Under the pieces are notes generated by a model, which worked only from the letters and a program-made list of their open reading frames with translations, was not told where the DNA came from and searched no databases. This document shows positions 1 to 64,000 of a DNA stretch of 64,000 nucleotides, piece by piece. Source of the stretch: Panaeolus papilionaceus (taxonomy: Eukaryota; Basidiomycota; Agaricomycetes; Agaricales); assembly GCA_015501605.1 (NCBI GenBank), contig JADNRZ010000033.1:276824-340823 (forward strand), written 5' to 3'. Each line of letters starts with the position of its first letter. Position 1 is the first letter of the stretch. The translations under genes and the position numbers were made by a program.

Positions 1-2718
1 TTGGGACAGAGTAGTGCCATGGTTGGATTATTGTCGGTCCGATTAGGTGGAACCACAGAATCAAGGCCAATGTGTGGACGGAACTTTGTGTACAATGTCG
101 ATGTGATGACTGTGCCACTGGCAGAGAAGTCCTCGAGGAGCTCCCAGAGCCATGGGCGTTGAATATCGAGTGCCACATCAAGCTCATCGGTAGGGTTATT
201 GTGTCTATACCCTCTCAAGAGTGTCTGCTGTGGTTTAAAGCAATCACATTAGAAACAATTCACACCCATTCGATGTGATATATACTCCCTAGATCATTAG
301 ATATCTTTTTGAAGGACTCAGCAAGACAGCCTTTTGCAAGTCCCTCAGTAAGAAGATTGACCACTCTTGCTCTGGTAGTGAAAATATCTGCGACCTCCTG
401 GGGGGAAAGTGGAGGGTGGAGCTGCTCCGCCAGATGCTGCACATTAGCCATGGTGGTGATGTGGTATAAAATCGATTGGGTCCATTTTGCAAGCTGAGAT
501 AGAATAAATATAAGTCCATTAGACGAATACAAGGCCAGGTATCATTACTTCGTGGCTTGACTTGAGCATCTTGTGCATCTGTCAACATGCAGGTATCCTT
601 CTGGTTAAAAAAATAGGAGGCACTCAGACTCATAATGTTCCTCCGGATTAATTCCACACAGGTTTAGGACCCGCTGCACTGTGGGCCCAGGAACGACGGA
701 AAAACCTCCACTGAATGCATGAGGTTATTCTGTCCTCGAGGGAGGATATTTCCACAATATATGTAGAAATATAAAAGGAAGACAAGGGGTGGATTAACCG
801 CCTTTTAGTTAAGGTATTTCTGCACGATTTTGGGTTAGGAAATGTGTTAGGAATTACTGTATGTATGTCTCACTTAACAAGTGGAGGTTTTTCCTCCAGG
901 TATTATCAAAAAACGACCTTTTTTTCAGCGGTTTTTCCTTCGGTGAGGTATTTCCTTCCCCACAGAATAATTGTCAATTAAATAACTTTCATTTCTTGGT
1001 TTTTTTGGCTATGGAATTTCACACCAATTGTAAAAGATATTTGTAAAAAATTATTTATTCCAGTCAAATACTACAAATCTATAACACATGATATATACTC
1101 TACATAAAACTGCATCTATAAGAGCTAATATGAATTAAGGAAGATGTGGATACACCAGCACTAGCTGGTGAGTTGGCAGAGGGTGAGATGTAGTAGGCAG
1201 GTGCTGTGTTTTGTTGGGATACAGGTGGAGAAGTCAAGTGTGAATCTGAAGAGGACATAATTAGTGTGAATCAGATGGATAGAGATATAGTGACATACTT
1301 CAAGCTTTCAAATTGAGCTCCAGATTGTTGCTGTCCGTGGTATGTAGAGGTAGTCAAGATGGTCAGACTCACCAATCAAGGGGATAGAGTGTGAGAGTGG
1401 GTTATAGGGAGAATGGTTGTGGTACAAGCCAAAGCGACATGATGCTGGAAATAATTACCTTGTTCGAATATAAACCATCTGCATGTGATGCCATAATGGA
1501 GGCTCTCAAAAACTCTTAAGTCCAATTTTGAATTTGAACTCAACAACAAGCCATCGAAAACCTCCACCTTCTGTTCGTAAATATCTGTCCTTTCCATATA
1601 TGTAATGTCCCCTTCGAATATGACTTTATCTCTGCTACATAGCTCAATATGGTGCAGGCGGTTTAGTCTCATGCTAAGGTAATTCACACCCAAATGCAAG
1701 TCATTTTTCCTTAGGTGGTGGAAATTACCCGAATTAATGGGCGTATATAACCTACAAAAATTCCTACTGGTAGGTTTAACCGTAATTTATGGGCCTACAG
1801 TGCTGACAAACCCGGCGGGTTTGCAGGTAGGGGTGGGTCAGGGTACGGGTTGGGGTAGGGCTCCCTCAACCTGGTGCAAAACCCGTACCCTTGAGCGCGG
1901 TATGGGTTTGTAGTTTCCTTTTCTGGAAGCGTGCACCTCAGCCAGTTCTGGCCAATTTGAGCCGTAATTCTTCTCGTTCGTGTTGCTTGTCTTATTTCTT
2001 AGAGTAATTCATTCTATGTAAGGCTCATTGACATATAATTCGCTCTATTCACGAGTTTTTATGTGTAATATAACAATAAAAAGCGAAATGAGTCTGTAAT
2101 TGTAGTCATTATTGTCAAATGGAATAGCTTGGTAATACTTCGAGAGATATACGGCGTGTATCACAAGCAATTTACGACACTATGCAATTTTATTTCGCCA
2201 GGTGATAGCCACACATTTGAGCTACGGAACCTACTTCAGAACACGCAAATCAAACGACGCTTCACAGAGTTATTGACAATTCTATAGGAATTCATCACCC
2301 TCTCTTTAAACCCCTCTGTCGCGACAACAATGGGTTTTGCAATGGTACCACATTATGAAAATGGTAGTGTCAGTGCATACCTACAGAACGAGGGTAAAAT
2401 CATGAATATCGGTGCAATATATCACTAGATATAAGGAAAGGCGAAAACCTGCCCTCTTGCTGGGCAGGTTTTCTGGGGTACAGGTTGGGGTAGCCCGCTG
2501 GCTACCCGCAGGTTACCCGTGTCCATCACTACCAGTGGTAGTAGTACTACACCTACTCTGTCTTTACAGTTCACGTGTACATCTACACCGCCTTATCCGT
2601 TAGAAACCCTGTTCTAGCTCTCGCTTTCGACTGGACCTCCATTGTCCAATACACGCATATACATAGATGTTGACTGACTATATGCTCCGTCATCATCAAC
2701 ACATAGGTAAGTCACACT
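1..2718. other. Region without a supported gene
   Basis: No gene could be supported here. Two minus-strand stretches read somewhat like protein: one near 260-657, where two overlapping frames are open, and one of 107 codons at 1376-1699. Neither has a recognisable domain or clear splice partners. GC-rich runs built on ACCCG and GGGTA lie near 1795-1900 and 2455-2520. The stretch is probably decayed repeat sequence. Confidence 0.4.
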
Positions 2719-5242
2719 GTATTGACTGAGTGGTGCTATGGACTCAGTACAGTGTATTGACTGAGTGTGGTCCATGGACTGCCGTGGATTTCCTTCATTT
2801 GTAGTGTAGTGTATTAATAGTTTAATCATTAGATCTAATGTAATGAATTTAACTTTTGTAGTAGTGACTGGGGTGACTGGGAGGGGAGTATAGGTAGAAT
2901 TCCGGGGGTGGGTGGGTATGGATAGTAGGGTGAGCAGGTACTAGGTGGTACTGGTAGGGTAAATGTGATTCCGGGGGAGTGGTAGGGAATATAAATATAT
3001 GACCAGGTATGCCAGTGGGTTTAATTCTGGGGGTGGTGGTATTGACTGGGGGTGGGTGGGTATGGATAGTAGTAGGGTGAGCAGGTAGGTGGTACCATGG
3101 TAGGGTAAATGTGATTCCGGGGAGAGTGGTAGGGAATATAAATATGACCAGGTGAGGGTGTAGATGGAATTTCCGGGGGTGATGATGGTGAGTGGGTTGG
3201 GTAACCATGCAGGGGGTAAATGAGTGGGTGGTAGGTACAGTGGGGAAATAAGAATGGTTGGGGGGATATGCATGTGTAGTAAAATTCCGGGGGTGCATAA
3301 TTTATGGAAAAAAAAAAAAGTGTGTTTCCAGGGGTGACTATCAGAATTTTGTTTTGCCAAAAGTGGTTTCCTAGGGTGGATGCATAATTCAAGGGAAGAA
3401 TTCACCCGCGGGTGGTTCCGGGAGTATGTGAATTAATTCTTGAATTTCTTATTTTTCCGCGGGACCATATGGCAACCTTGTACATAAGTAATGGCCCGCA
3501 GGTGGTTCAAGCTTCATGTTGGCTAATTCTGTAAACCCGCGGGACAGAAAACAAAAATGAAAAATATTAATGTGCCTAGCTTCCGAGGGAATTGTGTATG
3601 AGATGGTGTCTTATTGACAAATTATAACCCGAGGGTGTTGTAAATGTTGTTAGCAAATAAGCAAAAGTAATTAACTCCTGCGGGTTGGGAAATAATTTTC
3701 TGATTAAATTCTGACCCGGTACCATGTACCTGCGGGTATTCCGCTCGAAACAAGTCCCAAATCATTAAAAACGGCTGTCATTTAGCTGAGATATCCATGT
3801 TTTGAGGATATTATGCTCAATTCCGGACCGTTTTGGGCGCTCCGGGGCTTGTTTTGAAGCCCGTGGGAACACCAGCATACAACCGGAAACATATCGGACT
3901 GTTTACTTCGTCCACCCCCGGGTGGAAAAGCAATATTGATTGAGGAAAAGGCAGAAATCACTCATACCTGCAGGTACACTACATCATAAGGATATTTCTG
4001 GCAATACAGAGCACTCAAATAATGCTGAGGTTCTAAACTTTAGACTTGAATCATGTTCTACAGGTTTTATTCACAATAAAGTTCCAGAATACACCTGGCA
4101 GACAACACAAGCCCCGGAGCGCCCAAAACGGTCCGGAATTGAGCATAATATCCTCAAAACATGGATATCTCAGCTAAATGACAGCCGTTTTTAATGATTT
4201 GGGACTTGTTTCGAGCGGAATACCCGCAGGTACATGGTACCGGGTCAGAATTTAATCAGAAAATTATTTCCCAACCCGCAGGAGTTAATTACTTTTGCTT
4301 ATTTGCTAACAACATTTACAACACCCTCGGGTTATAATTTGTCAATAAGACACCATCTCATACACAATTCCCTCGGAAGCTAGGCACATTAATATTTTTC
4401 ATTTTTGTTTTCTGTCCCGCGGGTTTACAGAATTAGCCAACATGAAGCTTGAACCACCTGCGGGCCATTACTTATGTACAAGGTTGCCATATGGTCCCGC
4501 GGAAAAATAAGAAATTCAAGAATTAATTCACATACTCCCGGAACCACCCGCGGGTGAATTCTTCCCTTGAATTATGCATCCACCCTAGGAAACCACTTTT
4601 GGCAAAACAAAATTCTGATAGTCACCCCTGGAAACACACTTTTTTTTTTTTCCATAAATTATGCACCCCCGGAATTTTACTACACATGCATATCCCCCCA
4701 ACCATTCTTATTTCCCCACTGTACCTACCACCCACTCATTTACCCCCTGCATGGTTACCCAACCCACTCACCATCATCACCCCCGGAAATTCCATCTACA
4801 CCCTCACCTGGTCATATTTATATTCCCTACCACTCTCCCCGGAATCACATTTACCCTACCATGGTACCACCTACCTGCTCACCCTACTACTATCCATACC
4901 CACCCACCCCCAGTCAATACCACCACCCCCAGAATTAAACCCACTGGCATACCTGGTCATATATTTATATTCCCTACCACTCCCCCCGGAATCACATTTA
5001 CCCTACCAGTACCACCTAGTACCTGCTCACCCTACTATCCATACCCACCCACCCCCGGAATTCTACCTATACTCCCCTCCCAGTCACCCCAGTCACTACT
5101 ACAAAAGTTAAATTCATTACATTAGATCTAATGATTAAACTATTAATACACTACACTACAAATGAAGGAAATCCACGGCAGTCCATGGACCACACTCAGT
5201 CAATACACTGTACTGAGTCCATAGCACCACTCAGTCAATACA
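2719..5242. repeat. Large palindrome 1 (inverted repeat, ~1.13 kb arms, 254-nt spacer)
   Basis: Positions 2719-3852 and 4107-5242 are near-identical reverse complements. One clear difference is an extra C near 4985. The spacer is 3853-4106. The arms carry a degenerate short GC-rich palindrome (cores such as CCCGCGGG, TTCCGGGGG, CCTAGG) about every 40-55 bp along the inner two thirds, for example near 3283, 3328, 3368, 3404, 3456, 3496, 3533, 3578, 3627 and 3678. Long proline- and histidine-rich open frames cross the arms, but they follow the repeated CCCCGGAA sequence and look non-coding. No target duplication was found at the outer ends. It may be a non-autonomous foldback DNA transposon or an inverted duplication. 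Confidence 0.85.
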
Positions 5243-5271
5243 TTGCAACTTCCCTACCTGTTATTACTCAA

Positions 5272-5411
5272 TTACGGTGTTCAAGAGACGCCAGGTTAAC
5301 TCGACATTTCGCTTCAGCTCCCGAACTTCTTCGGTTCCCTGTCAGCTCCCATGCAACCTCATTTACCTCCCTCTCACGCCCCTATCTGCCATTGTCATAT
5401 CAATAAATGTC
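5272..5411 (+). repeat. Relic of the 58.5 kb MITE family (one arm)
   Basis: This stretch matches the left arm of the MITE at 58525-58802: a TTACGGTGTTC start, then AACTCGACATTTCGCTT, CTCCCGAACTT and GGCTCCCATG-like blocks in the same order and spacing, ending near a TCAATAAATG block. Many substitutions are present and the opposite arm is absent, so it is an old half copy lying just beyond palindrome 1. Confidence 0.6.
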
Positions 5412-5539
5412 GCTCCTACCCAACCACAACCCAGACCAGCAGGCAATGTAAGGCTTTTTACGTAGAAAGAAGGTGTTTATTCACAATAAGAGCATATTTT
5501 AAGCCCAAATCTTAAACAATACCTGGTTTACAACGAATA

Positions 5540-6310
5540 CAAGCCTCTTGCCACCACTGTATGTCATATTTCGCGTTCGTATTTCGCGTTCGTTGTCATT
5601 TGGTACCCGTGTGCATTTTCTTCAGCATTTATTTTCGTTATTTTTGTCATCTTCGTCCTCTGTCTTTGTCTCTTTCACCTCACACTCATTTTCTCTTCTC
5701 ATCTTCTGATCTCTCTCACATATCGACCCCCCGAACTCGGACTAGGACTATGTGTCTCACTTTCACTTCCCTTTCCATCCAACCACCTCATCTCTTTGTC
5801 ATCCCTTCACCCTCACTCACCTTTCACCCAAATATCCTCACATGCACATCAGCACAAATCATAGAAACGCTGGGTGGGAACACTTCATCAGCGCGCAACA
5901 GTGGGGTGTCAAATAGAAACCAAACAAGAACAAAAATGGAATGTGGGTGGAGCACTGAGGGTGATGGTGATGGTGCCAGGTGAGTGAAGTGAAGACAAGT
6001 GTGCTTGTTTGCAAGATCATGGGGTGGGGCTGAGATACGTGTATACGAAGCTGGGAACGACTAGAACTGAGGAAAACTGTCGACGACAGCGACACTGGGT
6101 GGCTTGCAGTGATACAAACAGAACGTGCAACTGACTGAGACGAACACCAACGATGGCGGCGACTGAGTACAATAACCAACGATGGTGGCTACGTAGGACA
6201 GCCGGAAGACGACTTATATATGCTGAAACTGAACCAGATGCGGCTGGCAACGCTGCGACTGGTGAGACGAGATGGTGTAAAGTTTATATATGTTCTACCA
6301 CACGAGCTAT
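5540..6310. repeat. Dispersed repeat family R1, copy 1
   Basis: Two blocks recur elsewhere in the window. Block one (about 5540-5860) matches 44010-44340: a tract of CGTTTTCGTC-like pyrimidine-rich repeats, then CACATATCGACCCC and a CACTCACCTTT segment. Block two (about 5990-6250, read on the minus strand) matches 17890-18080 on the plus strand, sharing GTCGCCGCC and TTCGTCTCAGT-like strings. Open frames of about 140 codons here are low-complexity Ser/Phe/His readings, not genes. The family is unidentified. Confidence 0.5.
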
Positions 6311-6744
6311 CTAAAAACAGGAAGGACAGTTAAAATGACAACAAATGAATAAAAGTGAGAATGGGATATACTATGAAGCGCATAAGATACAGGATTGGGT
6401 CTTGGAGCTTTGGAGGATGCCATGGCGTGGGCACGTGCATGATGGGTTGGGGAAACTGTCCGAAAACGCAAAAAAGGAGGTAAGCGGGCGCATGGCTCAT
6501 CAAGAAGTTACTCATAAAAAAAATCAAATCGTGGCTGATCAGGCAGCGGCGCGTTGATGTAAGGAGAAAAGGGGAGAGAAAGGAGGAAAAATGACGAAAA
6601 CAGGGGCTGCAATCGCTCCAAGGTCAAATGAACAAGGTAGTATGTGTGATAGACGCCCGATCACGAATCCCTATTTAAGTGAGACTCGAGTGGCCTTTCT
6701 GATAGAGCAGAGCTTTCTCAATAGATCACGATGTCGGAAACCCG
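6311..6744. other. Left flank of the Gypsy insertion, no gene seen
   Basis: No gene was recognised. The last five bases (6740-6744, ACCCG) are the left target-site duplication of the Gypsy element. Confidence 0.6.
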
Positions 6745-7107
6745 TGTGACGTTTCGTGCTCACGGTGGCGAAGGCGACGTTGAGGTTAAAACGGCACACG
6801 GGAATTGGGGTAGCTCAAATGCACGCGATAAAATACAGTTTAACGCAATGGATTCAAACTGAGGACGATGAGTCCTCTTACTCGACTATTTATACGCTAA
6901 AATAAGGTTTAAGAACAAATACTATAAAACTACCAAGGAGTAAGCGAAGTTAAAGATAAACAAATAAAGGAGGTTGGTAGTCTACAAAGGGGTCTGATGA
7001 AAGATAAGATAAGAATGGGATAGGGGTTTTGTGAGGCTTTTCTGACTGATAATACTAAGGGAAGAAATGACGAAGAAGTGAAATGAAAATAAAATCGAAC
7101 CGTTACA
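6745..7107 (-). repeat. 3' LTR of the Gypsy element
   Basis: A 363-bp terminal repeat with no difference seen from 16670-17032. Read on the minus strand it starts TGTAACGG and ends CGTCACA. It contains a TATAAATAG box and, just downstream, a perfect GAGGAC/GTCCTC hairpin. Confidence 0.95.
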
Positions 7108-7155
7108 CACGCCCTCCTGCCATTCTGCAGGAATGGTAAAGGCTAGTCTTGGAGC

Positions 7156-8154
7156 TCAAGCCATAGAGACGTCTCCAGTCCCATCGATGACTTCATCCGT
7201 AGCGCGTTGCTTCTCCTTAGCGCGAGAGGCACGTCCTCGAGTGGCGGAGGTTTTGCCGCTAGATACGACATCTGCGTAGGATGCAGATGTAGCGTTGTTG
7301 GTTGTAGTAGCGACGTTGGTGACAGTTGGAACAACGCCGGGGGTGGCTGGAGTGGCACTAGGTTGGAGGTGGTCGGACGGAGGCGGAACATAGGTGTAAG
7401 AGCCGCTGCCAGAAGACGAGCCCGATGCTGAGGATTCGGATTCCCGGGGGGGTTTGTACTGATACGGGACGTGGGTAGGCGTGTCGTGAACGTGGTAGCC
7501 TTCGAGATCGGGGTCGTATACAGACTGGCTTTGGTGGTGGTAGTTGGGCGGTGCTCCAAACATGTTTGGTGGGCCACCGAAGTGACCGACGTGGCCGTAG
7601 GTAGCCTCCGTGTGATCCCAGAGCAGGTTAGTGACGAGCTTCCTTCGAATAGGGTTGTGGTCGATGCTCTGAGGGCTGATACCGTTGCCGAGGTGCTCTT
7701 TCTGGATCCCGAAATGGTTCCACTTGGGACGTTCCGCGTCGCGATGTTGGATAACAGAGGTAGCGCGCTCAATGATGCAGAAGCGGATAGGAGAGCCGAA
7801 CTCTTCTGCACCCTTATTGAACCAGGTGGCAAACACTTCGTACGAGAGGGGGATATACTTGGGTATGTTGTTGGTGCGGAGGACATCGTTGGCCTGGCAG
7901 ATCTCGTGAACTTCAGCGGCAGTCGTCAGACGAGCAGTGGTGAGTTGTCCTGGGATTCGCTTTTCCTGGTTGAGGACGAATAGCGGTCCGGATATCTTTT
8001 GGAGGTAGGGATGAGCGAATGCCGGGATGTTGTAGGGTTCCTTTTCGTAGACAGAAGGTGCACGAGGGCCGCGAGGCGAGATGGGAGGAGGTCGTTGGCC
8101 GTATGGATGATGATTTTGCCCAAATGAGCGTCCAGGGGAGCGGAATGGAGCCAT
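7156..8154 (-). CDS. Extra ORF downstream of integrase in the Gypsy element (332 aa)
   Basis: An intact 332-codon ORF lies between the integrase and the 3' LTR, where some retroelements carry env-like or accessory genes. It starts with a Met followed by a Gly/Pro/Arg-rich tail, has a more ordered middle (about residues 35-200), then a long disordered Ser/Pro/Thr-rich part and a basic patch with ATRGRASRAKEKQR near the C-terminus. I see no signal peptide, membrane segment, zinc knuckle or protease motif, so it does not look like an envelope protein. It does not resemble the gag of this element by eye. The function is unknown. A role in nucleic-acid binding would fit the basic end, but that is inference. 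Confidence 0.75.
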   Translation of the reverse strand: MAPFRSPGRSFGQNHHPYGQRPPPISPRGPRAPSVYEKEPYNIPAFAHPYLQKISGPLFVLNQEKRIPGQLTTARLTTAAEVHEICQANDVLRTNNIPKYIPLSYEVFATWFNKGAEEFGSPIRFCIIERATSVIQHRDAERPKWNHFGIQKEHLGNGISPQSIDHNPIRRKLVTNLLWDHTEATYGHVGHFGGPPNMFGAPPNYHHQSQSVYDPDLEGYHVHDTPTHVPYQYKPPRESESSASGSSSGSGSYTYVPPPSDHLQPSATPATPGVVPTVTNVATTTNNATSASYADVVSSGKTSATRGRASRAKEKQRATDEVIDGTGDVSMA

Positions 8155-8436
8155 GGTTTAGACGGTAAGCAGAAGGCGACGATGGCAGTGTGTTGGCAGA
8201 GAAGGTGAGCAGTAGGGAATCGATTGTGAGGTGAAGAGACGGGTATTTATGCTAAAAAGTTCGAAGCAAGTATCATATGAAAAATAATAAAATCGGGATG
8301 TTGGTATGAAGAAAATTGTGTAATCTATCTAATAAAGGAAAAGAAAGGAAAGAAAGAACGAAAGAGGAGAAGGGGTTGGGGGTAGTAGGAGAGGGAAGGA
8401 GAGGAGGGGGGGAGTGATCAGGTGGTGTTGCGATCG

Positions 8437-10194
8437 CTAAGATGCAACCACCTGCGCGTCATCGGAAGGTCCGACGCTTGTTCCTCTCCGGAGGTCCGAT
8501 ATCTCGGATATTCCAAGAGCTTCAAAATAAGCTTTTAGGCATGGTAAGTGTGACACCTCGTGGTATGATAACCAAGTGGCATCACCAGCCTTCCAACGCA
8601 CCTTGAAGGTGGAATCTTCTCCGGATCCTTGGTGTGATTCAATTCGTTCAACGGCCCATTCGTTTTCACTTAGTTCTTCATCATTCTTGGCATGGGCCAT
8701 GATTTGTCGGAAATTTCGGCCAGGGAAGAGTCGATCGTCATTGGGTACATGGACTCTAAGTAGAGACGCATGGAATACGTTGTGAACACCACGCTGCTTC
8801 AGTTCAGGTGGCAAATCCAATTTAAACGACTGGTTCCCGAAGTCCTGGGTAATTTGATACGGTCCAATGTATCGAGGGACCATTTTACGGGCTAGTCCCT
8901 TCGGGAATGAAATGTTCTTGGTGGAAAGATACACCAGATCGCCTTTTACGAACGGAGCAGGGCGGCGTTTCCTGTTGGCGTCATATGTTTGTTTCACCCG
9001 TGCTGCAATAATGCTATCGTGAGCTGACATTATAGCCATCTTGCGTTGCAGAGCGAAGTTTCTTACTGCAGGGAACTCTGTATTCGAAGCAGCGTCCCAG
9101 ATCATGGAACGAGGGAGTCGCCCATGGTTCAGGAAGAACGGTGAGAAACCCGTTGAGTCAGAGCGTGCCAGGTTGAGTGCAAACTCAATTGCTGGTAAGC
9201 GCTGCACCCAGTCTGTTTGTTTGTTATTTACAAGTTCTCGTAGCATCTGCACTAATGTGCGGTTGGCTCTTTCAGTTGCGCCATCTGTTTCAGGATGGTA
9301 TGCACTTGACATCTTCAGTTGGGGTCCAATTAATTTGTTTAGGTGAGACCAGAACGTGCTTGTAAATAGCACATCTCGATCCGATACGATCTTTTCAGGT
9401 AAGCCATGCAGTTTGTATACATGTTCGAACATTAACTCAGCTAGTTGCTTTGCCGTGTAGTCTGTTCTCGACGGTATTAGGTGTGTCATTGAGGACAGTA
9501 GGTCGATTACAACTGTAATACTATCAAATGTTCCATCGCGATTACAGGATTCGGGCAAAGGTCCCACAAAATCCACGCCTATAGATTGCCAGGGGTAGTT
9601 GGGGGTCTTCAGGGGATTGAGCAGTCCGTAGGGTCGTTGATTATCAGGCTTGTTGCGTCGGCAGGTGATACATGAGTCGCAGTACGACTGTACATGATTC
9701 ACCAAATCTTTCCAATAGACATGATCTCGTAGATAGCTAACAGTCTTAGCAGCGCCCAGATGAGCCAGTACTGAGTGCGCCTCTCCGATTACAATCTCAT
9801 AGGTGCTTCTATTATTGATGATGCCTTTGGGAATGCATAGCAGTGTCTTCCCTCGGTCGTTGAGGTATAAGAGTCCATTGATTATCTCAAAATTTCTGAA
9901 TTCCTCAGGTTTGTCTAATACTCGTTTGAAAATCGGGTCCTTTTCATATAGCGGCTCAATTGCTTTCATGAATTTTTGACCATCATTACCAAAGTCTGAG
10001 TTCAGTATTTCAACAAGCGACGTGTTTTCACTGTTGTCATTGTCCGCATTTGTAGGTTCTTCATGTCCTGCGTGCTCTGGTTCGTGGTTTATAATACTCC
10101 CGCCCTCCCTTCGTTCCCCAGGGATGACAGGAACGGAGGTTGGAGAGCTATTCTTTTTGTTTTGTGCACGAGCATTACGACCAGAATAGTCCAC
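8437..10194 (-). CDS. Gypsy integrase with chromodomain-like C-terminus
   Basis: This is the third polyprotein section of the Gypsy element, inserting the cDNA into host chromatin. The 585 residues show an H-H-C-C zinc-binding domain (about residues 138-180, ending CDSCITCRRNK), then the DDE core: Asp in GVDFVGPLP, Asp in SDRDVLF, and Glu in the ATERANRTL segment. A GPY/F-type segment (YIGPYQI) follows, then a C-terminal chromodomain-like stretch with VERIESH, FKVRWK and TWLSYHEV. The frame overlaps the end of the RT ORF by about 165 nt and is shifted by -1 from it. It is open upstream of the listed start to about 10250, so it is probably made as part of Pol, not from its own start. Confidence 0.93.
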   Translation of the reverse strand: MDYSGRNARAQNKKNSSPTSVPVIPGERREGGSIINHEPEHAGHEEPTNADNDNSENTSLVEILNSDFGNDGQKFMKAIEPLYEKDPIFKRVLDKPEEFRNFEIINGLLYLNDRGKTLLCIPKGIINNRSTYEIVIGEAHSVLAHLGAAKTVSYLRDHVYWKDLVNHVQSYCDSCITCRRNKPDNQRPYGLLNPLKTPNYPWQSIGVDFVGPLPESCNRDGTFDSITVVIDLLSSMTHLIPSRTDYTAKQLAELMFEHVYKLHGLPEKIVSDRDVLFTSTFWSHLNKLIGPQLKMSSAYHPETDGATERANRTLVQMLRELVNNKQTDWVQRLPAIEFALNLARSDSTGFSPFFLNHGRLPRSMIWDAASNTEFPAVRNFALQRKMAIMSAHDSIIAARVKQTYDANRKRRPAPFVKGDLVYLSTKNISFPKGLARKMVPRYIGPYQITQDFGNQSFKLDLPPELKQRGVHNVFHASLLRVHVPNDDRLFPGRNFRQIMAHAKNDEELSENEWAVERIESHQGSGEDSTFKVRWKAGDATWLSYHEVSHLPCLKAYFEALGISEISDLRRGTSVGPSDDAQVVAS

Positions 10195-12011
10195 CCTGGG
10201 TACGTTCTGCAGTCGGTTAGAGCGTCGTGTGTTCGCGCCCTCCGCTTCGCCTCACCAGGGGATATAGCGAGAGCCTCTAGGCCCGTCGTAATCGGCATGG
10301 GTAGACCAGACGAAATCGGCGCATCCTCGTCCACCACATCATGGTAGGTGTACTCTGAACGCGCTCGAACAGTGCCAGAGGCATCGTTCGAATAGATCCG
10401 AGACAGCGAGTCAGCTAAGATGTTCTCCTCACCAGGCACATACACAATTTCAAAGTCAAACATGCCGACCTTTTCCATCCAGCGCGCTTGCCGTCCAGAC
10501 TTGAATTCTTTCTGATTCAACAGGTGAATGAGTCCCTTATGATCAGTGACCCATTTAAACTTAACCCCTTGCAGGATATCACGATGTCGTAGCATCGTTT
10601 CAATACCCGCAAGCATTTCAATCTCATGCACTGGGTAATTTTGTTGAGCAGGGTTCAACTTCGCCGAGTAGAAGGCTGCGACATCGGCCTTACACCAGTC
10701 ATCTCCTTGACTTATTACACCAGATATACCAGTGTTACAGCCATCTGTAACCATCCAGATCTGCTTCGCGTCCGCTGCGTAGGAGAGAGGCTTGCGACGA
10801 TGGTCTCGTGCAGCTGCTACCAGTGCTTTGACGTCTTCAAACGCGCGTTGTTCTGTGAAAGTCCAGCGGAAAGGAACTGCATCTCCGGTAATGGCACTCA
10901 AAACACCCATAGGGATACGGACACCAGGTACGTTATCCGCAAGGTAACCAACAGATCCTAAGAACCCACGAAGCAGGTCCCTATTAGTGGGGGTCTTCCA
11001 GTTAGCAACCGAATCGACTTTGTGGGGATCCATCCTGATGCCATTCGAGTCCACCACATGTCCCAGAATCTCCAGCTCCTCTGCAAAGAACCGGAGCTTG
11101 TCCTTGCTCAGATATAATTTCTCTCGTTTCAATATTTCAAAAATTATCTTTACATGCTTAATGTGGTCCTGTACCGTGTCCGAATATATGATGATGTCGT
11201 CCAAATACACATCCATAAACAGACCAATATATGGGCTGAAAATATGATTCATGAGGGCTTGGTAAGTAGCCGGGGCATTGCAATCGCCCTGCTGGATGAC
11301 ATGAGACACAATGTTACCATCTGGTGTCGTAACTGCAGTCCGGTTTACGTGCTCAGGCACTACTCGAATCTGCTCGTACGCTGCCTTGATGTCCAGAGAA
11401 GACCTGAATTTCTTGTTGGACACCCGTCTTAGGATGCCGTCGATATCTGGCAAAGGAGACGTGAATCTCTTGGTGTTTTTATTTCGTTCTCGAAGATCAA
11501 ACACAGTGCGTAACTCTGGGGTCTCCTTCTTCGGCTTAGGGATCAAAAGCATGGGAACCGTATTTCCTGCAGAAGTGACTTCCCACCGTCCAGTATTAAC
11601 ATAGTCTGCGCGTTTCTTAGCCCACTGCTCACGAAATACTTCGGGGCACTTAGATGGGCGCCAGGGATACACCTTCTCCTCATCAATCAATGGGATGGTG
11701 TGGTTAATCGCACGCAGAGGTGGTAGTGGTGTGTCTGCCACGTCCTTGCATAGTGGTTCAGCAAGGGTCATCAGGAGTCTCCGAGCTTCCACGATTTCCG
11801 GATCGTCAAAGTCAATTTTGCTTATTACAGGGCGAGTGTTTACACCTTTATCAATTGGTAGTGAATTGGATGAACCTACAACGACACGTGCTGGATTGAG
11901 GCCAATGCACATCTGGTGTTGGTAAATGAAGGGTGTGCCGAGTATCATGTCATAAGAATTAATGTTGATCACATTTAAAACTCGTTCTTCGTCTATAGAC
12001 TGGTATTGAGG
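10089..12011 (-). CDS. Gypsy reverse transcriptase-RNase H (Pol, with the protease tail)
   Basis: This frame opens at 12011 without an ATG. Its first residues (YQSIDEERVL, then YDMILGTPF) are the normal C-terminal part of the aspartic protease whose active site lies in the preceding ORF, so a -1 shift is needed to join them. The RT domain follows, with LIPKPKK, FDLRERN, GDCNAPATYQ and the catalytic YLDDIIIYS at about 11190-11217. RNase H follows, with a connection of VTDGCNTG, SAKLNPAQQNYPVHEIEML and TDHKGL, ending in ADSLSRIYS. These features are diagnostic of Gypsy Pol. No canonical slippery heptamer was seen at the junction, so the shift may be a mutation or a non-standard recoding site. 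Confidence 0.93.
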   Translation of the reverse strand, partial: PQYQSIDEERVLNVININSYDMILGTPFIYQHQMCIGLNPARVVVGSSNSLPIDKGVNTRPVISKIDFDDPEIVEARRLLMTLAEPLCKDVADTPLPPLRAINHTIPLIDEEKVYPWRPSKCPEVFREQWAKKRADYVNTGRWEVTSAGNTVPMLLIPKPKKETPELRTVFDLRERNKNTKRFTSPLPDIDGILRRVSNKKFRSSLDIKAAYEQIRVVPEHVNRTAVTTPDGNIVSHVIQQGDCNAPATYQALMNHIFSPYIGLFMDVYLDDIIIYSDTVQDHIKHVKIIFEILKREKLYLSKDKLRFFAEELEILGHVVDSNGIRMDPHKVDSVANWKTPTNRDLLRGFLGSVGYLADNVPGVRIPMGVLSAITGDAVPFRWTFTEQRAFEDVKALVAAARDHRRKPLSYAADAKQIWMVTDGCNTGISGVISQGDDWCKADVAAFYSAKLNPAQQNYPVHEIEMLAGIETMLRHRDILQGVKFKWVTDHKGLIHLLNQKEFKSGRQARWMEKVGMFDFEIVYVPGEENILADSLSRIYSNDASGTVRARSEYTYHDVVDEDAPISSGLPMPITTGLEALAISPGEAKRRARTHDALTDCRTYPGWTILVVMLVHKTKRIALQPPFLSSLGNEGRAGVL

Positions 12012-15000
12012 TTAACTTTAACTGAAGAATTTATTTTTGATCTGGATCCCTGAACCGCAAGCTGAATCGGAACAGGGGGATCAAGCTCGATACGACTGAG
12101 CTTCAATTGGTCGGCGAGCGTTGTAGAGATGAAATCCCCCAAACTTCCAGTGTCGAGAAGAGCCCGTACAGGTTTATCATTAATCTTGACTACAATAACG
12201 AGCGGTTTGGGTACCAGATTGTTGCCACCTCGGGTAGAGACCGAATTTCTTTGCACCGCTGGGTATGAATTCTGAGGTACCTGAACGGCTGACAGGTGCA
12301 GACCAAGTTCATCCATGAGGTTGCGGCTTAGTCTGTGCTCCAGTGTGCGCTCTGCAGCTTTTCGGGTGAATTTCATCCTCCAGAGGGGATTCGTTGATTT
12401 CCTGAGGCGGTGCCACGCATGAGGATTTGTAGCGACGACACGAGCTAGGTTGATCATATCATGGGCCTCTCCTGAGAATGGGTTCGTTTCTGGGTGTTCA
12501 TCAACTAACATATTCAAGAAAGCGTCAGATTCATCCTGTTCGGATCTTAACCATGCAGTCAGATTAAAAATGTCTCGTTCAATCGCAGTGCTGCGAATGG
12601 TTCTGCGTGTGTGAAGACAGCGATCATAAATCTCAAGTTCTACAGATGGGTACAAGACAGGATCATGGCTTAACCGAAAGGATGGTTCGAGGCACGAATG
12701 TCTTCGTTGGACCTCAAACCGACACAGAGGGTTCTCAATTTCGTTAAACGATTGAGGGTCGATTCCCATTGCTGCCACCACCATGGCCCTTTCAATTCTT
12801 AGTTCAAATCGCCGTTCAATGGTCGAGAGCCCCAATGGGTGAATTTCGCGCCATCTGTGCATTTCTTCAGCAAAATCAATGTCGTTATTCGGGCAGCGTC
12901 CCCAACAGGCAGAAGCATACCAGTGTCCTATGTCAAAGTCATTATCTCTCATGTGGTCCACATATAGCTGTGCCACCTGATTTCTCCGATGGTCCATGAT
13001 TATGAACATGTTCTGGTAGGAGTCCTCATCCCAGAACACGTCAAATCTTTCCACACTGGGTCGTTCAAATTGATCATCGCCAGGGTAAGGTGCATAGCTG
13101 TCCAGTGCCTCAGCGATTGCTTCCCCAAGAGCGTTGTCTATAGTAACGTCACGGCCCTTGTATCTTTCGTATTCTTTCCGCAACATGTCTGTGACATCTA
13201 GTTCTTCCATTTCTGCATCCTCTTCAGACGTAGTGTTACTCACGGATTGTAAACCAGGCATTTCCTCAATGCTTTCACATGAGTCCGCTGTGTTTTCCGA
13301 TTTCGACGAGTTGAACGCGCTTGAGGCGTCATCAACAGCGGGCTCACCACTCTTGTACTCACACAGAGATCCGTCATCAGACAGTGGATTGGGTGGTAGT
13401 GTCGTACCTGACCCTCGTTCAAACATCCTAAGAGGGTATGTCTCCTTGTGGAGATCTCGTTTCTTATTCAATACGAGTTGGTACCACCTAACAAGGTCGA
13501 ATTTCTCATTTCTGAGGTGCGTGCCACTGATCAGTGTCGCTATGTCGCGATCATAGTCCATGACAACGTAAGTGTCGTGTCCCTGAGCCCATAACTCGAC
13601 GTGGAACCGATCTTCAGAGTCGGCGTCCATTGAGCAGTTGGGGTAATGAGACCAGATACCATCTCTGAGTAGGTATGCGGCTACGATTCCGTATGCATCT
13701 CCCATTCGAGTGGCATAGGGTGCTCTCATCACATCGGGTCGGCCAAGCTGCCAGTTGCGATAGCGCGCGTAGAACCTGCCTAACCGGAAGTTAGGATGTT
13801 CGAGGCGACGCTTCTCAACCCACAGTGATTCTTTAGCCACGCTGTCGTGGATGCCATAAAACATGTCATTGATTTGAACGACCGTAAATCGCCCACGCAC
13901 TCCTTGCTGTTCACAAATCTCGCGGCTGTCCCCGGGATATGGCTGAGAAATAGAGAGTACATACTCAGCTTGCATAGATAGTGCATCACCGATGTGATTT
14001 CGTGCATAAGATTTGCCAGGTTCGGATTCTCGGTACTGAGCCATCCAGTCGGGTTCAAGGAACCCCTCCCTTTCTTGGTAGTATCCGTCATACTCATATT
14101 CTCCTTGTAAGGATGAACCGCCATGATCCACTGTATCATTGAAATTTATTGAGGATAGTGGAATTGAGTCAAGTACTGGGGACTCGTCTAAGTTTGTGAT
14201 GCCCATCTCTAGGGAGTGCACCGCCATGGCATTACTTCCCGGAGGTTTTCCTGGGTTGTTCGATCTCATAACGTTCGCCTTGGTGCAATTGCGCGACAAG
14301 TGCCCGTGCTGGTGACAGTTGAAGCACTTGCCCTGATCTTTGTGCTCTTGAATTTCGGCCTCGCTCATCTTGGGTCTTGGTGTTTGATAAGTTTTCTGAG
14401 TACCCGTGTTATTAGACCCAGAGCTCTGCCCGTTGTTGGATGTCTGAGCATTGCGCGATGAACCCGAGGTATTCGGAGTAGATCGTTGCTCTGTTCTCGC
14501 AGGGTTGTTCTCAGCGCGCGAGTTAGTTCCGTTATTGGCTTGGTTTGATCCTGATTCACGGTTATTTCTATTGCCACTGGGCTGAGATGACTGTGCATTG
14601 TTGTTGCGACCAGAGGAAGTACCTTTGTCGTTGTTCAACTTCCCGAGTTCATTCCGCTTTTTACGAATAACATACTCTGCATTTTCAGCGGCTTCTGCTG
14701 ATTCCATAATGTCAGACCATGATGAGAACTCAGGGTTTAGTCGATCTCTCCACAGGTGTGCTTGAATTTCTTCGTCAAATCCATCCCAGAGACGGTTAAT
14801 CCTGTCCCTGAGGTCATTAATTCCAACCGTGTCCATTTTATTCGTTAGATCGCGTGCAAAGTCCCAAACACGACGTCGGTTTTGCCTCTCATGCTTGAGA
14901 TCTGAACGCAATTTAGATTTAAAGTTACGTGGGAAGCAGTAATTAAATAAACCGTCCAAGAAATCAGTCAAGGTCCATTCACCAGGGTTGGCAGCAGCTC

Positions 15001-16468
15001 GGGATAAATAAAAATTATAAGCCTTCCCCTCGAGGTAAGGTGCGATTACTTCTATTTGATCCTGAGGGTGTACTCGACCGCGCCGACAGTACCCTGTGGC
15101 TTCAGACCTAAACCTGATATACTTGTCCAAGTCCTGTTCACCCTTGTAAGCTTTAGGACTCTGTGGAGCGATGATGGGTTTCCTAGGGTAATACCCATCA
15201 TCATACTCATAGTTATCATAAGCAGGTTCTGGTCGTCGGCGGGGGCGACGAGGAGGGGGAGATGGAGGTCTCCTACGCTCACCCCAGCCGTCGTCGTCGT
15301 CATCGCCGTCGTCAGGGTCTCCTGGATTGTTGGGGCCATAATACGGGACCTGTTGTCGGTGGTGATCATGAGCACGGTTTACCCTTTCTGGGTTATCCCG
15401 GAACTCTTGGCTTGGTCTGCCACCTTCAGGGGGTATGTTCTGAGTTTCACGCTCGCGTAGCCGTCCTAGGATGCTATCGCGTGAGATCTGTTGGATAGGG
15501 TGCACCGTCTCGCGACGGTTGCTCCTGTGGCTTCTGTTCGAGGGAGCTTCACTGGGGATTCTAAATCCTCGTGTCCTATCATCAATGTCAATCCTATCAT
15601 GAATACCTGAGGGTCCTGGACGATCCTGAGCTGTGCGCTTGGTTCGTTGTATCTGGTTAAGCAGATCTTGTTGAGTCTCCGCATCTAGCTCATAATCATC
15701 TAATTGGAGTTGACCCCAGTTACGGGGGTCTGGACCCTTTCCTTTGGCTTTCGGGGCCGGATCTTCGCTTTCTTGGCGCTCCTCAGGTGGGCTCACGCGC
15801 TCAAATCTTCGCGAAATGGTAGCGCGTTGGTTCTGAGTCAGGTTTTCATGGGCCCTTTCAATATTGAGGTCACGCGTGTTATTTCTCAAGAATAAATTTT
15901 CATTATCGCGATTGCGATTATCTACGTTGCTGGGGAGCTCCTGCTCTGGGAGTCCAGCAAATCTATTCGATGTGATGAAGGTGACAGCACGAGTAGTGCC
16001 ATCCTGGAGAGGGGACTCGTGGCTACGGGTCCTCCTCCGATTCACCATACCCCAGCCTGTTTCATCAGGCGGGGTGTAACGGAGAACACGACCACGGCTC
16101 CGTACAGGAGTCTGGTACTCTTCCAACCCTGAGTCTCGAGGACCAGGTTGTGATTGCGCCTGATGCGGCGGGGTATCGTGCAACGTACCAGGTATCATAA
16201 GGCCTCGTGTCTCGTTCTCTGAACCAGACGGGGTCACGGGCCTTGATGGTGGTTGAGCGGCGACGTTGGCATAGGAGCGGGAAGGTGGTCCTGGTTCCTC
16301 TTCATTGGTGTCTGTGTTTCGTCGGGTTTGGTTTTCGGGTTGAGCATTCATCGCGGCGCTAGCAGCGGCAACGCGGTGTCGGGTTCTGGGTCCATCGATG
16401 GTCGCCATTCTATTAGAAATAGCGTCAGGTATCGTAAAGTAAAGTCTCGCGAGAATCAAATTATCCAA
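11993..16468 (-). CDS. Very long Gag-protease ORF of the Gypsy element (1491 aa)
   Basis: This is the structural section of the element. An N-terminal disordered region of about 430 residues precedes a gag domain (about 435-610: KAYKGEQDLDKYIRF to the EFSSWSDIMESAE segment). An Asn/Ser-rich linker and one CCHC zinc knuckle (CFNCHQHGHLSRNC, about 713-726) follow. Then comes an unusual region of about 650 residues with repeated modules, and an aspartic protease active site (LLDTGSLGDF, about 1436-1445). The likely start is the second Met, in MATIDGPRTRHR, about 20 codons after the first. The ORF stops at 11993, inside the protease, whose remainder continues in the -1 frame. The length is well above usual Gypsy gag proteins because of the module region. 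Confidence 0.9.
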   Translation of the reverse strand: MDNLILARLYFTIPDAISNRMATIDGPRTRHRVAAASAAMNAQPENQTRRNTDTNEEEPGPPSRSYANVAAQPPSRPVTPSGSENETRGLMIPGTLHDTPPHQAQSQPGPRDSGLEEYQTPVRSRGRVLRYTPPDETGWGMVNRRRTRSHESPLQDGTTRAVTFITSNRFAGLPEQELPSNVDNRNRDNENLFLRNNTRDLNIERAHENLTQNQRATISRRFERVSPPEERQESEDPAPKAKGKGPDPRNWGQLQLDDYELDAETQQDLLNQIQRTKRTAQDRPGPSGIHDRIDIDDRTRGFRIPSEAPSNRSHRSNRRETVHPIQQISRDSILGRLRERETQNIPPEGGRPSQEFRDNPERVNRAHDHHRQQVPYYGPNNPGDPDDGDDDDDGWGERRRPPSPPPRRPRRRPEPAYDNYEYDDGYYPRKPIIAPQSPKAYKGEQDLDKYIRFRSEATGYCRRGRVHPQDQIEVIAPYLEGKAYNFYLSRAAANPGEWTLTDFLDGLFNYCFPRNFKSKLRSDLKHERQNRRRVWDFARDLTNKMDTVGINDLRDRINRLWDGFDEEIQAHLWRDRLNPEFSSWSDIMESAEAAENAEYVIRKKRNELGKLNNDKGTSSGRNNNAQSSQPSGNRNNRESGSNQANNGTNSRAENNPARTEQRSTPNTSGSSRNAQTSNNGQSSGSNNTGTQKTYQTPRPKMSEAEIQEHKDQGKCFNCHQHGHLSRNCTKANVMRSNNPGKPPGSNAMAVHSLEMGITNLDESPVLDSIPLSSINFNDTVDHGGSSLQGEYEYDGYYQEREGFLEPDWMAQYRESEPGKSYARNHIGDALSMQAEYVLSISQPYPGDSREICEQQGVRGRFTVVQINDMFYGIHDSVAKESLWVEKRRLEHPNFRLGRFYARYRNWQLGRPDVMRAPYATRMGDAYGIVAAYLLRDGIWSHYPNCSMDADSEDRFHVELWAQGHDTYVVMDYDRDIATLISGTHLRNEKFDLVRWYQLVLNKKRDLHKETYPLRMFERGSGTTLPPNPLSDDGSLCEYKSGEPAVDDASSAFNSSKSENTADSCESIEEMPGLQSVSNTTSEEDAEMEELDVTDMLRKEYERYKGRDVTIDNALGEAIAEALDSYAPYPGDDQFERPSVERFDVFWDEDSYQNMFIIMDHRRNQVAQLYVDHMRDNDFDIGHWYASACWGRCPNNDIDFAEEMHRWREIHPLGLSTIERRFELRIERAMVVAAMGIDPQSFNEIENPLCRFEVQRRHSCLEPSFRLSHDPVLYPSVELEIYDRCLHTRRTIRSTAIERDIFNLTAWLRSEQDESDAFLNMLVDEHPETNPFSGEAHDMINLARVVATNPHAWHRLRKSTNPLWRMKFTRKAAERTLEHRLSRNLMDELGLHLSAVQVPQNSYPAVQRNSVSTRGGNNLVPKPLVIVVKINDKPVRALLDTGSLGDFISTTLADQLKLSRIELDPPVPIQLAVQGSRSKINSSVKVNLNTSL

Positions 16469-16669
16469 GGACTAGCCTATGGATATCAACAGTAGATAGA
16501 GAAATAAAGGAGAAATAGAACTATCTAAAACTCACCGGGTGATCAAGCCGTGGTCGTCGATAGGGTCGATGTTTTTGGGGTTTGTTGTTTTCACAGAGAG
16601 AGAGAGAGAGAAAGAAAAAGATGTCGGTATCGGTGTAGTCGAGTTTTCTTGCGTATATGTAAAAAAATA

Positions 16670-17032
16670 TGTGACGTTTCGTGCTCACGGTGGCGAAGGC
16701 GACGTTGAGGTTAAAACGGCACACGGGAATTGGGGTAGCTCAAATGCACGCGATAAAATACAGTTTAACGCAATGGATTCAAACTGAGGACGATGAGTCC
16801 TCTTACTCGACTATTTATACGCTAAAATAAGGTTTAAGAACAAATACTATAAAACTACCAAGGAGTAAGCGAAGTTAAAGATAAACAAATAAAGGAGGTT
16901 GGTAGTCTACAAAGGGGTCTGATGAAAGATAAGATAAGAATGGGATAGGGGTTTTGTGAGGCTTTTCTGACTGATAATACTAAGGGAAGAAATGACGAAG
17001 AAGTGAAATGAAAATAAAATCGAACCGTTACA
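16670..17032 (-). repeat. 5' LTR of the Gypsy element
   Basis: A 363-bp terminal repeat, the promoter-bearing copy for this minus-strand element, reading the same as 6745-7107. It is followed at 17033-17037 by ACCCG, the right copy of the target duplication. Confidence 0.95.
16811..16822 (-). promoter_or_regulatory. LTR TATA box
   Basis: On the minus strand this reads GCGTATAAATAG. About 16 nt further on is a perfect 6-bp hairpin (GAGGAC-TCATC-GTCCTC, 16786-16802). This is the expected place for the promoter and the start of the R region. The same arrangement is in the 3' LTR. Confidence 0.6.
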
Positions 17033-17037
17033 ACCCG

Positions 17038-19535
17038 CCAGATGCCTTATCAGGATCAGGGCCTTGTCAGACCCTTGATGGACCTGATCATGCTCGGTTG
17101 AGCTCTGCTCAGACTTAGAAATCCTGAAAATGTTCCATGGTGTATGATTAGTGTACTGTCCCTGATTATGACCCTACTATTCCTAATAAGGCTTACAGCT
17201 GCCTGATCTAAAACCACTGATTTAGAGCACCTGGCTCACGACCCCACTGATGCCTGCAGCCAGTGCATGTTAGAAATCTGAGTCTCCTCAGTTGCGGCGG
17301 TCTAAATGATCAACAAGCCCACATGAATGTGATGTGAGACAGTGGATGTGCGATGCGATGGATAGGTCCAGAGATTGCGTGAGTCAACATGAATGGAACA
17401 TACACAAGTTGTATTCAGTGCACTAACAGGCGGGCAGATGAGTAAGCAAGGGTGAAGTATACAGACTACAGAGTGTGCTTCGTAGTATACTAGAGCCAGT
17501 AATAGGGGTCATTTAATATACAGTGATGAGCCTCGCGCCCACATACCTCTGTTTTCGCGATTTCAGACGAATTCCGCAATACATCGCGCACGCGCATATG
17601 CCACTGTATCAGGATTGCATGCAAGCACACAACCCACCACATCTACCACCAAATTTCTGCATCTAATCATGTTTCGCAATTCATTCACTCGGCCCTCAGT
17701 CACACATTCTATACCTCAATCCCCCTCCTCGTCACCTGTAATATTCAAAATCCCTTTTCTATGTAACTCTCTTTCTTATTTTGACTCTAGCTCATTTGGT
17801 AGATTATGTCAACTGTACACTAACTTACCCTGCAAATTGGATTATTTTTACTCCCCTTATTTTGCATCTGAGTTTCGGTTTCATTTCATTTTGTCTCCCA
17901 GTAGTTCTACGTAGCTACCTTCGTTGGCTTTCGTATTCAGTCGCCGCCTTTGTCGGTTTTCGTCCCAGTTAGCCCCAGTAATCATTCTTATCGCTCCCAG
18001 TCGTCTAGCACCGCCGTTTTCGATGTTTCCTTCAGCCTTAGTCGTCCTAGCTTTCGTATATCGTGTAGTATGGTTCCCCAGCATTGCCATCGCCGATCTG
18101 AACCTCCTCTCCATCGTGTCAGTCATCCAATGCTAACCATAGCTCTCCCGACCCCACATATTTGCAACTGGGCGCACCTCATTCATCTCACTCACCTTGC
18201 ATCATCCCCATCACCCTAACACGTGTCCCATGCATCCACTATCTCATTTTTGTTTCTGTTTGGTTTCCATTCGTGATCCCACTATTGCGCTCTCACCAAC
18301 AGGGTGAAATACAAAAAACCGTGAATACGAATGGGAGGTTTGGAAGTGTTGGGGAACAATAGGCGAGGATAGGCGGTGGCAATGTATGCGAGGGTGAGGT
18401 TCATGGAGGCAAAAGACCTTCCAGTGCCTATCTTCTGTACTCTGACTCTGTAGGTAGAGCAAAAAAAGAATGATATTGAGCATGAACGAATGCTTCGAGT
18501 CCCAACAAACATGTTATGGTAAGTGTAGATAATGAAATTGAAGTAAAGTAAATAGACGGAGGGAAATGCAGGGAAATATGATGAAACCGACAAGAAATTG
18601 TAAGGATTTAAGGAGGCAAACACCGAATCATTTCAAGGAATTGAAAATAGGATAAACAAAATAAACGAATAAGGAGGATGATGTGAGGCGAGTTCTGCTG
18701 TACTAAATGTCGTCATGAATGTGAGGGTGCCAGTGACGATGTAGGGCCCAGAATGCAGGAGGGAGAGATGCATTGTAACACGACAGAAAACGCGAAGACC
18801 CCAGGGATACCCAGATAGACATGCTGACCCATCAGCGCTTCGAAGATAAATAAATAAAGTTGATAACTAATATCGAGGACCTTCGAGGTTGACGGACCAG
18901 AAACTAAAGATCCGAGTCCTCTGTAACTCAGATAATATCTAATGTATGCCTCTGTACTATAGAAAGTGTGGAGGCCAATGAAATACGGTATTATGTGGAA
19001 CAAATGCATGAGAAAGATATCAAGAATAATGTGACGAACAATAATACATGAAAAAGGAAGACGAAATTATTAGATTATTACTGGTTGCACGTCCCGAACC
19101 TGGAGGTGCATGGAAAGAAGCGAGGATTTAACTGCTGGTGCCTGTAAATGCATTGTGGAGGGAATAATCGTCCTTCAGTACTGTTGTGATGTTTGTATCG
19201 TTGAGTAAACTGTGCAGAGCGCAACAGCAAGTAAGTGGGGTTCGGAGGACTGAAATCAAGAGAGGGATGGTGGGATGATGGACTTGGGGACCAGATGAAG
19301 AGGCGATGAGGCTAGAAAGCGATTGCCTATTAATCACACCATATTTCGCAAGTGTACCTGTTACTTTAATTCATGGGGTATAATTTAATACTACAAAATA
19401 TTCTGATACGACAGAACATGTAGTGGTATCAAGAATGGTGCAACATTACGCCAGGCTTATGAGGCAGGACGAGTAACATTGGTAGAGTAACTGTAGGATG
19501 TCAACAATATACACGAGTTCTCCCTATCAAATACA
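17038..19535. repeat. Repeat-derived region, includes R1 family copy 2
   Basis: About 17640-18200 is pyrimidine-rich, and 17890-18080 matches the minus strand of 5990-6250, so it is a copy of family R1 in the opposite orientation. The remainder (18200-19535) holds only short scattered open frames without domain signatures. No gene is supported. Confidence 0.45.
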
Positions 19536-19642
19536 GAACGATGGTATAGTGGTATTTATTCATCATCAAGGTACAGGTATTAGGTAAGCTAAGGTAAGCA
19601 AGAGGCTCTGGGTTCGATTCTCGTCAAATGCAAAAAAAAAAT
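19536..19642 (+). repeat. Possible tRNA-derived SINE head with poly-A tail
   Basis: The string ATGGTATAGTGGTA (19541-19554) resembles a pol III A box of Asp/Glu/Gly tRNAs. About 55 nt later GGGTTCGATTC (19610-19620) is a good B box, followed after a short tail by ten A residues (19632-19641). The region between does not fold into a good anticodon arm, so it is not a working tRNA. This order fits a SINE, but only one copy is seen and no target duplication was found. Confidence 0.4.
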
Positions 19643-21000
19643 AACCAGACAGCAAGTGCCTTGTCAGAGCACGGGGAACCGATTAGGCAAATTAATTATT
19701 TTTTTTATTTTTGCTCAGCCTGCACCTAATCAGGTCCAGACCGCCTAATCAGGCCGTTAGCTCCTGGTCAGGGTAGAGCCTGATCAGAATTCTCATGGAC
19801 TTGTCAGAGCGACTTTCATTCTGATCAGGCCTAATCAGGCTTTCCCATCCTTACGCCCCTTATCGGCCTAATTAGGCATTCTGGAGGTTTCCGACAGAGA
19901 GTCGATCAAGACGAACACTGGATAGGCCTTGTTCTCGAGCACGACTGCCATGGCAAGCAACTTGCCAACCTCATCAGGTGTAGCCGGTAAACTGTCAATA
20001 CTACCTGAGAGTAGATGGGTGGGTCCTACGAGGGCGTATGCAAGGTTATCGGTGATGTGCGTGTTACGGTAAGTCTAGATATGAAAATGATATGAATATA
20101 ATATGATTTGTGTTGTGAGGATGAGGATGGTGTGACGATGGGTGAGTAAGCGCGACGTTGCAAGGTCGTGGGGTCTGCGAGTGCTAAGGGAAATGTGGGA
20201 AACAAGAGGAAGGCGGTGCCTCGGAATGCACACTAAACGATGAAATAGGAATGGAAACGAGACGAGATATGAAGAAGACGACGACAAGAGACGAAACGGA
20301 GACGAACTGAGATGAACTGGGGCGAAAGGTTGAAAGCTATTCTGTGGTGGAAATGGTGTACAGTAAATAATATACATGAGCTGTGGTGGTGGTACTACGA
20401 AGGTAAACTAAAATGGAAATATGAATGAAAACAATAGAAAATGAAAGGATATAAGAAAGTAAGCGCTGAAGCGTTTCAATAATCGAAAATAGACTGAAAA
20501 ATGAACAAAATATTCCGAATGAGGGAGGTACCGTGCAGCCGGGGAATGCAGGATAAACGGTAAAATACCGAAAATGCGAAATTCAGAGGGATGTGGGTTC
20601 GGAGCTCATCATCGTGCTAGACACATATTATGGGTTATCATTGTAGTGTTACAGGGAACATAACCAGTGGGTCAGTGACAGTGCAACCTTTGAGTGGTGT
20701 TGAGGAACACATGACGAAAATGAACAATATAAGGAATAGAATGAAGGGAAGATATTGGAAAGCATGAGTAATAACAGTGGGGGGATGCATCGAAAGCAAA
20801 AAACAAAACACCATTAGAGCGACAATCAATGTGTGCTGGAAAGTCTATTTCTGAGTCTAGTGAAAGGGTGGGCCTTGCCAGTAGCTTGGTGGAGGAGACT
20901 GGAAGTCGTGGTAGCTCCTTGATGGGGGTTGTCTACTGCTTGAGGGCTCTTCTTTTTTCATGCATTTATGATGGGTCAGAAGGCGAGTACTTGTCAGTCC
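19643..21000. other. No gene seen; cluster of CTGATCAGG-type palindromes
   Basis: Between about 19660 and 19880 short variants of CCTGATCAGGC and CCTAATCAGGC recur in both orientations, with related forms at 17036-17100. The rest of the stretch has short purine-rich tracts and no supported gene. Confidence 0.4.
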
Positions 21001-21685
21001 CCCCTGAGTACCGTACGGACTCCGTACAGAGTCCCTAGGGACTCTCTGCCAAAAAACACAGCATTGTCGCCTAACACAACTGTGGACAGCCTCAACTGCA
21101 ACACCAGCATACAAGGACAGTGCAAACAAACAAAAAAACAAGGCAAAATTACCTTGTATTACAAGAAATTTGTAATATATGTGCTGGAGTCACAGGAGTC
21201 CCAAGGGAGTCCCTAGGGACTCTCCGGACTCCCTATGGACTTTTTACATATATTACCTAAATTGGATGTTTTGATAGGTTTCAGACAAATTCATATACAC
21301 AGAGTCCCTAGGGAGTCCCTACGGACTCTGTGCAGACTCCCTCGGGACTCCCTGGGACTCCAGCAGTAATACAAGGCGGTTATGGGAAATACTGTGAGTA
21401 CAATTGTCCATATATTGTAATGACTAATTGTTATCTACATCAGAGTCATCTGCATTTGCATTATCCAATTTTCCTGGAGTCCCTGTGGAGTCCCAATGGA
21501 GTCCATCAGAGTCCCTAGGGAGTCCCTACAGAGTCCGTAGGGACTCCGTAGGGACTCTGTATATGGATTTGTCTGAAACCTATCAAAACATCAAATTTAG
21601 GTAATATATGTAAAAAGTCCCTAGGGAGTCCGGAGAGTCCCTAGGGAGTCCCTATGGTACTCCAGGGGGACTGAGAAGTTCAGGT
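21001..21685. repeat. Foldback element built on GGGACTC / GAGTCCC repeats
   Basis: Left arm (about 21185-21360) and right arm (about 21475-21685) are inverted copies. They share a central block (TTACATATATTACCTAAATT, then TGTTTTGATAGGTTTCAGAC) at 21246-21297, repeated in reverse complement at 21557-21613. Both flanks of each block are runs of GAGTCCCTAGGGACTC-type units, themselves palindromic, and another such run lies at 21000-21045. The unique centre is about 110 bp. This looks like a non-autonomous foldback or MITE-like element. No transposase is visible. Confidence 0.7.
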
Positions 21686-22600
21686 GCAGTTGTTGGTGTT
21701 CAGCCGCCCCATTCCGCACCTCGTGGACGCGATTGCAGGGATGGATATTGTTGGAACTTGCTTTATCGGGGATAAATTCGAGCAGGATCTGTCGATTTGG
21801 CATTGCACTGCCACATTCATTAGTTCTGACAGGAACACGATCGTTACTTTTTTTTTTTTACAACCCCCGCCGATTTTACTGCGAATTTGCTGTTAATTGC
21901 TGTTTATAACTTATGACATCACACTCCCAGCACATTATATCTGTTCCCCTCGTCGTTCTTGCTCCCCCAGCCTTCCTTCTTCCTTTCTACATGTAGTCTT
22001 TCGTTTCTTCAATACACATCGTTCCTGTTCATTCGCGTGAGTCTTTCATCAGTGTTTTATGGACTACTAGTACTATATTAGTAGTCGGGTTTATCAACAA
22101 CTTGTTTAAGCATCTTGAATAACAATCACGCCGGCGAGTGGCATAACGCGCTACCAAAGGGTGTCTAGTAGTAGCATTTTGAAACCTCAAAGTAGTTATG
22201 GTATTAGGTTTGTGTCCATATATTCACATAGGAGGCAATTACTAGTAGAGACTCAAGAGAACATTAAAACTCGACTACGGGAAACATTACCTGGCCTTAC
22301 CTGAACTTCCTGGGTCTTAAGCTTTCCAATATTCCTAAGGGATTTCTACGCTCATCCGGCATCGAGATGGTGGAGAAGACACGATGTTAAGAATACAAAG
22401 AGAATTTGCGCTTGAATAGACCTCACTGGCATGGCCAACACTCAAGCAAGGACGAAGAGTAACGAAATTAGGCGGTTCGTACAACATCTTCGAGAGCATT
22501 CGAGCACCAAAACATGTTAGAAGAAACAAGGACTGATATATTAAACTTCCGGTTATGATGTATCTAACCAAATCGTCTTTAGCTATAAGCTTTATTTAAG
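21686..22600. other. No gene recognised
   Basis: Only short open frames without known domains are present. A 13-base T run lies near 21847. The region ends where similarity to the SKT5 intron begins. Confidence 0.4.
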
Positions 22601-22604
22601 CTTT

Positions 22605-25091
22605 ACACTGTCAATTAAATATTCCATCCATCCATCCAAAGTCTTTAAACCACCCCCAGATCACAGAGTCATTCGTAAACCACCCCAAAAAATCACATAA
22701 CAATACACTCCTCATCCGCCTTAGCCCCATGGAATCCCATCTCTGAAAATGTCTGCGGCTTCTTACCCAACCCAGCCAATCCCAGTTAAACAAAACAAAT
22801 CGAAGAGAAAACGAAAGAAAGAGCGAGAGGGGGATAACAATAGACGCAACGAAGGATACATAAAAACGAATTTGAAAAAGCACGACTCCCCGGAACAAGA
22901 ATAAATACACGATGAGAAGAGGGTCGACGAAACGAGACTGAAATGGTATCCCCCGATACGATGGATATAAGATATCGGAAAAAATAGCAAAAGAAACGGT
23001 ATCATGATACGCAGAGGCGAATTGCGATTCAGAGGGGATGATGAAACCCAGCACGACCCAACACCCAACACAACACAATCAACCAAGCAGGCGAGACGTC
23101 GCAACGACAAGTAAACAGAGACGAAGAACAACATAAAATAGGGTAAATTGGGAGAAGCGAAGACTGAGGACACAGGCACCCACGAAACGAAAAAAAGAGA
23201 AATAAGAGAAATAAAGGAAACTCAACCGAGAAAACACGATGAAACTCACCTTCTTATACCACCTAACAGCACCCTCCAAATGGAGGTACGCGGCCCTCTC
23301 TAGGTGTTTCCTTGCTTCGAGGGTGGGGGAGGAGCCTGGTGGGATGAAGGGCGCGAAGGCGGTGGGGAGGAGGGGCGTGGGGAGGGAGGTGAAGGAGGAG
23401 AGGAGGAGGGAGAAGACGTAGGCGGGTTGGGGGCAGTTGAGGGATGCGAGGGTGGCGGAGCGGTGGAGGAGGGGCAAGGCGAGGGTGGGGTTGGGGGGGA
23501 GGGAGAGTTGGCCGAGGAGGTGGGCCATGCCCATGCGCTGTTCACGTATACAGGTGAGTATGATATTAAGAAGCAGAGAGAGAGAAGGAAGAAACGCACG
23601 TATATACAGCTCTCAACTCCATACCTAACCCCCCTCTCAAAACACTCCTTCGCATGCGCATGATCATTGAAATTCTCATAGTCTCTCCCCAGCCTAAACC
23701 ACGCAGCGGGGTACCCACCTCTCGCAGCAGCCTCGAAATCCCTAAACGCCGTACGCGGATTATGTCCAATCAACTGGGGAAACGCCCCCGTCGCCGTCAA
23801 CATCGCACGATGATATATCGCCTCCGCAACATGCGGCGCCAGCTTCCCTCCCCCCGCCGGCTGCTGACCCCCCGCCGCCATCCCCAACACCATCTGCACC
23901 GCCACCGCACTCAGCCTCTTCAACACCGGGTCTGCAATGGCTATGGCCCCCACGGGCGGATCGCTCTGCGGCCCTGGCGGGTCTCGTGCCCGCTCAACGA
24001 GGAACAGGATGTCGCGGCACCAGGCGATTTTGAGCGCTGGGTCGTGTGTGGGGGATTGGATGGCGGTGCAGGCTTGGTCGAGCTGGGTGGGGTTGGGGAG
24101 GGGCGCGGTTAGTGAGGGTAAGCCAGCTGCACCGGTTCCACTTGCAGCAACGACACCGGGAACAGGAGCAGGAGCAGGAACGGGACCCGCGGGTGCTGAT
24201 TGAGGTTGGAGTTGAGCGGGTGGTGGGGGCATTGCGAGATTGATATTCAGATTTGCGATCGATTGGGTGACGTCTGCGAGGGAGGGAGCGGGGGCGGTGG
24301 ACCATTGGGTGGCCCAGGGTGATTGGGTTTGGGGTTGTGATTGCGATTGAGATTGAAGTTGAGGTGGGAGTTGAGGTTGGGATTGGAATTGTGGTTGTGA
24401 TTGTGATTGAAGTTGGGGCTGGGATTGGAACTGCGATTGTGGTTGAAGTTGAGGTTGGAGTTGTGGTGGAAGTTGAGACGGGGCTGGAGAGGTGTAGCTG
24501 TAGTTCTGCTGTGGTGGAGGAGCTTGATACTGCTGCTGAGGTGGTGGAGGAGCTGCGTATTGTTGTTGCTGTGGAGGAGCCTGAAACTGCTGCTGTTGAA
24601 GCTGAGGTGGCGGAGGTGGGACCTGTTGATGTTGATAAACCTGATCGTCTAATCTTTGTGCCATCTACATCGTTGTGTATCACAAACGATGCCGTTGCAA
24701 AATGTGAAAGAAAACGTGAAAAAAGAAAAGAAAAAGAGTGATCAGCTCAGAATCCAAACACGAACCACCCCAAACCCTCCTCGTTCCCTCCTTCAACCCA
24801 CCCAAACCACCAAAAACAAACAAAGAAAAAAACAACACTCACATTAGCAGGAATACTAGGATTCAACCTATGCGGTCTTGGGGCAATCATCGGGTTCTCA
24901 AAATGCGGTGGGGACTCTGCATACTCGTACGGTGAAGGCGTGTTGTACCGCTGCGTCTGCGTCCTCAGATCTGCTGGCAGAGGCGGGAGAGGGGGTGGTG
25001 GGCCGGGGTACTGTTGGTGCTGTGGGTGGGGGTTAGGACGAGAGGAGGCAGGGGAGTAGGGACGGGGAGGGACGGGGGGTGCAGAAGCCAT
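22605..25091 (-). pseudogene. SKT5: Chitin synthase activator SKT5/CHS4-like, copy 1, internally deleted and 3'-truncated
   Basis: SKT5/CHS4 proteins activate and localise class III-type chitin synthase at the plasma membrane through Sel1 repeats. Three exons join in phase 0: 24843-25091 (83 codons), 23600-24664 (355 codons) and 23250-23537 (96 codons). Exon 1 is Pro-rich. Exon 2 starts with a long Gln/Pro tract, then Sel1 material such as FRDFEAAARGGYPAAWFRLG. Exon 3 begins RMGMAHLLGQL and contains FIPPGSSPTLEARKHLERAA. Right after that it jumps to AVRWYKK, so about 115 residues of Sel1 repeats that remain in the pieces of copy 2 are missing. The next intron (donor at 23249) aligns with the last intron of copy 2 to about 22605, but no terminal exon follows. 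A truncated protein of about 534 residues could still be made. The start ATG is in good context after an upstream region shared with copy 2. Confidence 0.75.
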
Positions 25092-26611
25092 GAGCGGTGG
25101 TATTGGGGTGGATTAATGGGTTGGTTAGGGTGAGTATACGATGGGAGAGATTAGTTAGATGAGAGCACTGCAGATGATGATGACGAGGATGCGATGAAAA
25201 GATAAGCAACGGTTCCAGCGAACTAATAAGCCTCTGAAGACGAGGACGATGCCAGAGACTGGGATGAGGTGACAACGATGAGATGAGCAGACGATGAGAA
25301 TGATGAGTGAAAGAGGAAAGAGAGCTGCGTTTCTCTCGTTCAGTTTCTTATTATGTCCGTGACACTGCCACAACTGCCACGGCTATTATTGCACGTCATT
25401 TCTCACTCGTCAACCCGTAATCTGTCAACAACGGCGACGACGACTCACCTTATTTCAGTACTTTGAGGTACTTGGCACACTGCACTGCACAGCACTGCAC
25501 GCTGTACATTCCTTCTTTCACTTCACTTCACCACAGTCCACCCTCCCAGCCAGCGAATCAATAACGGCAACGATGACCTGGCACGGAAAAAGGGTTCAGA
25601 AGCATGATGTCAACTCAAAATTGACATTCAATTCAAGTAAAAAGCACAGCCTCGACCTCTCTCCCTCAGCATAGGGGTTTGGTCGCCGTTCCGTTGAATA
25701 CTCCGCTTCATTCGCTTCCTGAGTCGTATGCTGTATACATAGAGCCATTCAGCCACAAATGAATACTTTCACGCGTCAATTAATTCGATTATCGTCGGAA
25801 TATCATCGAAATATATATCATTGAGTGATAATATTCATTCAACCACCACCCACCGTCACATCACCCATCACCCATCGCCAATCAGCGCGCTGCGCTCATC
25901 GTAAAGTTAAAAGTAACTCGACTTATAACCGTTGAAAATAGACTCTACACTGAACCTTGGGGACCATGTTTCATCGCATCTTGCCTTGCCTTGCGTCCAT
26001 CCATTCTCCGTCATCCCCGGAGTATGTACATATGTAATCAAGATCAAGCCGCACCATAGGCCTGACAGTTTTCTTTTGTTCCACGCATTCCAAGTAAGGT
26101 ACTTAACCTTGATGCACTCCTCCATCCGGGCTGGGAGGACCCAATCACCGCACTCATGCTCTGACACGCAGTGTCAATGGAGGTACGGGCCCACCCTGGC
26201 CCTATGCAATCAATTGTAATACATCATTATCGAACCCACACTTAGGACTTTAGGGAATTTTCCTAATCTAATCGCATCCAACAGGTTTAATGAGCACATC
26301 ACATGTACCACCGCAGAATCCAGTTTAAAACTGCCTACTTCGGCCCTGTAAAGCAAGCTCGAGACCCAAATTGGATGTAATCATATGTATGTCTGCGGGA
26401 TGGGGAGATGGAGATCAGGGAGGGAGCGTGGGGTGAGTGAGGTGCAACGAGGAGAAGAAGATCGAGAAGAATGACGAAATGACGAAAAAAGGGGAAGGTG
26501 ACAGAGTTAGGCTAAGAACATATTCTATCGACAAAAGGGGATGTGCACTCCTGGTCGCGCGCACGTGATGACTCTGCTAGATTTTGTCCAACGACATGGA
26601 CATTGGACACA
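25092..26611. other. Intergenic region shared with copy 2 of the duplication
   Basis: This lies between the SKT5 start and the end of the small two-exon gene, both on the minus strand. Most of it aligns with 33950-35560, including AACTGCCACGGCTA, TTGGTCGCCGTTCCGTTGAA and GTCAATGGA blocks. It should hold the SKT5 promoter. No further gene was seen. Confidence 0.55.
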
Positions 26612-27257
26612 TCAAGAATCACTCGACTCATCAGCACCAGCGGCAGATACGCCAACGACGCTCCTAAAATTCGACCCAGTGATAAGCGTTCTCGAGTTGT
26701 CGATACAAATTTGCAGGTGAATCGCATCTCGATGGTTCCCATTTGTCGAGGCGTTTGAGGTATGTGGGACACACATATGCGAGTGGCAGCAACAGTGCGT
26801 TGGGAGTGGTGGTACACAATCATGGGGTGTGGTGTGACCTATTCCGTTCTGCGACTCAGCTTCTGGTGTGGAGGTGGGAGAGGGTTGCGACGCTGATGCC
26901 GCTATTGGTTTAGTTGCTTTTTGAAGGTTGTCTGAACAAGCGATATCAATGGAAGGTATGCGACTTTGTGATTGCTTTCTTTCTTTCTTTGCGCTTGAAC
27001 GGTCCTGATGTAAGTGAATGATGTCAGTTTGGTCTGGAGGAATGGTAATGATGATAGAAACTAAAGAAACTTACATCGACAGCACCACCACTGCTTCTAG
27101 CGCTAGTAACATGCACCGTGTCTCGGTAGCCGAGTCCCCATGAACGAGCCAGTGATTGGATCGCGTTTGCAAGGGAAACATATATACGGACAGCGATGAA
27201 GACGAGGAATAGCGTGCTGATCAGCTTTGAAATAATGAGGGAGGGGATCATGTTCAT
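26612..27257 (-). CDS. Small two-exon gene with an N-terminal membrane segment, copy 1 (191 aa)
   Basis: Exon 1 is 27075-27257 (61 codons) and exon 2 is 26612-27004, with a 70-nt intron between a GTAAGT donor and a CAG acceptor, phase 0. The protein starts MNMIPSLIISKLISTLFLVF, a hydrophobic segment to about residue 35 that could be a signal anchor, and then GLGYRD. The second exon encodes a Ser/Pro-rich stretch and a His/Cys-rich patch (PTHCCCHSHMCVPH). I do not recognise the family. A second copy at 35560-36205 keeps both exons, the splice sites and the frame despite many substitutions, which supports a real gene. It lies upstream of SKT5 on the same strand in both copies. Confidence 0.65.
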
Positions 27258-29320
27258 GTTAGTAAGTCGTCAAAACTTGGACATTAACTCTAATATATAA
27301 GAGCGATCATTGGAATGTTCTTTTATATCTATTTCTATATCTATTTCTATTCTATTTCTATATTTTAACAGAGAGTAGCCGTGAGACTTTGGGCTGCTTA
27401 CCCAATTTCATGTAAGCAGGATCTGAAGCTGCTCTCGTTTGAAGCGCGGCTCCCGCTCAGAACTTCCCGATTTGTGAGATTAAGTAATCACGATGATCCG
27501 GCCATTGCAGCCTTGAAGCCATGCACCTGCCTGCCTTTTTCCTCCTCTCTCCCCTCTAAACTTGCACTCCTTCAGTGCTTCCTTGGATTTAATAGGTAAA
27601 TTTGGAAATAAACTTTCTCTTCTATTATCATTTCGCTTTTTCTGCATTTTTTAGTGTTAATAATTACCATTTTGGAGCTATTTCTTCGCATTTTCTCCTC
27701 TTTTTTACTATTTTTTCTTACCCAATTTTATGTAAGCAGAATTTAAGTAAGCAGACTCCGAAGCCGGCTTGAACAATGCTCGGTTCAAACTCGGTTCCTC
27801 ATTGTGTCCCTGAACGCTTCCCATCATAATGACATATGAGAGATGGAGGTAAGGAAATCCTGATGTAGACATTTACTATCCATACCGCAAGATAGAAACA
27901 CAGGAATAGTGAGAAGAACATGGGAGTTACTTTATTTTTGATCAAATGGGCAAGCAACAACTTCAAAGTGAGCAAAGTGATCACACAAATTTATTAAACT
28001 CAGATGTTAAGAAAGCTTGAGATACACTGGGGGATGTATATCTATGTAATAGAAATATAATTTGCATTTGAACAAAACTGATAAGCCACTCTCGATTATC
28101 TGATATGTATTGACAACTTGATATGAATAAATTTGGAGGACACTAAACAGGATCTTAGCAAAAGACTTCAATAGGATGATACCTACCATACCCTTTTGAT
28201 TAATTTGGCAGAGGGTGGGACACAGGACAATGATGCCAAACCAAGTTCCCCTGTCAACCTGGGCGGGGACCTGGGACATATGCAAATTTTCAGTGGAGGC
28301 TCATATACAGAGGATGTTTTCAACATTGAAAAGGTCACTGTTGAGTGTTAATTGGTGGAAATGCGCAGGAGTGTGCAAACTGTCAAATAAAACAGGTTCA
28401 TGATTATATCTACCATCACTACAATATTATTATTATTATTTCCTTCAATTTGCATTATTTTATAGTAGGTGTCCCAATTTGTCATCTGAAGGGGGCAGGA
28501 CAGGAGACCTTCCAACTAATTGAAATGGTACAGTAATGGTTTGGTATTCAGATTATGAGAACACCATGCAAGTGCACAGTGCGAGCTACTGCATTACATC
28601 CAGAAAAAGTTTACTCCACAGGAAAGGATATTGTGCCAGATATGAAAATTATAATTTTACATATGTTTGATAAATACATAGATACAGAAGTATCTACTTT
28701 GTTGTGCACAGGGCAAGCATGGGTTTAATACTTGCTGTGTAACTGGGTGTGTTGACTGGCAAGTGTGCAGGGCAAGCTTCTGCATTTCTTATGCATTCCT
28801 TTCAAAAATACTGTCTCTACAGGAAAAAAGTCCCCTGTAAGAGATGAAAATAAGTATTAAAAATTTAAATAAATAAATATTAAAGAGCTGTCTTACTTCC
28901 TTACATATGACAAGTAGTAAGCAGCCCGAGTTGAAGCCATGGCAAGTGCCAGCTTGTAGTATTTAACCTGAGTTGTAAAGATTACATGTGGACCCCCACC
29001 ACCCCTGATGGATGACTGGGGGGTGCGGCAGAATTTTCCAGGGTTGTAAAGATTACATCCGTACTCCCAAGTCCCAACGCCCCTGAACGGCCTCATGTTT
29101 CCACACTCTGGGGGGAACACGCAACTGATTCTGAGGGAGGTTCTCACTGAAAAGATATGGTGCAGCCATATCTGTCTTCTTGGTCATGTGAGCACTTGGG
29201 CATATGTGGCATCTACTCACCACCTCTCCTCCTTATTATTACTTTCAGATATTCTACACACCTTGCCACAGAACGTTATACTGTGTGCCTCGGTGTGGTT
29301 CTTTATGGGATGCAGCAATG
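27258..29320. other. No gene recognised; short repeats
   Basis: Similarity to copy 2 ends near 27293. A TATTTCTATATC simple repeat lies at 27328-27362. Near-identical blocks (CTTACCCAATTT then ATGTAAGCAG) occur at about 27399 and 27719 as a direct repeat. Open frames in the rest show no family signature. Confidence 0.45.
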
Positions 29321-29596
29321 AAAATAAGAATAAATAAATGAAAGAATAGAGCACCGAAACGATGCTTGGGTATACAGAGAGGTGATAGTAAAAGTAGAGA
29401 GACAAGATGTGCGATGATTGTGGATGCAGCAACGCCTGCGAAGTGATGGGGCCACTGACTAATCACAAAACATCAAAAAAAGTGGTTTTCGTCGATTTCA
29501 CAACTTAAATGTATATTTCTGCCTTGAATGCTCTTATTTTTATTAAAATGGGCATTAAATAAAATAAAGGACTATTAATTATATCTATATAAATAA

Positions 29597-29962
29597 TTAA
29601 ACACAATCATCATAGTGATCTGACTCATATGCCTCCTCCATTGAAGCAGGGCTGACAATGTTTTGCATGTTTTGAGAGTTTGTCTTTGTAAAGTCAATGA
29701 GATCATCTCGAGTGAGGTCCCGAAGGTGAAAGCAAGCTATAGCAAGCTTGAGATGGTACATCTTGAGGGGCTTTTGATGTATGTGGGACTTCAAAGGGAC
29801 ACAAGGGTTCCTGGGAATGGGTCTACTCATCCACTTTGAATCAGTCTTCTCAGCTTCCCGATGATAATCAAGTTGACTATTGCAGGTCTCAACTTTTAAG
29901 CCAGTTGTGATGTCATCTTCCTCCAAGATAAGGTGTGCAGCCATTTGAGCAATCTTTGACAC
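29597..29962 (-). CDS. Unrecognised 121-aa ORF, left arm of palindrome 2
   Basis: The ORF lies fully within the left arm and is identical to the one in the right arm. The protein is hydrophilic, begins MSKIAQMAAHLILEEDD, has a central segment KMYHLKLAIACFHLRDLTRD and an acidic C-terminus. I do not recognise it. The reading is more protein-like than its surroundings, and it could be the last exon of a longer transposon gene, since a second frame (29913-30101) overlaps its start. Confidence 0.45.
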   Translation of the reverse strand: MSKIAQMAAHLILEEDDITTGLKVETCNSQLDYHREAEKTDSKWMSRPIPRNPCVPLKSHIHQKPLKMYHLKLAIACFHLRDLTRDDLIDFTKTNSQNMQNIVSPASMEEAYESDHYDDCV

Positions 29963-30786
29963 TCAATTGCTTTTTTGGTGTATATTTCTTTAGAGCTCCC
30001 ATGTAGTGTGTCAAGTAGAATATGAATGTATTTCGGCGTAGAATCAGTGTGCAATTGATGAAAAATTGTGCAATTTCGACCAAGATGCGGTGTTGCGTCA
30101 CATTAAATTAGTCATTACATAATCAAATATCTATCTCAAACACTGTCCTCACTGTGAGACGTTTTCCACTTTGTTGGATCCACCCTTTGTTGTGATTCTT
30201 GAACATTTCAATTTTTATTAGATGCATGTTTAAAATGTTAGCCTTTTTCTGTAATCATTTCCAGTTAACCTCTCAATACACACCAGAACAATGGCAAGAC
30301 ATTTAGCATTTCATGGACAAAAGCTACCATATTATTTATTTAGACTTAATATACTGTATTTAAGCCCTTAGCTAACAAGATAAGTGCCTGAAATGTATAT
30401 TAAGTCTAAATAAATAATATGATAGCTTTTGTCCATGAAATGCTAAATGTCTTGCCATTGTTCTGGTGTGTATTGAGAGGTTAACTGGAAATGATTACAG
30501 AAAAAGGCTAACATTTTAAACATGCATCTAATAAAAATTGAAATGTTCAAGAATCACAACAAAGGGTGGATCCAACAAAGTGGAAAACGTCTCACAGTGA
30601 GGACAGTGTTTGAGATAGATATTTGATTATGTAATGACTAATTTAATGTGACGCAACACCGCATCTTGGTCGAAATTGCACAATTTTTCATCAATTGCAC
30701 ACTGATTCTACGCCGAAATACATTCATATTCTACTTGACACACTACATGGGAGCTCTAAAGAAATATACACCAAAAAAGCAATTGA

Positions 30787-31152
30787 GTGTCAAAGATTGC
30801 TCAAATGGCTGCACACCTTATCTTGGAGGAAGATGACATCACAACTGGCTTAAAAGTTGAGACCTGCAATAGTCAACTTGATTATCATCGGGAAGCTGAG
30901 AAGACTGATTCAAAGTGGATGAGTAGACCCATTCCCAGGAACCCTTGTGTCCCTTTGAAGTCCCACATACATCAAAAGCCCCTCAAGATGTACCATCTCA
31001 AGCTTGCTATAGCTTGCTTTCACCTTCGGGACCTCACTCGAGATGATCTCATTGACTTTACAAAGACAAACTCTCAAAACATGCAAAACATTGTCAGCCC
31101 TGCTTCAATGGAGGAGGCATATGAGTCAGATCACTATGATGATTGTGTTTAA
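30787..31152 (+). CDS. Unrecognised 121-aa ORF, right arm of palindrome 2
   Basis: The mirror copy of 29597-29962 with the same 121 residues. The two copies diverge from the centre and read outward. An overlapping upstream frame (30648-30836) encodes a hydrophobic 62-residue stretch that may belong to an earlier exon. The function is unknown. Confidence 0.45.
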   Translation: MSKIAQMAAHLILEEDDITTGLKVETCNSQLDYHREAEKTDSKWMSRPIPRNPCVPLKSHIHQKPLKMYHLKLAIACFHLRDLTRDDLIDFTKTNSQNMQNIVSPASMEEAYESDHYDDCV

Positions 31153-31889
31153 TTATTTATATAGATATAATTAATAGTCCTTTATTTTATTTAATGCCCA
31201 TTTTAATAAAAATAAGAGCATTCAAGGCAGAAATATACATTTAAGTTGTGAAATCGACGAAAACCACTTTTTTTGATGTTTTGTGATTAGTCAGTGGCCC
31301 CATCACTTCGCAGGCGTTGCTGCATCCACAATCATCGCACATCTTGTCTCTCTACTTTTACTATCACCTCTCTGTATACCCAAGCATCGTTTCGGTGCTC
31401 TATTCTTTCATTTATTTATTCTTATTTTTATCCCACCCACCATCTCCCTTGTCTATAAGTGCTAGAAGCTATTCATCTGTGTACTTCTAATTTATCAACT
31501 CCAACGGATCAAAGATTTATTCAGATAAGGTAATGGCAGCTTTGCCACTTTATCGTTATCCCTTCAATACTCCCTCCTCGTTGTCATTGTCGTTGTCGGT
31601 TGTGTCTCCAATGGCACTTGTCAATATCACGACTGCATAGTGAAACGACAAGTAATTTTTATCCCATCTTCCGCCGTGCGTATTACATTATCTAAACAGA
31701 TCTGTCTGTCCTTCAGGTGTTTTCTATTGCTTGATAATGTTATCCAATTTCCGCGCGGTAATTTTCCTGTACTAACACATTACACAATATTTAAAAGGTT
31801 GTCCTTGATCTGACAAGGCTGTATTTAATTTATTTATTTACAATTCTCACCCTTTATTGTATTTATTTTATTTTCTACCATAGCCAAGT

Positions 31890-32010
31890 TTGACGGACAG
31901 CAGGTTAGAGAGCCGACTGGACTTGGTCTTGGGGGTGCATCCGTCCTCGTCCATCGGCTCTCGCCCCAGCGAAGGGGTTGACTCTTTAGTCCTCTCCTAC
32001 ATTCATACCC
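31890..32010 (+). repeat. Putative structured-RNA element, copy A (partial)
   Basis: A perfect 9-bp stem GAGAGCCGA/TCGGCTCTC (31908-31916 with 31954-31962) encloses a second stem TGGAC/GTCCA and the internal loop GGGGGTGCATCCGTCC, shared with copy B. A CCCC/GGGG hairpin follows. The outer closing stem seen in copies B and C is not clear here. This may be a decayed copy. Confidence 0.4.
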
Positions 32011-32349
32011 ACCTCCCTCAATTAGCAAGCGGAGTGAAGAACAAAAGGTAGCTTCGGGTTGTTGTACTGCTCGTCCGAGTTGTCTAAAACAGTGAAAGCG
32101 CCCGGTGTAATATATCCAACAAGAGTGACTAGCCTCCATTTCTATTCAAAGCAGGTCAAGGTATGCTCAATGTGAGATACTATTCAGTGTCTTTACTCGC
32201 CATGCGTTGCATTGTGGTTTTACATCAGATATTGCTGGTTGATCACGGAATGAGAAGATCTGTCTTCTTGGTCACGTGTGCGAGACCACCACATTCCACG
32301 TCCACGTCCTCTCTCCCTTCTCTTTACTTACTCACTTATTCTATTCTGT

Positions 32350-32625
32350 AAAACCACGGCGCTCATCTAGCCTGCGTCCGTGGTTCATATTTACCTTTAT
32401 TCTTTTTACCCATCCTCCACATTCCCCCTTTTTTCCATCATTTGTTTTCTTCCTTGCTGACTATGTGTACGTAGGTAGCGAGAGCCGTCGATGGGGGCGC
32501 ATCCGTCCACATCCTCGGCTCTCACACTGGGTTGGGAAACCGGTTCCACGACCGCTTTCCGCTCCCATTCCCCAACCACTCCGACCTACATACTCCTAGT
32601 CTTGCAACGGAAAGATGCAAGACGT
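32350..32625 (+). repeat. Putative structured-RNA element, copy B
   Basis: An upstream hairpin (ACCACGG 32353-32359 with CCGTGGT 32378-32384, loop containing GCGCTCA) precedes a predicted three-way junction. In the junction the outer stem is GTAGGT/ACCTAC (about 32471 with 32585-32589). Stem 1 is GAGAGCCG/CGGCTCTC with inner GATG/CATC and loop GGGGGCGCATCCGTCC. Stem 2 is GGTTGGG/CCCAACC. A further hairpin GTCTTGCA/TGCAAGAC follows (32599-32624). The same order recurs at 55312-55597 with different bases in the stems. The folds were made by eye. Confidence 0.45.
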
Positions 32626-33682
32626 GAGATCATCCCTTTTCTCTGATAAGTGCGGACATACTTTCCGCTAAGTGAAGATCGTTCGTTTTAGGATGTTCTA
32701 CAACGATGAAGGGAGAGAGAATGGGAGGAATATATGGGAGGTCAGTTTACTGGCCCATCCCTGTACTTCACTGCACTGTCGTTTGCGGATTCTCACCTGC
32801 AGGATTTCAAACAGACCTGTCAAATTTCTTTGCGTGAAATAACCATTCAATCTCAGTTTCCTGCTCAACCCCTGGTCATAGTCAGCGATGGAGGATGAGG
32901 TAATTGTGTGATTATGTGGGGTACTCGAGAATGTGGTGTGTAACACTGAAACTGCGTTTGAACCCCTTACACGGGCGACAATCCAATGTCCGATCGCACG
33001 TTGTCCTAATGTTGGTTCTTGTGCGTTCGTTGCAAGTTCATTAACCGTCCGTCGTAGAAATTCAAACTCAGATTGCTTGAGAGCTGGTTTGTTTCAAGGG
33101 ATGGCTTAGTTTGCAAGTAATCCGATCCGTAGATCCCTTATCTTATCCTATCTTATCCTATTTATATTGCACAAGAGACTTCGTTAGCCCTATGTAATTA
33201 TTTGACCTGCGTGTTGACAACGGCTCATACAAGGCGTAGGAAGACGTTTTGAAGAATATATTATCTTATTCTCTGCATTCAATTCAATTCATGACCCTTG
33301 TTCCCCGTCACTGGATGTTCAATGCGGCAATGAGTGAACAGAACCACGGTCGAAAGTCATATATGGGCACTTCGAATGACAGAGAGGGAAGGGAGGACGA
33401 GTGAGGTGAAACGCAGGCGAAGAGTACAAACCAAACATAGTGCTCGAGATACCGAGCAACGACCCTCGTACAATCCAAAGCCTTATATACTTACACAAAT
33501 TATGTAAAAGACAAAGGCAACACGGCTCTCTACAGCTGCCAACATACACATGTACCTCCAATGGCTTCCATTGGAACATGAGAAACATAAATAAGAAGTG
33601 TGCATACTTACTTGTATGGAACGACGGGCAAAGAGAATAAATGAGTAATGGAACTGCTAGGGCTGGCAGAGAAAAGCCACTC
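32626..33682. other. No gene recognised
   Basis: Only short frames are present. A short CTTATC direct repeat lies near 33140-33163. Similarity to the SKT5 exon 1 region begins at about 33680. Confidence 0.4.
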
Positions 33683-33946
33683 ACATTAGCAGGAATACTA
33701 GGATTCGACCTATGCGGTCTTGGGGCAATCATCGGGTTCTCAAAATGCGGCGGCGACTCTGCATACTCATACGGCGAAGGCGTGTTGTATCTCTGTGTCT
33801 GTGTCCTCAGATCTGCGGGCACAGGCGGGAGAGGAGGTGGTGGGCCAGGGTTTAGGTTTGGGTATTGTTGGTGCTGTTGGTGGGGCTTGGGACGGGAGGA
33901 ACCGGGGGAGTAGGGACGGGGAGGGACAGCGGGAGCGGAAGCCTTG
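33683..33946 (-). pseudogene. SKT5: SKT5 copy 2, exon 1 piece with lost start codon
   Basis: This aligns with exon 1 of copy 1: the same Pro-rich start, then DLRTQTQRYNTPSPYEYAES and NPMIAPRPHRSNPSIPAN before a conserved GTGAGT donor. The ATG of copy 1 is AAG here, so translation cannot begin at the ancestral place. Similarity stops just past the donor. The 355-codon exon 2 is not found anywhere next to it, and the later exons sit at 37205-38985 on the opposite strand. Confidence 0.75.
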
Positions 33947-35559
33947 AGTGTTGGTATTGGGGTGGATTGTTGGGCTGGTTAGGGTGAGTATAAGGTGAGA
34001 GAGACTAGTTAGATGAGTGAGATGAACAATGCAGATGACGACGACGACGACAGATGCGATGAGAAGATGAGAAGGTGAGTTGAGTTGAGATGAGCAGCGA
34101 TGCGTGAAATAGTAAGCCTCTGAAGACGAGGATCAAGCCAGAGAGTAGGACAAGATGAGCACGATGAAATGAGCAGACAAAGACAACAGTGAGTGAAAGA
34201 GGAAAGAGAGCTGCGTTTCGAAAGTTCAGTTTCTTATTATGACCGTGACACTGCCACAACTGCCACGGCTAATAAAGCACTTCATTTCTCACTCCCTCGT
34301 CAACCCGTCACCTGTCAACAACGGACGGCGACGACTCACCTATTTCTGTACTTTGAGTTTACTTGGCACACTGCACTCCACTGCACGCTTCACATGCCTT
34401 CCTTCACTTCACTTCACCACGGTCATTCAAGTCACGAAGGCCAATAAGCCAGCGAATCATAAACGGCAACGATGACCTGGCACGAAAAAAGGGTTCAGAA
34501 GCATGATGCCAACCGAGAATCGACACTCAATTCACGTAAAAAGCACAGCCTCGACCTCTCTCTCAGCTTACGGGCTTGGTCGCCGTTCCGTTGAATACTC
34601 CGCTTCATTCGTTTTCTGAGTCGTATACTGTATACTATTGAGAGCTATTCAACCACCAATAAATAACTTGCGTTGCACTACACGCGTCAATTCGTGCAAT
34701 TCTCATTAGAATATTATTGAACTAATCATCGTTGAGTGATAATATTCATTCAACCGCCTCTCACCCTGACATCACCCATCACCCATCATCGAGCAGCGCG
34801 CTGCGCTCACCGTACAGTTAAAAATAACTCGTCCTATAACCGTTGAAAATAGACTCTACAGTGGAGGTTCGAGTCGTGTCAAGTTGAACATTGCGGACCG
34901 CGTTTCATCACACCTTGCCGTGCCTTGCCTCCATCCGTTCTCCGTCATCCCCGGAGTACCAATGTAAATGTAAATCAACATGACAACTGCGCATCGAATG
35001 AAGTAAGTAAGTACGTAATCAACGTCAAGCCCCACGATCAGCCTGATAGGTTTCTTTCGTTCCACTCACAATCACCGCACCATCAAAACTCTGACACATA
35101 GTGTCAATGGACATTGGAGGTACAAGCCCATCCTGGCCGTATTCAATCCATCAGTTTCATTATCGAACCTGCACTTAGGACTGTAGGGCATTCTTTTAAT
35201 GTAATCTCATCCAGCAGGTCTGACTACTTGAGCCCTGCAAAGCAAGCTTGAGACCGGAATCGGGTGTAATGGTATGTATGTGTGCGGGATAGGGAGATGG
35301 AGATGAGGGAGGGTGGGTGGGGTGAGTTATGTGAAACGAGACGAAGAAGACCAAGAAGAATGACGAAATGACGAAAAAAGGGAAAGGTGGCAAGAGATTT
35401 AGGATAACAACATATCCTACCGACAAAAGGGAAGCCAAAACAAGGAAGGAGGAGAGGGAATCGCGAATCGGAAGTGTCGCGGTGCGCACACGTGACTCGG
35501 CGGAATGAATAGACGCTGAGGCAGACATCAAGCGTCGTCATCATGGATCATGCATACAA

Positions 35560-36205
35560 TTAATCAGGAGCTGGAGCAGTCGGAGATACACCAACGACGC
35601 TCCTAAAATTCGACCCAGTGATAAGTGTTCTCGAGTTGTCGATACAGAAATGCAGGTGAATTGCATCTCGGTGGTTCCCATTTGTCGAGCCGTTTGAGGT
35701 ATGTGGGACGCACATATGCGAGTGGCAGCAACAGTGCGTTGGGAGTGGTGGTACACAATCATGGGGTGTGGTGTGATCTATTCCGTTCTGCGGCTCAGCT
35801 TCTGGTGTGGAGGTGGCCGAGGGTTGCGGCGGGATGTGCGACGGCGACGCTAATATTGGCTCAGAGCCTGCGACTTGAAGGTTTCCCGAACGAGCCATAT
35901 CGATGGGTGGTACAACAATTTTTGGAGGATTTCCTACTCTCTCAGAGCTTGAACGGTCCTAGAGGCAAGATATCAGCTTAGCTGACAGGGACGGTACGAC
36001 CATCAAAACTGAAGCGACTTACATTGACAGTACCAGCACCGCTTCTAGCGCTAGTAGCACGCGCCTTGTCTCGGTATCCCAGCCCCCACGAGCGAGTCAA
36101 TGCCTGTATCGCGTTTGAAAGGAAGATGTATATACGGACGGCGAGGAAGACGAGGAAGAGCCTGCTGATCAGCTTGAAAATAATGAGGGAGAGGATCATG
36201 TTCAT
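35560..36205 (-). CDS. Small two-exon gene with an N-terminal membrane segment, copy 2 (193 aa)
   Basis: Exon 1 is 36023-36205 (61 codons) and exon 2 is 35560-35958, with a 64-nt intron in phase 0 and the same GTAAGT donor as copy 1. The N-terminus MNMILSLIIFKLISRLFLVF and the His/Cys patch PTHCCCHSHMCVPH are shared with copy 1. The linker between them and the C-terminal residues differ. Conserved frame and splice sites in a diverged pair suggest that both copies have been under selection. The function is unknown. Confidence 0.65.
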
Positions 36206-37204
36206 GTAAGTAAGTAGTCAAAACTTGGACGCTAACTCTAATTGCCTATACTTTAAGCATTACCTGCGAATTCATTTGCATGTATTTGCTTGTTTCCTTA
36301 TCGATGCACTTGCTTTTGTCATTCTGCATTTTGAAATGATTCTATTGCAAATCCGGTTTTTTTTCTACTGTTTGCTTGGTCCTTCGATTTCCACATACCA
36401 TTCACTGGTAGCCATAGCGAAGCGAGGCACTCGCCTTGTATATAAATAACCATTCCACATTGAATTGTTCCCCCCGCTTCCCGCAAACAGTCCGGCATTT
36501 AAATTCTAAAACCCGAGAATACTACACACGTGACCAGTGCGGTTTCGTGAAAGAATCTTAGGGTTGCGGAAAAAAATATCCGCCAGAATTTTACCAGTAA
36601 GTTACCTGGGTTGACCAGCCACCCAGTATTTACCTCTGTAATTTACGGTAAATTACGAAGCACGTGATGAGACACGTGACGCTGTTTGTTGGTCCCCAGC
36701 CGCCAGCGAGTTCGGTACTCACAGCTCAACCTGCTCCAACTTAACTACTTCACCCAATATCTAACTCATCGACAATCATGCACACTGTCACCCTTCGCAA
36801 AATGAAATTATTCTCGACATTTACTCCAGCTTGCGGCGTATCACACTCAACGAGTTGTGCAGGTTTCGGACTTCGGAGGAGCAAATCCAACGGACATTAA
36901 CGGTGATTGCCGAAGACGTGTTTCTTCAAATTCACACTAATGGGTTCGACTTACGCAACACCACCATCCATTCACCTTCACCTGGCTCATTTCATTGATT
37001 TTTTTCATGTTTTCTCTTTCTTTTCCTTTTGTCTTATCTTATTCCTTTGCACCACGATTATTTCATTTCTTCAATTCATCCTCACCATCACTGGTGTATG
37101 AGCCATAAGGTGGTTGAACCGGCGATCCATGAGCGGTTTGCGCGGGCATGCGTTTTGTTGAACCTTGACTTTCTGTTTTAAGAGGAGAGTTAGATTGTGT
37201 GTTT
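36206..37204. other. Rearrangement junction region, no gene recognised
   Basis: Similarity to copy 1 ends near 36243. The stretch holds pyrimidine-rich sequence (37000-37070) and no supported gene. At its right edge SKT5-like sequence resumes on the opposite strand, so an inversion or insertion breakpoint must lie here. Confidence 0.45.
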
Positions 37205-38985
37205 ATCGCTTCTTCTCTCTAAGTATACTATGCCTATTATTGACCAATGTTACCACCACCAGCGCATGGCTATAGCCCACCTCCTCAGCCCACTTTCCCT
37301 GCCCCTCTCTCCCCCCTTTGCTCTCCCCCTCTGGAACTGCGCCGCCAGCCTCTCATTCCCCCAACCCGCATACGTCGTCCCCCTTCTCCTCTCCTCCTCC
37401 TTTACCTCTCTCCCCACCCCGCTCCTCCCCTCTGCCTTAAGGCCACCCGTCATCCCCCGGCTCGTCCCTCATACTCGAAGCAAGAAAGCACCTTCAGAGG
37501 GTAGCGTACTTCCATTTCGGCGCAGCGCAGTATAAGATCCGAGTCGGCCATGCGTACGAGTTCGCGGAGCCGCCCTGGGGGTTCGATCCGGTGCTGAGTG
37601 TGATGTATTACGAGCTTGAGAGCAGGGAGGGTGAGGCCGAGGCGGACATGGCGTTGTCTATGTGGTTCCTATGCGGGAGCACCGGAGCAGCAACAGGGAA
37701 TGGGCTAGTGTCATGGGGGGCTTTGAGAAGGACAAAGTGCTAGCGCTAGTCTTCGCCGAGAAAACTGCGAGGAAGGGATTGGCGACTGAGGAGTTTGCAT
37801 TGAGGTCTTATGTGGAGGAGGGATTTGGGCAGGAGAGGGATTTGGAGCTTGCGGTTAGGTGGTATATAAGAAGGTGAGTTTTTGGGCCTTTTTATAAAGC
37901 CGATTTTGTTATCCTTGATTTTTTTTTCTGTTCATGTTCGCATCTACGACCTGAAAAGTCTTTTCTTTCTTTTTCTCCCTTTTCGAGTCGTTCGGCTTCT
38001 TCCCTTGTAACTTTTCCTTCTTTCGAATCCCCTATGTTATGTTGTCCTGTTCGTCTACAGGTGTTTGGTCGTCGTTTTCGATGTGTTGTGTTGGATGTTT
38101 TCGGTTGGGCTGGGTTGAATTGTGTTGGGTTGAGTTTATGATCCGCGATTCACCTCAGAGTATCATAACGTCCTCTCTTTATCTCATTCACGCTTCTTTC
38201 GGTCCCTCTCGTTATCGTCATCTACGCATGGCATGTTGGCGTTTCGGCGCTCCTTTCGTCAGGTCTTCATTCTCTTTGTTTGATTTCTCCTTATCGTCAT
38301 GTTTCTTATTTATGGCTGTCTATTCTTCGTTTTCTTCTCTTGTTATTTTCCCGCTCGCTCTCGATTTTCCGTCTTTGATTTCATTCAACTCGTCGGGTGG
38401 GGCTGGGTTGATGTTGCCTTTATGTTCGTTCGCGAGGGATTTTGGGACGACGCCTTCTTTTCTGTTCTTAGTTCTATACCTCTCTTATCTTGATGTGTTC
38501 CTTGGGCTTATATCGTGATCCCTGACGCTCGTCATCGAATCTTCTTCCTCCCTCTTCCACTTGTGTGTTATGGTTGATGGTCCTTCTTATCTTTTCGGCG
38601 ACTGTCCTTGGATGTTGCTTCGATTCCTCTTCATCCGCTCTGCAACTTTTTTTATAAATATTTTTCTCCTTTACTGCTTTCTCGTTTCTGTTCTCGCCTT
38701 CTTTTCACCTTGTCTATTTCTTCTCCACGCCTACTTACGAACCCCCCTTCCCCTCTCCCTCCTAGGCAGCACCCAAGACAACATAGACGTCACAGACAGA
38801 TTCACAGCTCTCTCATCACCTACCACAACAGCCCACTCACGACAAGGACACGACACCATCACAGAAGCCCAGCTCATTCGCCGACGCACTCCCTCTGAGT
38901 CCGCCATGGGTGCGGAAGACGTTCCCGAGTACGCAACAGCTCGGCACGGAGGGGAGAATGGTGCAGGGAGCGGGTCAGACTGTTG
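37205..38985 (+). pseudogene. SKT5: SKT5 copy 2, 3' exons, inverted and frameshifted
   Basis: After a preserved CAG acceptor (37260-37262) the sequence reads RMAIAHLLSPLSLP, then a frameshift in the FIPPGSSP region. Sel1-repeat material follows: VGHAYEFAEPPWGFDPVLSV, EGEAEADMALSMWFLCG, a short insertion, FEKDKVLALVFAEKTARKGL and DLELAVRWY. A 2-bp TA duplication alters the frame before the GTGAGT donor at about 37875. An intron of about 890 nt aligns with the last intron of copy 1. The terminal exon (from about 38766) has the family's C-terminal signature (VTDRFTALSSP, SRQGHDTITEAQLIRRRT) but needs another frame change at its start. Several independent breaks make this a clear pseudogene, in opposite orientation to its own exon 1. 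Confidence 0.8.
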
Positions 38986-40515
38986 ATGTTATCTCTGGTA
39001 TTGCGGGTATTGGAGTGTTACGGCTCAATAGAGGAACGATGGACGGTTGGTTGTGGGTGTGATTAGAAAGAATTCGATGGCGGCAGGATATGTGCCTCCA
39101 GCCTCAGCCCTACTCAGAGGTGCGAGCGCATGATGACGACGCCTAATCTATAACTTTAACCCACGCGAGCCGTACTTAGCAGTTAATTTCAGGTCATGGT
39201 GGCAGGGAAAAAAATATAGCGATTGTGCGGCACTTCGCGCCCTTTATGGAGGAGTAGCATACGTCTTCGAAGCCATAAAGCTGAAGAACCTCTGTGTTCA
39301 TCATAGGCACATTATGCGATGGAAGCCTGCCCGACTGGAAAGGGGCAGATGAGAGAACAGATTAAGGGTAATAGTGGTGGAGAGTCCAAGGGTGTCTCAG
39401 GCTCACGCAAACACGATGTGGAGAGCTAGTCCACCGCCGGCTCTGTGTCTACGACGGGGTCAGGTGGGTGGTGGCAACTCCCCCTATTCCAGTGGTTATC
39501 GAGTGTAATTTTATACACACCACGAGAATTAGTAAGTGAAAATTTGGGATGAGATTGTGCGCGCTAAATATAATTTGGTGAGTTGATAAGTAGTCTGGCC
39601 AGGAATCGGGACATGTGATCCTAATAAGTCCAAGTTGAAGGTCTGAGTTTCGAAATGCTCAGCCATTTAAGAGGAACGGCCTGGGATGAGGGACTTGGTC
39701 AACGAAGCTAGTAAGTGCGTACAATATCTTTTGGCAAAATCCATGGATCAGGGAGCTGGTAGGCGGAGCCAAAAGAGAAATTATAACATATTGAAGGGGT
39801 TCTCTGACAAAATCTATGTACTTGCGGCAATTTATTCAATCGGGGACCTCACCAGAGACCCATTAGCTCATATGAGGGATGAAGTTTTGAAGGCTAATAT
39901 GGTATATCTTTTTACTCACGACGGCCAGGTTGGGGTGTTGACAACCGTGCGCTGACATCATGATTCTAGCGCTGATGAGCATGTGCTTGTTTCTGGTCTA
40001 AGCGCCTATTGACAAAGGTCATCGAGCACTTATCCTTTTTTGACTCGTATCCTATATTTTGGGCTTGTAAACTCAGTGAAAAAGAGGATTAGCACTCAAT
40101 ATCGCTGCCACCTCTGTGGCATGGACCTATTTTTGCGAACATCGGACCACTAAATGACAAGATGTTACGAGTCTCTCCCATGACCCGCTTTCCCGTCAGT
40201 CAAGGCCAGAGGATCAATGCAGAAAGAGATCGCTTTGCGGTCCCTCTGATGGCTGTATATAGAACATAGTAGTATACGGCTCGTATTACATCCTGGCATA
40301 AAGAGAACATTAAATCCAGAACGGTGGTTCGACACAAGACGTTGTTTTAGACTCGTGATTTTGTTATTTCCCTAATAAATATTATTTCTATATCTTGCAT
40401 GGCCATGGTATATACATCTCTTTCTTGTCACCCCAATGTCTTCAGGACAGCATATCGATTGGTACGATCCAAAAGGGGAAACAATGAGGCCACTCACTTT
40501 AATTGGATGTCCACT
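38986..40515. other. No supported gene; one weak ORF at 39686-39955
   Basis: The 89-codon plus-strand ORF at 39686-39955 reads protein-like in parts (KRNYNILKGFSDKIYVLAAI) but matches no family I know and may be an exon remnant. The rest is unassigned. Confidence 0.35.
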
Positions 40516-40748
40516 TTACAAGCCTCCACAGTCCAATGGATGGATGATAATATCCCCGACCACTACAGGCCAAAGATGTAAGTATGATAAATTGCATTTT
40601 AATAAAGCAGCCTGTCCTCACAGTTAGAATTGACTTCTCTACGCTCGCCGCAAGGGTTGGATGCTGGCACTGGTGAAGAAACGACAAGAGATGGGAGCAA
40701 AGCAACAAGAAGCAACGAAAACTGAGCCAAGCGTTGAATAGTCTTCAT
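40516..40748 (-). CDS. Small secreted peptide precursor 1 (candidate RiPP precursor, 57 aa)
   Basis: Exon 1 is 40622-40748 and exon 2 is 40516-40562 (47 nt), with a 59-nt GT-AG intron in phase 1. Residues 1-25 form a signal peptide (MKTIQ, then a Leu-rich core). SSPVPASNPC follows, then the dibasic ERRE site. The spliced C-terminus after it ends DIIIHPLDCGGL. It is a member of the five-copy family in this window: signal, SP(I/V)P, one Cys, Arg-Arg, and a short exon ending in a Cys/Leu motif. A TATAAAAG box lies 77 nt upstream. Kex2-type cleavage after Arg-Arg would release a peptide of about 20 residues (inference). It could instead be a plain two-cysteine secreted effector or signal. Confidence 0.75.
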
Positions 40749-40824
40749 GGTCAAGTATTGCTGATAGTGTGTGGGCTAGTAGAATGAATAATAAGTTGGC
40801 GAGAGAAGAGCCAAGGACATCCTG

Positions 40825-40832
40825 CTTTTATA
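40825..40832 (-). promoter_or_regulatory. TATA box of peptide gene 1
   Basis: TATAAAAG on the minus strand, 77 nt before the ATG at 40748. The other intact family members also have a TATA box between 44 and 80 nt upstream. Confidence 0.55.
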
Positions 40833-42078
40833 CCTCATCTCGACTCAAGCCTTCTTCGTTCTAGCTATAGCCTGGGATCAGAAGCGTACCATGAGGAGAG
40901 CTCGATGCTTGAATCTGATTAAAAATGGAAATTGAGCACACCAATACGGAAATCCCTTCATATATGGGACTATCACTTATCAGTCTTGGTTAGGACAACA
41001 TAATCTATAATTCACCCTCCTCTCTAGCCTATACTTTCACGCTATCATCTACACTACTTCCTTCATGCTCGATAATACCAGTTCTCGTAACCCAAGCCTA
41101 GGACTCCAGTAACGCCTGTTCAGTTGATCGGAGCGCTAGTTGATGACAGCTCTTCAGCATTTGCTGAGGGATAACGGAATGAGGTTCTGAGTTCAAATTA
41201 TCTGACATGTGTCCATCATTCATCAAATTATATTTGGCGCGCGTGGATGCAATCGACCTGGTTTAGCTTTTATCATTGATACCATTGCGTCGGCTGATGC
41301 CCTCAAACTCGCACCTATCCACCTTCATCGTTTGAGTACACCGTAATGTAGCAATTTTGTGAACCGGAATTGTGGTATGCATTAACAATGCACACCTATA
41401 TATACGAAATGCTCTAAATTTAATAGATATCGACCATGCTCCTACTCTATAAATACGCTCAATTCAGTTAAGCCATTCGGGACTCGTTGATAGCACGCTC
41501 TCAAGCACATTCTCTTTCTCACGCCCAACTGAAGCACATATATCCTTCTCGGAAGGCAGCTGAAGTGGCACTAGAGCCGGGATTATGGATCAAGTACTCC
41601 GGATAAGACTCAACCGTTTTTCGACAGGCTTCTCCGCGTGAGATATGAGGAAAGGTGTCTTCGAGACAACTTAGTTTGTGAGAGTATGTGATCTAGTTTT
41701 TCGGGCGCTCCGAAATTGCCAAGTGCGTGAGGGGTGTATCAAACGGCTGTGTTTCAAGAATACATCCAAACTTCACATCTGAGTCTTGATAAAAGTGTGC
41801 CGAAGAGTCCAGGTTGATGGATAGTGGAGAAACTTGTGCCCTCTAGCCTCTTAATATTATCTCCAGTGTTTGAGACTTTAATTAGGCTCTAGTTTCAAGT
41901 TTCACTGTACCAAATCTACCACTTACATAAGTATTGAAGGGGGAAAAAGGACAAGGAAAAGGACAAGGCGCCTCAGATGTTGGATCACTCCGTGAGACAT
42001 TCGATTGGGCTAGATGCGTGATCCCATCATCAGCATCGGAATATGCCGAACTGCATCATCAACCAGGTCTATTCCAGC
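40833..42078. other. No gene recognised
   Basis: No family signature or protein-like open frame was found. A TATAAATACGC box at about 41450 resembles the promoters of the peptide family, but no matching ATG or signal peptide follows within 150 nt. Confidence 0.4.
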
Positions 42079-42080
42079 TA

Positions 42081-42586
42081 TCTCAGAAACGATAGACCGC
42101 TTTTCACAACGCTCCGCTTGGTGATTTTATTTACTTTTGGAGTGGTACAAACAAAACACCACAGCCCTAGCAGCATCAGATGAGCTCAATTTTCTTGGCC
42201 TCCCTGGTGGTAAAGCTGGTGCAGTCACTTGTCCACTCCTTCGTGCAAGTGCTTTGACCCATCGTATTGTTTGAGCACTGACATGAAGCATTTCGGAGAT
42301 CTGCATTGATTTCATGTATGCTGATGAAACAACGATATTTTCCTTTGTTTCGCGCGAGATATGAGAGTGGTTCCCATGATGGTTTGCATCAGGCAAGAGT
42401 AAATGAGCGGGAAAAATCGCAAGAAAATAATATTTGAATAACTATTTCTCTACAACTACATAGGAATGCAATAGGTCACAACACCGCGACTGGTGGGGTC
42501 TCTGTGGGTGTTGTGTTTATACCGCTCCAAAAGTAAATAAAATCACTAAGCGGAGTGTTGTGAAAAGCAGTCTATCGTTTCTGAGA
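42081..42586 (-). mobile_element. 506-bp Tc1/mariner-type deletion derivative with ~80-bp inverted ends
   Basis: Left end (from 42081, TCTCAGAAACGATAGACCGC) and right end (reverse complement from 42586) match over about 80 bp with a handful of differences. TA dinucleotides flank both ends (42079-42080 and 42587-42588), as expected for the Tc1/mariner superfamily. The interior keeps only the N-terminal DNA-binding part of a transposase on the minus strand. No DDE domain is present, so movement would need a transposase in trans. Confidence 0.8.
42127..42396 (-). pseudogene. Helix-turn-helix fragment of a Tc1/mariner-like transposase (89 aa)
   Basis: The 89 codons start MPDANHHGNHSHISRETKEN. 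They contain a helix-turn-helix (SAYMKSMQISEMLHVSAQTI) and end in PPGRPRKLSSSD, the usual linker before a second DNA-binding unit. The stop codon lies inside the left inverted repeat and the catalytic DDE part is missing. It could act as a DNA-binding repressor of the family if expressed, but is more likely a remnant. Confidence 0.65.
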
Positions 42587-42588
42587 TA

Positions 42589-43937
42589 GTTGTCAGGTCA
42601 GAGTGCATTTCGTCTCTGTTTCGAAGAAGTCGAGCAACATTAACATAGCTCCTGTTCTTGGTCCGCTGATTGCCCCAAATCGTGTCATGCGATCAAATCC
42701 ATCGTGCTTTTTCAATCTGGGTCAAGCTGTACTGAAAGTATCTGCGGGTCCAGCTATCGTTACCTTCCGTACACATTTCGTCTCCTATGACACCTCCTAA
42801 ACCGGATGTGTCACCGTAGGATGGATGTTTTTCATCAGTGTCATTGGTTCTGTGTAATAATTGTCAATTCTGCTAGGCCAGCTTTCCAGCATTCATCCTT
42901 CTGTCCGTTTTTCTCTCCTGAGTCTGGCGGCTGTCAAAGGAAAGCCGCCGTCAAATTTCAAGTGATTCTCGTTGATGTAATCTAAGAGAAGAAGCCCATA
43001 AAGCCCTCTATAACAATTTCAACATAGCACCACCCCAAAATCATTTAGGAATGACAGATACGGACGCTGGCCCGGGCCGCAAGGATGCGTGATGAAAACA
43101 ATGATTGCGCAGCAAAGCCAAATCTATCTATCATTGTGTGTGGGCATCGTTGATGTCTAAATTTAATCTCTGCGATTGGTAGTCACCCAATAGCGGCAGT
43201 TTGGTAGTTTCATGGAGGTTAGGAGGATCTCTGCGAGAGATTACGGCGTGGGATTAAACCTGATCAATGAGAGAATACTCACCGAAGATGCATGATCAAT
43301 TGATCTGTGACCTCAGGCAGTGGATTTATCACGCGCTATCCTTAATTACAATCAAAACTAGAGCCTCGTGGTACGTACTTACAAATCCCTATGCGAGATG
43401 ATGGAACTTTTTGTATTAGAGACGCGGTGAATTTCAATAAGCTTTCTTGCCAGCCTAGCGTTGAAAGGTCCCCATCAAATCTTGTCGTTTCTTTGCCAGT
43501 CATAAGTACCTCTTAACCCCTGCAGGGTTCGCTGGGAAGTCAAATCCGATGGCGAGAGTGAATTTCTGTCGTGTAATTACATTACTTACGATCGAGACTT
43601 TTAGGATCCCCAGCCAGTGAAATCAATGACATTCATCAGTTCGACTACTGCCGTTTATGTGTCAATGCGGTAGATACATCCTCAGTAAAGTAAGTGTTTC
43701 ATGACACTACATATAGGTCGTTCAAAGCGGAAGGTTAATTAAAAAGCAGCATATCTGCACGTTGGATCATTGAGGTTCGGTACTGGTCGAGCGTATACAT
43801 GTAACGATTTTCAAAGATATATCTGCTTTCAAGTTGGTGATGAGCACCGCACCTGTATCGCCCTAATTTCTCGGTTTTTCTCTTATTTTCCCTTTATTTC
43901 TATTCGCATCAGCGCATCGTGAACGCGCCGAGCTCTC
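42589..43937. other. No gene recognised
   Basis: Only short unconnected frames were seen, without domains or repeats that match the rest of the window. Confidence 0.4.
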
Positions 43938-44370
43938 TTGGTTTCCGAATATTTCGAACATTTTCTTTTGATTTCTATGATTTTCCATAGCTGTACATAC
44001 TTAATGTACGTAGTTTACAACCAATACAACTCTTTTCGCCCTCGTATTTCGTGTTTCGTCTTCGTTTTCATCTTCGTCCTCGTCCGGTGTCCGTGTACAG
44101 CTTCGTCAGCGCTTATTTCCGTCATTTTCGTCGTCTTCGTCCTCCGTCTTCGTCTCATTTTACCTCACACTCACCTCACCTTCCCATCTTTTCATTTCTC
44201 TCACATATCGACCCCACGAACTCGTACCGCGCGTCTCACCTTCCTTTTCCATCCACCTATCTCATCCCCCAGTCACACCTTCACGACCACTCACCTTTTC
44301 ACTCAGATCTCCCCACGCGCACATCATTGGCGAACTGGACGAGTATCTAATCAACTGAACAAAGTATGAT
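43938..44370 (+). repeat. Dispersed repeat family R1, copy 3
   Basis: From about 44010 this aligns with 5540-5860: GTTTACAACCAATACAA, a CGTTTTC/CGTCCTCGTC tract, CACATATCGACCCCACGAAC and then CACTCACCTTTTCACTC. Open frames here are shadows of the pyrimidine-rich sequence. Confidence 0.5.
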
Positions 44371-45323
44371 CTTTATCAAAGCCGTCTCATTATCCAGATC
44401 ATCTCACCCTATAGCTACTTGTAAATAGCACGAGTTCCAGGGTAAGACGGCAGATGGATATCTGGTTAACTTACCTCGCCTTGTCAATTGGCGTTTTGAG
44501 AGCGTTACTCGTACCAATGAGACGCTCTCCTGAGCTTCGGCCTCCTTTGCCTCGAGACATTCAACTTCTGCGGAGCGTAAGCTTTATCATACTCACCTAT
44601 TTCTACATCTGGTTCACGCCATGACTTGAGACCTGGTTTGGTAGAGTTCTAGGCGCAACATATGCGCATGTGTATCAGCCACATGCATCAGATTTCTAAT
44701 ATGTAGTTGTTCATGGGCTTTGAGCGGTGGAAAAATAAGATATGGGTGAATATGGACATCCCTTCACTTGTACTACAGTTCGTTGCAGAATAAAAATAGG
44801 CTAATCATCCACATGGCTGTTTTAAGACACCAAGTTAAACATCGACGCCCGGAATCGAGAGTTTCGCAGGTGCTTCCGTAATGAATGAAGCAGTGTTTAG
44901 CCCCGCTATCTTACGAAGAACTCGTCTACAGCAACATGAAGGCCTAGCGCCTGGCAATTGTTGGTCGTCTAATTCGAATTCACAAATAACAAATTCAACT
45001 TGTAAGGCATGTCGACTAAGTCTAAATTTATTAGACATCCTGTCAGAAGATGAACCGAGTAAAATGTTATGGGAGGGTGGGACAGGCTCAAGGGAGTTAT
45101 GAGTCCAATTCCTTCTCAGGCAGTCGGACTCAATGTGCATATACTACGCTGTTTATGCGGGCGTTTCTGACATATGACTGATGCCCCGGTACAGCTACTA
45201 GACCTGGTCAGCCTCGTGCTTAATTCATGGGTTTTGCAATCCAATTTGAGATTTTGTAGTTCTCATGGCGAAGTCCAGATATTGCAGCAGCTGTCGTCCG
45301 TAAGAGCGGAGGCATTTAGCCTG
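44371..45323. other. No supported gene
   Basis: A 101-codon minus-strand frame at 44835-45140 has no known signature. No splice partners were found. Confidence 0.35.
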
Positions 45324-45331
45324 ATATAAAA
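45324..45331 (+). promoter_or_regulatory. TATA box of peptide gene 2
   Basis: ATATAAAA, 78 nt upstream of the ATG at 45410. Confidence 0.5.
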
Positions 45332-45409
45332 CATGACCCGGCGGGGTTCATGTTCGCTCAGAACCAATAATTTCTGTTGGACACCTTATACTTTCGGTAC
45401 AACGAAACC

Positions 45410-45650
45410 ATGAAAATCACTTATCACTCCTCGAATATTCATTGTGTTATCACCATTCTCTTCTTTTCATTACTTGCAACTTCTTCGCCGATACCTGCTC
45501 CTTTAGTATGTGGTAGCGAAAACAATCGCAGAAGTATTCCAGGTACGATTATCATATATTTGGTTGTTGACTTTTTTATCTGACTCCACATCGTGATTCA
45601 TAGCGCACGACATTGTAATCGACCCGTTAGGCTGCTTCGGGGGGTTATGA
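45410..45650 (+). CDS. Small secreted peptide precursor 2 (candidate RiPP precursor, 59 aa)
   Basis: Exon 1 is 45410-45542, exon 2 is 45604-45650 (47 nt), intron 61 nt, phase 1. The ATG was chosen over an upstream in-frame non-ATG codon because it matches the other family members. A hydrophobic signal peptide covers about residues 10-25. SSPIPAPLVCG follows, then a NNRR dibasic site. The spliced C-terminus is AHDIVIDPLGCFGGL. Its last seven residues are the same as those of precursor 3 and the preceding ones are very similar, while the leaders differ more, so the C-terminal part is the conserved one. It is probably secreted and cut after Arg-Arg (inference). Confidence 0.75.
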
Positions 45651-46345
45651 ACCCTGAGCATATGATGGAAATGCTCAAAAAAGTGCCCAAGTCACACGAA
45701 AACTTCGGGCTCTGGGTGCAAGGAATGTAGAACGAGGATTGTCACTGATGGGAATGGTATAGACAGACGGAGCGCAGCGGGATGCATACCCTGTCTTTCA
45801 GGAATTGTGGGCAAAAGTAGTTTTATTTATTTTAGTCCTTCTGTTAACCTTTCGTTTGATAACCAATTGCTCACGTACTTTATTCAGTTGTCTCAACTTC
45901 GTGATCATCTTCCCTCTTGATTGTCTTGAAGCAAATACACTGACTGAGGGCATCAATTTCTCATGAACTAAGGATTAAAGAGTCCCTGTCTTACCAGTTC
46001 AAATGGCCAAAATATTGGACACGTCGCAGTCTGGTTATTTACAGTATAACATCGGCTAAACACTTAATTTATCCGACGTCGTTTCGGACGATGAATGAAC
46101 CGAGCCAAAAATAAAAATGGAAGATTAGACCGGACTTGTGAGTTAGGTTCCCTCCCACATTAGCCTTTTATCCCAAGCAGTGGTCAATGCACGAAGCATA
46201 TGCTCCTGTAAGGCCCTTGGCTGTCTCGTCCTTAGCCCTTGCAATTGAATTCATGGTTCGAAAATTCCCATCCTATGCTCCTGATATTGTTCTAAAGTTG
46301 TCTTCGTTGAGAACCTAGCTATTTGGTCCCTGGAATTGGTCCAGG

Positions 46346-46353
46346 TATATAAG
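46346..46353 (+). promoter_or_regulatory. TATA box of peptide gene 3
   Basis: TATATAAG, 43 nt upstream of the ATG at 46397. Confidence 0.5.
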
Positions 46354-46396
46354 TCGTTTTCGACAGGGCTCTGAGACCCACCTAGTAAGCACAACA

Positions 46397-46629
46397 ATGA
46401 AAACAATCCAGCATTTCTCAAACATTTGCCTCATTGCTCTTCTTCTCCTTGTGTCAGTCGCGATTGCTTCACCTATACCTGTTCCTCAATGTGGCACAGA
46501 CAACAGGCGCCGGGCATCCAAAGGTGATGATCAGGTTGTTTTGCTGTTACATCTTTGATCTGACTTTTGATTGCGTTTATAGCTCACAACATCACTATTG
46601 ATCCTTTGAGTTGCTTCGGAGGGCTATGA
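46397..46629 (+). CDS. Small secreted peptide precursor 3 (candidate RiPP precursor, 57 aa)
   Basis: Exon 1 is 46397-46523, exon 2 is 46583-46629 (47 nt), intron 59 nt, phase 1. It starts MKTIQHFSN with a Leu-rich signal core to about residue 24. ASPIPVPQCG and the tribasic NRRR site follow, and the spliced C-terminus is AHNITIDPLSCFGGL. It lies 0.75 kb from precursor 2 on the same strand, a tandem pair. The pseudogene at 58873 is a duplicate of this gene including its intron. The two cysteines, one on each side of the dibasic site, could pair or be modified. Confidence 0.78.
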
Positions 46630-46779
46630 GCCCGAGGGATGACGAAGATGTTTAGTAAAGTGAGAGACCGCACAACGCCTTCGGGCTACAGATGCAAGTT
46701 ATATGGAACGAGAGTCATGACTAATGAGACTTTTGTAAACAGCCTTTTATTCACCTCTCCACTCCATCCATTCATGATT

Positions 46780-47250
46780 CATCATCGCTATTATTGTCTG
46801 CATTTGCTATCGCATCTACACATCTACGTTTGTATGCCTGTATCTGCACCCTAGTGTTTTCCTTACACCTGTACCATCCACACACCGTACACCTACATAC
46901 CCTTGCATTATTATTATCATTGTTGCAGGAACCTGAGAACCTAAAACGGCGGTGACTGGATACATAATTCAGCGACGGTGGCACTGCAAAGCTGGCAGAG
47001 AAGACGAAATGGGATGAACCTAATCTCAGACGCGGAATCTGGGCGCTGGCATAAAACGGTGATGCATTTCGAACAGATAGCTGCCGATGGTGTACATAAA
47101 CTAAGAAGTGAGCTCTATACAAAAATAAGCAAGCGAGATAAAACGACAAGAAATAAATGGCAAAGCGAGCAGAAGGACATGAGAAGACGGAAATGAAGAT
47201 ACAGTTCCGAAAGGTCAAAAGATGCTGTCGGCGTCTAAGTATGTACAAAT
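46780..47250. repeat. Degenerate repeat, possibly R1-related
   Basis: An ACGGCGGTGACTGGATACA block with a GCGACGGTGG block (46954-46981) resembles the block at 6152-6190 of family R1. The overlapping open frames on both strands are weak and not supported as genes. Confidence 0.3.
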
Positions 47251-47505
47251 GTTGACACTTCGGATAGTCGACTCTGATACTTACATAGCACTCGAGGAAC
47301 CATTATTTCTACGACTATCCCTTTTCCTTTGTAAATAATGGTGTTCATCCGAGTTTACGTTTATCTAACACTCCTTGTATTTGTTGTTATAATAAAATCA
47401 CCTTATCTCCTGTGAACCTTAGACATTTGCACATTCATTAAAGTTCGCGATCTGACACAAGTCTCACCAGCACCACTTCGTCCTTCCTCCATCCAGAGAG
47501 TTCGA

Positions 47506-48437
47506 ATGCCACCCATCCCATATAAACACCCTCACCTCGACGGTAACCCAACACACAGCGCAAGCATGAGCGAACCCACCGGAACCCCCATCGACGAGTC
47601 GCAGCACTGCTCCGACCTCGATTATCAACGCAACGTTGTTCCTCATGAACCAGACCTGCATTATATCGGACCTGGAAATGACAAACAACTCCCTCCACTC
47701 GCACGTCGCTTGAGTGTGGTGAAAGGGCTGTGTGACCTCGCCATAGCATTTTCGTTGATGTTTGTCCCTGGACTTTTGTATAATGGCCCGTTTATGGAGG
47801 CGTTGAGTGATTTGACGACGTTGGTGAGTTGTCGGACGTTTTTCTCCTTTTACTTTCCTTGTTTCTTTTGCGTCTGGGTCTCAGTCATTTGAATTAAATT
47901 GAATACGTCTTTGGATATAGCCGACGACGAGCGGGACAACGAATCCGTCGTCTGCGATTGAGATCGCAACGCTCCTACTAGGGATGGGAGTAGCTGAGGT
48001 TGTGTCGGGTGAGGAGAGGTCAAGGGGAGCAATCAAAACAGTTGGTAAGCACAAAATTGCGTTGCTCTTTAATTATCTTATGCATTCTCATCGGTATGCT
48101 ACATATAACACATCTTCTTCAATGCACACCCCACTCGCCTCCACTAGCCACAATGACAGGAATTACGTCCTTGACAGGTCTATCCATCTGCATTTTATCA
48201 CCATACAAACACGCTACGACCTTCATTTTGTTTTTGGCACTAATGAACGCGGCGTGGTATGCCGTTGTTGTGAGGGCTGGGCGGTTGGGTGTGGCAGAGA
48301 CATTGCGATTGGGAAGGGGGTTGAGGACGATGTGCAAGTGTGGGAGGGGCATAATGGGGGTAAGGGGCGAGACGAGTGGAATGCAAGGGTATACTGCTGT
48401 ACAGTGTGGGGAAGGAGTTGGCGAGAAGACAGGCTGA
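47506..48437 (+). CDS. Predicted multi-pass membrane protein of unknown function (~243 aa)
   Basis: Three exons fit with consistent phases: 47506-47823 (phase 0), 47921-48044 (phase 1) and 48148-48437. The protein starts with a hydrophilic stretch of about 75 residues. Hydrophobic segments follow: GLCDLAIAFSLMFVPGLLYN, a Gly/Ala/Ile-rich one in exon 2 (EIATLLLGMGVAEVV), and ILSPYKHATTFILFLALMNA with AAWYAVVV in exon 3, suggesting four membrane passes. The last 30 or so codons look low in quality, so a further intron or a different end is possible. I do not recognise the family. It lies head-on after the two peptide genes, but nothing ties it to them. Confidence 0.6.
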
Positions 48438-48744
48438 GGGGTAGGAGAGGGTGTTGCGGAGTTCGCGAGTAGATTTTGCAATTGGAATCCGTTGCGTGTT
48501 CGAAATATCGAATTTCTCGTTCTTAATACAATTTGTAATCATTATAAATTTATTTAATCCTTTTTGATGGTCTTACGGAAAAAATCTACTTTTTATCTCG
48601 TTCGTCAAGAGGAGGATATTGAAAATGCTAACGCCCCTGTCTCCAAAGTCGTAGCCAAGCAAGACCAAATTGATGAAGTCAGCCAAATTTTGAAGAGATG
48701 ATCCAAGTTCAGCACGTCGACCAGCTCAAACTATTAATTGTACA

Positions 48745-51226
48745 ATGCCTCCATCCCTACCCTCTCTACCAGCAACAAAAAAGCATAAACTTGCCAAAGA
48801 AGCGGATTTTGCTCAAAACCTCAAATCACTAGAGGAAACACTCACACAAGTTGTGTCAAGAAATGGGTCGTTGAACCTACTTGCCGATCTCTTGTCTGTG
48901 ATGGAAGGGACACAGGATGCGCATGAGACGTCTAAAGCTATTTATGCGCTTTATCGGGTCTTTGTGGTTGTCACATATCGTCAGTCTGACTACGGGAGAC
49001 TAGTGGAAAGTTGGGACTGGGTGGAGATGAGGCTGCAAAGGTGGTCAAGGCGTGGATATGGGAGAGATTACAGACATATACGGATTTTCTGGGTGGGCTG
49101 CTGAAGGATGAGGAGAAGTTTTTGCGGGTGCGTGGTTCCGCGGTTTTCTAATGTACTGATGAAATTTACACCGTGGTTATTAGACGTCTGCATTGCAGAT
49201 TATGTTCTCGTGCTTGAGCTCTCGACCTCATATTCTAAATCTGCTAATGCTTCAAAACCGCAACCTCAATTCCATGTGTCACATTTCAGGAAAATCGTCT
49301 CTTCACTGCTACTTTGTCCACCGTCACAGAGAAAGTCCTCGAAAAAAGTGAATGATGGACGAATTGACCCAGACGTGCTGGATCTGTTTTACGAGACGTG
49401 GTTCAGTGTGCATGACAATATCAGATGGTTCTTCCTTAGAGAATCTGCGTATGTTCTCTCCATTTATACCTGCATTCACTCTCTGATTAGCGGCGAATCC
49501 TCTACAGAACTCGCTTATCCAACCACTCGCACAAATCATATCCTTACCTCGCCACAAACCTCCTCTCACTCCTCGAACGCCTCACCACATTCCCCACTGA
49601 ACCTGAAGAACTCAACTCATGGTGGGTCACCGAATTCGCCACCAAACCTCCAAAACCCAAAAAGTCGAAATCCAACGATGATGACGAAAACGAAAACGAC
49701 TCTGAGAATGAAAATGCGGAGCCTTCTGGTGACGGGGACGACGATTGGCGGAAATTCTTCGAAGAGGAGAAGACGCCAGAGGGTGCAAAAGGTCCTTCCA
49801 TGCGCTTACACCGCATGTCAACACACCAGTCTCTATACTCTCTCAACTCGCACAAGGCCGTATTTACTCGGACTTGGCTGATGCTCCTACCCCGCCTCTC
49901 TGTAGGTGCTGATGAGGAGACGCGGAAAGCGCTCGCGACGAGGGCATTGAACGTCATGCATCGTGGTGTGCTCCCACATTTGACGAGGCCGTTTTTGGTG
50001 ATGGATTGGATTGGTTCGTGTGTGGATATGGGTGGGTCTGTGGGGCTGTTGGCATTGAATGCTTTGTTTGTGATGATTAAGGAGTACAATCTGTGAGTTT
50101 TCTCTTCTTTGTTGGTCAGCGCTGCTGTTGGCGTTGATGGCTGGCTAAGTTGACTGACTAATATTTGAACAGCGATTACCCGTCATTTTATACCCGCTTG
50201 TACGCGTTTTTGGATCGCGACGTGCTGCATTTGAAGCATCGGTTGCGATTCTTCCGTCTTACAGAATTGTTCCTGAGCTCGACGTACATCCCTTTTTCTT
50301 CTTCAATCTGCTCTCATTGACCCAAATAAACGCTTTCATTCATCTTTGCTCGCCTAAACAATCATTGCTTTCAATAGTCACCTTCCCGCCGCCCTCCTCG
50401 CTTCATTCATCAAGCGCCTCTCTCGACTCTCACTCTCCGCGCCTCCTGCTGCAGTTGTAATGATCATTCCATTTACGTACAACATCCTCAAACGGCACCC
50501 AGCGTTGATGTAGATGATCCATAGGGTAGACGTCGACGGGGGTAACGGTGCATTTTTTTTCTTGTATCTTGTTTGTTGTACTGTTTTCTAATCAAATCCC
50601 CTGTCTTCACGCACTCAACTCGATGTCTCCCCCCGCCTGGCTTCGGTTCTCCTTCCCTTCACAGATCCATTCCTCGACACCGAACCCGACCCAATGAACG
50701 CCCAAGCAATCGACAGCTCCCTCTGGGAGCTCCTCTCTCATTCGACGCATTATCATGCGCCCGTGTCGACGATGACCAAGATCTTCTCAGAGGCATTTAC
50801 GAAGCCGAATTATTCGATGGAGGATTTTTTGGATCATACATATAATACAGTGAGTTCAGGAGTCTTTTTTTTGTCATGTCTGCGTGTTTCGTTTTGCGGT
50901 GACTGAATGACATGATTGTGCTGTAGCTTTTCGACACGGAGATTAATCGCAAGATTAAGAAAGAACCTGCACTCGCAATGATTGATGATGTTAAGAAGAT
51001 GGATATTTTCCCAAGTGGTGGAGGCATTGTGAAGATTGATGCAGAGGGCCACGACGAGGGGAGTGGTGACGAGAACAGTGGTGATGCTGGGAGTGAGGAG
51101 GAGAGCGGTGACGAGGGTGAAGGTGCGGATGCGGATGAAGGGAAGGAGAAGAAGATGGGAACGAAGATGGATGTGGATGTGCCGATGAGGCATAGAGATA
51201 TCGTTGCTGAGCTCTTGGGATTCTAG
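48745..51226 (+). pseudogene. NOC4: NOC4-like ribosome biogenesis gene with broken frames
   Basis: NOC4 (CBF/Mak21 family) helps assemble and export the 40S subunit. The family order is clear: SRNGSLNLLADLLSVMEGTQ, GLLKDEEKFLR, HFRKIVSSLLL, DIRWFFLRES, NLLSLLERLTTFPTEPEELN, an acidic insert, FTRTWLMLLPRLS, AVVMIIPFTYNILKRHPALM, DSSLWELLSHSTHYHAPVS, MEDFLDHTYNTLFDTEINRK and an acidic tail. Supported intron junctions are 50093-50172, 50284-50377, 50542-50664 and 50850-50926; one is also likely at 49450-49508. Three breaks were seen: a frame change near 48985-49010 with no normal-sized intron, a one-base loss near 49205-49215 between TSALQIMF and LSTSYSKS, and an in-frame TAG at 50511-50513 between ALM and MIHRVD, inside the conserved core. 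Since NOC4 is normally essential, a working copy should exist elsewhere, or these are sequence errors. Confidence 0.72.
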
Positions 51227-51680
51227 TTTAGTTGGATGTGTAGGATTGGGTTTTATGAACGAACCAATGAATATCTATCGAATCTGAACTTGAATTTGGA
51301 TGGATTGTCGAGCTAGTCCCTCAAACCTGGGATGTAGCGCTCAGCACCAATTATCCAAAGAAGTCTGCACTTACGATCCGAATCCATCGATATGGCTCTG
51401 CGAATATTGCTTTTGCAGCATGGACAGAACCAGGATGAAGAGAAATGACTGATGATAAATTTGAAACGATTCAACGCTAAACAACACGGGAGGAAAACAT
51501 GGTATGTATGAATGTATGTAATAAATCCAAACGAGTAAGAGTCCGAGGGAAAGAGAAGCATAAACGACGAAGGTGAATCATACAAACATGGAGGGGTAAA
51601 ATCGAAAACGAGGCCTAATTTGGATGGTAGATAGCTAAGTAAAAACACGGAATCCGTCGCCAAACAGAATAAGTTGACGC

Positions 51681-52040
51681 TCAAGCCTTTTTTCCGAACG
51701 GTTCTTTGACAATCCACTTGGCTTGTGCCAAACACCCCTTGACAGACAAATCTTGATAGTCGAAGATGACCCGCTCGTAACCTTCAGGAGGGCTCCTAAA
51801 TTTGATGAGCACTAGAGCCGACTCTGCGAAAGTGTCCTTGGCTTTGGCTAGCCGGGTCTTGAGAATGGATTTGCGTTGCTTAACATCGTCGGATTGACTG
51901 TTAAGTTGTTTCAAGGCGTCTTGAAATATTTGGATGATCCCTGTAGCTCGTTGATGTCGTCGAGTTGGTGTTGATAGAAGAGCTGTGCTCGCAGTTTGGC
52001 AAACTTGGCGGGTGGAGGGCTGAAATGTTCCAGTTGCCAT
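51681..52040 (-). CDS. Unrecognised 119-aa ORF
   Basis: A single open frame starting MATGTFQPSTRQVCQTAST. It contains a probable helical region (IFQDALKQLNSQSDDVKQRK), then FRSPPEGYERVIFDYQDLS and a short basic end. No family was recognised. It could be a small gene or one exon of a larger minus-strand gene with the frames at 52280-53505. Confidence 0.4.
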   Translation of the reverse strand: MATGTFQPSTRQVCQTASTALLSTPTRRHQRATGIIQIFQDALKQLNSQSDDVKQRKSILKTRLAKAKDTFAESALVLIKFRSPPEGYERVIFDYQDLSVKGCLAQAKWIVKEPFGKKA

Positions 52041-52279
52041 CGTATTTTTACCCTATTCTCGTTAAGATGACGAATGCTTGAATCGATGCCCCGTTCGAGT
52101 TCTGTCGAAGATGTCAGGGTGACGAACGTTCGGAGTGGGTCCAGACAGTGCGACCGATCTTCTTATTGGTGGCTCTTTATCAGCTTGACAAAATTTCCAA
52201 AAACAACAGGTTTGACTTTGAGATGCAAGTCAGGCCAACACGAGCCAAAAACCAGAGGGCAAGTTATCAAAACTAGAAT

Positions 52280-53505
52280 TCAAAAGAGTAGAGAGGACGT
52301 CATACAGTCAGCATCATCAACATCAAATCCGCATAGTCCTCTCAGTCTATGTTCGATTTGAGCGCTGAGTTCCACATCATCCTCCTGTGTATCCTGCATA
52401 GGCCCAGTGAGTAGATGGTGAGATATGTCCTTGCTGATCTTCAAAGTTATTTTGATTAAATCTTGGACGCATGCCGTGGGTGTCAGACCTACTTTTGGTT
52501 CTTTCATTCCGCTGATAAGCAAACCGTCGAATCCTCAGGTCTCAGGCCTCAGTACACTAAATTTAATGTACCACATGAAGTGATTCGAGAGCATGACTGT
52601 AGCAATAAGACGCTATCGGCAAGTAGGTGTTTCTATATAGATTAGCTGAAAGATGACGGTGCTCTTTGCACGCGCAACTAAAAGCAAGTGCACGACTGAA
52701 TGTCATATTTTCGTACTTCTTCGTCCATTCTAAGAATTTCGCGAGTGTCTCCGATACCAAATATATGCGCAGTTTCCAATGTAGGCTACTAGCACTTGGG
52801 AATTTATTGAGCAAGGAACGAGCACGCCGTGAATATGAGTGTCTCGCTCGCATTACGATTCCAAAGAAGCCGCGGTGAGAATGAACTTGATAAGGCTGCC
52901 TGTGGACCTGTTGCTCTCTTGGAAGCAACAGAGAGCCCCGCGACATGTCATTCAACTTGAAGAATTTCCGTCTTAAAACGTAGTCGCGAAGGTCAGGTAC
53001 AAAATGGATGCCTTGAGACCCGATCTTGGGGTCGTCTTGAGGTGTGAGGGTGTGTATGTTCATAGAATTGAACATTCCGCTCTCGACGGACACTCTGATC
53101 TGACCCAAGGACACACTGAATGGAGGGCCATGAGAAGCCATGGCAGAATTGTCCAATTCCTTGGGATATGCGGCACCAGAGCAATAGTCACAGTGAAATG
53201 TTAACCGTCGGGGTAATATTGATCTTGGAACTTGTTGTGCGTATCCAGCGACACTCCCTTGATGAAGAACTTGCCATGAGGAGGATAGGAACCTCGAACT
53301 CGACCCTCACCTGAAGTCTGGTGTGAGAAACCCTATAAAGAAATACAATGGGAAGAAGTTCAGTGCTAAATTTATGCGGTCTTAAATAGACGCTCTGAGA
53401 ATTAGTAGAAGGGATAAGCACAGGATCTAATGCCTCGGTTCGCTTCTCGCTTCCGACCGCCCCTGATCTTTCGAAATCACAAAGTAGGTTATTCAGTGAT
53501 TGCAC
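52280..53505 (-). other. Possible multi-exon gene, unresolved
   Basis: Three minus-strand open stretches read protein-like: 53188-53505, 52563-53156 (with GSQGIHFVPDLRDYVLRRKF) and 52280-52522 (with LKISKDISHHLLTGPMQDTQ). I could not join them with convincing splice sites, and no domain was recognised. This is either one decayed gene or exons of an unknown one. Confidence 0.3.
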
Positions 53506-53895
53506 CTACTAATTTTGGATCCCTGAGTTTCCGAAGCTACTCACACCTTCGTGTTCGTTGTCCATGTAGTTAGGTACAACAGTTTAATCTCAGCTGAAGG
53601 GCTTCCAAGAAGTATTACTTGGAATCAACAAAACTTTTGCCTTGGAACCCGAGTGGGGTATATCAGGACTGGGAATACAGACGAACGCACACTGCGGACA
53701 AAAGGCTATCGCCTAGCCTGGGAAGAATAGTAATCTTCTTTTCAATCTTCTCTGAATCTTCCAGCCAAGAAGATTCATGAAAATCGCCTTTCATCCCAAT
53801 CTGCTCAGTACAAAACTGCATGGATAATGTTTGTATTATGGCTGTACAAAGCATAATTAGCTATAGTGGGCACTACCACCGACGCCGCGGTAAAA

Positions 53896-54560
53896 TTACA
53901 GGTGTCCGAGCTTCTGTGGTCTCACCCATGCCCATGTCTTCACTCTCTGTGCCACAATATCGTACAACTTCTCCCAATCGCGACACACCCTAGTATCCCC
54001 ACCTGATCTTAAATCACAGTTCTTGTACCTCTTCATGAAGTCCCCTTCCTCGAGCGTATAATCCGCATCGCACATGAGTGTTTGACGCAGATAATGTAGG
54101 CAGTGACCGACGTGATGGTAGTCTGCCATCCCGTAGTGCCGGTCTTGTAATGCCTCTTCCATGATTTGAACGCAGTGGAGCTGATGGAAGTAGACTGCGT
54201 TAAAAAGACGATGTGTCTCTCCAAGGTGAATTCGCCCTGAGCCATGCGGCCACGAAATGAGCGTCATCCATTCTTTCTCGCTGTAGTCGGTCAGGTTGAG
54301 TTGGTAGTGAGTTGAGTCTTGTACCGTCATTGCGACGGGCTCCAACGGCTCATCCACAACAAGTTCGAGTGGATAATCTGTGTATTCAAGAGCTAACAAG
54401 GTGATAGATCCTGTAAGCTGAGTCAGACATGGATAATTTGGAGCTTACTGTGCTCATGCTTGCGAAGAACAATGTTTACGGAAACCAACGTCAGAGAGAT
54501 GTTGATGAGGAGCAATAGAGCCCAAGGCCATACTGATGGGCCCGTTTGATGCTTCGACAT
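53896..54560 (-). CDS. UstYa-like (DUF3328) protein (208 aa)
   Basis: Exon 1 is 54449-54560 and exon 2 is 53896-54410. The 38-nt intron is unusually short but has GTAAGC, a CTGAC branch site and TTACAG; phase 1. An N-terminal membrane anchor (about residues 10-32, ALLLLINISLTLVSVNIVL) precedes a lumenal domain. Both family motifs are present: HQLHC at 113-117 and HVGHC at 137-141, followed by LRQTLMCDAD. Proteins with two HxxHC motifs of this kind act in fungal RiPP pathways (ustiloxin, asperipin, phomopsin, cyclochlorotine), where they carry out oxidative modification or cyclisation of peptide side chains. No break was seen. It lies between the peptide genes at 45-46 kb and 57 kb, which suggests a shared pathway. 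UstYa homologues also occur in other fungal clusters, so the link is inference. Confidence 0.88.
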
Positions 54561-55311
54561 AACTATGGGTCGTGTCGAGTCAATGGGGTGTTCGAAGCTC
54601 CCTTATCTCCATCCTTCGTGATCTTGCACACAGCTATTCTAGGTCTACTAGTTTCGGTTCCCATGAACCTGTGCATATCACTCACCCATGTCCCTGTCAC
54701 CCACGCCTTCATTAGACGATTTGATCCACGTGAGGCTCACGGATAATACGAGGATAAAAAATAGGCGACTTTTATTTTCCACGTCGAGAGCAAAAGCTGC
54801 CGGTGTTATTTAACTCTCATAAGATCCACAAAACGGATTTTGATGATTATAGGTATAATTATTTCGAAGAAGTCGAGAGTGTGGTCGAGATCATGTTAAG
54901 TGAAGGGCCAGTCTTCTCACATTATAAACCAAATCTAAGTAGCAGCATACGAATTACCCCTAAGTTATCGCTTCACCTACATACTCGTCCCGCCATATGA
55001 TGACCATTCGCCATGTCCTTATCGCCTTAACATTCTCGTTTTTATTTTGATAGTGGGCCCCTCGTTCGTCGCAGATAATCCATTTGCATGGAGAAAGAGC
55101 ACGCCTACGGGTGGTAAGCCGTTCCTTGTGCCATGTAACTGAAAACGCCAAATATCATGAGTAGCTATGCAATTGTACGAATCGCTGAAGACAATTGACC
55201 GTGTATCAATGATTATCAATGGATGTGTATGACACCGTCACGTGGATGATACAACACTACGTCGCCTACCTCCTCGTCTCTCCTTCTTACCCTATTCCTT
55301 TATCCTCATTC
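54561..55311. other. No gene recognised
   Basis: This includes the upstream region of the UstYa-like gene. A clear TATA box for it was not seen. Short frames on both strands lack any signature. Confidence 0.4.
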
Positions 55312-55600
55312 GCTACGCGACACGCGCTCAATCGTGGCGTAGCTGATTTTCTTTCTCTATTGACCACCCACAACATCCTCCTTTTCATTGAATAACCCCC
55401 TGACATCATGTAGATTTCCCAAACATCTAATACATTCTACCTTCATTTTCGGAATCCTGCTCCTGAACACGCTGGAGACCTCGTAGTAGGGAGTAGTGAG
55501 AGACCCGAGACCGGCGGAGGGCTCGTCTGTCCACCGTCCTCAGCTCTCGCACTGGGAGTGGTCGCTCACAACAGCCCACTCCCACTCCCCCTACTACTCC
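55312..55600 (+). repeat. Putative structured-RNA element, copy C
   Basis: An upstream hairpin (GCTACGC 55312-55318 with GCGTAGC 55337-55343, GCGCTCA in the loop region as in copy B) precedes a predicted three-way junction. The outer stem is GTAGTAGGG/CCCTACTAC (55483-55491 with 55589-55597). Stem 1 is GAGAG/CTCTC with an inner pairing near GGCGG/CCACC, and stem 2 is GGGAGTGG/CCACTCCC. The outer and second stems pair perfectly although their bases differ from copy B, which points to selection on structure. Downstream, CCCC-GACTA-CGGGG and CTCTC/GAGAG hairpins follow. Confidence 0.45.
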
Positions 55601-57167
55601 ATCCCCCGACTACGGGGCCTCTCTCGCGAAGAACCAAGAGAGAAGACCGAATACATACAGGGAAGTTGTGTACGAAATGATCCCAAGGTGCGAATCTGCC
55701 ACTCGATTTCTCTGGTCTGGGTGCAGCCAATTTCAATCGAGAAAGTGTGAACTTACCTATGATTGTCTATAGATATAGAGGATACGTATTATATGTAATC
55801 CTATCATGTGATTACAACGCTCTTATATGCGCTCGCGCGCATATCTTCCTTTCCTTAGTCTTATCATCGTCGCTACCATTTGTATTCATTACTCGCCGTG
55901 TTCACGCGTTTACAGAATATAGCGATTGCCTGTTCATTTCTCTGTGCAATCGCTTCAGTGTTTCCTGCGTTGCCTGCAGGTTTCCATTATAGTGTCAATG
56001 AACGATGACATCTTGCCTGTGCCTGCTGTTGCCGTTAATCTCTATCCGCTCTCCGTCGCTGATTTAGGAACAAAGCTCACTTAAGCCTGCTAAAAATATA
56101 TAATGACTCTTGGATTCCTCGATTAGTGCTCTGACAGTTAATAACCGTCGGATTTGACAAGGGAGACATGCCGTGCATCAGCCTGCACAGCCTGGCTGGG
56201 AATCTAGTACAGCAGTTGTCGTTGGTCACCCACGATCTCCGTAACGGCTTTTGATCAAGTGGTATATATATCACTTCGTTTGGGTGGAGGGGGCAGATCG
56301 GAAGGGTTAGGAGACAATATCGGTTATGGTGCGAGCGTTCCGACGGGCTGCCCTATCCGCTTTGGGTGAACTAGACTCTTGGTCGCCGCGCTCCCACGAC
56401 GCCTCGTCTTGTTCCGACTGCTCGCCCTGTATCACGATGGGGTCCTTCTTTCTTAACTCGTTAATTAGGAGTCGACGTAGACTACAAAGGGTTTCATTTA
56501 AATTAACGAGGACGTGAGCGTCATGTGAGCGTACGCACTACCAACAGGCTTGAGCGTACTACTGGGCGCCTTTTTCTTGCTTGAGGATCAATGAATGCAC
56601 TTTAAAATTTGGGTACACTGATTGCAATCTTCTACTTGTAAGGGCGGGATCTAAACATTCAAGTTATTTCTACTCAAAATCCTCTCTATTTAGGAAATGC
56701 GATGTTACCGAGTTTTGAAGTTGACGGCTTTGACAATGATACTTCATCAGCAGGTGTATTTGGATTGGTGCCTGCCACATGCAACATTAAATTTGGTCAA
56801 GCCAGAAAATTTTTCGTGGATGGCTTCTGATAACACGATCGAGGTCTCTTCAGTCGGATCTAGTCAGTGCTGGGCAAGTCTGAGCTCAGCAGGTCTTGCA
56901 TACTCATGCCAGCCCCTGTCCTGCGTCCAGGACCATGCAGACTGTCAACGTTTCGCCTAGGTCTGTACTCTGTAAAACGATGCCAATCTTTTTTTGTTAC
57001 CACTTCCCTGGGCTGCAATTTAAGGACATCCAAAAAATGGTTATCGCTCTCACACACATCCTTTTAGTCCGACTTGTGACTAGTTGGAAATGAAAAAGCT
57101 TGGCGGGCGTGTATTCACTTCGAATGGCTTCATGCCTATACAACAAGGGAAACGACTCGAACCAAGG
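55601..57167. other. No gene recognised
   Basis: Only short frames are present, with nothing matching known families. The right end leads into the promoter of peptide gene 4. Confidence 0.4.
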
Positions 57168-57176
57168 TATATAAAG
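57168..57176 (+). promoter_or_regulatory. TATA box of peptide gene 4
   Basis: TATATAAAG, 77 nt upstream of the ATG at 57254. Confidence 0.55.
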
Positions 57177-57253
57177 GACCTCAGTGCGCACCCTTAGTCC
57201 CCAGCGTCGCATTAGACTCTACTCTCCCCGGGAATCAGTACTTGCACCGCACC

Positions 57254-57509
57254 ATGAGGTATAATTTATTCATCCCTCAGCTATTCCTTACCTTCATTGT
57301 GCTCTTTCCCTCGCTGGCATCACCTTCACCCATCCCTGAGGGTGATGACTGTCCTGACATGAGCCAAGACAGGCGCCGAGGACTCGAGGGTAAGGTTACA
57401 TGCTTATTATCATCACGTCAGTTTACTGATGAACTTTGCCGAAACGGCATATGCAGTCATTGATCTTATCGTCAATCCAGCAATTTCGGGGTGTATGGCA
57501 CCTCTCTGA
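57254..57509 (+). CDS. Small secreted peptide precursor 4, divergent (62 aa)
   Basis: Exon 1 is 57254-57389, exon 2 is 57457-57509 (53 nt), intron 67 nt with a GTAAGG donor, phase 1 as in the others. The signal peptide covers about residues 1-23. SPSPIPEGDDC and the tribasic DRRR site follow. The spliced C-terminus is VIDLIVNPAISGCMAPL, which keeps the Ile-x-Ile/Val, Asn/Asp-Pro, Cys and terminal Leu of the other members with two extra residues before the Cys. The architecture makes it a family member, but it is diverged enough to give a different product. It lies 2.7 kb upstream of the UstYa-like gene's start, in divergent orientation. Confidence 0.65.
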
Positions 57510-58524
57510 AAGGCCCATTCTACGCGACGTGAGTATTTGTGTGTTATCGGGACCTGGAGTCTCATAGTACTTAAGTCATAGAAAATATTTCCGGCATACG
57601 ATTCAGAATTTATGCCAGCGCCTGTGTTGTAGAATGTATTAACATAAGCAAATGACAGTCCCTGTGAAATGAAGGTAGTTGGATTTCTCATTTGTGTATA
57701 AGCCACATTTATCCTGTCGGAGCCCATCATTCTCTTTCAGTAGGCAGTACGATATCTTAGCGTTAATCAACTTATCAACCTGGGCGCCCATTAAAGGGCG
57801 TACGCGTATTGCGGTGTTCCCAGGAAAATCTGCGAAGTATGCCCTGTTACAGTTCACGCTGATGTTGGCTCATTCTCACTACTCTAATACAGATACGCAC
57901 ATCTCCTGAGTCTTCTTCAAAGCTAGAACTTGTATTTATGTTTCATGAGTGAAGGATAATGGTTCGAGCTGATATCCCAATTACATATCAAGTTCGGTTT
58001 AATAACCCCCTCAAAAAATCAAAGAAGGTGCCTGTGGTTGAACCAAAGATTCTCATCTGCTGGTTTGCTGGCTTGTAAGTTGTATAGGATCGCTCTCAAA
58101 AGGCGGAGCAGCCGCGGTGGAAGAAGGGCAAGTAAGATAACAATACTGGAGCAACAGAAATGGTTGAGCTTCATTGTGTATAGGGTGCAAAGGGAGGTCG
58201 ATCAGGCGCATTCAATAGGAAGTTGGGAGGATTTAGGGGTTGTCATGATTCTCCAAATTACGACTGCATTGAGTGAGAAAAACCATGAGTGGTTGCAGCG
58301 CAGTCTCACCCTAAGAAGTTCACAAACTCAGTATTATGTATCCATGCGCAGCTCAATCCGAGGCTTCTCTCCTTATTTAGCGTTCAGTTTCGATTACACC
58401 TTACTTCAGTACTAAGCCTATTCTTGCTATCTTTCAATGAGGCCACTCGGACAATATGGATCTTTTTACCTATTTTAATTATTGGCAGACAAGTTCCTTT
58501 CCCTGGACTTTTGTCCCACGCGGT
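57510..58524. other. No gene recognised
   Basis: Open frames here (for example 58038-58415) have no signature and no good splice partners. Confidence 0.4.
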
Positions 58525-58802
58525 CTACGGTGTTCCGTAGATGCAAGGTCAACTCGACATTTCGCTTTGGCTCCCGAACTTTGTTGGTTCCTCGTCGGCT
58601 CCCATGCTGCCTCATGCTATCCTTAATCATCATGTCGATAAATGCATGTTCTACACTAGTACCAGAATCCATATGATGATGATTAAGGATAGGGGTGTGA
58701 GAGAGAGGCACATGATGCAGCATGGGAGCCGACGAGGAACCAACAAAGTTCGGGAGCCAAAGCGAAATGTCGAGTTGACCTGGCGTCTACGGAACACCGT
58801 AG
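58525..58802. mobile_element. 278-bp MITE with ~110-bp inverted arms
   Basis: The arms start CTACGGTGTTCCGTAGA on both ends and stay nearly identical through GTCAACTCGACATTTCGCTT and GGTTCCTCGTCGGCTCCCAT. CGGT occurs directly outside both ends (58521-58524 and 58803-58806) and is probably a 4-bp target duplication. It has no coding capacity. The first 16 bases are themselves a short hairpin (CTACGG/CCGTAG). A half relic lies at 5272-5411. Confidence 0.85.
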
Positions 58803-58872
58803 CGGTCACGGACAATGCACGATTAAACTTGGCTCTGAGACCATCCAAGTCCGTCTTCTAGTCAGCGCAACG

Positions 58873-59045
58873 ATGAAAACGATCTAGCACTTCTCAAATA
58901 TTTGCCTCATTGCTCTTCTTCTCCTTGCATCAGTCGCCCTTTCTTTAGCCATACCCGTTCCTCAATCATGTGATACCGACCACGGGCATCGAGCATGCTG
59001 CATAGGTGATAATCAAGTGGTGAATTTAGCTGTTACATCTCCGAT
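58873..59045 (+). pseudogene. Peptide precursor 5, pseudogene
   Basis: This aligns closely with precursor 3 from its leader into the intron, but codon 5 is TAG (58885-58887) where precursor 3 has Gln. The signal core LIALLLLASVAL and IPVPQSC remain. The dibasic site is changed to Gly-His/His-Arg, and the second exon is not recognisable before the 41-bp minisatellite that starts at 59150. The upstream promoter region is interrupted 70 bp before the ATG by the MITE ending at 58802, and no good TATA box remains. Confidence 0.75.
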
Positions 59046-59149
59046 CTGACATTTGATTATGGTGCGCCTTCTGCACATTTATTACCTATGACCCAATGTT
59101 TGATGTATCAGTATGCAGGCACTATCTACACCCTATCGTAGCGCTGGGG

Positions 59150-59490
59150 GTGGCACAACCTTCGAAGTTGTGCCTAATTTCCCGAACATTTGTGGCACAA
59201 CCTTCGAAGGTTGCGCCTAATACCTCGAACATTTGTGGCACAACTTCGAAGTTGCGCCTAATCTCTCGAACATTTGTGGCACAACTTCGAAGTTGCGCCT
59301 AATCTCTCGAAAAATCGTGGCACAACTTCGAGGTTGCGCCTAATTCCGCAAAGATTTGTGGCACAACTTCGAGGTTGCGCCTAATCCCTCGAAAAATCGT
59401 GGCACAACTTCGAGGTTGCGCCTAATTTCTCGAACATTTGTGGCACAACTTCGAAGTTGCGCCTAATTTCGCAAAGATTTGTGGCACAAC
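59150..59490. repeat. Minisatellite of ~41-bp units, 8 full copies plus one partial
   Basis: Each unit begins GTGGCACAAC, carries the perfect 14-bp palindrome CAACTTCGAAGTTG or a near variant, then GCGCCTAATyyCTCGAACATTT. The units start at about 59150, 59192, 59237, 59278, 59319, 59360, 59400 and 59441, with a partial ninth at 59481. Small differences among units (AACATTT, AAAAATC, AAAGATTT) alternate, so higher-order duplication is possible. Confidence 0.9.
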
Positions 59491-60219
59491 CTGTCAGGAT
59501 TGACACAAGTACGCTACCACTCTCGACGGTTACCCCTCAATGTAGCAAAGCGGGTCCTATTCTACAAAAGCTTGAACTAATAAGAAGTGTTAATAAACAT
59601 TGCCATGAAGGGCGTGCCGACTGAGTTTTAAACCGGCAACGCGGCATCACGGCCATATCGGCAGGCCTGATGCGATCATGAATTCAATTCTGATGAGATT
59701 ACGGAGGACTGATGCCGCTTCAACTGCCGGGAGATTGCACATCAGCAAATTCAATCCGCTGCTACTACTCAAATCAACAAGCAGATTACAAATGAATGAG
59801 TTATATTGTAGCGACAAAGCACAGAGGAGGGACCAATGAGTAACAAAGGACAAACTCGGCAGACCGAAAGGGGGTGGATGTCGGGTCAGGGTCACAGAAT
59901 TAAGAGAGGAAGTGGTAATTACTAAGCGTGAGGTGCATGGTCGGTGGAGATAGTAGAAAGCAGGGGAAAGGGTGAACAGATTGGGATTGATGAGAGAGAG
60001 GATAGATTATATGGTAATTATGTTAAAAGATAAGGAGTGTGAAGAGGGACGGTGATGGAGGGAAGGAAAAGATCGGGAATTGAGATATTATCGGAGAGAG
60101 CACTATGGCAAGTCTATCATAACGGTAGGGTACTATACGAGGAAGTAATGTAGAAAAGGTGGATTGGAACAGGAGTAAGTATGTCAACTAACCTCGAAAA
60201 CACGCAGAAATGATCTAAT
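59491..60219. other. No gene recognised
   Basis: An 82-codon minus-strand frame at 59647-59895 has no signature. The stretch from 59940 to 60110 is purine-rich. Confidence 0.4.
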
Positions 60220-61642
60220 TCAAGGTGAGCTAGCACGATAAATGGCCTCATCAGGGATATCAGGTGTACAGCCAAAATCATATCCGGGCGGCTCAAGAGT
60301 GAATCCTGAGAAAGACTTATCAAGATCGTATTCAAGGCTTCCTGTGCGACTACCGACTGGATCCGTTTGAGCAGAAGGCGACTCATGCCGATATTCTGAA
60401 TCTTCATCAGAGACTGTTGACGTCCGATGAATGTCAGCACAATATCCGAAATTTAGTCGAGAAATGGAACTCACTATTAATAACTTCTACCTGCTTCTTC
60501 TTTGTACGAGCGGGGCGTTGTGGACCACTGGCGGTGCGTTGTGACGAAGACGCCGTTGGCTTCCTTGACGGCTTGGACCCCTTGGCTCGCTTCGACTTCG
60601 CCTTGGATTGGCCGCGGGTTTGGGTGAAAGGGCTGTCGTCGTCGTCGGAGTTGGATTTGTCAGACTTGCTGGAGCTATCGGTGTCGGAATCAACGGGAAT
60701 CTTTGAGGTTGAAACTAATAGTAGAGTGATCAGCTAGATACTTATCCACTGGCAGAACGTGAAAGACGTACCAATGAAGATGCCGGAATCTTGATCAAAG
60801 CGGCGTTTTGTGATCAACATTCCGATGTTCCTCATGCTAGAGCCTGTATAAGGACCCTTCGCTGGGCTCACAACGAGCTTGTTGTTGTAGGGAGTCTTGA
60901 TGCACGGTAACCATACCCTGTTGTGATGCTCGGCGTCATGGGATTGGAGCATCAGCTCGCAGGCATCTGGCAGGATAGTCTGGATCTCTTCGAAGACCCG
61001 TTCCTCGCTCCAGCTATCATGAAAGATAAAGCCCTCTGGGGAGCGTGCGGCGAAGTTGATGGATGACAGATAAGAGAAGGTTTGCTTGACTGGGATAGGC
61101 TCCTTGCGTATGTTGACCGGCGATTTATACTGATTACGCTCGCTCGCGGAAGATACCTAGCAATCAGCTATTAATCAGAAATGTTGACGTTGATAAAGGA
61201 AAGATAAGCGCACCTTATTAACACCGTTGGGCAAAATCATTACAATCCCTACGCGATACTCAAGAGGGTCAACAATTCGGCGTGCAGTTGGCGCAGCATC
61301 TTCGTCCGAAGTGGTAGAGCGCTTGCTGGCTGAGCGGCGACGTGCCTGTGATGACGGACCCTTACCACCCTGATCATTTGTTTCCTTGCGAGCACCACCA
61401 GCGTCGTTCTTGATCTGGGACTTCAAAAAGTTCTTGAAATTGAAGGCTTCATTTGAACTGGTGCTGGTGCTGGCACTGGTGCTGTCGGGACGCCGAGCTG
61501 GGAATAGATCCCGGAGCGAGGAGGGATGGTTGATTGGCAGACTACCATAGCGGGCTTTCTTTGCGCTAGGTTGAGTTGAAGGTGGAGGATCGTCGTCTTG
61601 AATGGGCTCGGGCGACGCTTTGCGTTTACCGTGGTCAACCAT
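60220..61642 (-). CDS. Four-exon gene of unknown function, probably nuclear (415 aa)
   Basis: Exons are 61214-61642, 60772-61156, 60475-60714 and 60220-60413, with introns of 57, 57 and 61 nt and consistent phases (0, 1, 1). The N-terminus, from the Met in MVDHGKRKASPEPIQDDDPP, is disordered with KR-type nuclear signals (KRK, KKAR, ARRRSASKR). A compact domain (about residues 130-275: DPLEYRVGIVMILPNGVNK, SPEGFIFHDSWSEERVFEEI, NIGMLITKRRF) follows, then an acidic/Ser-rich linker with KAKSKRAKGSKPSRK, and a Ser/Glu-rich tail. I do not recognise the domain. An upstream in-frame extension exists but is low complexity (PSFPHPCPHSLI repeats), so the internal ATG was preferred. Confidence 0.65.
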
Positions 61643-62007
61643 TGCAAAGAGAGGGGAGGGGATGGAGAGAACGAGGGCAAAGATGAGAGAATGAGGGCAA
61701 GGATGAGGGAACGAGGGAAAGGATGAGAGAACGAGGGTGAGGATGAGAGAACGTTTGAAAGAGTGGATGAACACCCAAGGGCAAAGGGCGATAACAAAAG
61801 CTGTTTCCATATGCCACTTTTATACTACAGAAGGTAATCTACTTGGCTAAGATCTCAGACGTCTGTAAAACACACAGGGCTTGTGTCCAAAGTACCGCCC
61901 GTGGTAACCATACATGACTTGGAAGATGAATAAATTTGGTACGCTGAGCTTGTCCAATGGGCAACTCCTCAACTTCGGGATAGACCCCGTCTTCCCATTC
62001 CTCTTGG
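61643..62007. other. Upstream region of the four-exon gene, no other gene seen
   Basis: A 20-bp tandem-like repeat (GATGAGAGAACGAGGG variants) spans about 61660-61760 and produces long false frames. A TATAAAAGTGGCATATG stretch on the minus strand at about 61807-61823 may be the promoter of the gene ending at 60220. Confidence 0.4.
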
Positions 62008-62463
62008 TGTCAGGGGATCTCCTGCTACCTCCTATTCCTTTCCTTATTCTTGTCTCTCTTGTCTCTCCCTTCCCCTATTTCCCTTTGCTCTATTTTATTA
62101 TCTGGACATACCATGGACTCATATATATTATATTACACTCTCCTTTAGTTGTCACTCATTTGTTATTCACTTGTTTCCACTGTTACATAGTCATTCCTTT
62201 GTGTTTCCCTTTGTTTATTCCCAAAGGCATTGTTTGGCATCAAGGCTGATGCCAATGCCAGCTCATCACTTAAATAGCTGTTTCACCTGGGTTTGATCCT
62301 TTACCTCTTTCTCTTTGGATCTCCCCCAGGTGAGCCTACTTCCTGTATTTATGTAGAGCTGATATATACCTTTGGATCTCCCCCAGGACTTGTGTGTGTC
62401 TGAGGTGCCCTTACAGTAGAAAGAGGTCACCTTGGAGACTGAGACTGCATACAGTCTGTTACA
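62008..62463 (+). repeat. Candidate 5' LTR of a second retroelement
   Basis: A TG...CA segment of 456 bp (TGTCAGGGGATC to CTGTTACA) precedes the gag start by about 80 bp, which fits an LTR. A CTTTGGATCTCCCCCAGG block is repeated inside it at 62312 and 62369. The partner LTR is outside the window, so this could not be tested. Confidence 0.3.
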
Positions 62464-62545
62464 TCCTCTGTTCTGCTTCTTCTGTTCAGCTGCATTATAG
62501 ACTCTGTGCTTTCTCCCTCTCCTCTCTTCTCCCTGTCTGGCAACC

Positions 62546-64000
62546 ATGGATCCCCATACTTCACCACCTCCAGCTGCTTCTGTCTCTCTGTCTCAGTTGC
62601 CTTCCCTGGAAGACCAGGTATCCTCCATGCTTGCTCAGCAGGAATCCCAACAGGTAGCTATCTCCCACTTGAGGTCTTCTGTTCTTTCCTTGCTTCATTA
62701 TTTTTCTTCCACTTTCAATCCCTCTTCCCTTTCTCTTTCTTCTTCCCCTTCTTCTTCTCCCTCCCTTGTTTCTTCTACTTTTCCCCCACTCCCTTCCCAC
62801 TCTGTTGGACAGCTGACAGATGGGATACTACACTCTTTAAACCATGGAACTGTAGACAGAAACTTTTCTCCCCCTTCTTCTTTTCCTTTACCTAGTGTAA
62901 ACATGGAACAATCTTCTTCTTCTCCTCACCCTCTTCCTTCTTCTTCTCATTTTATTAGTGTACCTATGGAACACTCTTCTTCTTCTCTTTCTTCTAGTAG
63001 TAATCTTCCTCTTCCCCCCACTTCTATTCGGTCATCCAATAGAGTGGATCCTCCCCTCCCCACTGTCTCTTCTGGTTGCCCCAGTGGAATAGTGTCTTCC
63101 CCTCTCCTCACTGCCTCTTCTGGTTATCCTAGTGGAGTAGTGCATCCCTCTGCCCCTTCTTCTCATCGTCTTGGGACTCCTTTGATGATTGCAGAAAAGG
63201 TTAGGCCAGCTCCTCCTCCCCGGTACGATGGTGATCGTCTCAAGGGCAAAGCCTTCTACAACTCTCTCATGGGTTACTTCAGACTTCGTCCAGATCTTTT
63301 TCCTGACGAGTCCACCATGATTAGTTGGGCCCTCACGTTCATGTCTGCTGGTCGAGCTGCTCTATGGTCCTGCAGGATCTTTGAGCTCATTGAGGAAGGT
63401 TCCTCCCCTTACGCAACTTGGGATCACTTTGCTGAAGACTTTCGCAAAGAGTTCTTCCCCTTGCGTGAGCAGGAAACTGCTGCCCTCATCTTGGAAGGTA
63501 CCTCCTACTTCCAAGGGGATCATTCTGTTGACGATTATGTTGACTCCTTCCGTGACCTTGTTGCTGAAGCTGGCTACTCTGACCCCTCCTACATCGTGGT
63601 CAAGTTCCGTCGTGGCCTCCACCCCTCCATCACTGATCATCTCAGTAAGCGGGTAGCTTCACATCCAGCTCATAACGATCCCTCTGGCTGGTACGAATTG
63701 GCCCGCCTTGTTGCTCTCAACTTGGCTGCTAATGACACCTTCCATCCGCAGCCTCCTCCTCCTGTGCCTAGCCCACTCTCTTCTCTCCCTCCTTCCTTCT
63801 CCCACTTCCTTGACCCCTCCCCTGGTCCTTTGTCTATCCGCACCACTCATGCTCCCTTACGAAAGCCTGTGACAAGTGAAGTCTCTGTGCAAACGCCCAC
63901 ACAAACTCCACCTTGTCCTAAAGTCATCCTTGACTCTCGTAATCGGTATGCTCCTCTGGTTGATGAGACTCCATCTCTCCCAGATGAAGACAAGGTTCCT
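62546..64000 (+). CDS. Retrotransposon gag, truncated by the window edge (485+ aa)
   Basis: The frame is open from the ATG at 62546 to the last base. It starts MDPHTSPPPAASVSLSQLPS, then a Ser/Pro-rich region of about 200 residues. A Retrotrans_gag-type domain follows at about residues 223-395: PRYDGDRLKGKAFYNSLMGY, SWALTFMSAGRAALW, WDHFAEDFRKEFFPLREQET, DDYVDSFRDLVAEAGY and FRRGLHPSITDHL. Next comes a Pro-rich linker that normally leads to a zinc knuckle. This is the capsid protein of a Gypsy-type element unrelated to the one at 6745. No break was seen in the part present. Confidence 0.85.
   Translation, partial: MDPHTSPPPAASVSLSQLPSLEDQVSSMLAQQESQQVAISHLRSSVLSLLHYFSSTFNPSSLSLSSSPSSSPSLVSSTFPPLPSHSVGQLTDGILHSLNHGTVDRNFSPPSSFPLPSVNMEQSSSSPHPLPSSSHFISVPMEHSSSSLSSSSNLPLPPTSIRSSNRVDPPLPTVSSGCPSGIVSSPLLTASSGYPSGVVHPSAPSSHRLGTPLMIAEKVRPAPPPRYDGDRLKGKAFYNSLMGYFRLRPDLFPDESTMISWALTFMSAGRAALWSCRIFELIEEGSSPYATWDHFAEDFRKEFFPLREQETAALILEGTSYFQGDHSVDDYVDSFRDLVAEAGYSDPSYIVVKFRRGLHPSITDHLSKRVASHPAHNDPSGWYELARLVALNLAANDTFHPQPPPPVPSPLSSLPPSFSHFLDPSPGPLSIRTTHAPLRKPVTSEVSVQTPTQTPPCPKVILDSRNRYAPLVDETPSLPDEDKVP

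Follow-up and report, generated by a model that had tools for sequence, protein, structure and literature searches.

Panaeolus papilionaceus carries an orphan family of tiny two-exon genes that, on balance, rather likely supplies secreted, single-core peptides, probably cut by Kex2, while the UstYa-like gene lying among its members would act elsewhere. Four intact members (A to D), encoding precursors of 57–62 aa, lie in the window, by which we mean the whole 64,000-nucleotide stretch of DNA analysed, part of contig C27; our searches spanned the 50.85-Mb genome. The family is apparently unannotated, and tiny two-exon genes with a last exon of 47–53 bases are easily overlooked by annotation.

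Gene structures and family members

Gene A occupies 40516..40748 on the minus strand (exon 1 40748-40622, intron of 59 nt, exon 2 40562-40516), and the peptide after its Arg-Arg (RR) pair is EVNSNLVGDIIIHPLDCGGL. The other three are on the plus strand: gene B at 45410..45650 (exon 1 45410-45542, intron of 61 nt, exon 2 45604-45650; SIPAHDIVIDPLGCFGGL after RR), gene C at 46397..46629 (exon 1 46397-46523, intron of 59 nt, exon 2 46583-46629; (R)ASKAHNITIDPLSCFGGL) and gene D, the most divergent, at 57254..57509 (exon 1 57254-57389, intron of 67 nt, exon 2 57457-57509; (R)GLEVIDLIVNPAISGCMAPL). All four introns are GT..AG, of phase 1 and 59–67 nt long. Sequence and splicing confirm the original prediction, which had placed four small genes, a pseudogene at 58873 and a UstYa-like gene here. 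A fifth intact member (E) was found on contig C14.

The precursors share one order of parts: a signal-like start, SP(I/V)P, a cysteine, RR, the phase-1 intron and a C-terminal peptide with a second cysteine. The shared signal-like start, SP(I/V)P, RR and spliced C-terminal peptide had been predicted and hold up; the single cysteine that went with them does not, as every intact member has exactly two after the signal part, one on either side of RR (5/5), and both alignment columns are invariant. All five N-termini look signal-like, a judgement made for A, B, C, D and E from hydrophobic-stretch scans and by eye rather than with SignalP. The precursors have 33–38 residues from SP(I/V)P onwards, and the C-terminal peptide measures 18–21 aa. 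Its consensus is roughly [DN][IL]x[IV][DHN]P[LA], one or three residues, Cys, two or three residues, Leu, with an IDPLxCxGGL-like tail in most members. The C-terminal motif is shared, as proposed, with one correction: precursor A ends C-G-G-L, and the cysteine stands one residue further in elsewhere. Each of the five genes has a single core, and no repeats turned up when the window and the fetched loci were scanned for them.

Two decayed copies accompany the intact genes. The one on contig C57 still has its RR, and loss of RR is therefore not always tied to decay. In the pseudogene of the window, exon 1 and the start of the intron span 58873..59058 (plus strand); the exon contains an in-frame TAG and no longer encodes RR. 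An inverted-repeat element with a minisatellite breaks the intron, and one end of this element covers 59060..59490 (plus strand). A remnant of exon 2, with an in-frame stop, sits on contig C49 at ~2090-2140, preceded, by-eye comparison indicates, by an inverted copy of the 59060..59490 sequence; C49 probably continues C27. These details extend the earlier description, which had the pseudogene itself right. The family search also matched contig C4, at what by eye is a hydrophobin-like gene, taken as a chance match, and further matches to the exon patterns were likewise dismissed by eye as chance (six of exon-1 type in the fetched loci; three of exon-1 type and two of exon-2 type in the window).

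Paralogy, selection and promoters

Do these short genes form one family? In leave-one-out profile tests, all five intact members (four in the window, one on C14) beat all 500 shuffles of their own post-signal part; gene D scored 27.6, its best shuffle 17.8. Purifying selection acts on the C-terminal exon and is strongest there: within the last exon, a block of nine codons gives a pS of 0.92 and a pN of 0.19, while pN in the signal region is 0.43. The part before RR looks, in the alignment, much less conserved than the core. RR itself is present in all five intact members amid variable adjoining residues and spacing (probability of RR in all five under linker shuffling, 0.0028), which is the pattern expected of a cut site.

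A TATA box (TATAWA) lies upstream of all five intact members, 51–87 bases from the start (A, −84; B, −85; C, −51; D, −86) and at −84 to −87 in four of the five; that of gene C was taken as just outside −120..−50, a range in which such a word precedes 99 of the 2454 ATGs of the window (4.0%). Promoter words of 7–9 bases common to at least four of the five members were not found, and by eye there is no TATAWA in the 130 bases preceding the UstYa start.

The prediction of a family of tiny secreted-type precursors with a conserved Kex2-type dibasic site and one C-terminal peptide, mostly in its own exon, is supported, and the databases searched gave no relative. A protein-database search with the five-member alignment returned 313 candidates, none at E ≤ 0.1, which for such short proteins is weak evidence of absence. 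The five precursors gave no Pfam match at E ≤ 1, the family alignment none in the PDB at E ≤ 10, and a search of viral contigs with gene C yielded 211 pattern stretches and no relative. Six family peptide strings had a sole, unrelated match in a text search of 5.39 million papers, and the accessible portions of the literature yielded no comparable single-core family.

The UstYa-like gene and its partner

The UstYa-like gene (DUF3328, PF11807) lies at 53896..54560 on the minus strand. As predicted, its product carries two HxxHC motifs, HQLHC and HVGHC, and it matches PF11807 with an E-value of 2.9e-15 (57.2 bits; cut-off, 25 bits). The gene is intact and selectively constrained: its product is 82% identical to protein P0001 of contig C50, with a dN of 0.075 and a dS of about 2.4 over 144 codons. 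Among the 28 of 33 open frames of at least 110 aa that were Pfam-scanned, from 43.9 kb to the window end, UstYa alone passes the cut-off.

On C50 the UstYa gene forms a divergent pair with a second UstYa gene, and the window gene is the surviving half of such a pair. A frame-broken remnant of the divergent partner lies beside it at about 55000-55211 (plus strand), with no match to the HxxHC part; the original prediction did not include this remnant.

Family members were found near one of the seven UstYa places in the genome, namely that of the window. No family member was found in the 40–60 kb examined at each of the UstYa genes on C2, C12, C50 and C70, the stretch examined around the C50 pair being 40 kb. 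Conversely, C14, C57 and C49 carry family copies or a remnant, though no UstYa match. The UstYa-like gene is thus probably a neighbour without a functional tie to the precursors. We take this as a caution that a RiPP enzyme may be encoded beside a peptide without modifying it.

Proposed pathway and alternative explanations

How might these precursors work? We infer that the signal peptide brings the precursor into the ER, where the two cysteines flanking the dibasic site could pair; a disulfide is suggested because both are invariant. In the late Golgi, Kex2 or a similar protease would then cleave behind RR, setting free the 18–21-residue C-terminal peptide, either alone or disulfide-bound to a short N-terminal piece. 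Activity would reside in this conserved peptide, which would probably serve in signalling or defence. The family would have expanded partly through local duplication, and the UstYa-like gene, the leftover half of its divergent pair, would act elsewhere. A more specific version, possible though rather doubtful, is a two-chain peptide whose cysteines pair across RR, with Kex2 nicking between them and the conserved tail forming part of a secreted signal or defence molecule; in its boldest form, the local copper oxidase would then modify the peptide.

The two invariant cysteines would also suit a small secreted protein that is active uncut, with one internal disulfide and RR as a surface rather than a processing site, and the 33–38 residues from SP(I/V)P onwards are enough for one loop. 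The retention of RR among changing neighbours and the apparently much weaker conservation ahead of it speak against this reading, which we consider unlikely. We regard as more improbable still the original proposal that the post-RR peptide is the core of a dikaritin-like RiPP, cross-linked or hydroxylated by the UstYa-like copper oxidase. An intact, constrained UstYa gene does lie within the 18.5-kb cluster, and the chance of a UstYa place falling inside a given stretch of that length is about 0.2–0.3%, an after-the-fact figure for a fixed stretch. DUF3328 proteins have moreover been implicated in the modification of inert C–H bonds, and CctR is described as a copper enzyme, in the available part of one report (PMC12435403). 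In the P. cyanescens protein P0004, CVT24_012589, a UstYa sequence is joined to a tail that shows a signal-like start, PTPKP, DRR and a short YDI-containing peptide; the tail itself resembles a secreted precursor with RR and a single core. However, 11 of 500 shuffles score equally high against the family, so the likeness is not significant; the tail has no match in this genome (a negative without a control) and only two candidates in the protein database, none at E ≤ 1. Modification of the peptides by the UstYa-like protein, as originally inferred, is not supported: co-occurrence was found at one place in the genome, the partner gene is itself a UstYa and, in the window, a remnant, and the cores contain Tyr or Trp in none of five members and Phe in two. 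A dikaritin-type RiPP is possible yet not supported. The C-G-G-L end of precursor A, which has CaaX form, led us to consider prenylated, pheromone-like peptides, an idea that we think highly improbable. According to the accessible text of PMC9769878, the mating pheromones of basidiomycetes arise in the cytoplasm, receive a prenyl group and leave the cell through ABC transporters, whereas all five family members have a signal-like N-terminus; the four-residue form occurs in one of five, and a mating pheromone was rejected on these two counts.

Comparison with known peptide systems

Our preferred reading, a family of single-core peptides released from secreted precursors, has points of contact with several known systems. 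As a general rule, dikaritin cores carry an aromatic residue, mostly Tyr, as the cross-linking site. Like the dikaritins ustiloxin, phomopsin and asperipin-2a, the family has a secreted Kex2-type precursor (RR in 5/5, cutting predicted) and a UstYa-like gene nearby; unlike them, its cores are single rather than repeated (5/5) and lack Tyr, UstYa linkage is not consistent in this genome, and no other tailoring gene was recognised in the frames scanned. In YXIX cores, Y and I are conserved, as stated in the available portion of PMC7329392. With KEPs (Kex2-processed repeat proteins) the family shares the signal peptide, dibasic site and short peptides. As far as the accessible sections go, KEPs are defined by at least three tandem repeats of at least eight residues between cut sites (PMC7329392) and are common in Agaricomycetes (PMC7329392, PMC9769878); the family instead has a single C-terminal core and no repeat. 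Repeat-based surveys of fungal peptides are blind to such single-core precursors, which, if the family is expressed, would be a part of mushroom peptide biology that has so far been overlooked.

In insulin/relaxin-type peptides, a dibasic cut falls between two disulfide-held chains. The likeness is one of possible layout only, as the family is far smaller, has one possible disulfide, and we claim no sequence relation. In another agaric, Coprinopsis cinerea, a glycoside-hydrolase protein contains a single non-repeated, Kex2-flanked peptide that was detected in the fungus, as given in the available part of PMC9769878. There a glycoside hydrolase follows the peptide, whereas the peptides of the present family form the C-terminus of a 57–62-residue protein.

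A constrained family of two-exon precursor genes

What do the small genes of the window encode? The window (C27:276824-340823) runs up to the end of its contig in an Agaricales genome of 50,854,751 bases and 71 contigs, and its four intact small genes match their description in the original prediction: A (40516-40748, minus strand), B (45410-45650), C (46397-46629) and D (57254-57509) yield, after splicing, precursors of 57, 59, 57 and 62 amino acids, each gene being interrupted by a phase-1 GT..AG intron of 59-67 nt. Querying the whole genome with the proteins of exon 1 and of the spliced genes added a fifth intact member, E (C14:88158-87925, minus strand; MRTFSHFSQLCIVLIAMFPSLVLSSPVPSPDSCNNRRADSEVAHDLIIDPLLCNGGL), whose intron is also phase-1 and 60 nt long. 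A decayed member lies on C57 near 10.8 kb, its frame broken, its Arg-Arg pair kept and its GGL end lost. Searching the genome DNA with gene C revealed a remnant of exon 2 on C49, interrupted by an in-frame stop; searches of this kind that started from A, D or E matched only the queries themselves. A match on C4, hydrophobin-like in appearance, was treated as chance. These searches score the best candidates only, so that the member count is a lower bound and further divergent members are possible.

The family members are genuine genes under constraint. When a profile built from four members was used to score the fifth against 500 shuffles of its post-signal part, all five exceeded every shuffle; D scored 27.6 bits and the other four between 50.4 and 73.2. 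Over a block of nine codons in the C-terminal exon, with the 10 pairs taken together, we counted 56 differences at 61 synonymous sites and 40 at 209 nonsynonymous sites (pS 0.92, pN 0.19), pN being lowered by the choice of these codons as the alignable part, the invariant Cys and Leu among them. The last 15 codons in full (B, C, E) show 9-12 synonymous differences per 10.5 sites and 4-7 nonsynonymous ones per 34.5; for the signal region with its SP(I/V)P motif, pS is 0.65 and pN 0.43. A TATAWA box precedes the ATG at -84 (A), -85 (B), -86 (D), -87 (E) and -51 (C). The background is 99 of 2454 window ATGs for the range -120 to -50, which covers the positions in A, B, D and E, with that of C just outside.

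Behind the signal part, every intact member carries exactly two cysteines, one on each side of the Arg-Arg site, and both alignment columns are invariant. The first Cys precedes Arg-Arg by 2 to 6 residues in all five members; because linker lengths differ, the Arg-Arg pairs do not share one column of the automatic alignment, and shuffling the linkers gave p = 0.0028 for the pair arising in all five. The window holds a real peptide-precursor family, apparently undescribed in the literature and databases searched. The genes are presumably expressed; the precursor would most likely be secreted, its two cysteines would pair as a disulfide, and Kex2 would cut to free one C-terminal peptide per gene, most likely serving in signalling or defence.

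Repeats and mobile elements around the genes

The pseudogene, a decayed exon 1 and intron start at 58873-59058, has its intron broken by an element whose ends are inverted and which holds a minisatellite with units of ~40 bases (59060-64000 of the window; C49:1501-2090, region L050). Since the element's inverted other end and, nearby, the pseudogene's missing exon 2 sit close to the start of C49, that contig may continue C27 across the element. About 1 kb from gene B lies a pyrimidine-rich segment of ~490 bases (43838-44326), which recurs (74%) ~1.1 kb away from gene E on C14, there in opposite relative orientation (L032:9278-9770, in the region fetched for C14) and as a partial copy at 5520-5851 of the window; it is probably a dispersed repeat. 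Elsewhere, the window contains a near-perfect (99.3%) 1.16-kb inverted repeat (2698-3856 / 4103-5262), a diverged (76-81%) direct duplication of ~2.5 kb (24824-27294 / 33668-36242) and, at 8437-16471 (minus strand), retroelement remains, whose long open frames encode a Tf2-1-like SH3 domain, an integrase zinc-binding domain and an aspartyl protease, with a zinc knuckle under its cut-off.

The UstYa gene and its relation to the precursors

The UstYa-like gene at 53896-54560 proved to be a genuine PF11807 member. It is strongly constrained relative to its C50 counterpart (144 codons; pS 0.72, pN 0.07; dN 0.075, dS 2.4, near saturation). The genome holds at least 11 UstYa genes, read from 13 exon matches and counted as seven places: at least four on C2, three on C12, two on C50 and one each on C70 and C27. 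On C50, the relative stands in a divergent pair (C50:39674-41381) with a second UstYa gene, both of whose HxxHC motifs look altered by eye (HQMRC, IIRHC). The window retains a remnant of such a second gene at ~55000-55211, its frame broken and its HxxHC part without a match; two stops within the matching stretch fall where the C50 gene appears to have an intron. The C50 pair and this remnant therefore make the window gene a member of a UstYa-UstYa pair, not evidently of a UstYa-precursor pair.

The original prediction cast this gene as the enzyme modifying the cores, the peptides after Arg-Arg, in a RiPP-like system. That reading is not supported: it hangs on one neighbour gene, which other lines of evidence link elsewhere. 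In its favour, the chance of a UstYa place in a random 18.5-kb stretch is only 0.0018-0.0026, uncorrected for the many enzyme families that might likewise have caught a reader's attention. In a motif scan of loci on C2, C70 and C50 (40 kb each), C12 (60 kb) and C14 (20 kb), the sole exon-2 match was on C14, as were all exon-1 matches that passed inspection by eye; a second scan of these loci and the window, for a hydrophobic start, PxP and a dibasic site, returned E, A, B and C only. With relaxed criteria, a scan reaching up to 8 kb from UstYa places, a range excluding A and B, yielded C and D in the window and two open frames on C12, of which one carries a UstYa gene and the second does not look like a precursor by eye; it was not exhaustive, since the known member E, inside the range, was missed. 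Repeat-type precursors appeared in none of the scanned regions (window, UstYa and C14 loci), and the genome search, a lower-bound search, placed no UstYa match on C14, C57 or C49. The five cores contain no Tyr or Trp, and two contain Phe. By eye, the 130 bases that precede the UstYa start show no TATAWA. Between 43.9 kb and the window end, 33 open frames reach 110 amino acids; in a Pfam scan of 28 of these, a scan restricted by introns, UstYa alone reached a cut-off.

Comparison with known systems

In Panaeolus cyanescens, the annotated protein P0004 (CVT24_012589) has a UstYa start and ends in VKHILRLPLILLAAIRALALPTPKPTAAVAVPDAFEFDRRIDPTVYDIMADDSSVRTVA. Its gene model seems to have run on into a secreted precursor next door, in which a PxP stretch and a DRR site are combined with one short peptide containing Y-D-I, and P0004 is a candidate single-core dikaritin-like system. 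Its tail is not significantly related to our family (8.3 bits, 11 of 500 shuffles equally high), and no match to it was found in the P. papilionaceus genome. P0004 suggests that single-core precursors adjoining UstYa may exist in Panaeolus, a hint that keeps the general idea of the original prediction alive. In one published survey, DUF3328 (UstYa) genes adjoin 103 of 1680 KEPs (6.1%) in basidiomycetes, as against 30.1% in Ascomycota (PMC7329392). For Pleurotus ostreatus, 16 UstYa-like genes are reported, six of them developmentally expressed, which according to the authors are probably involved in dikaritin production (PMC8893723).
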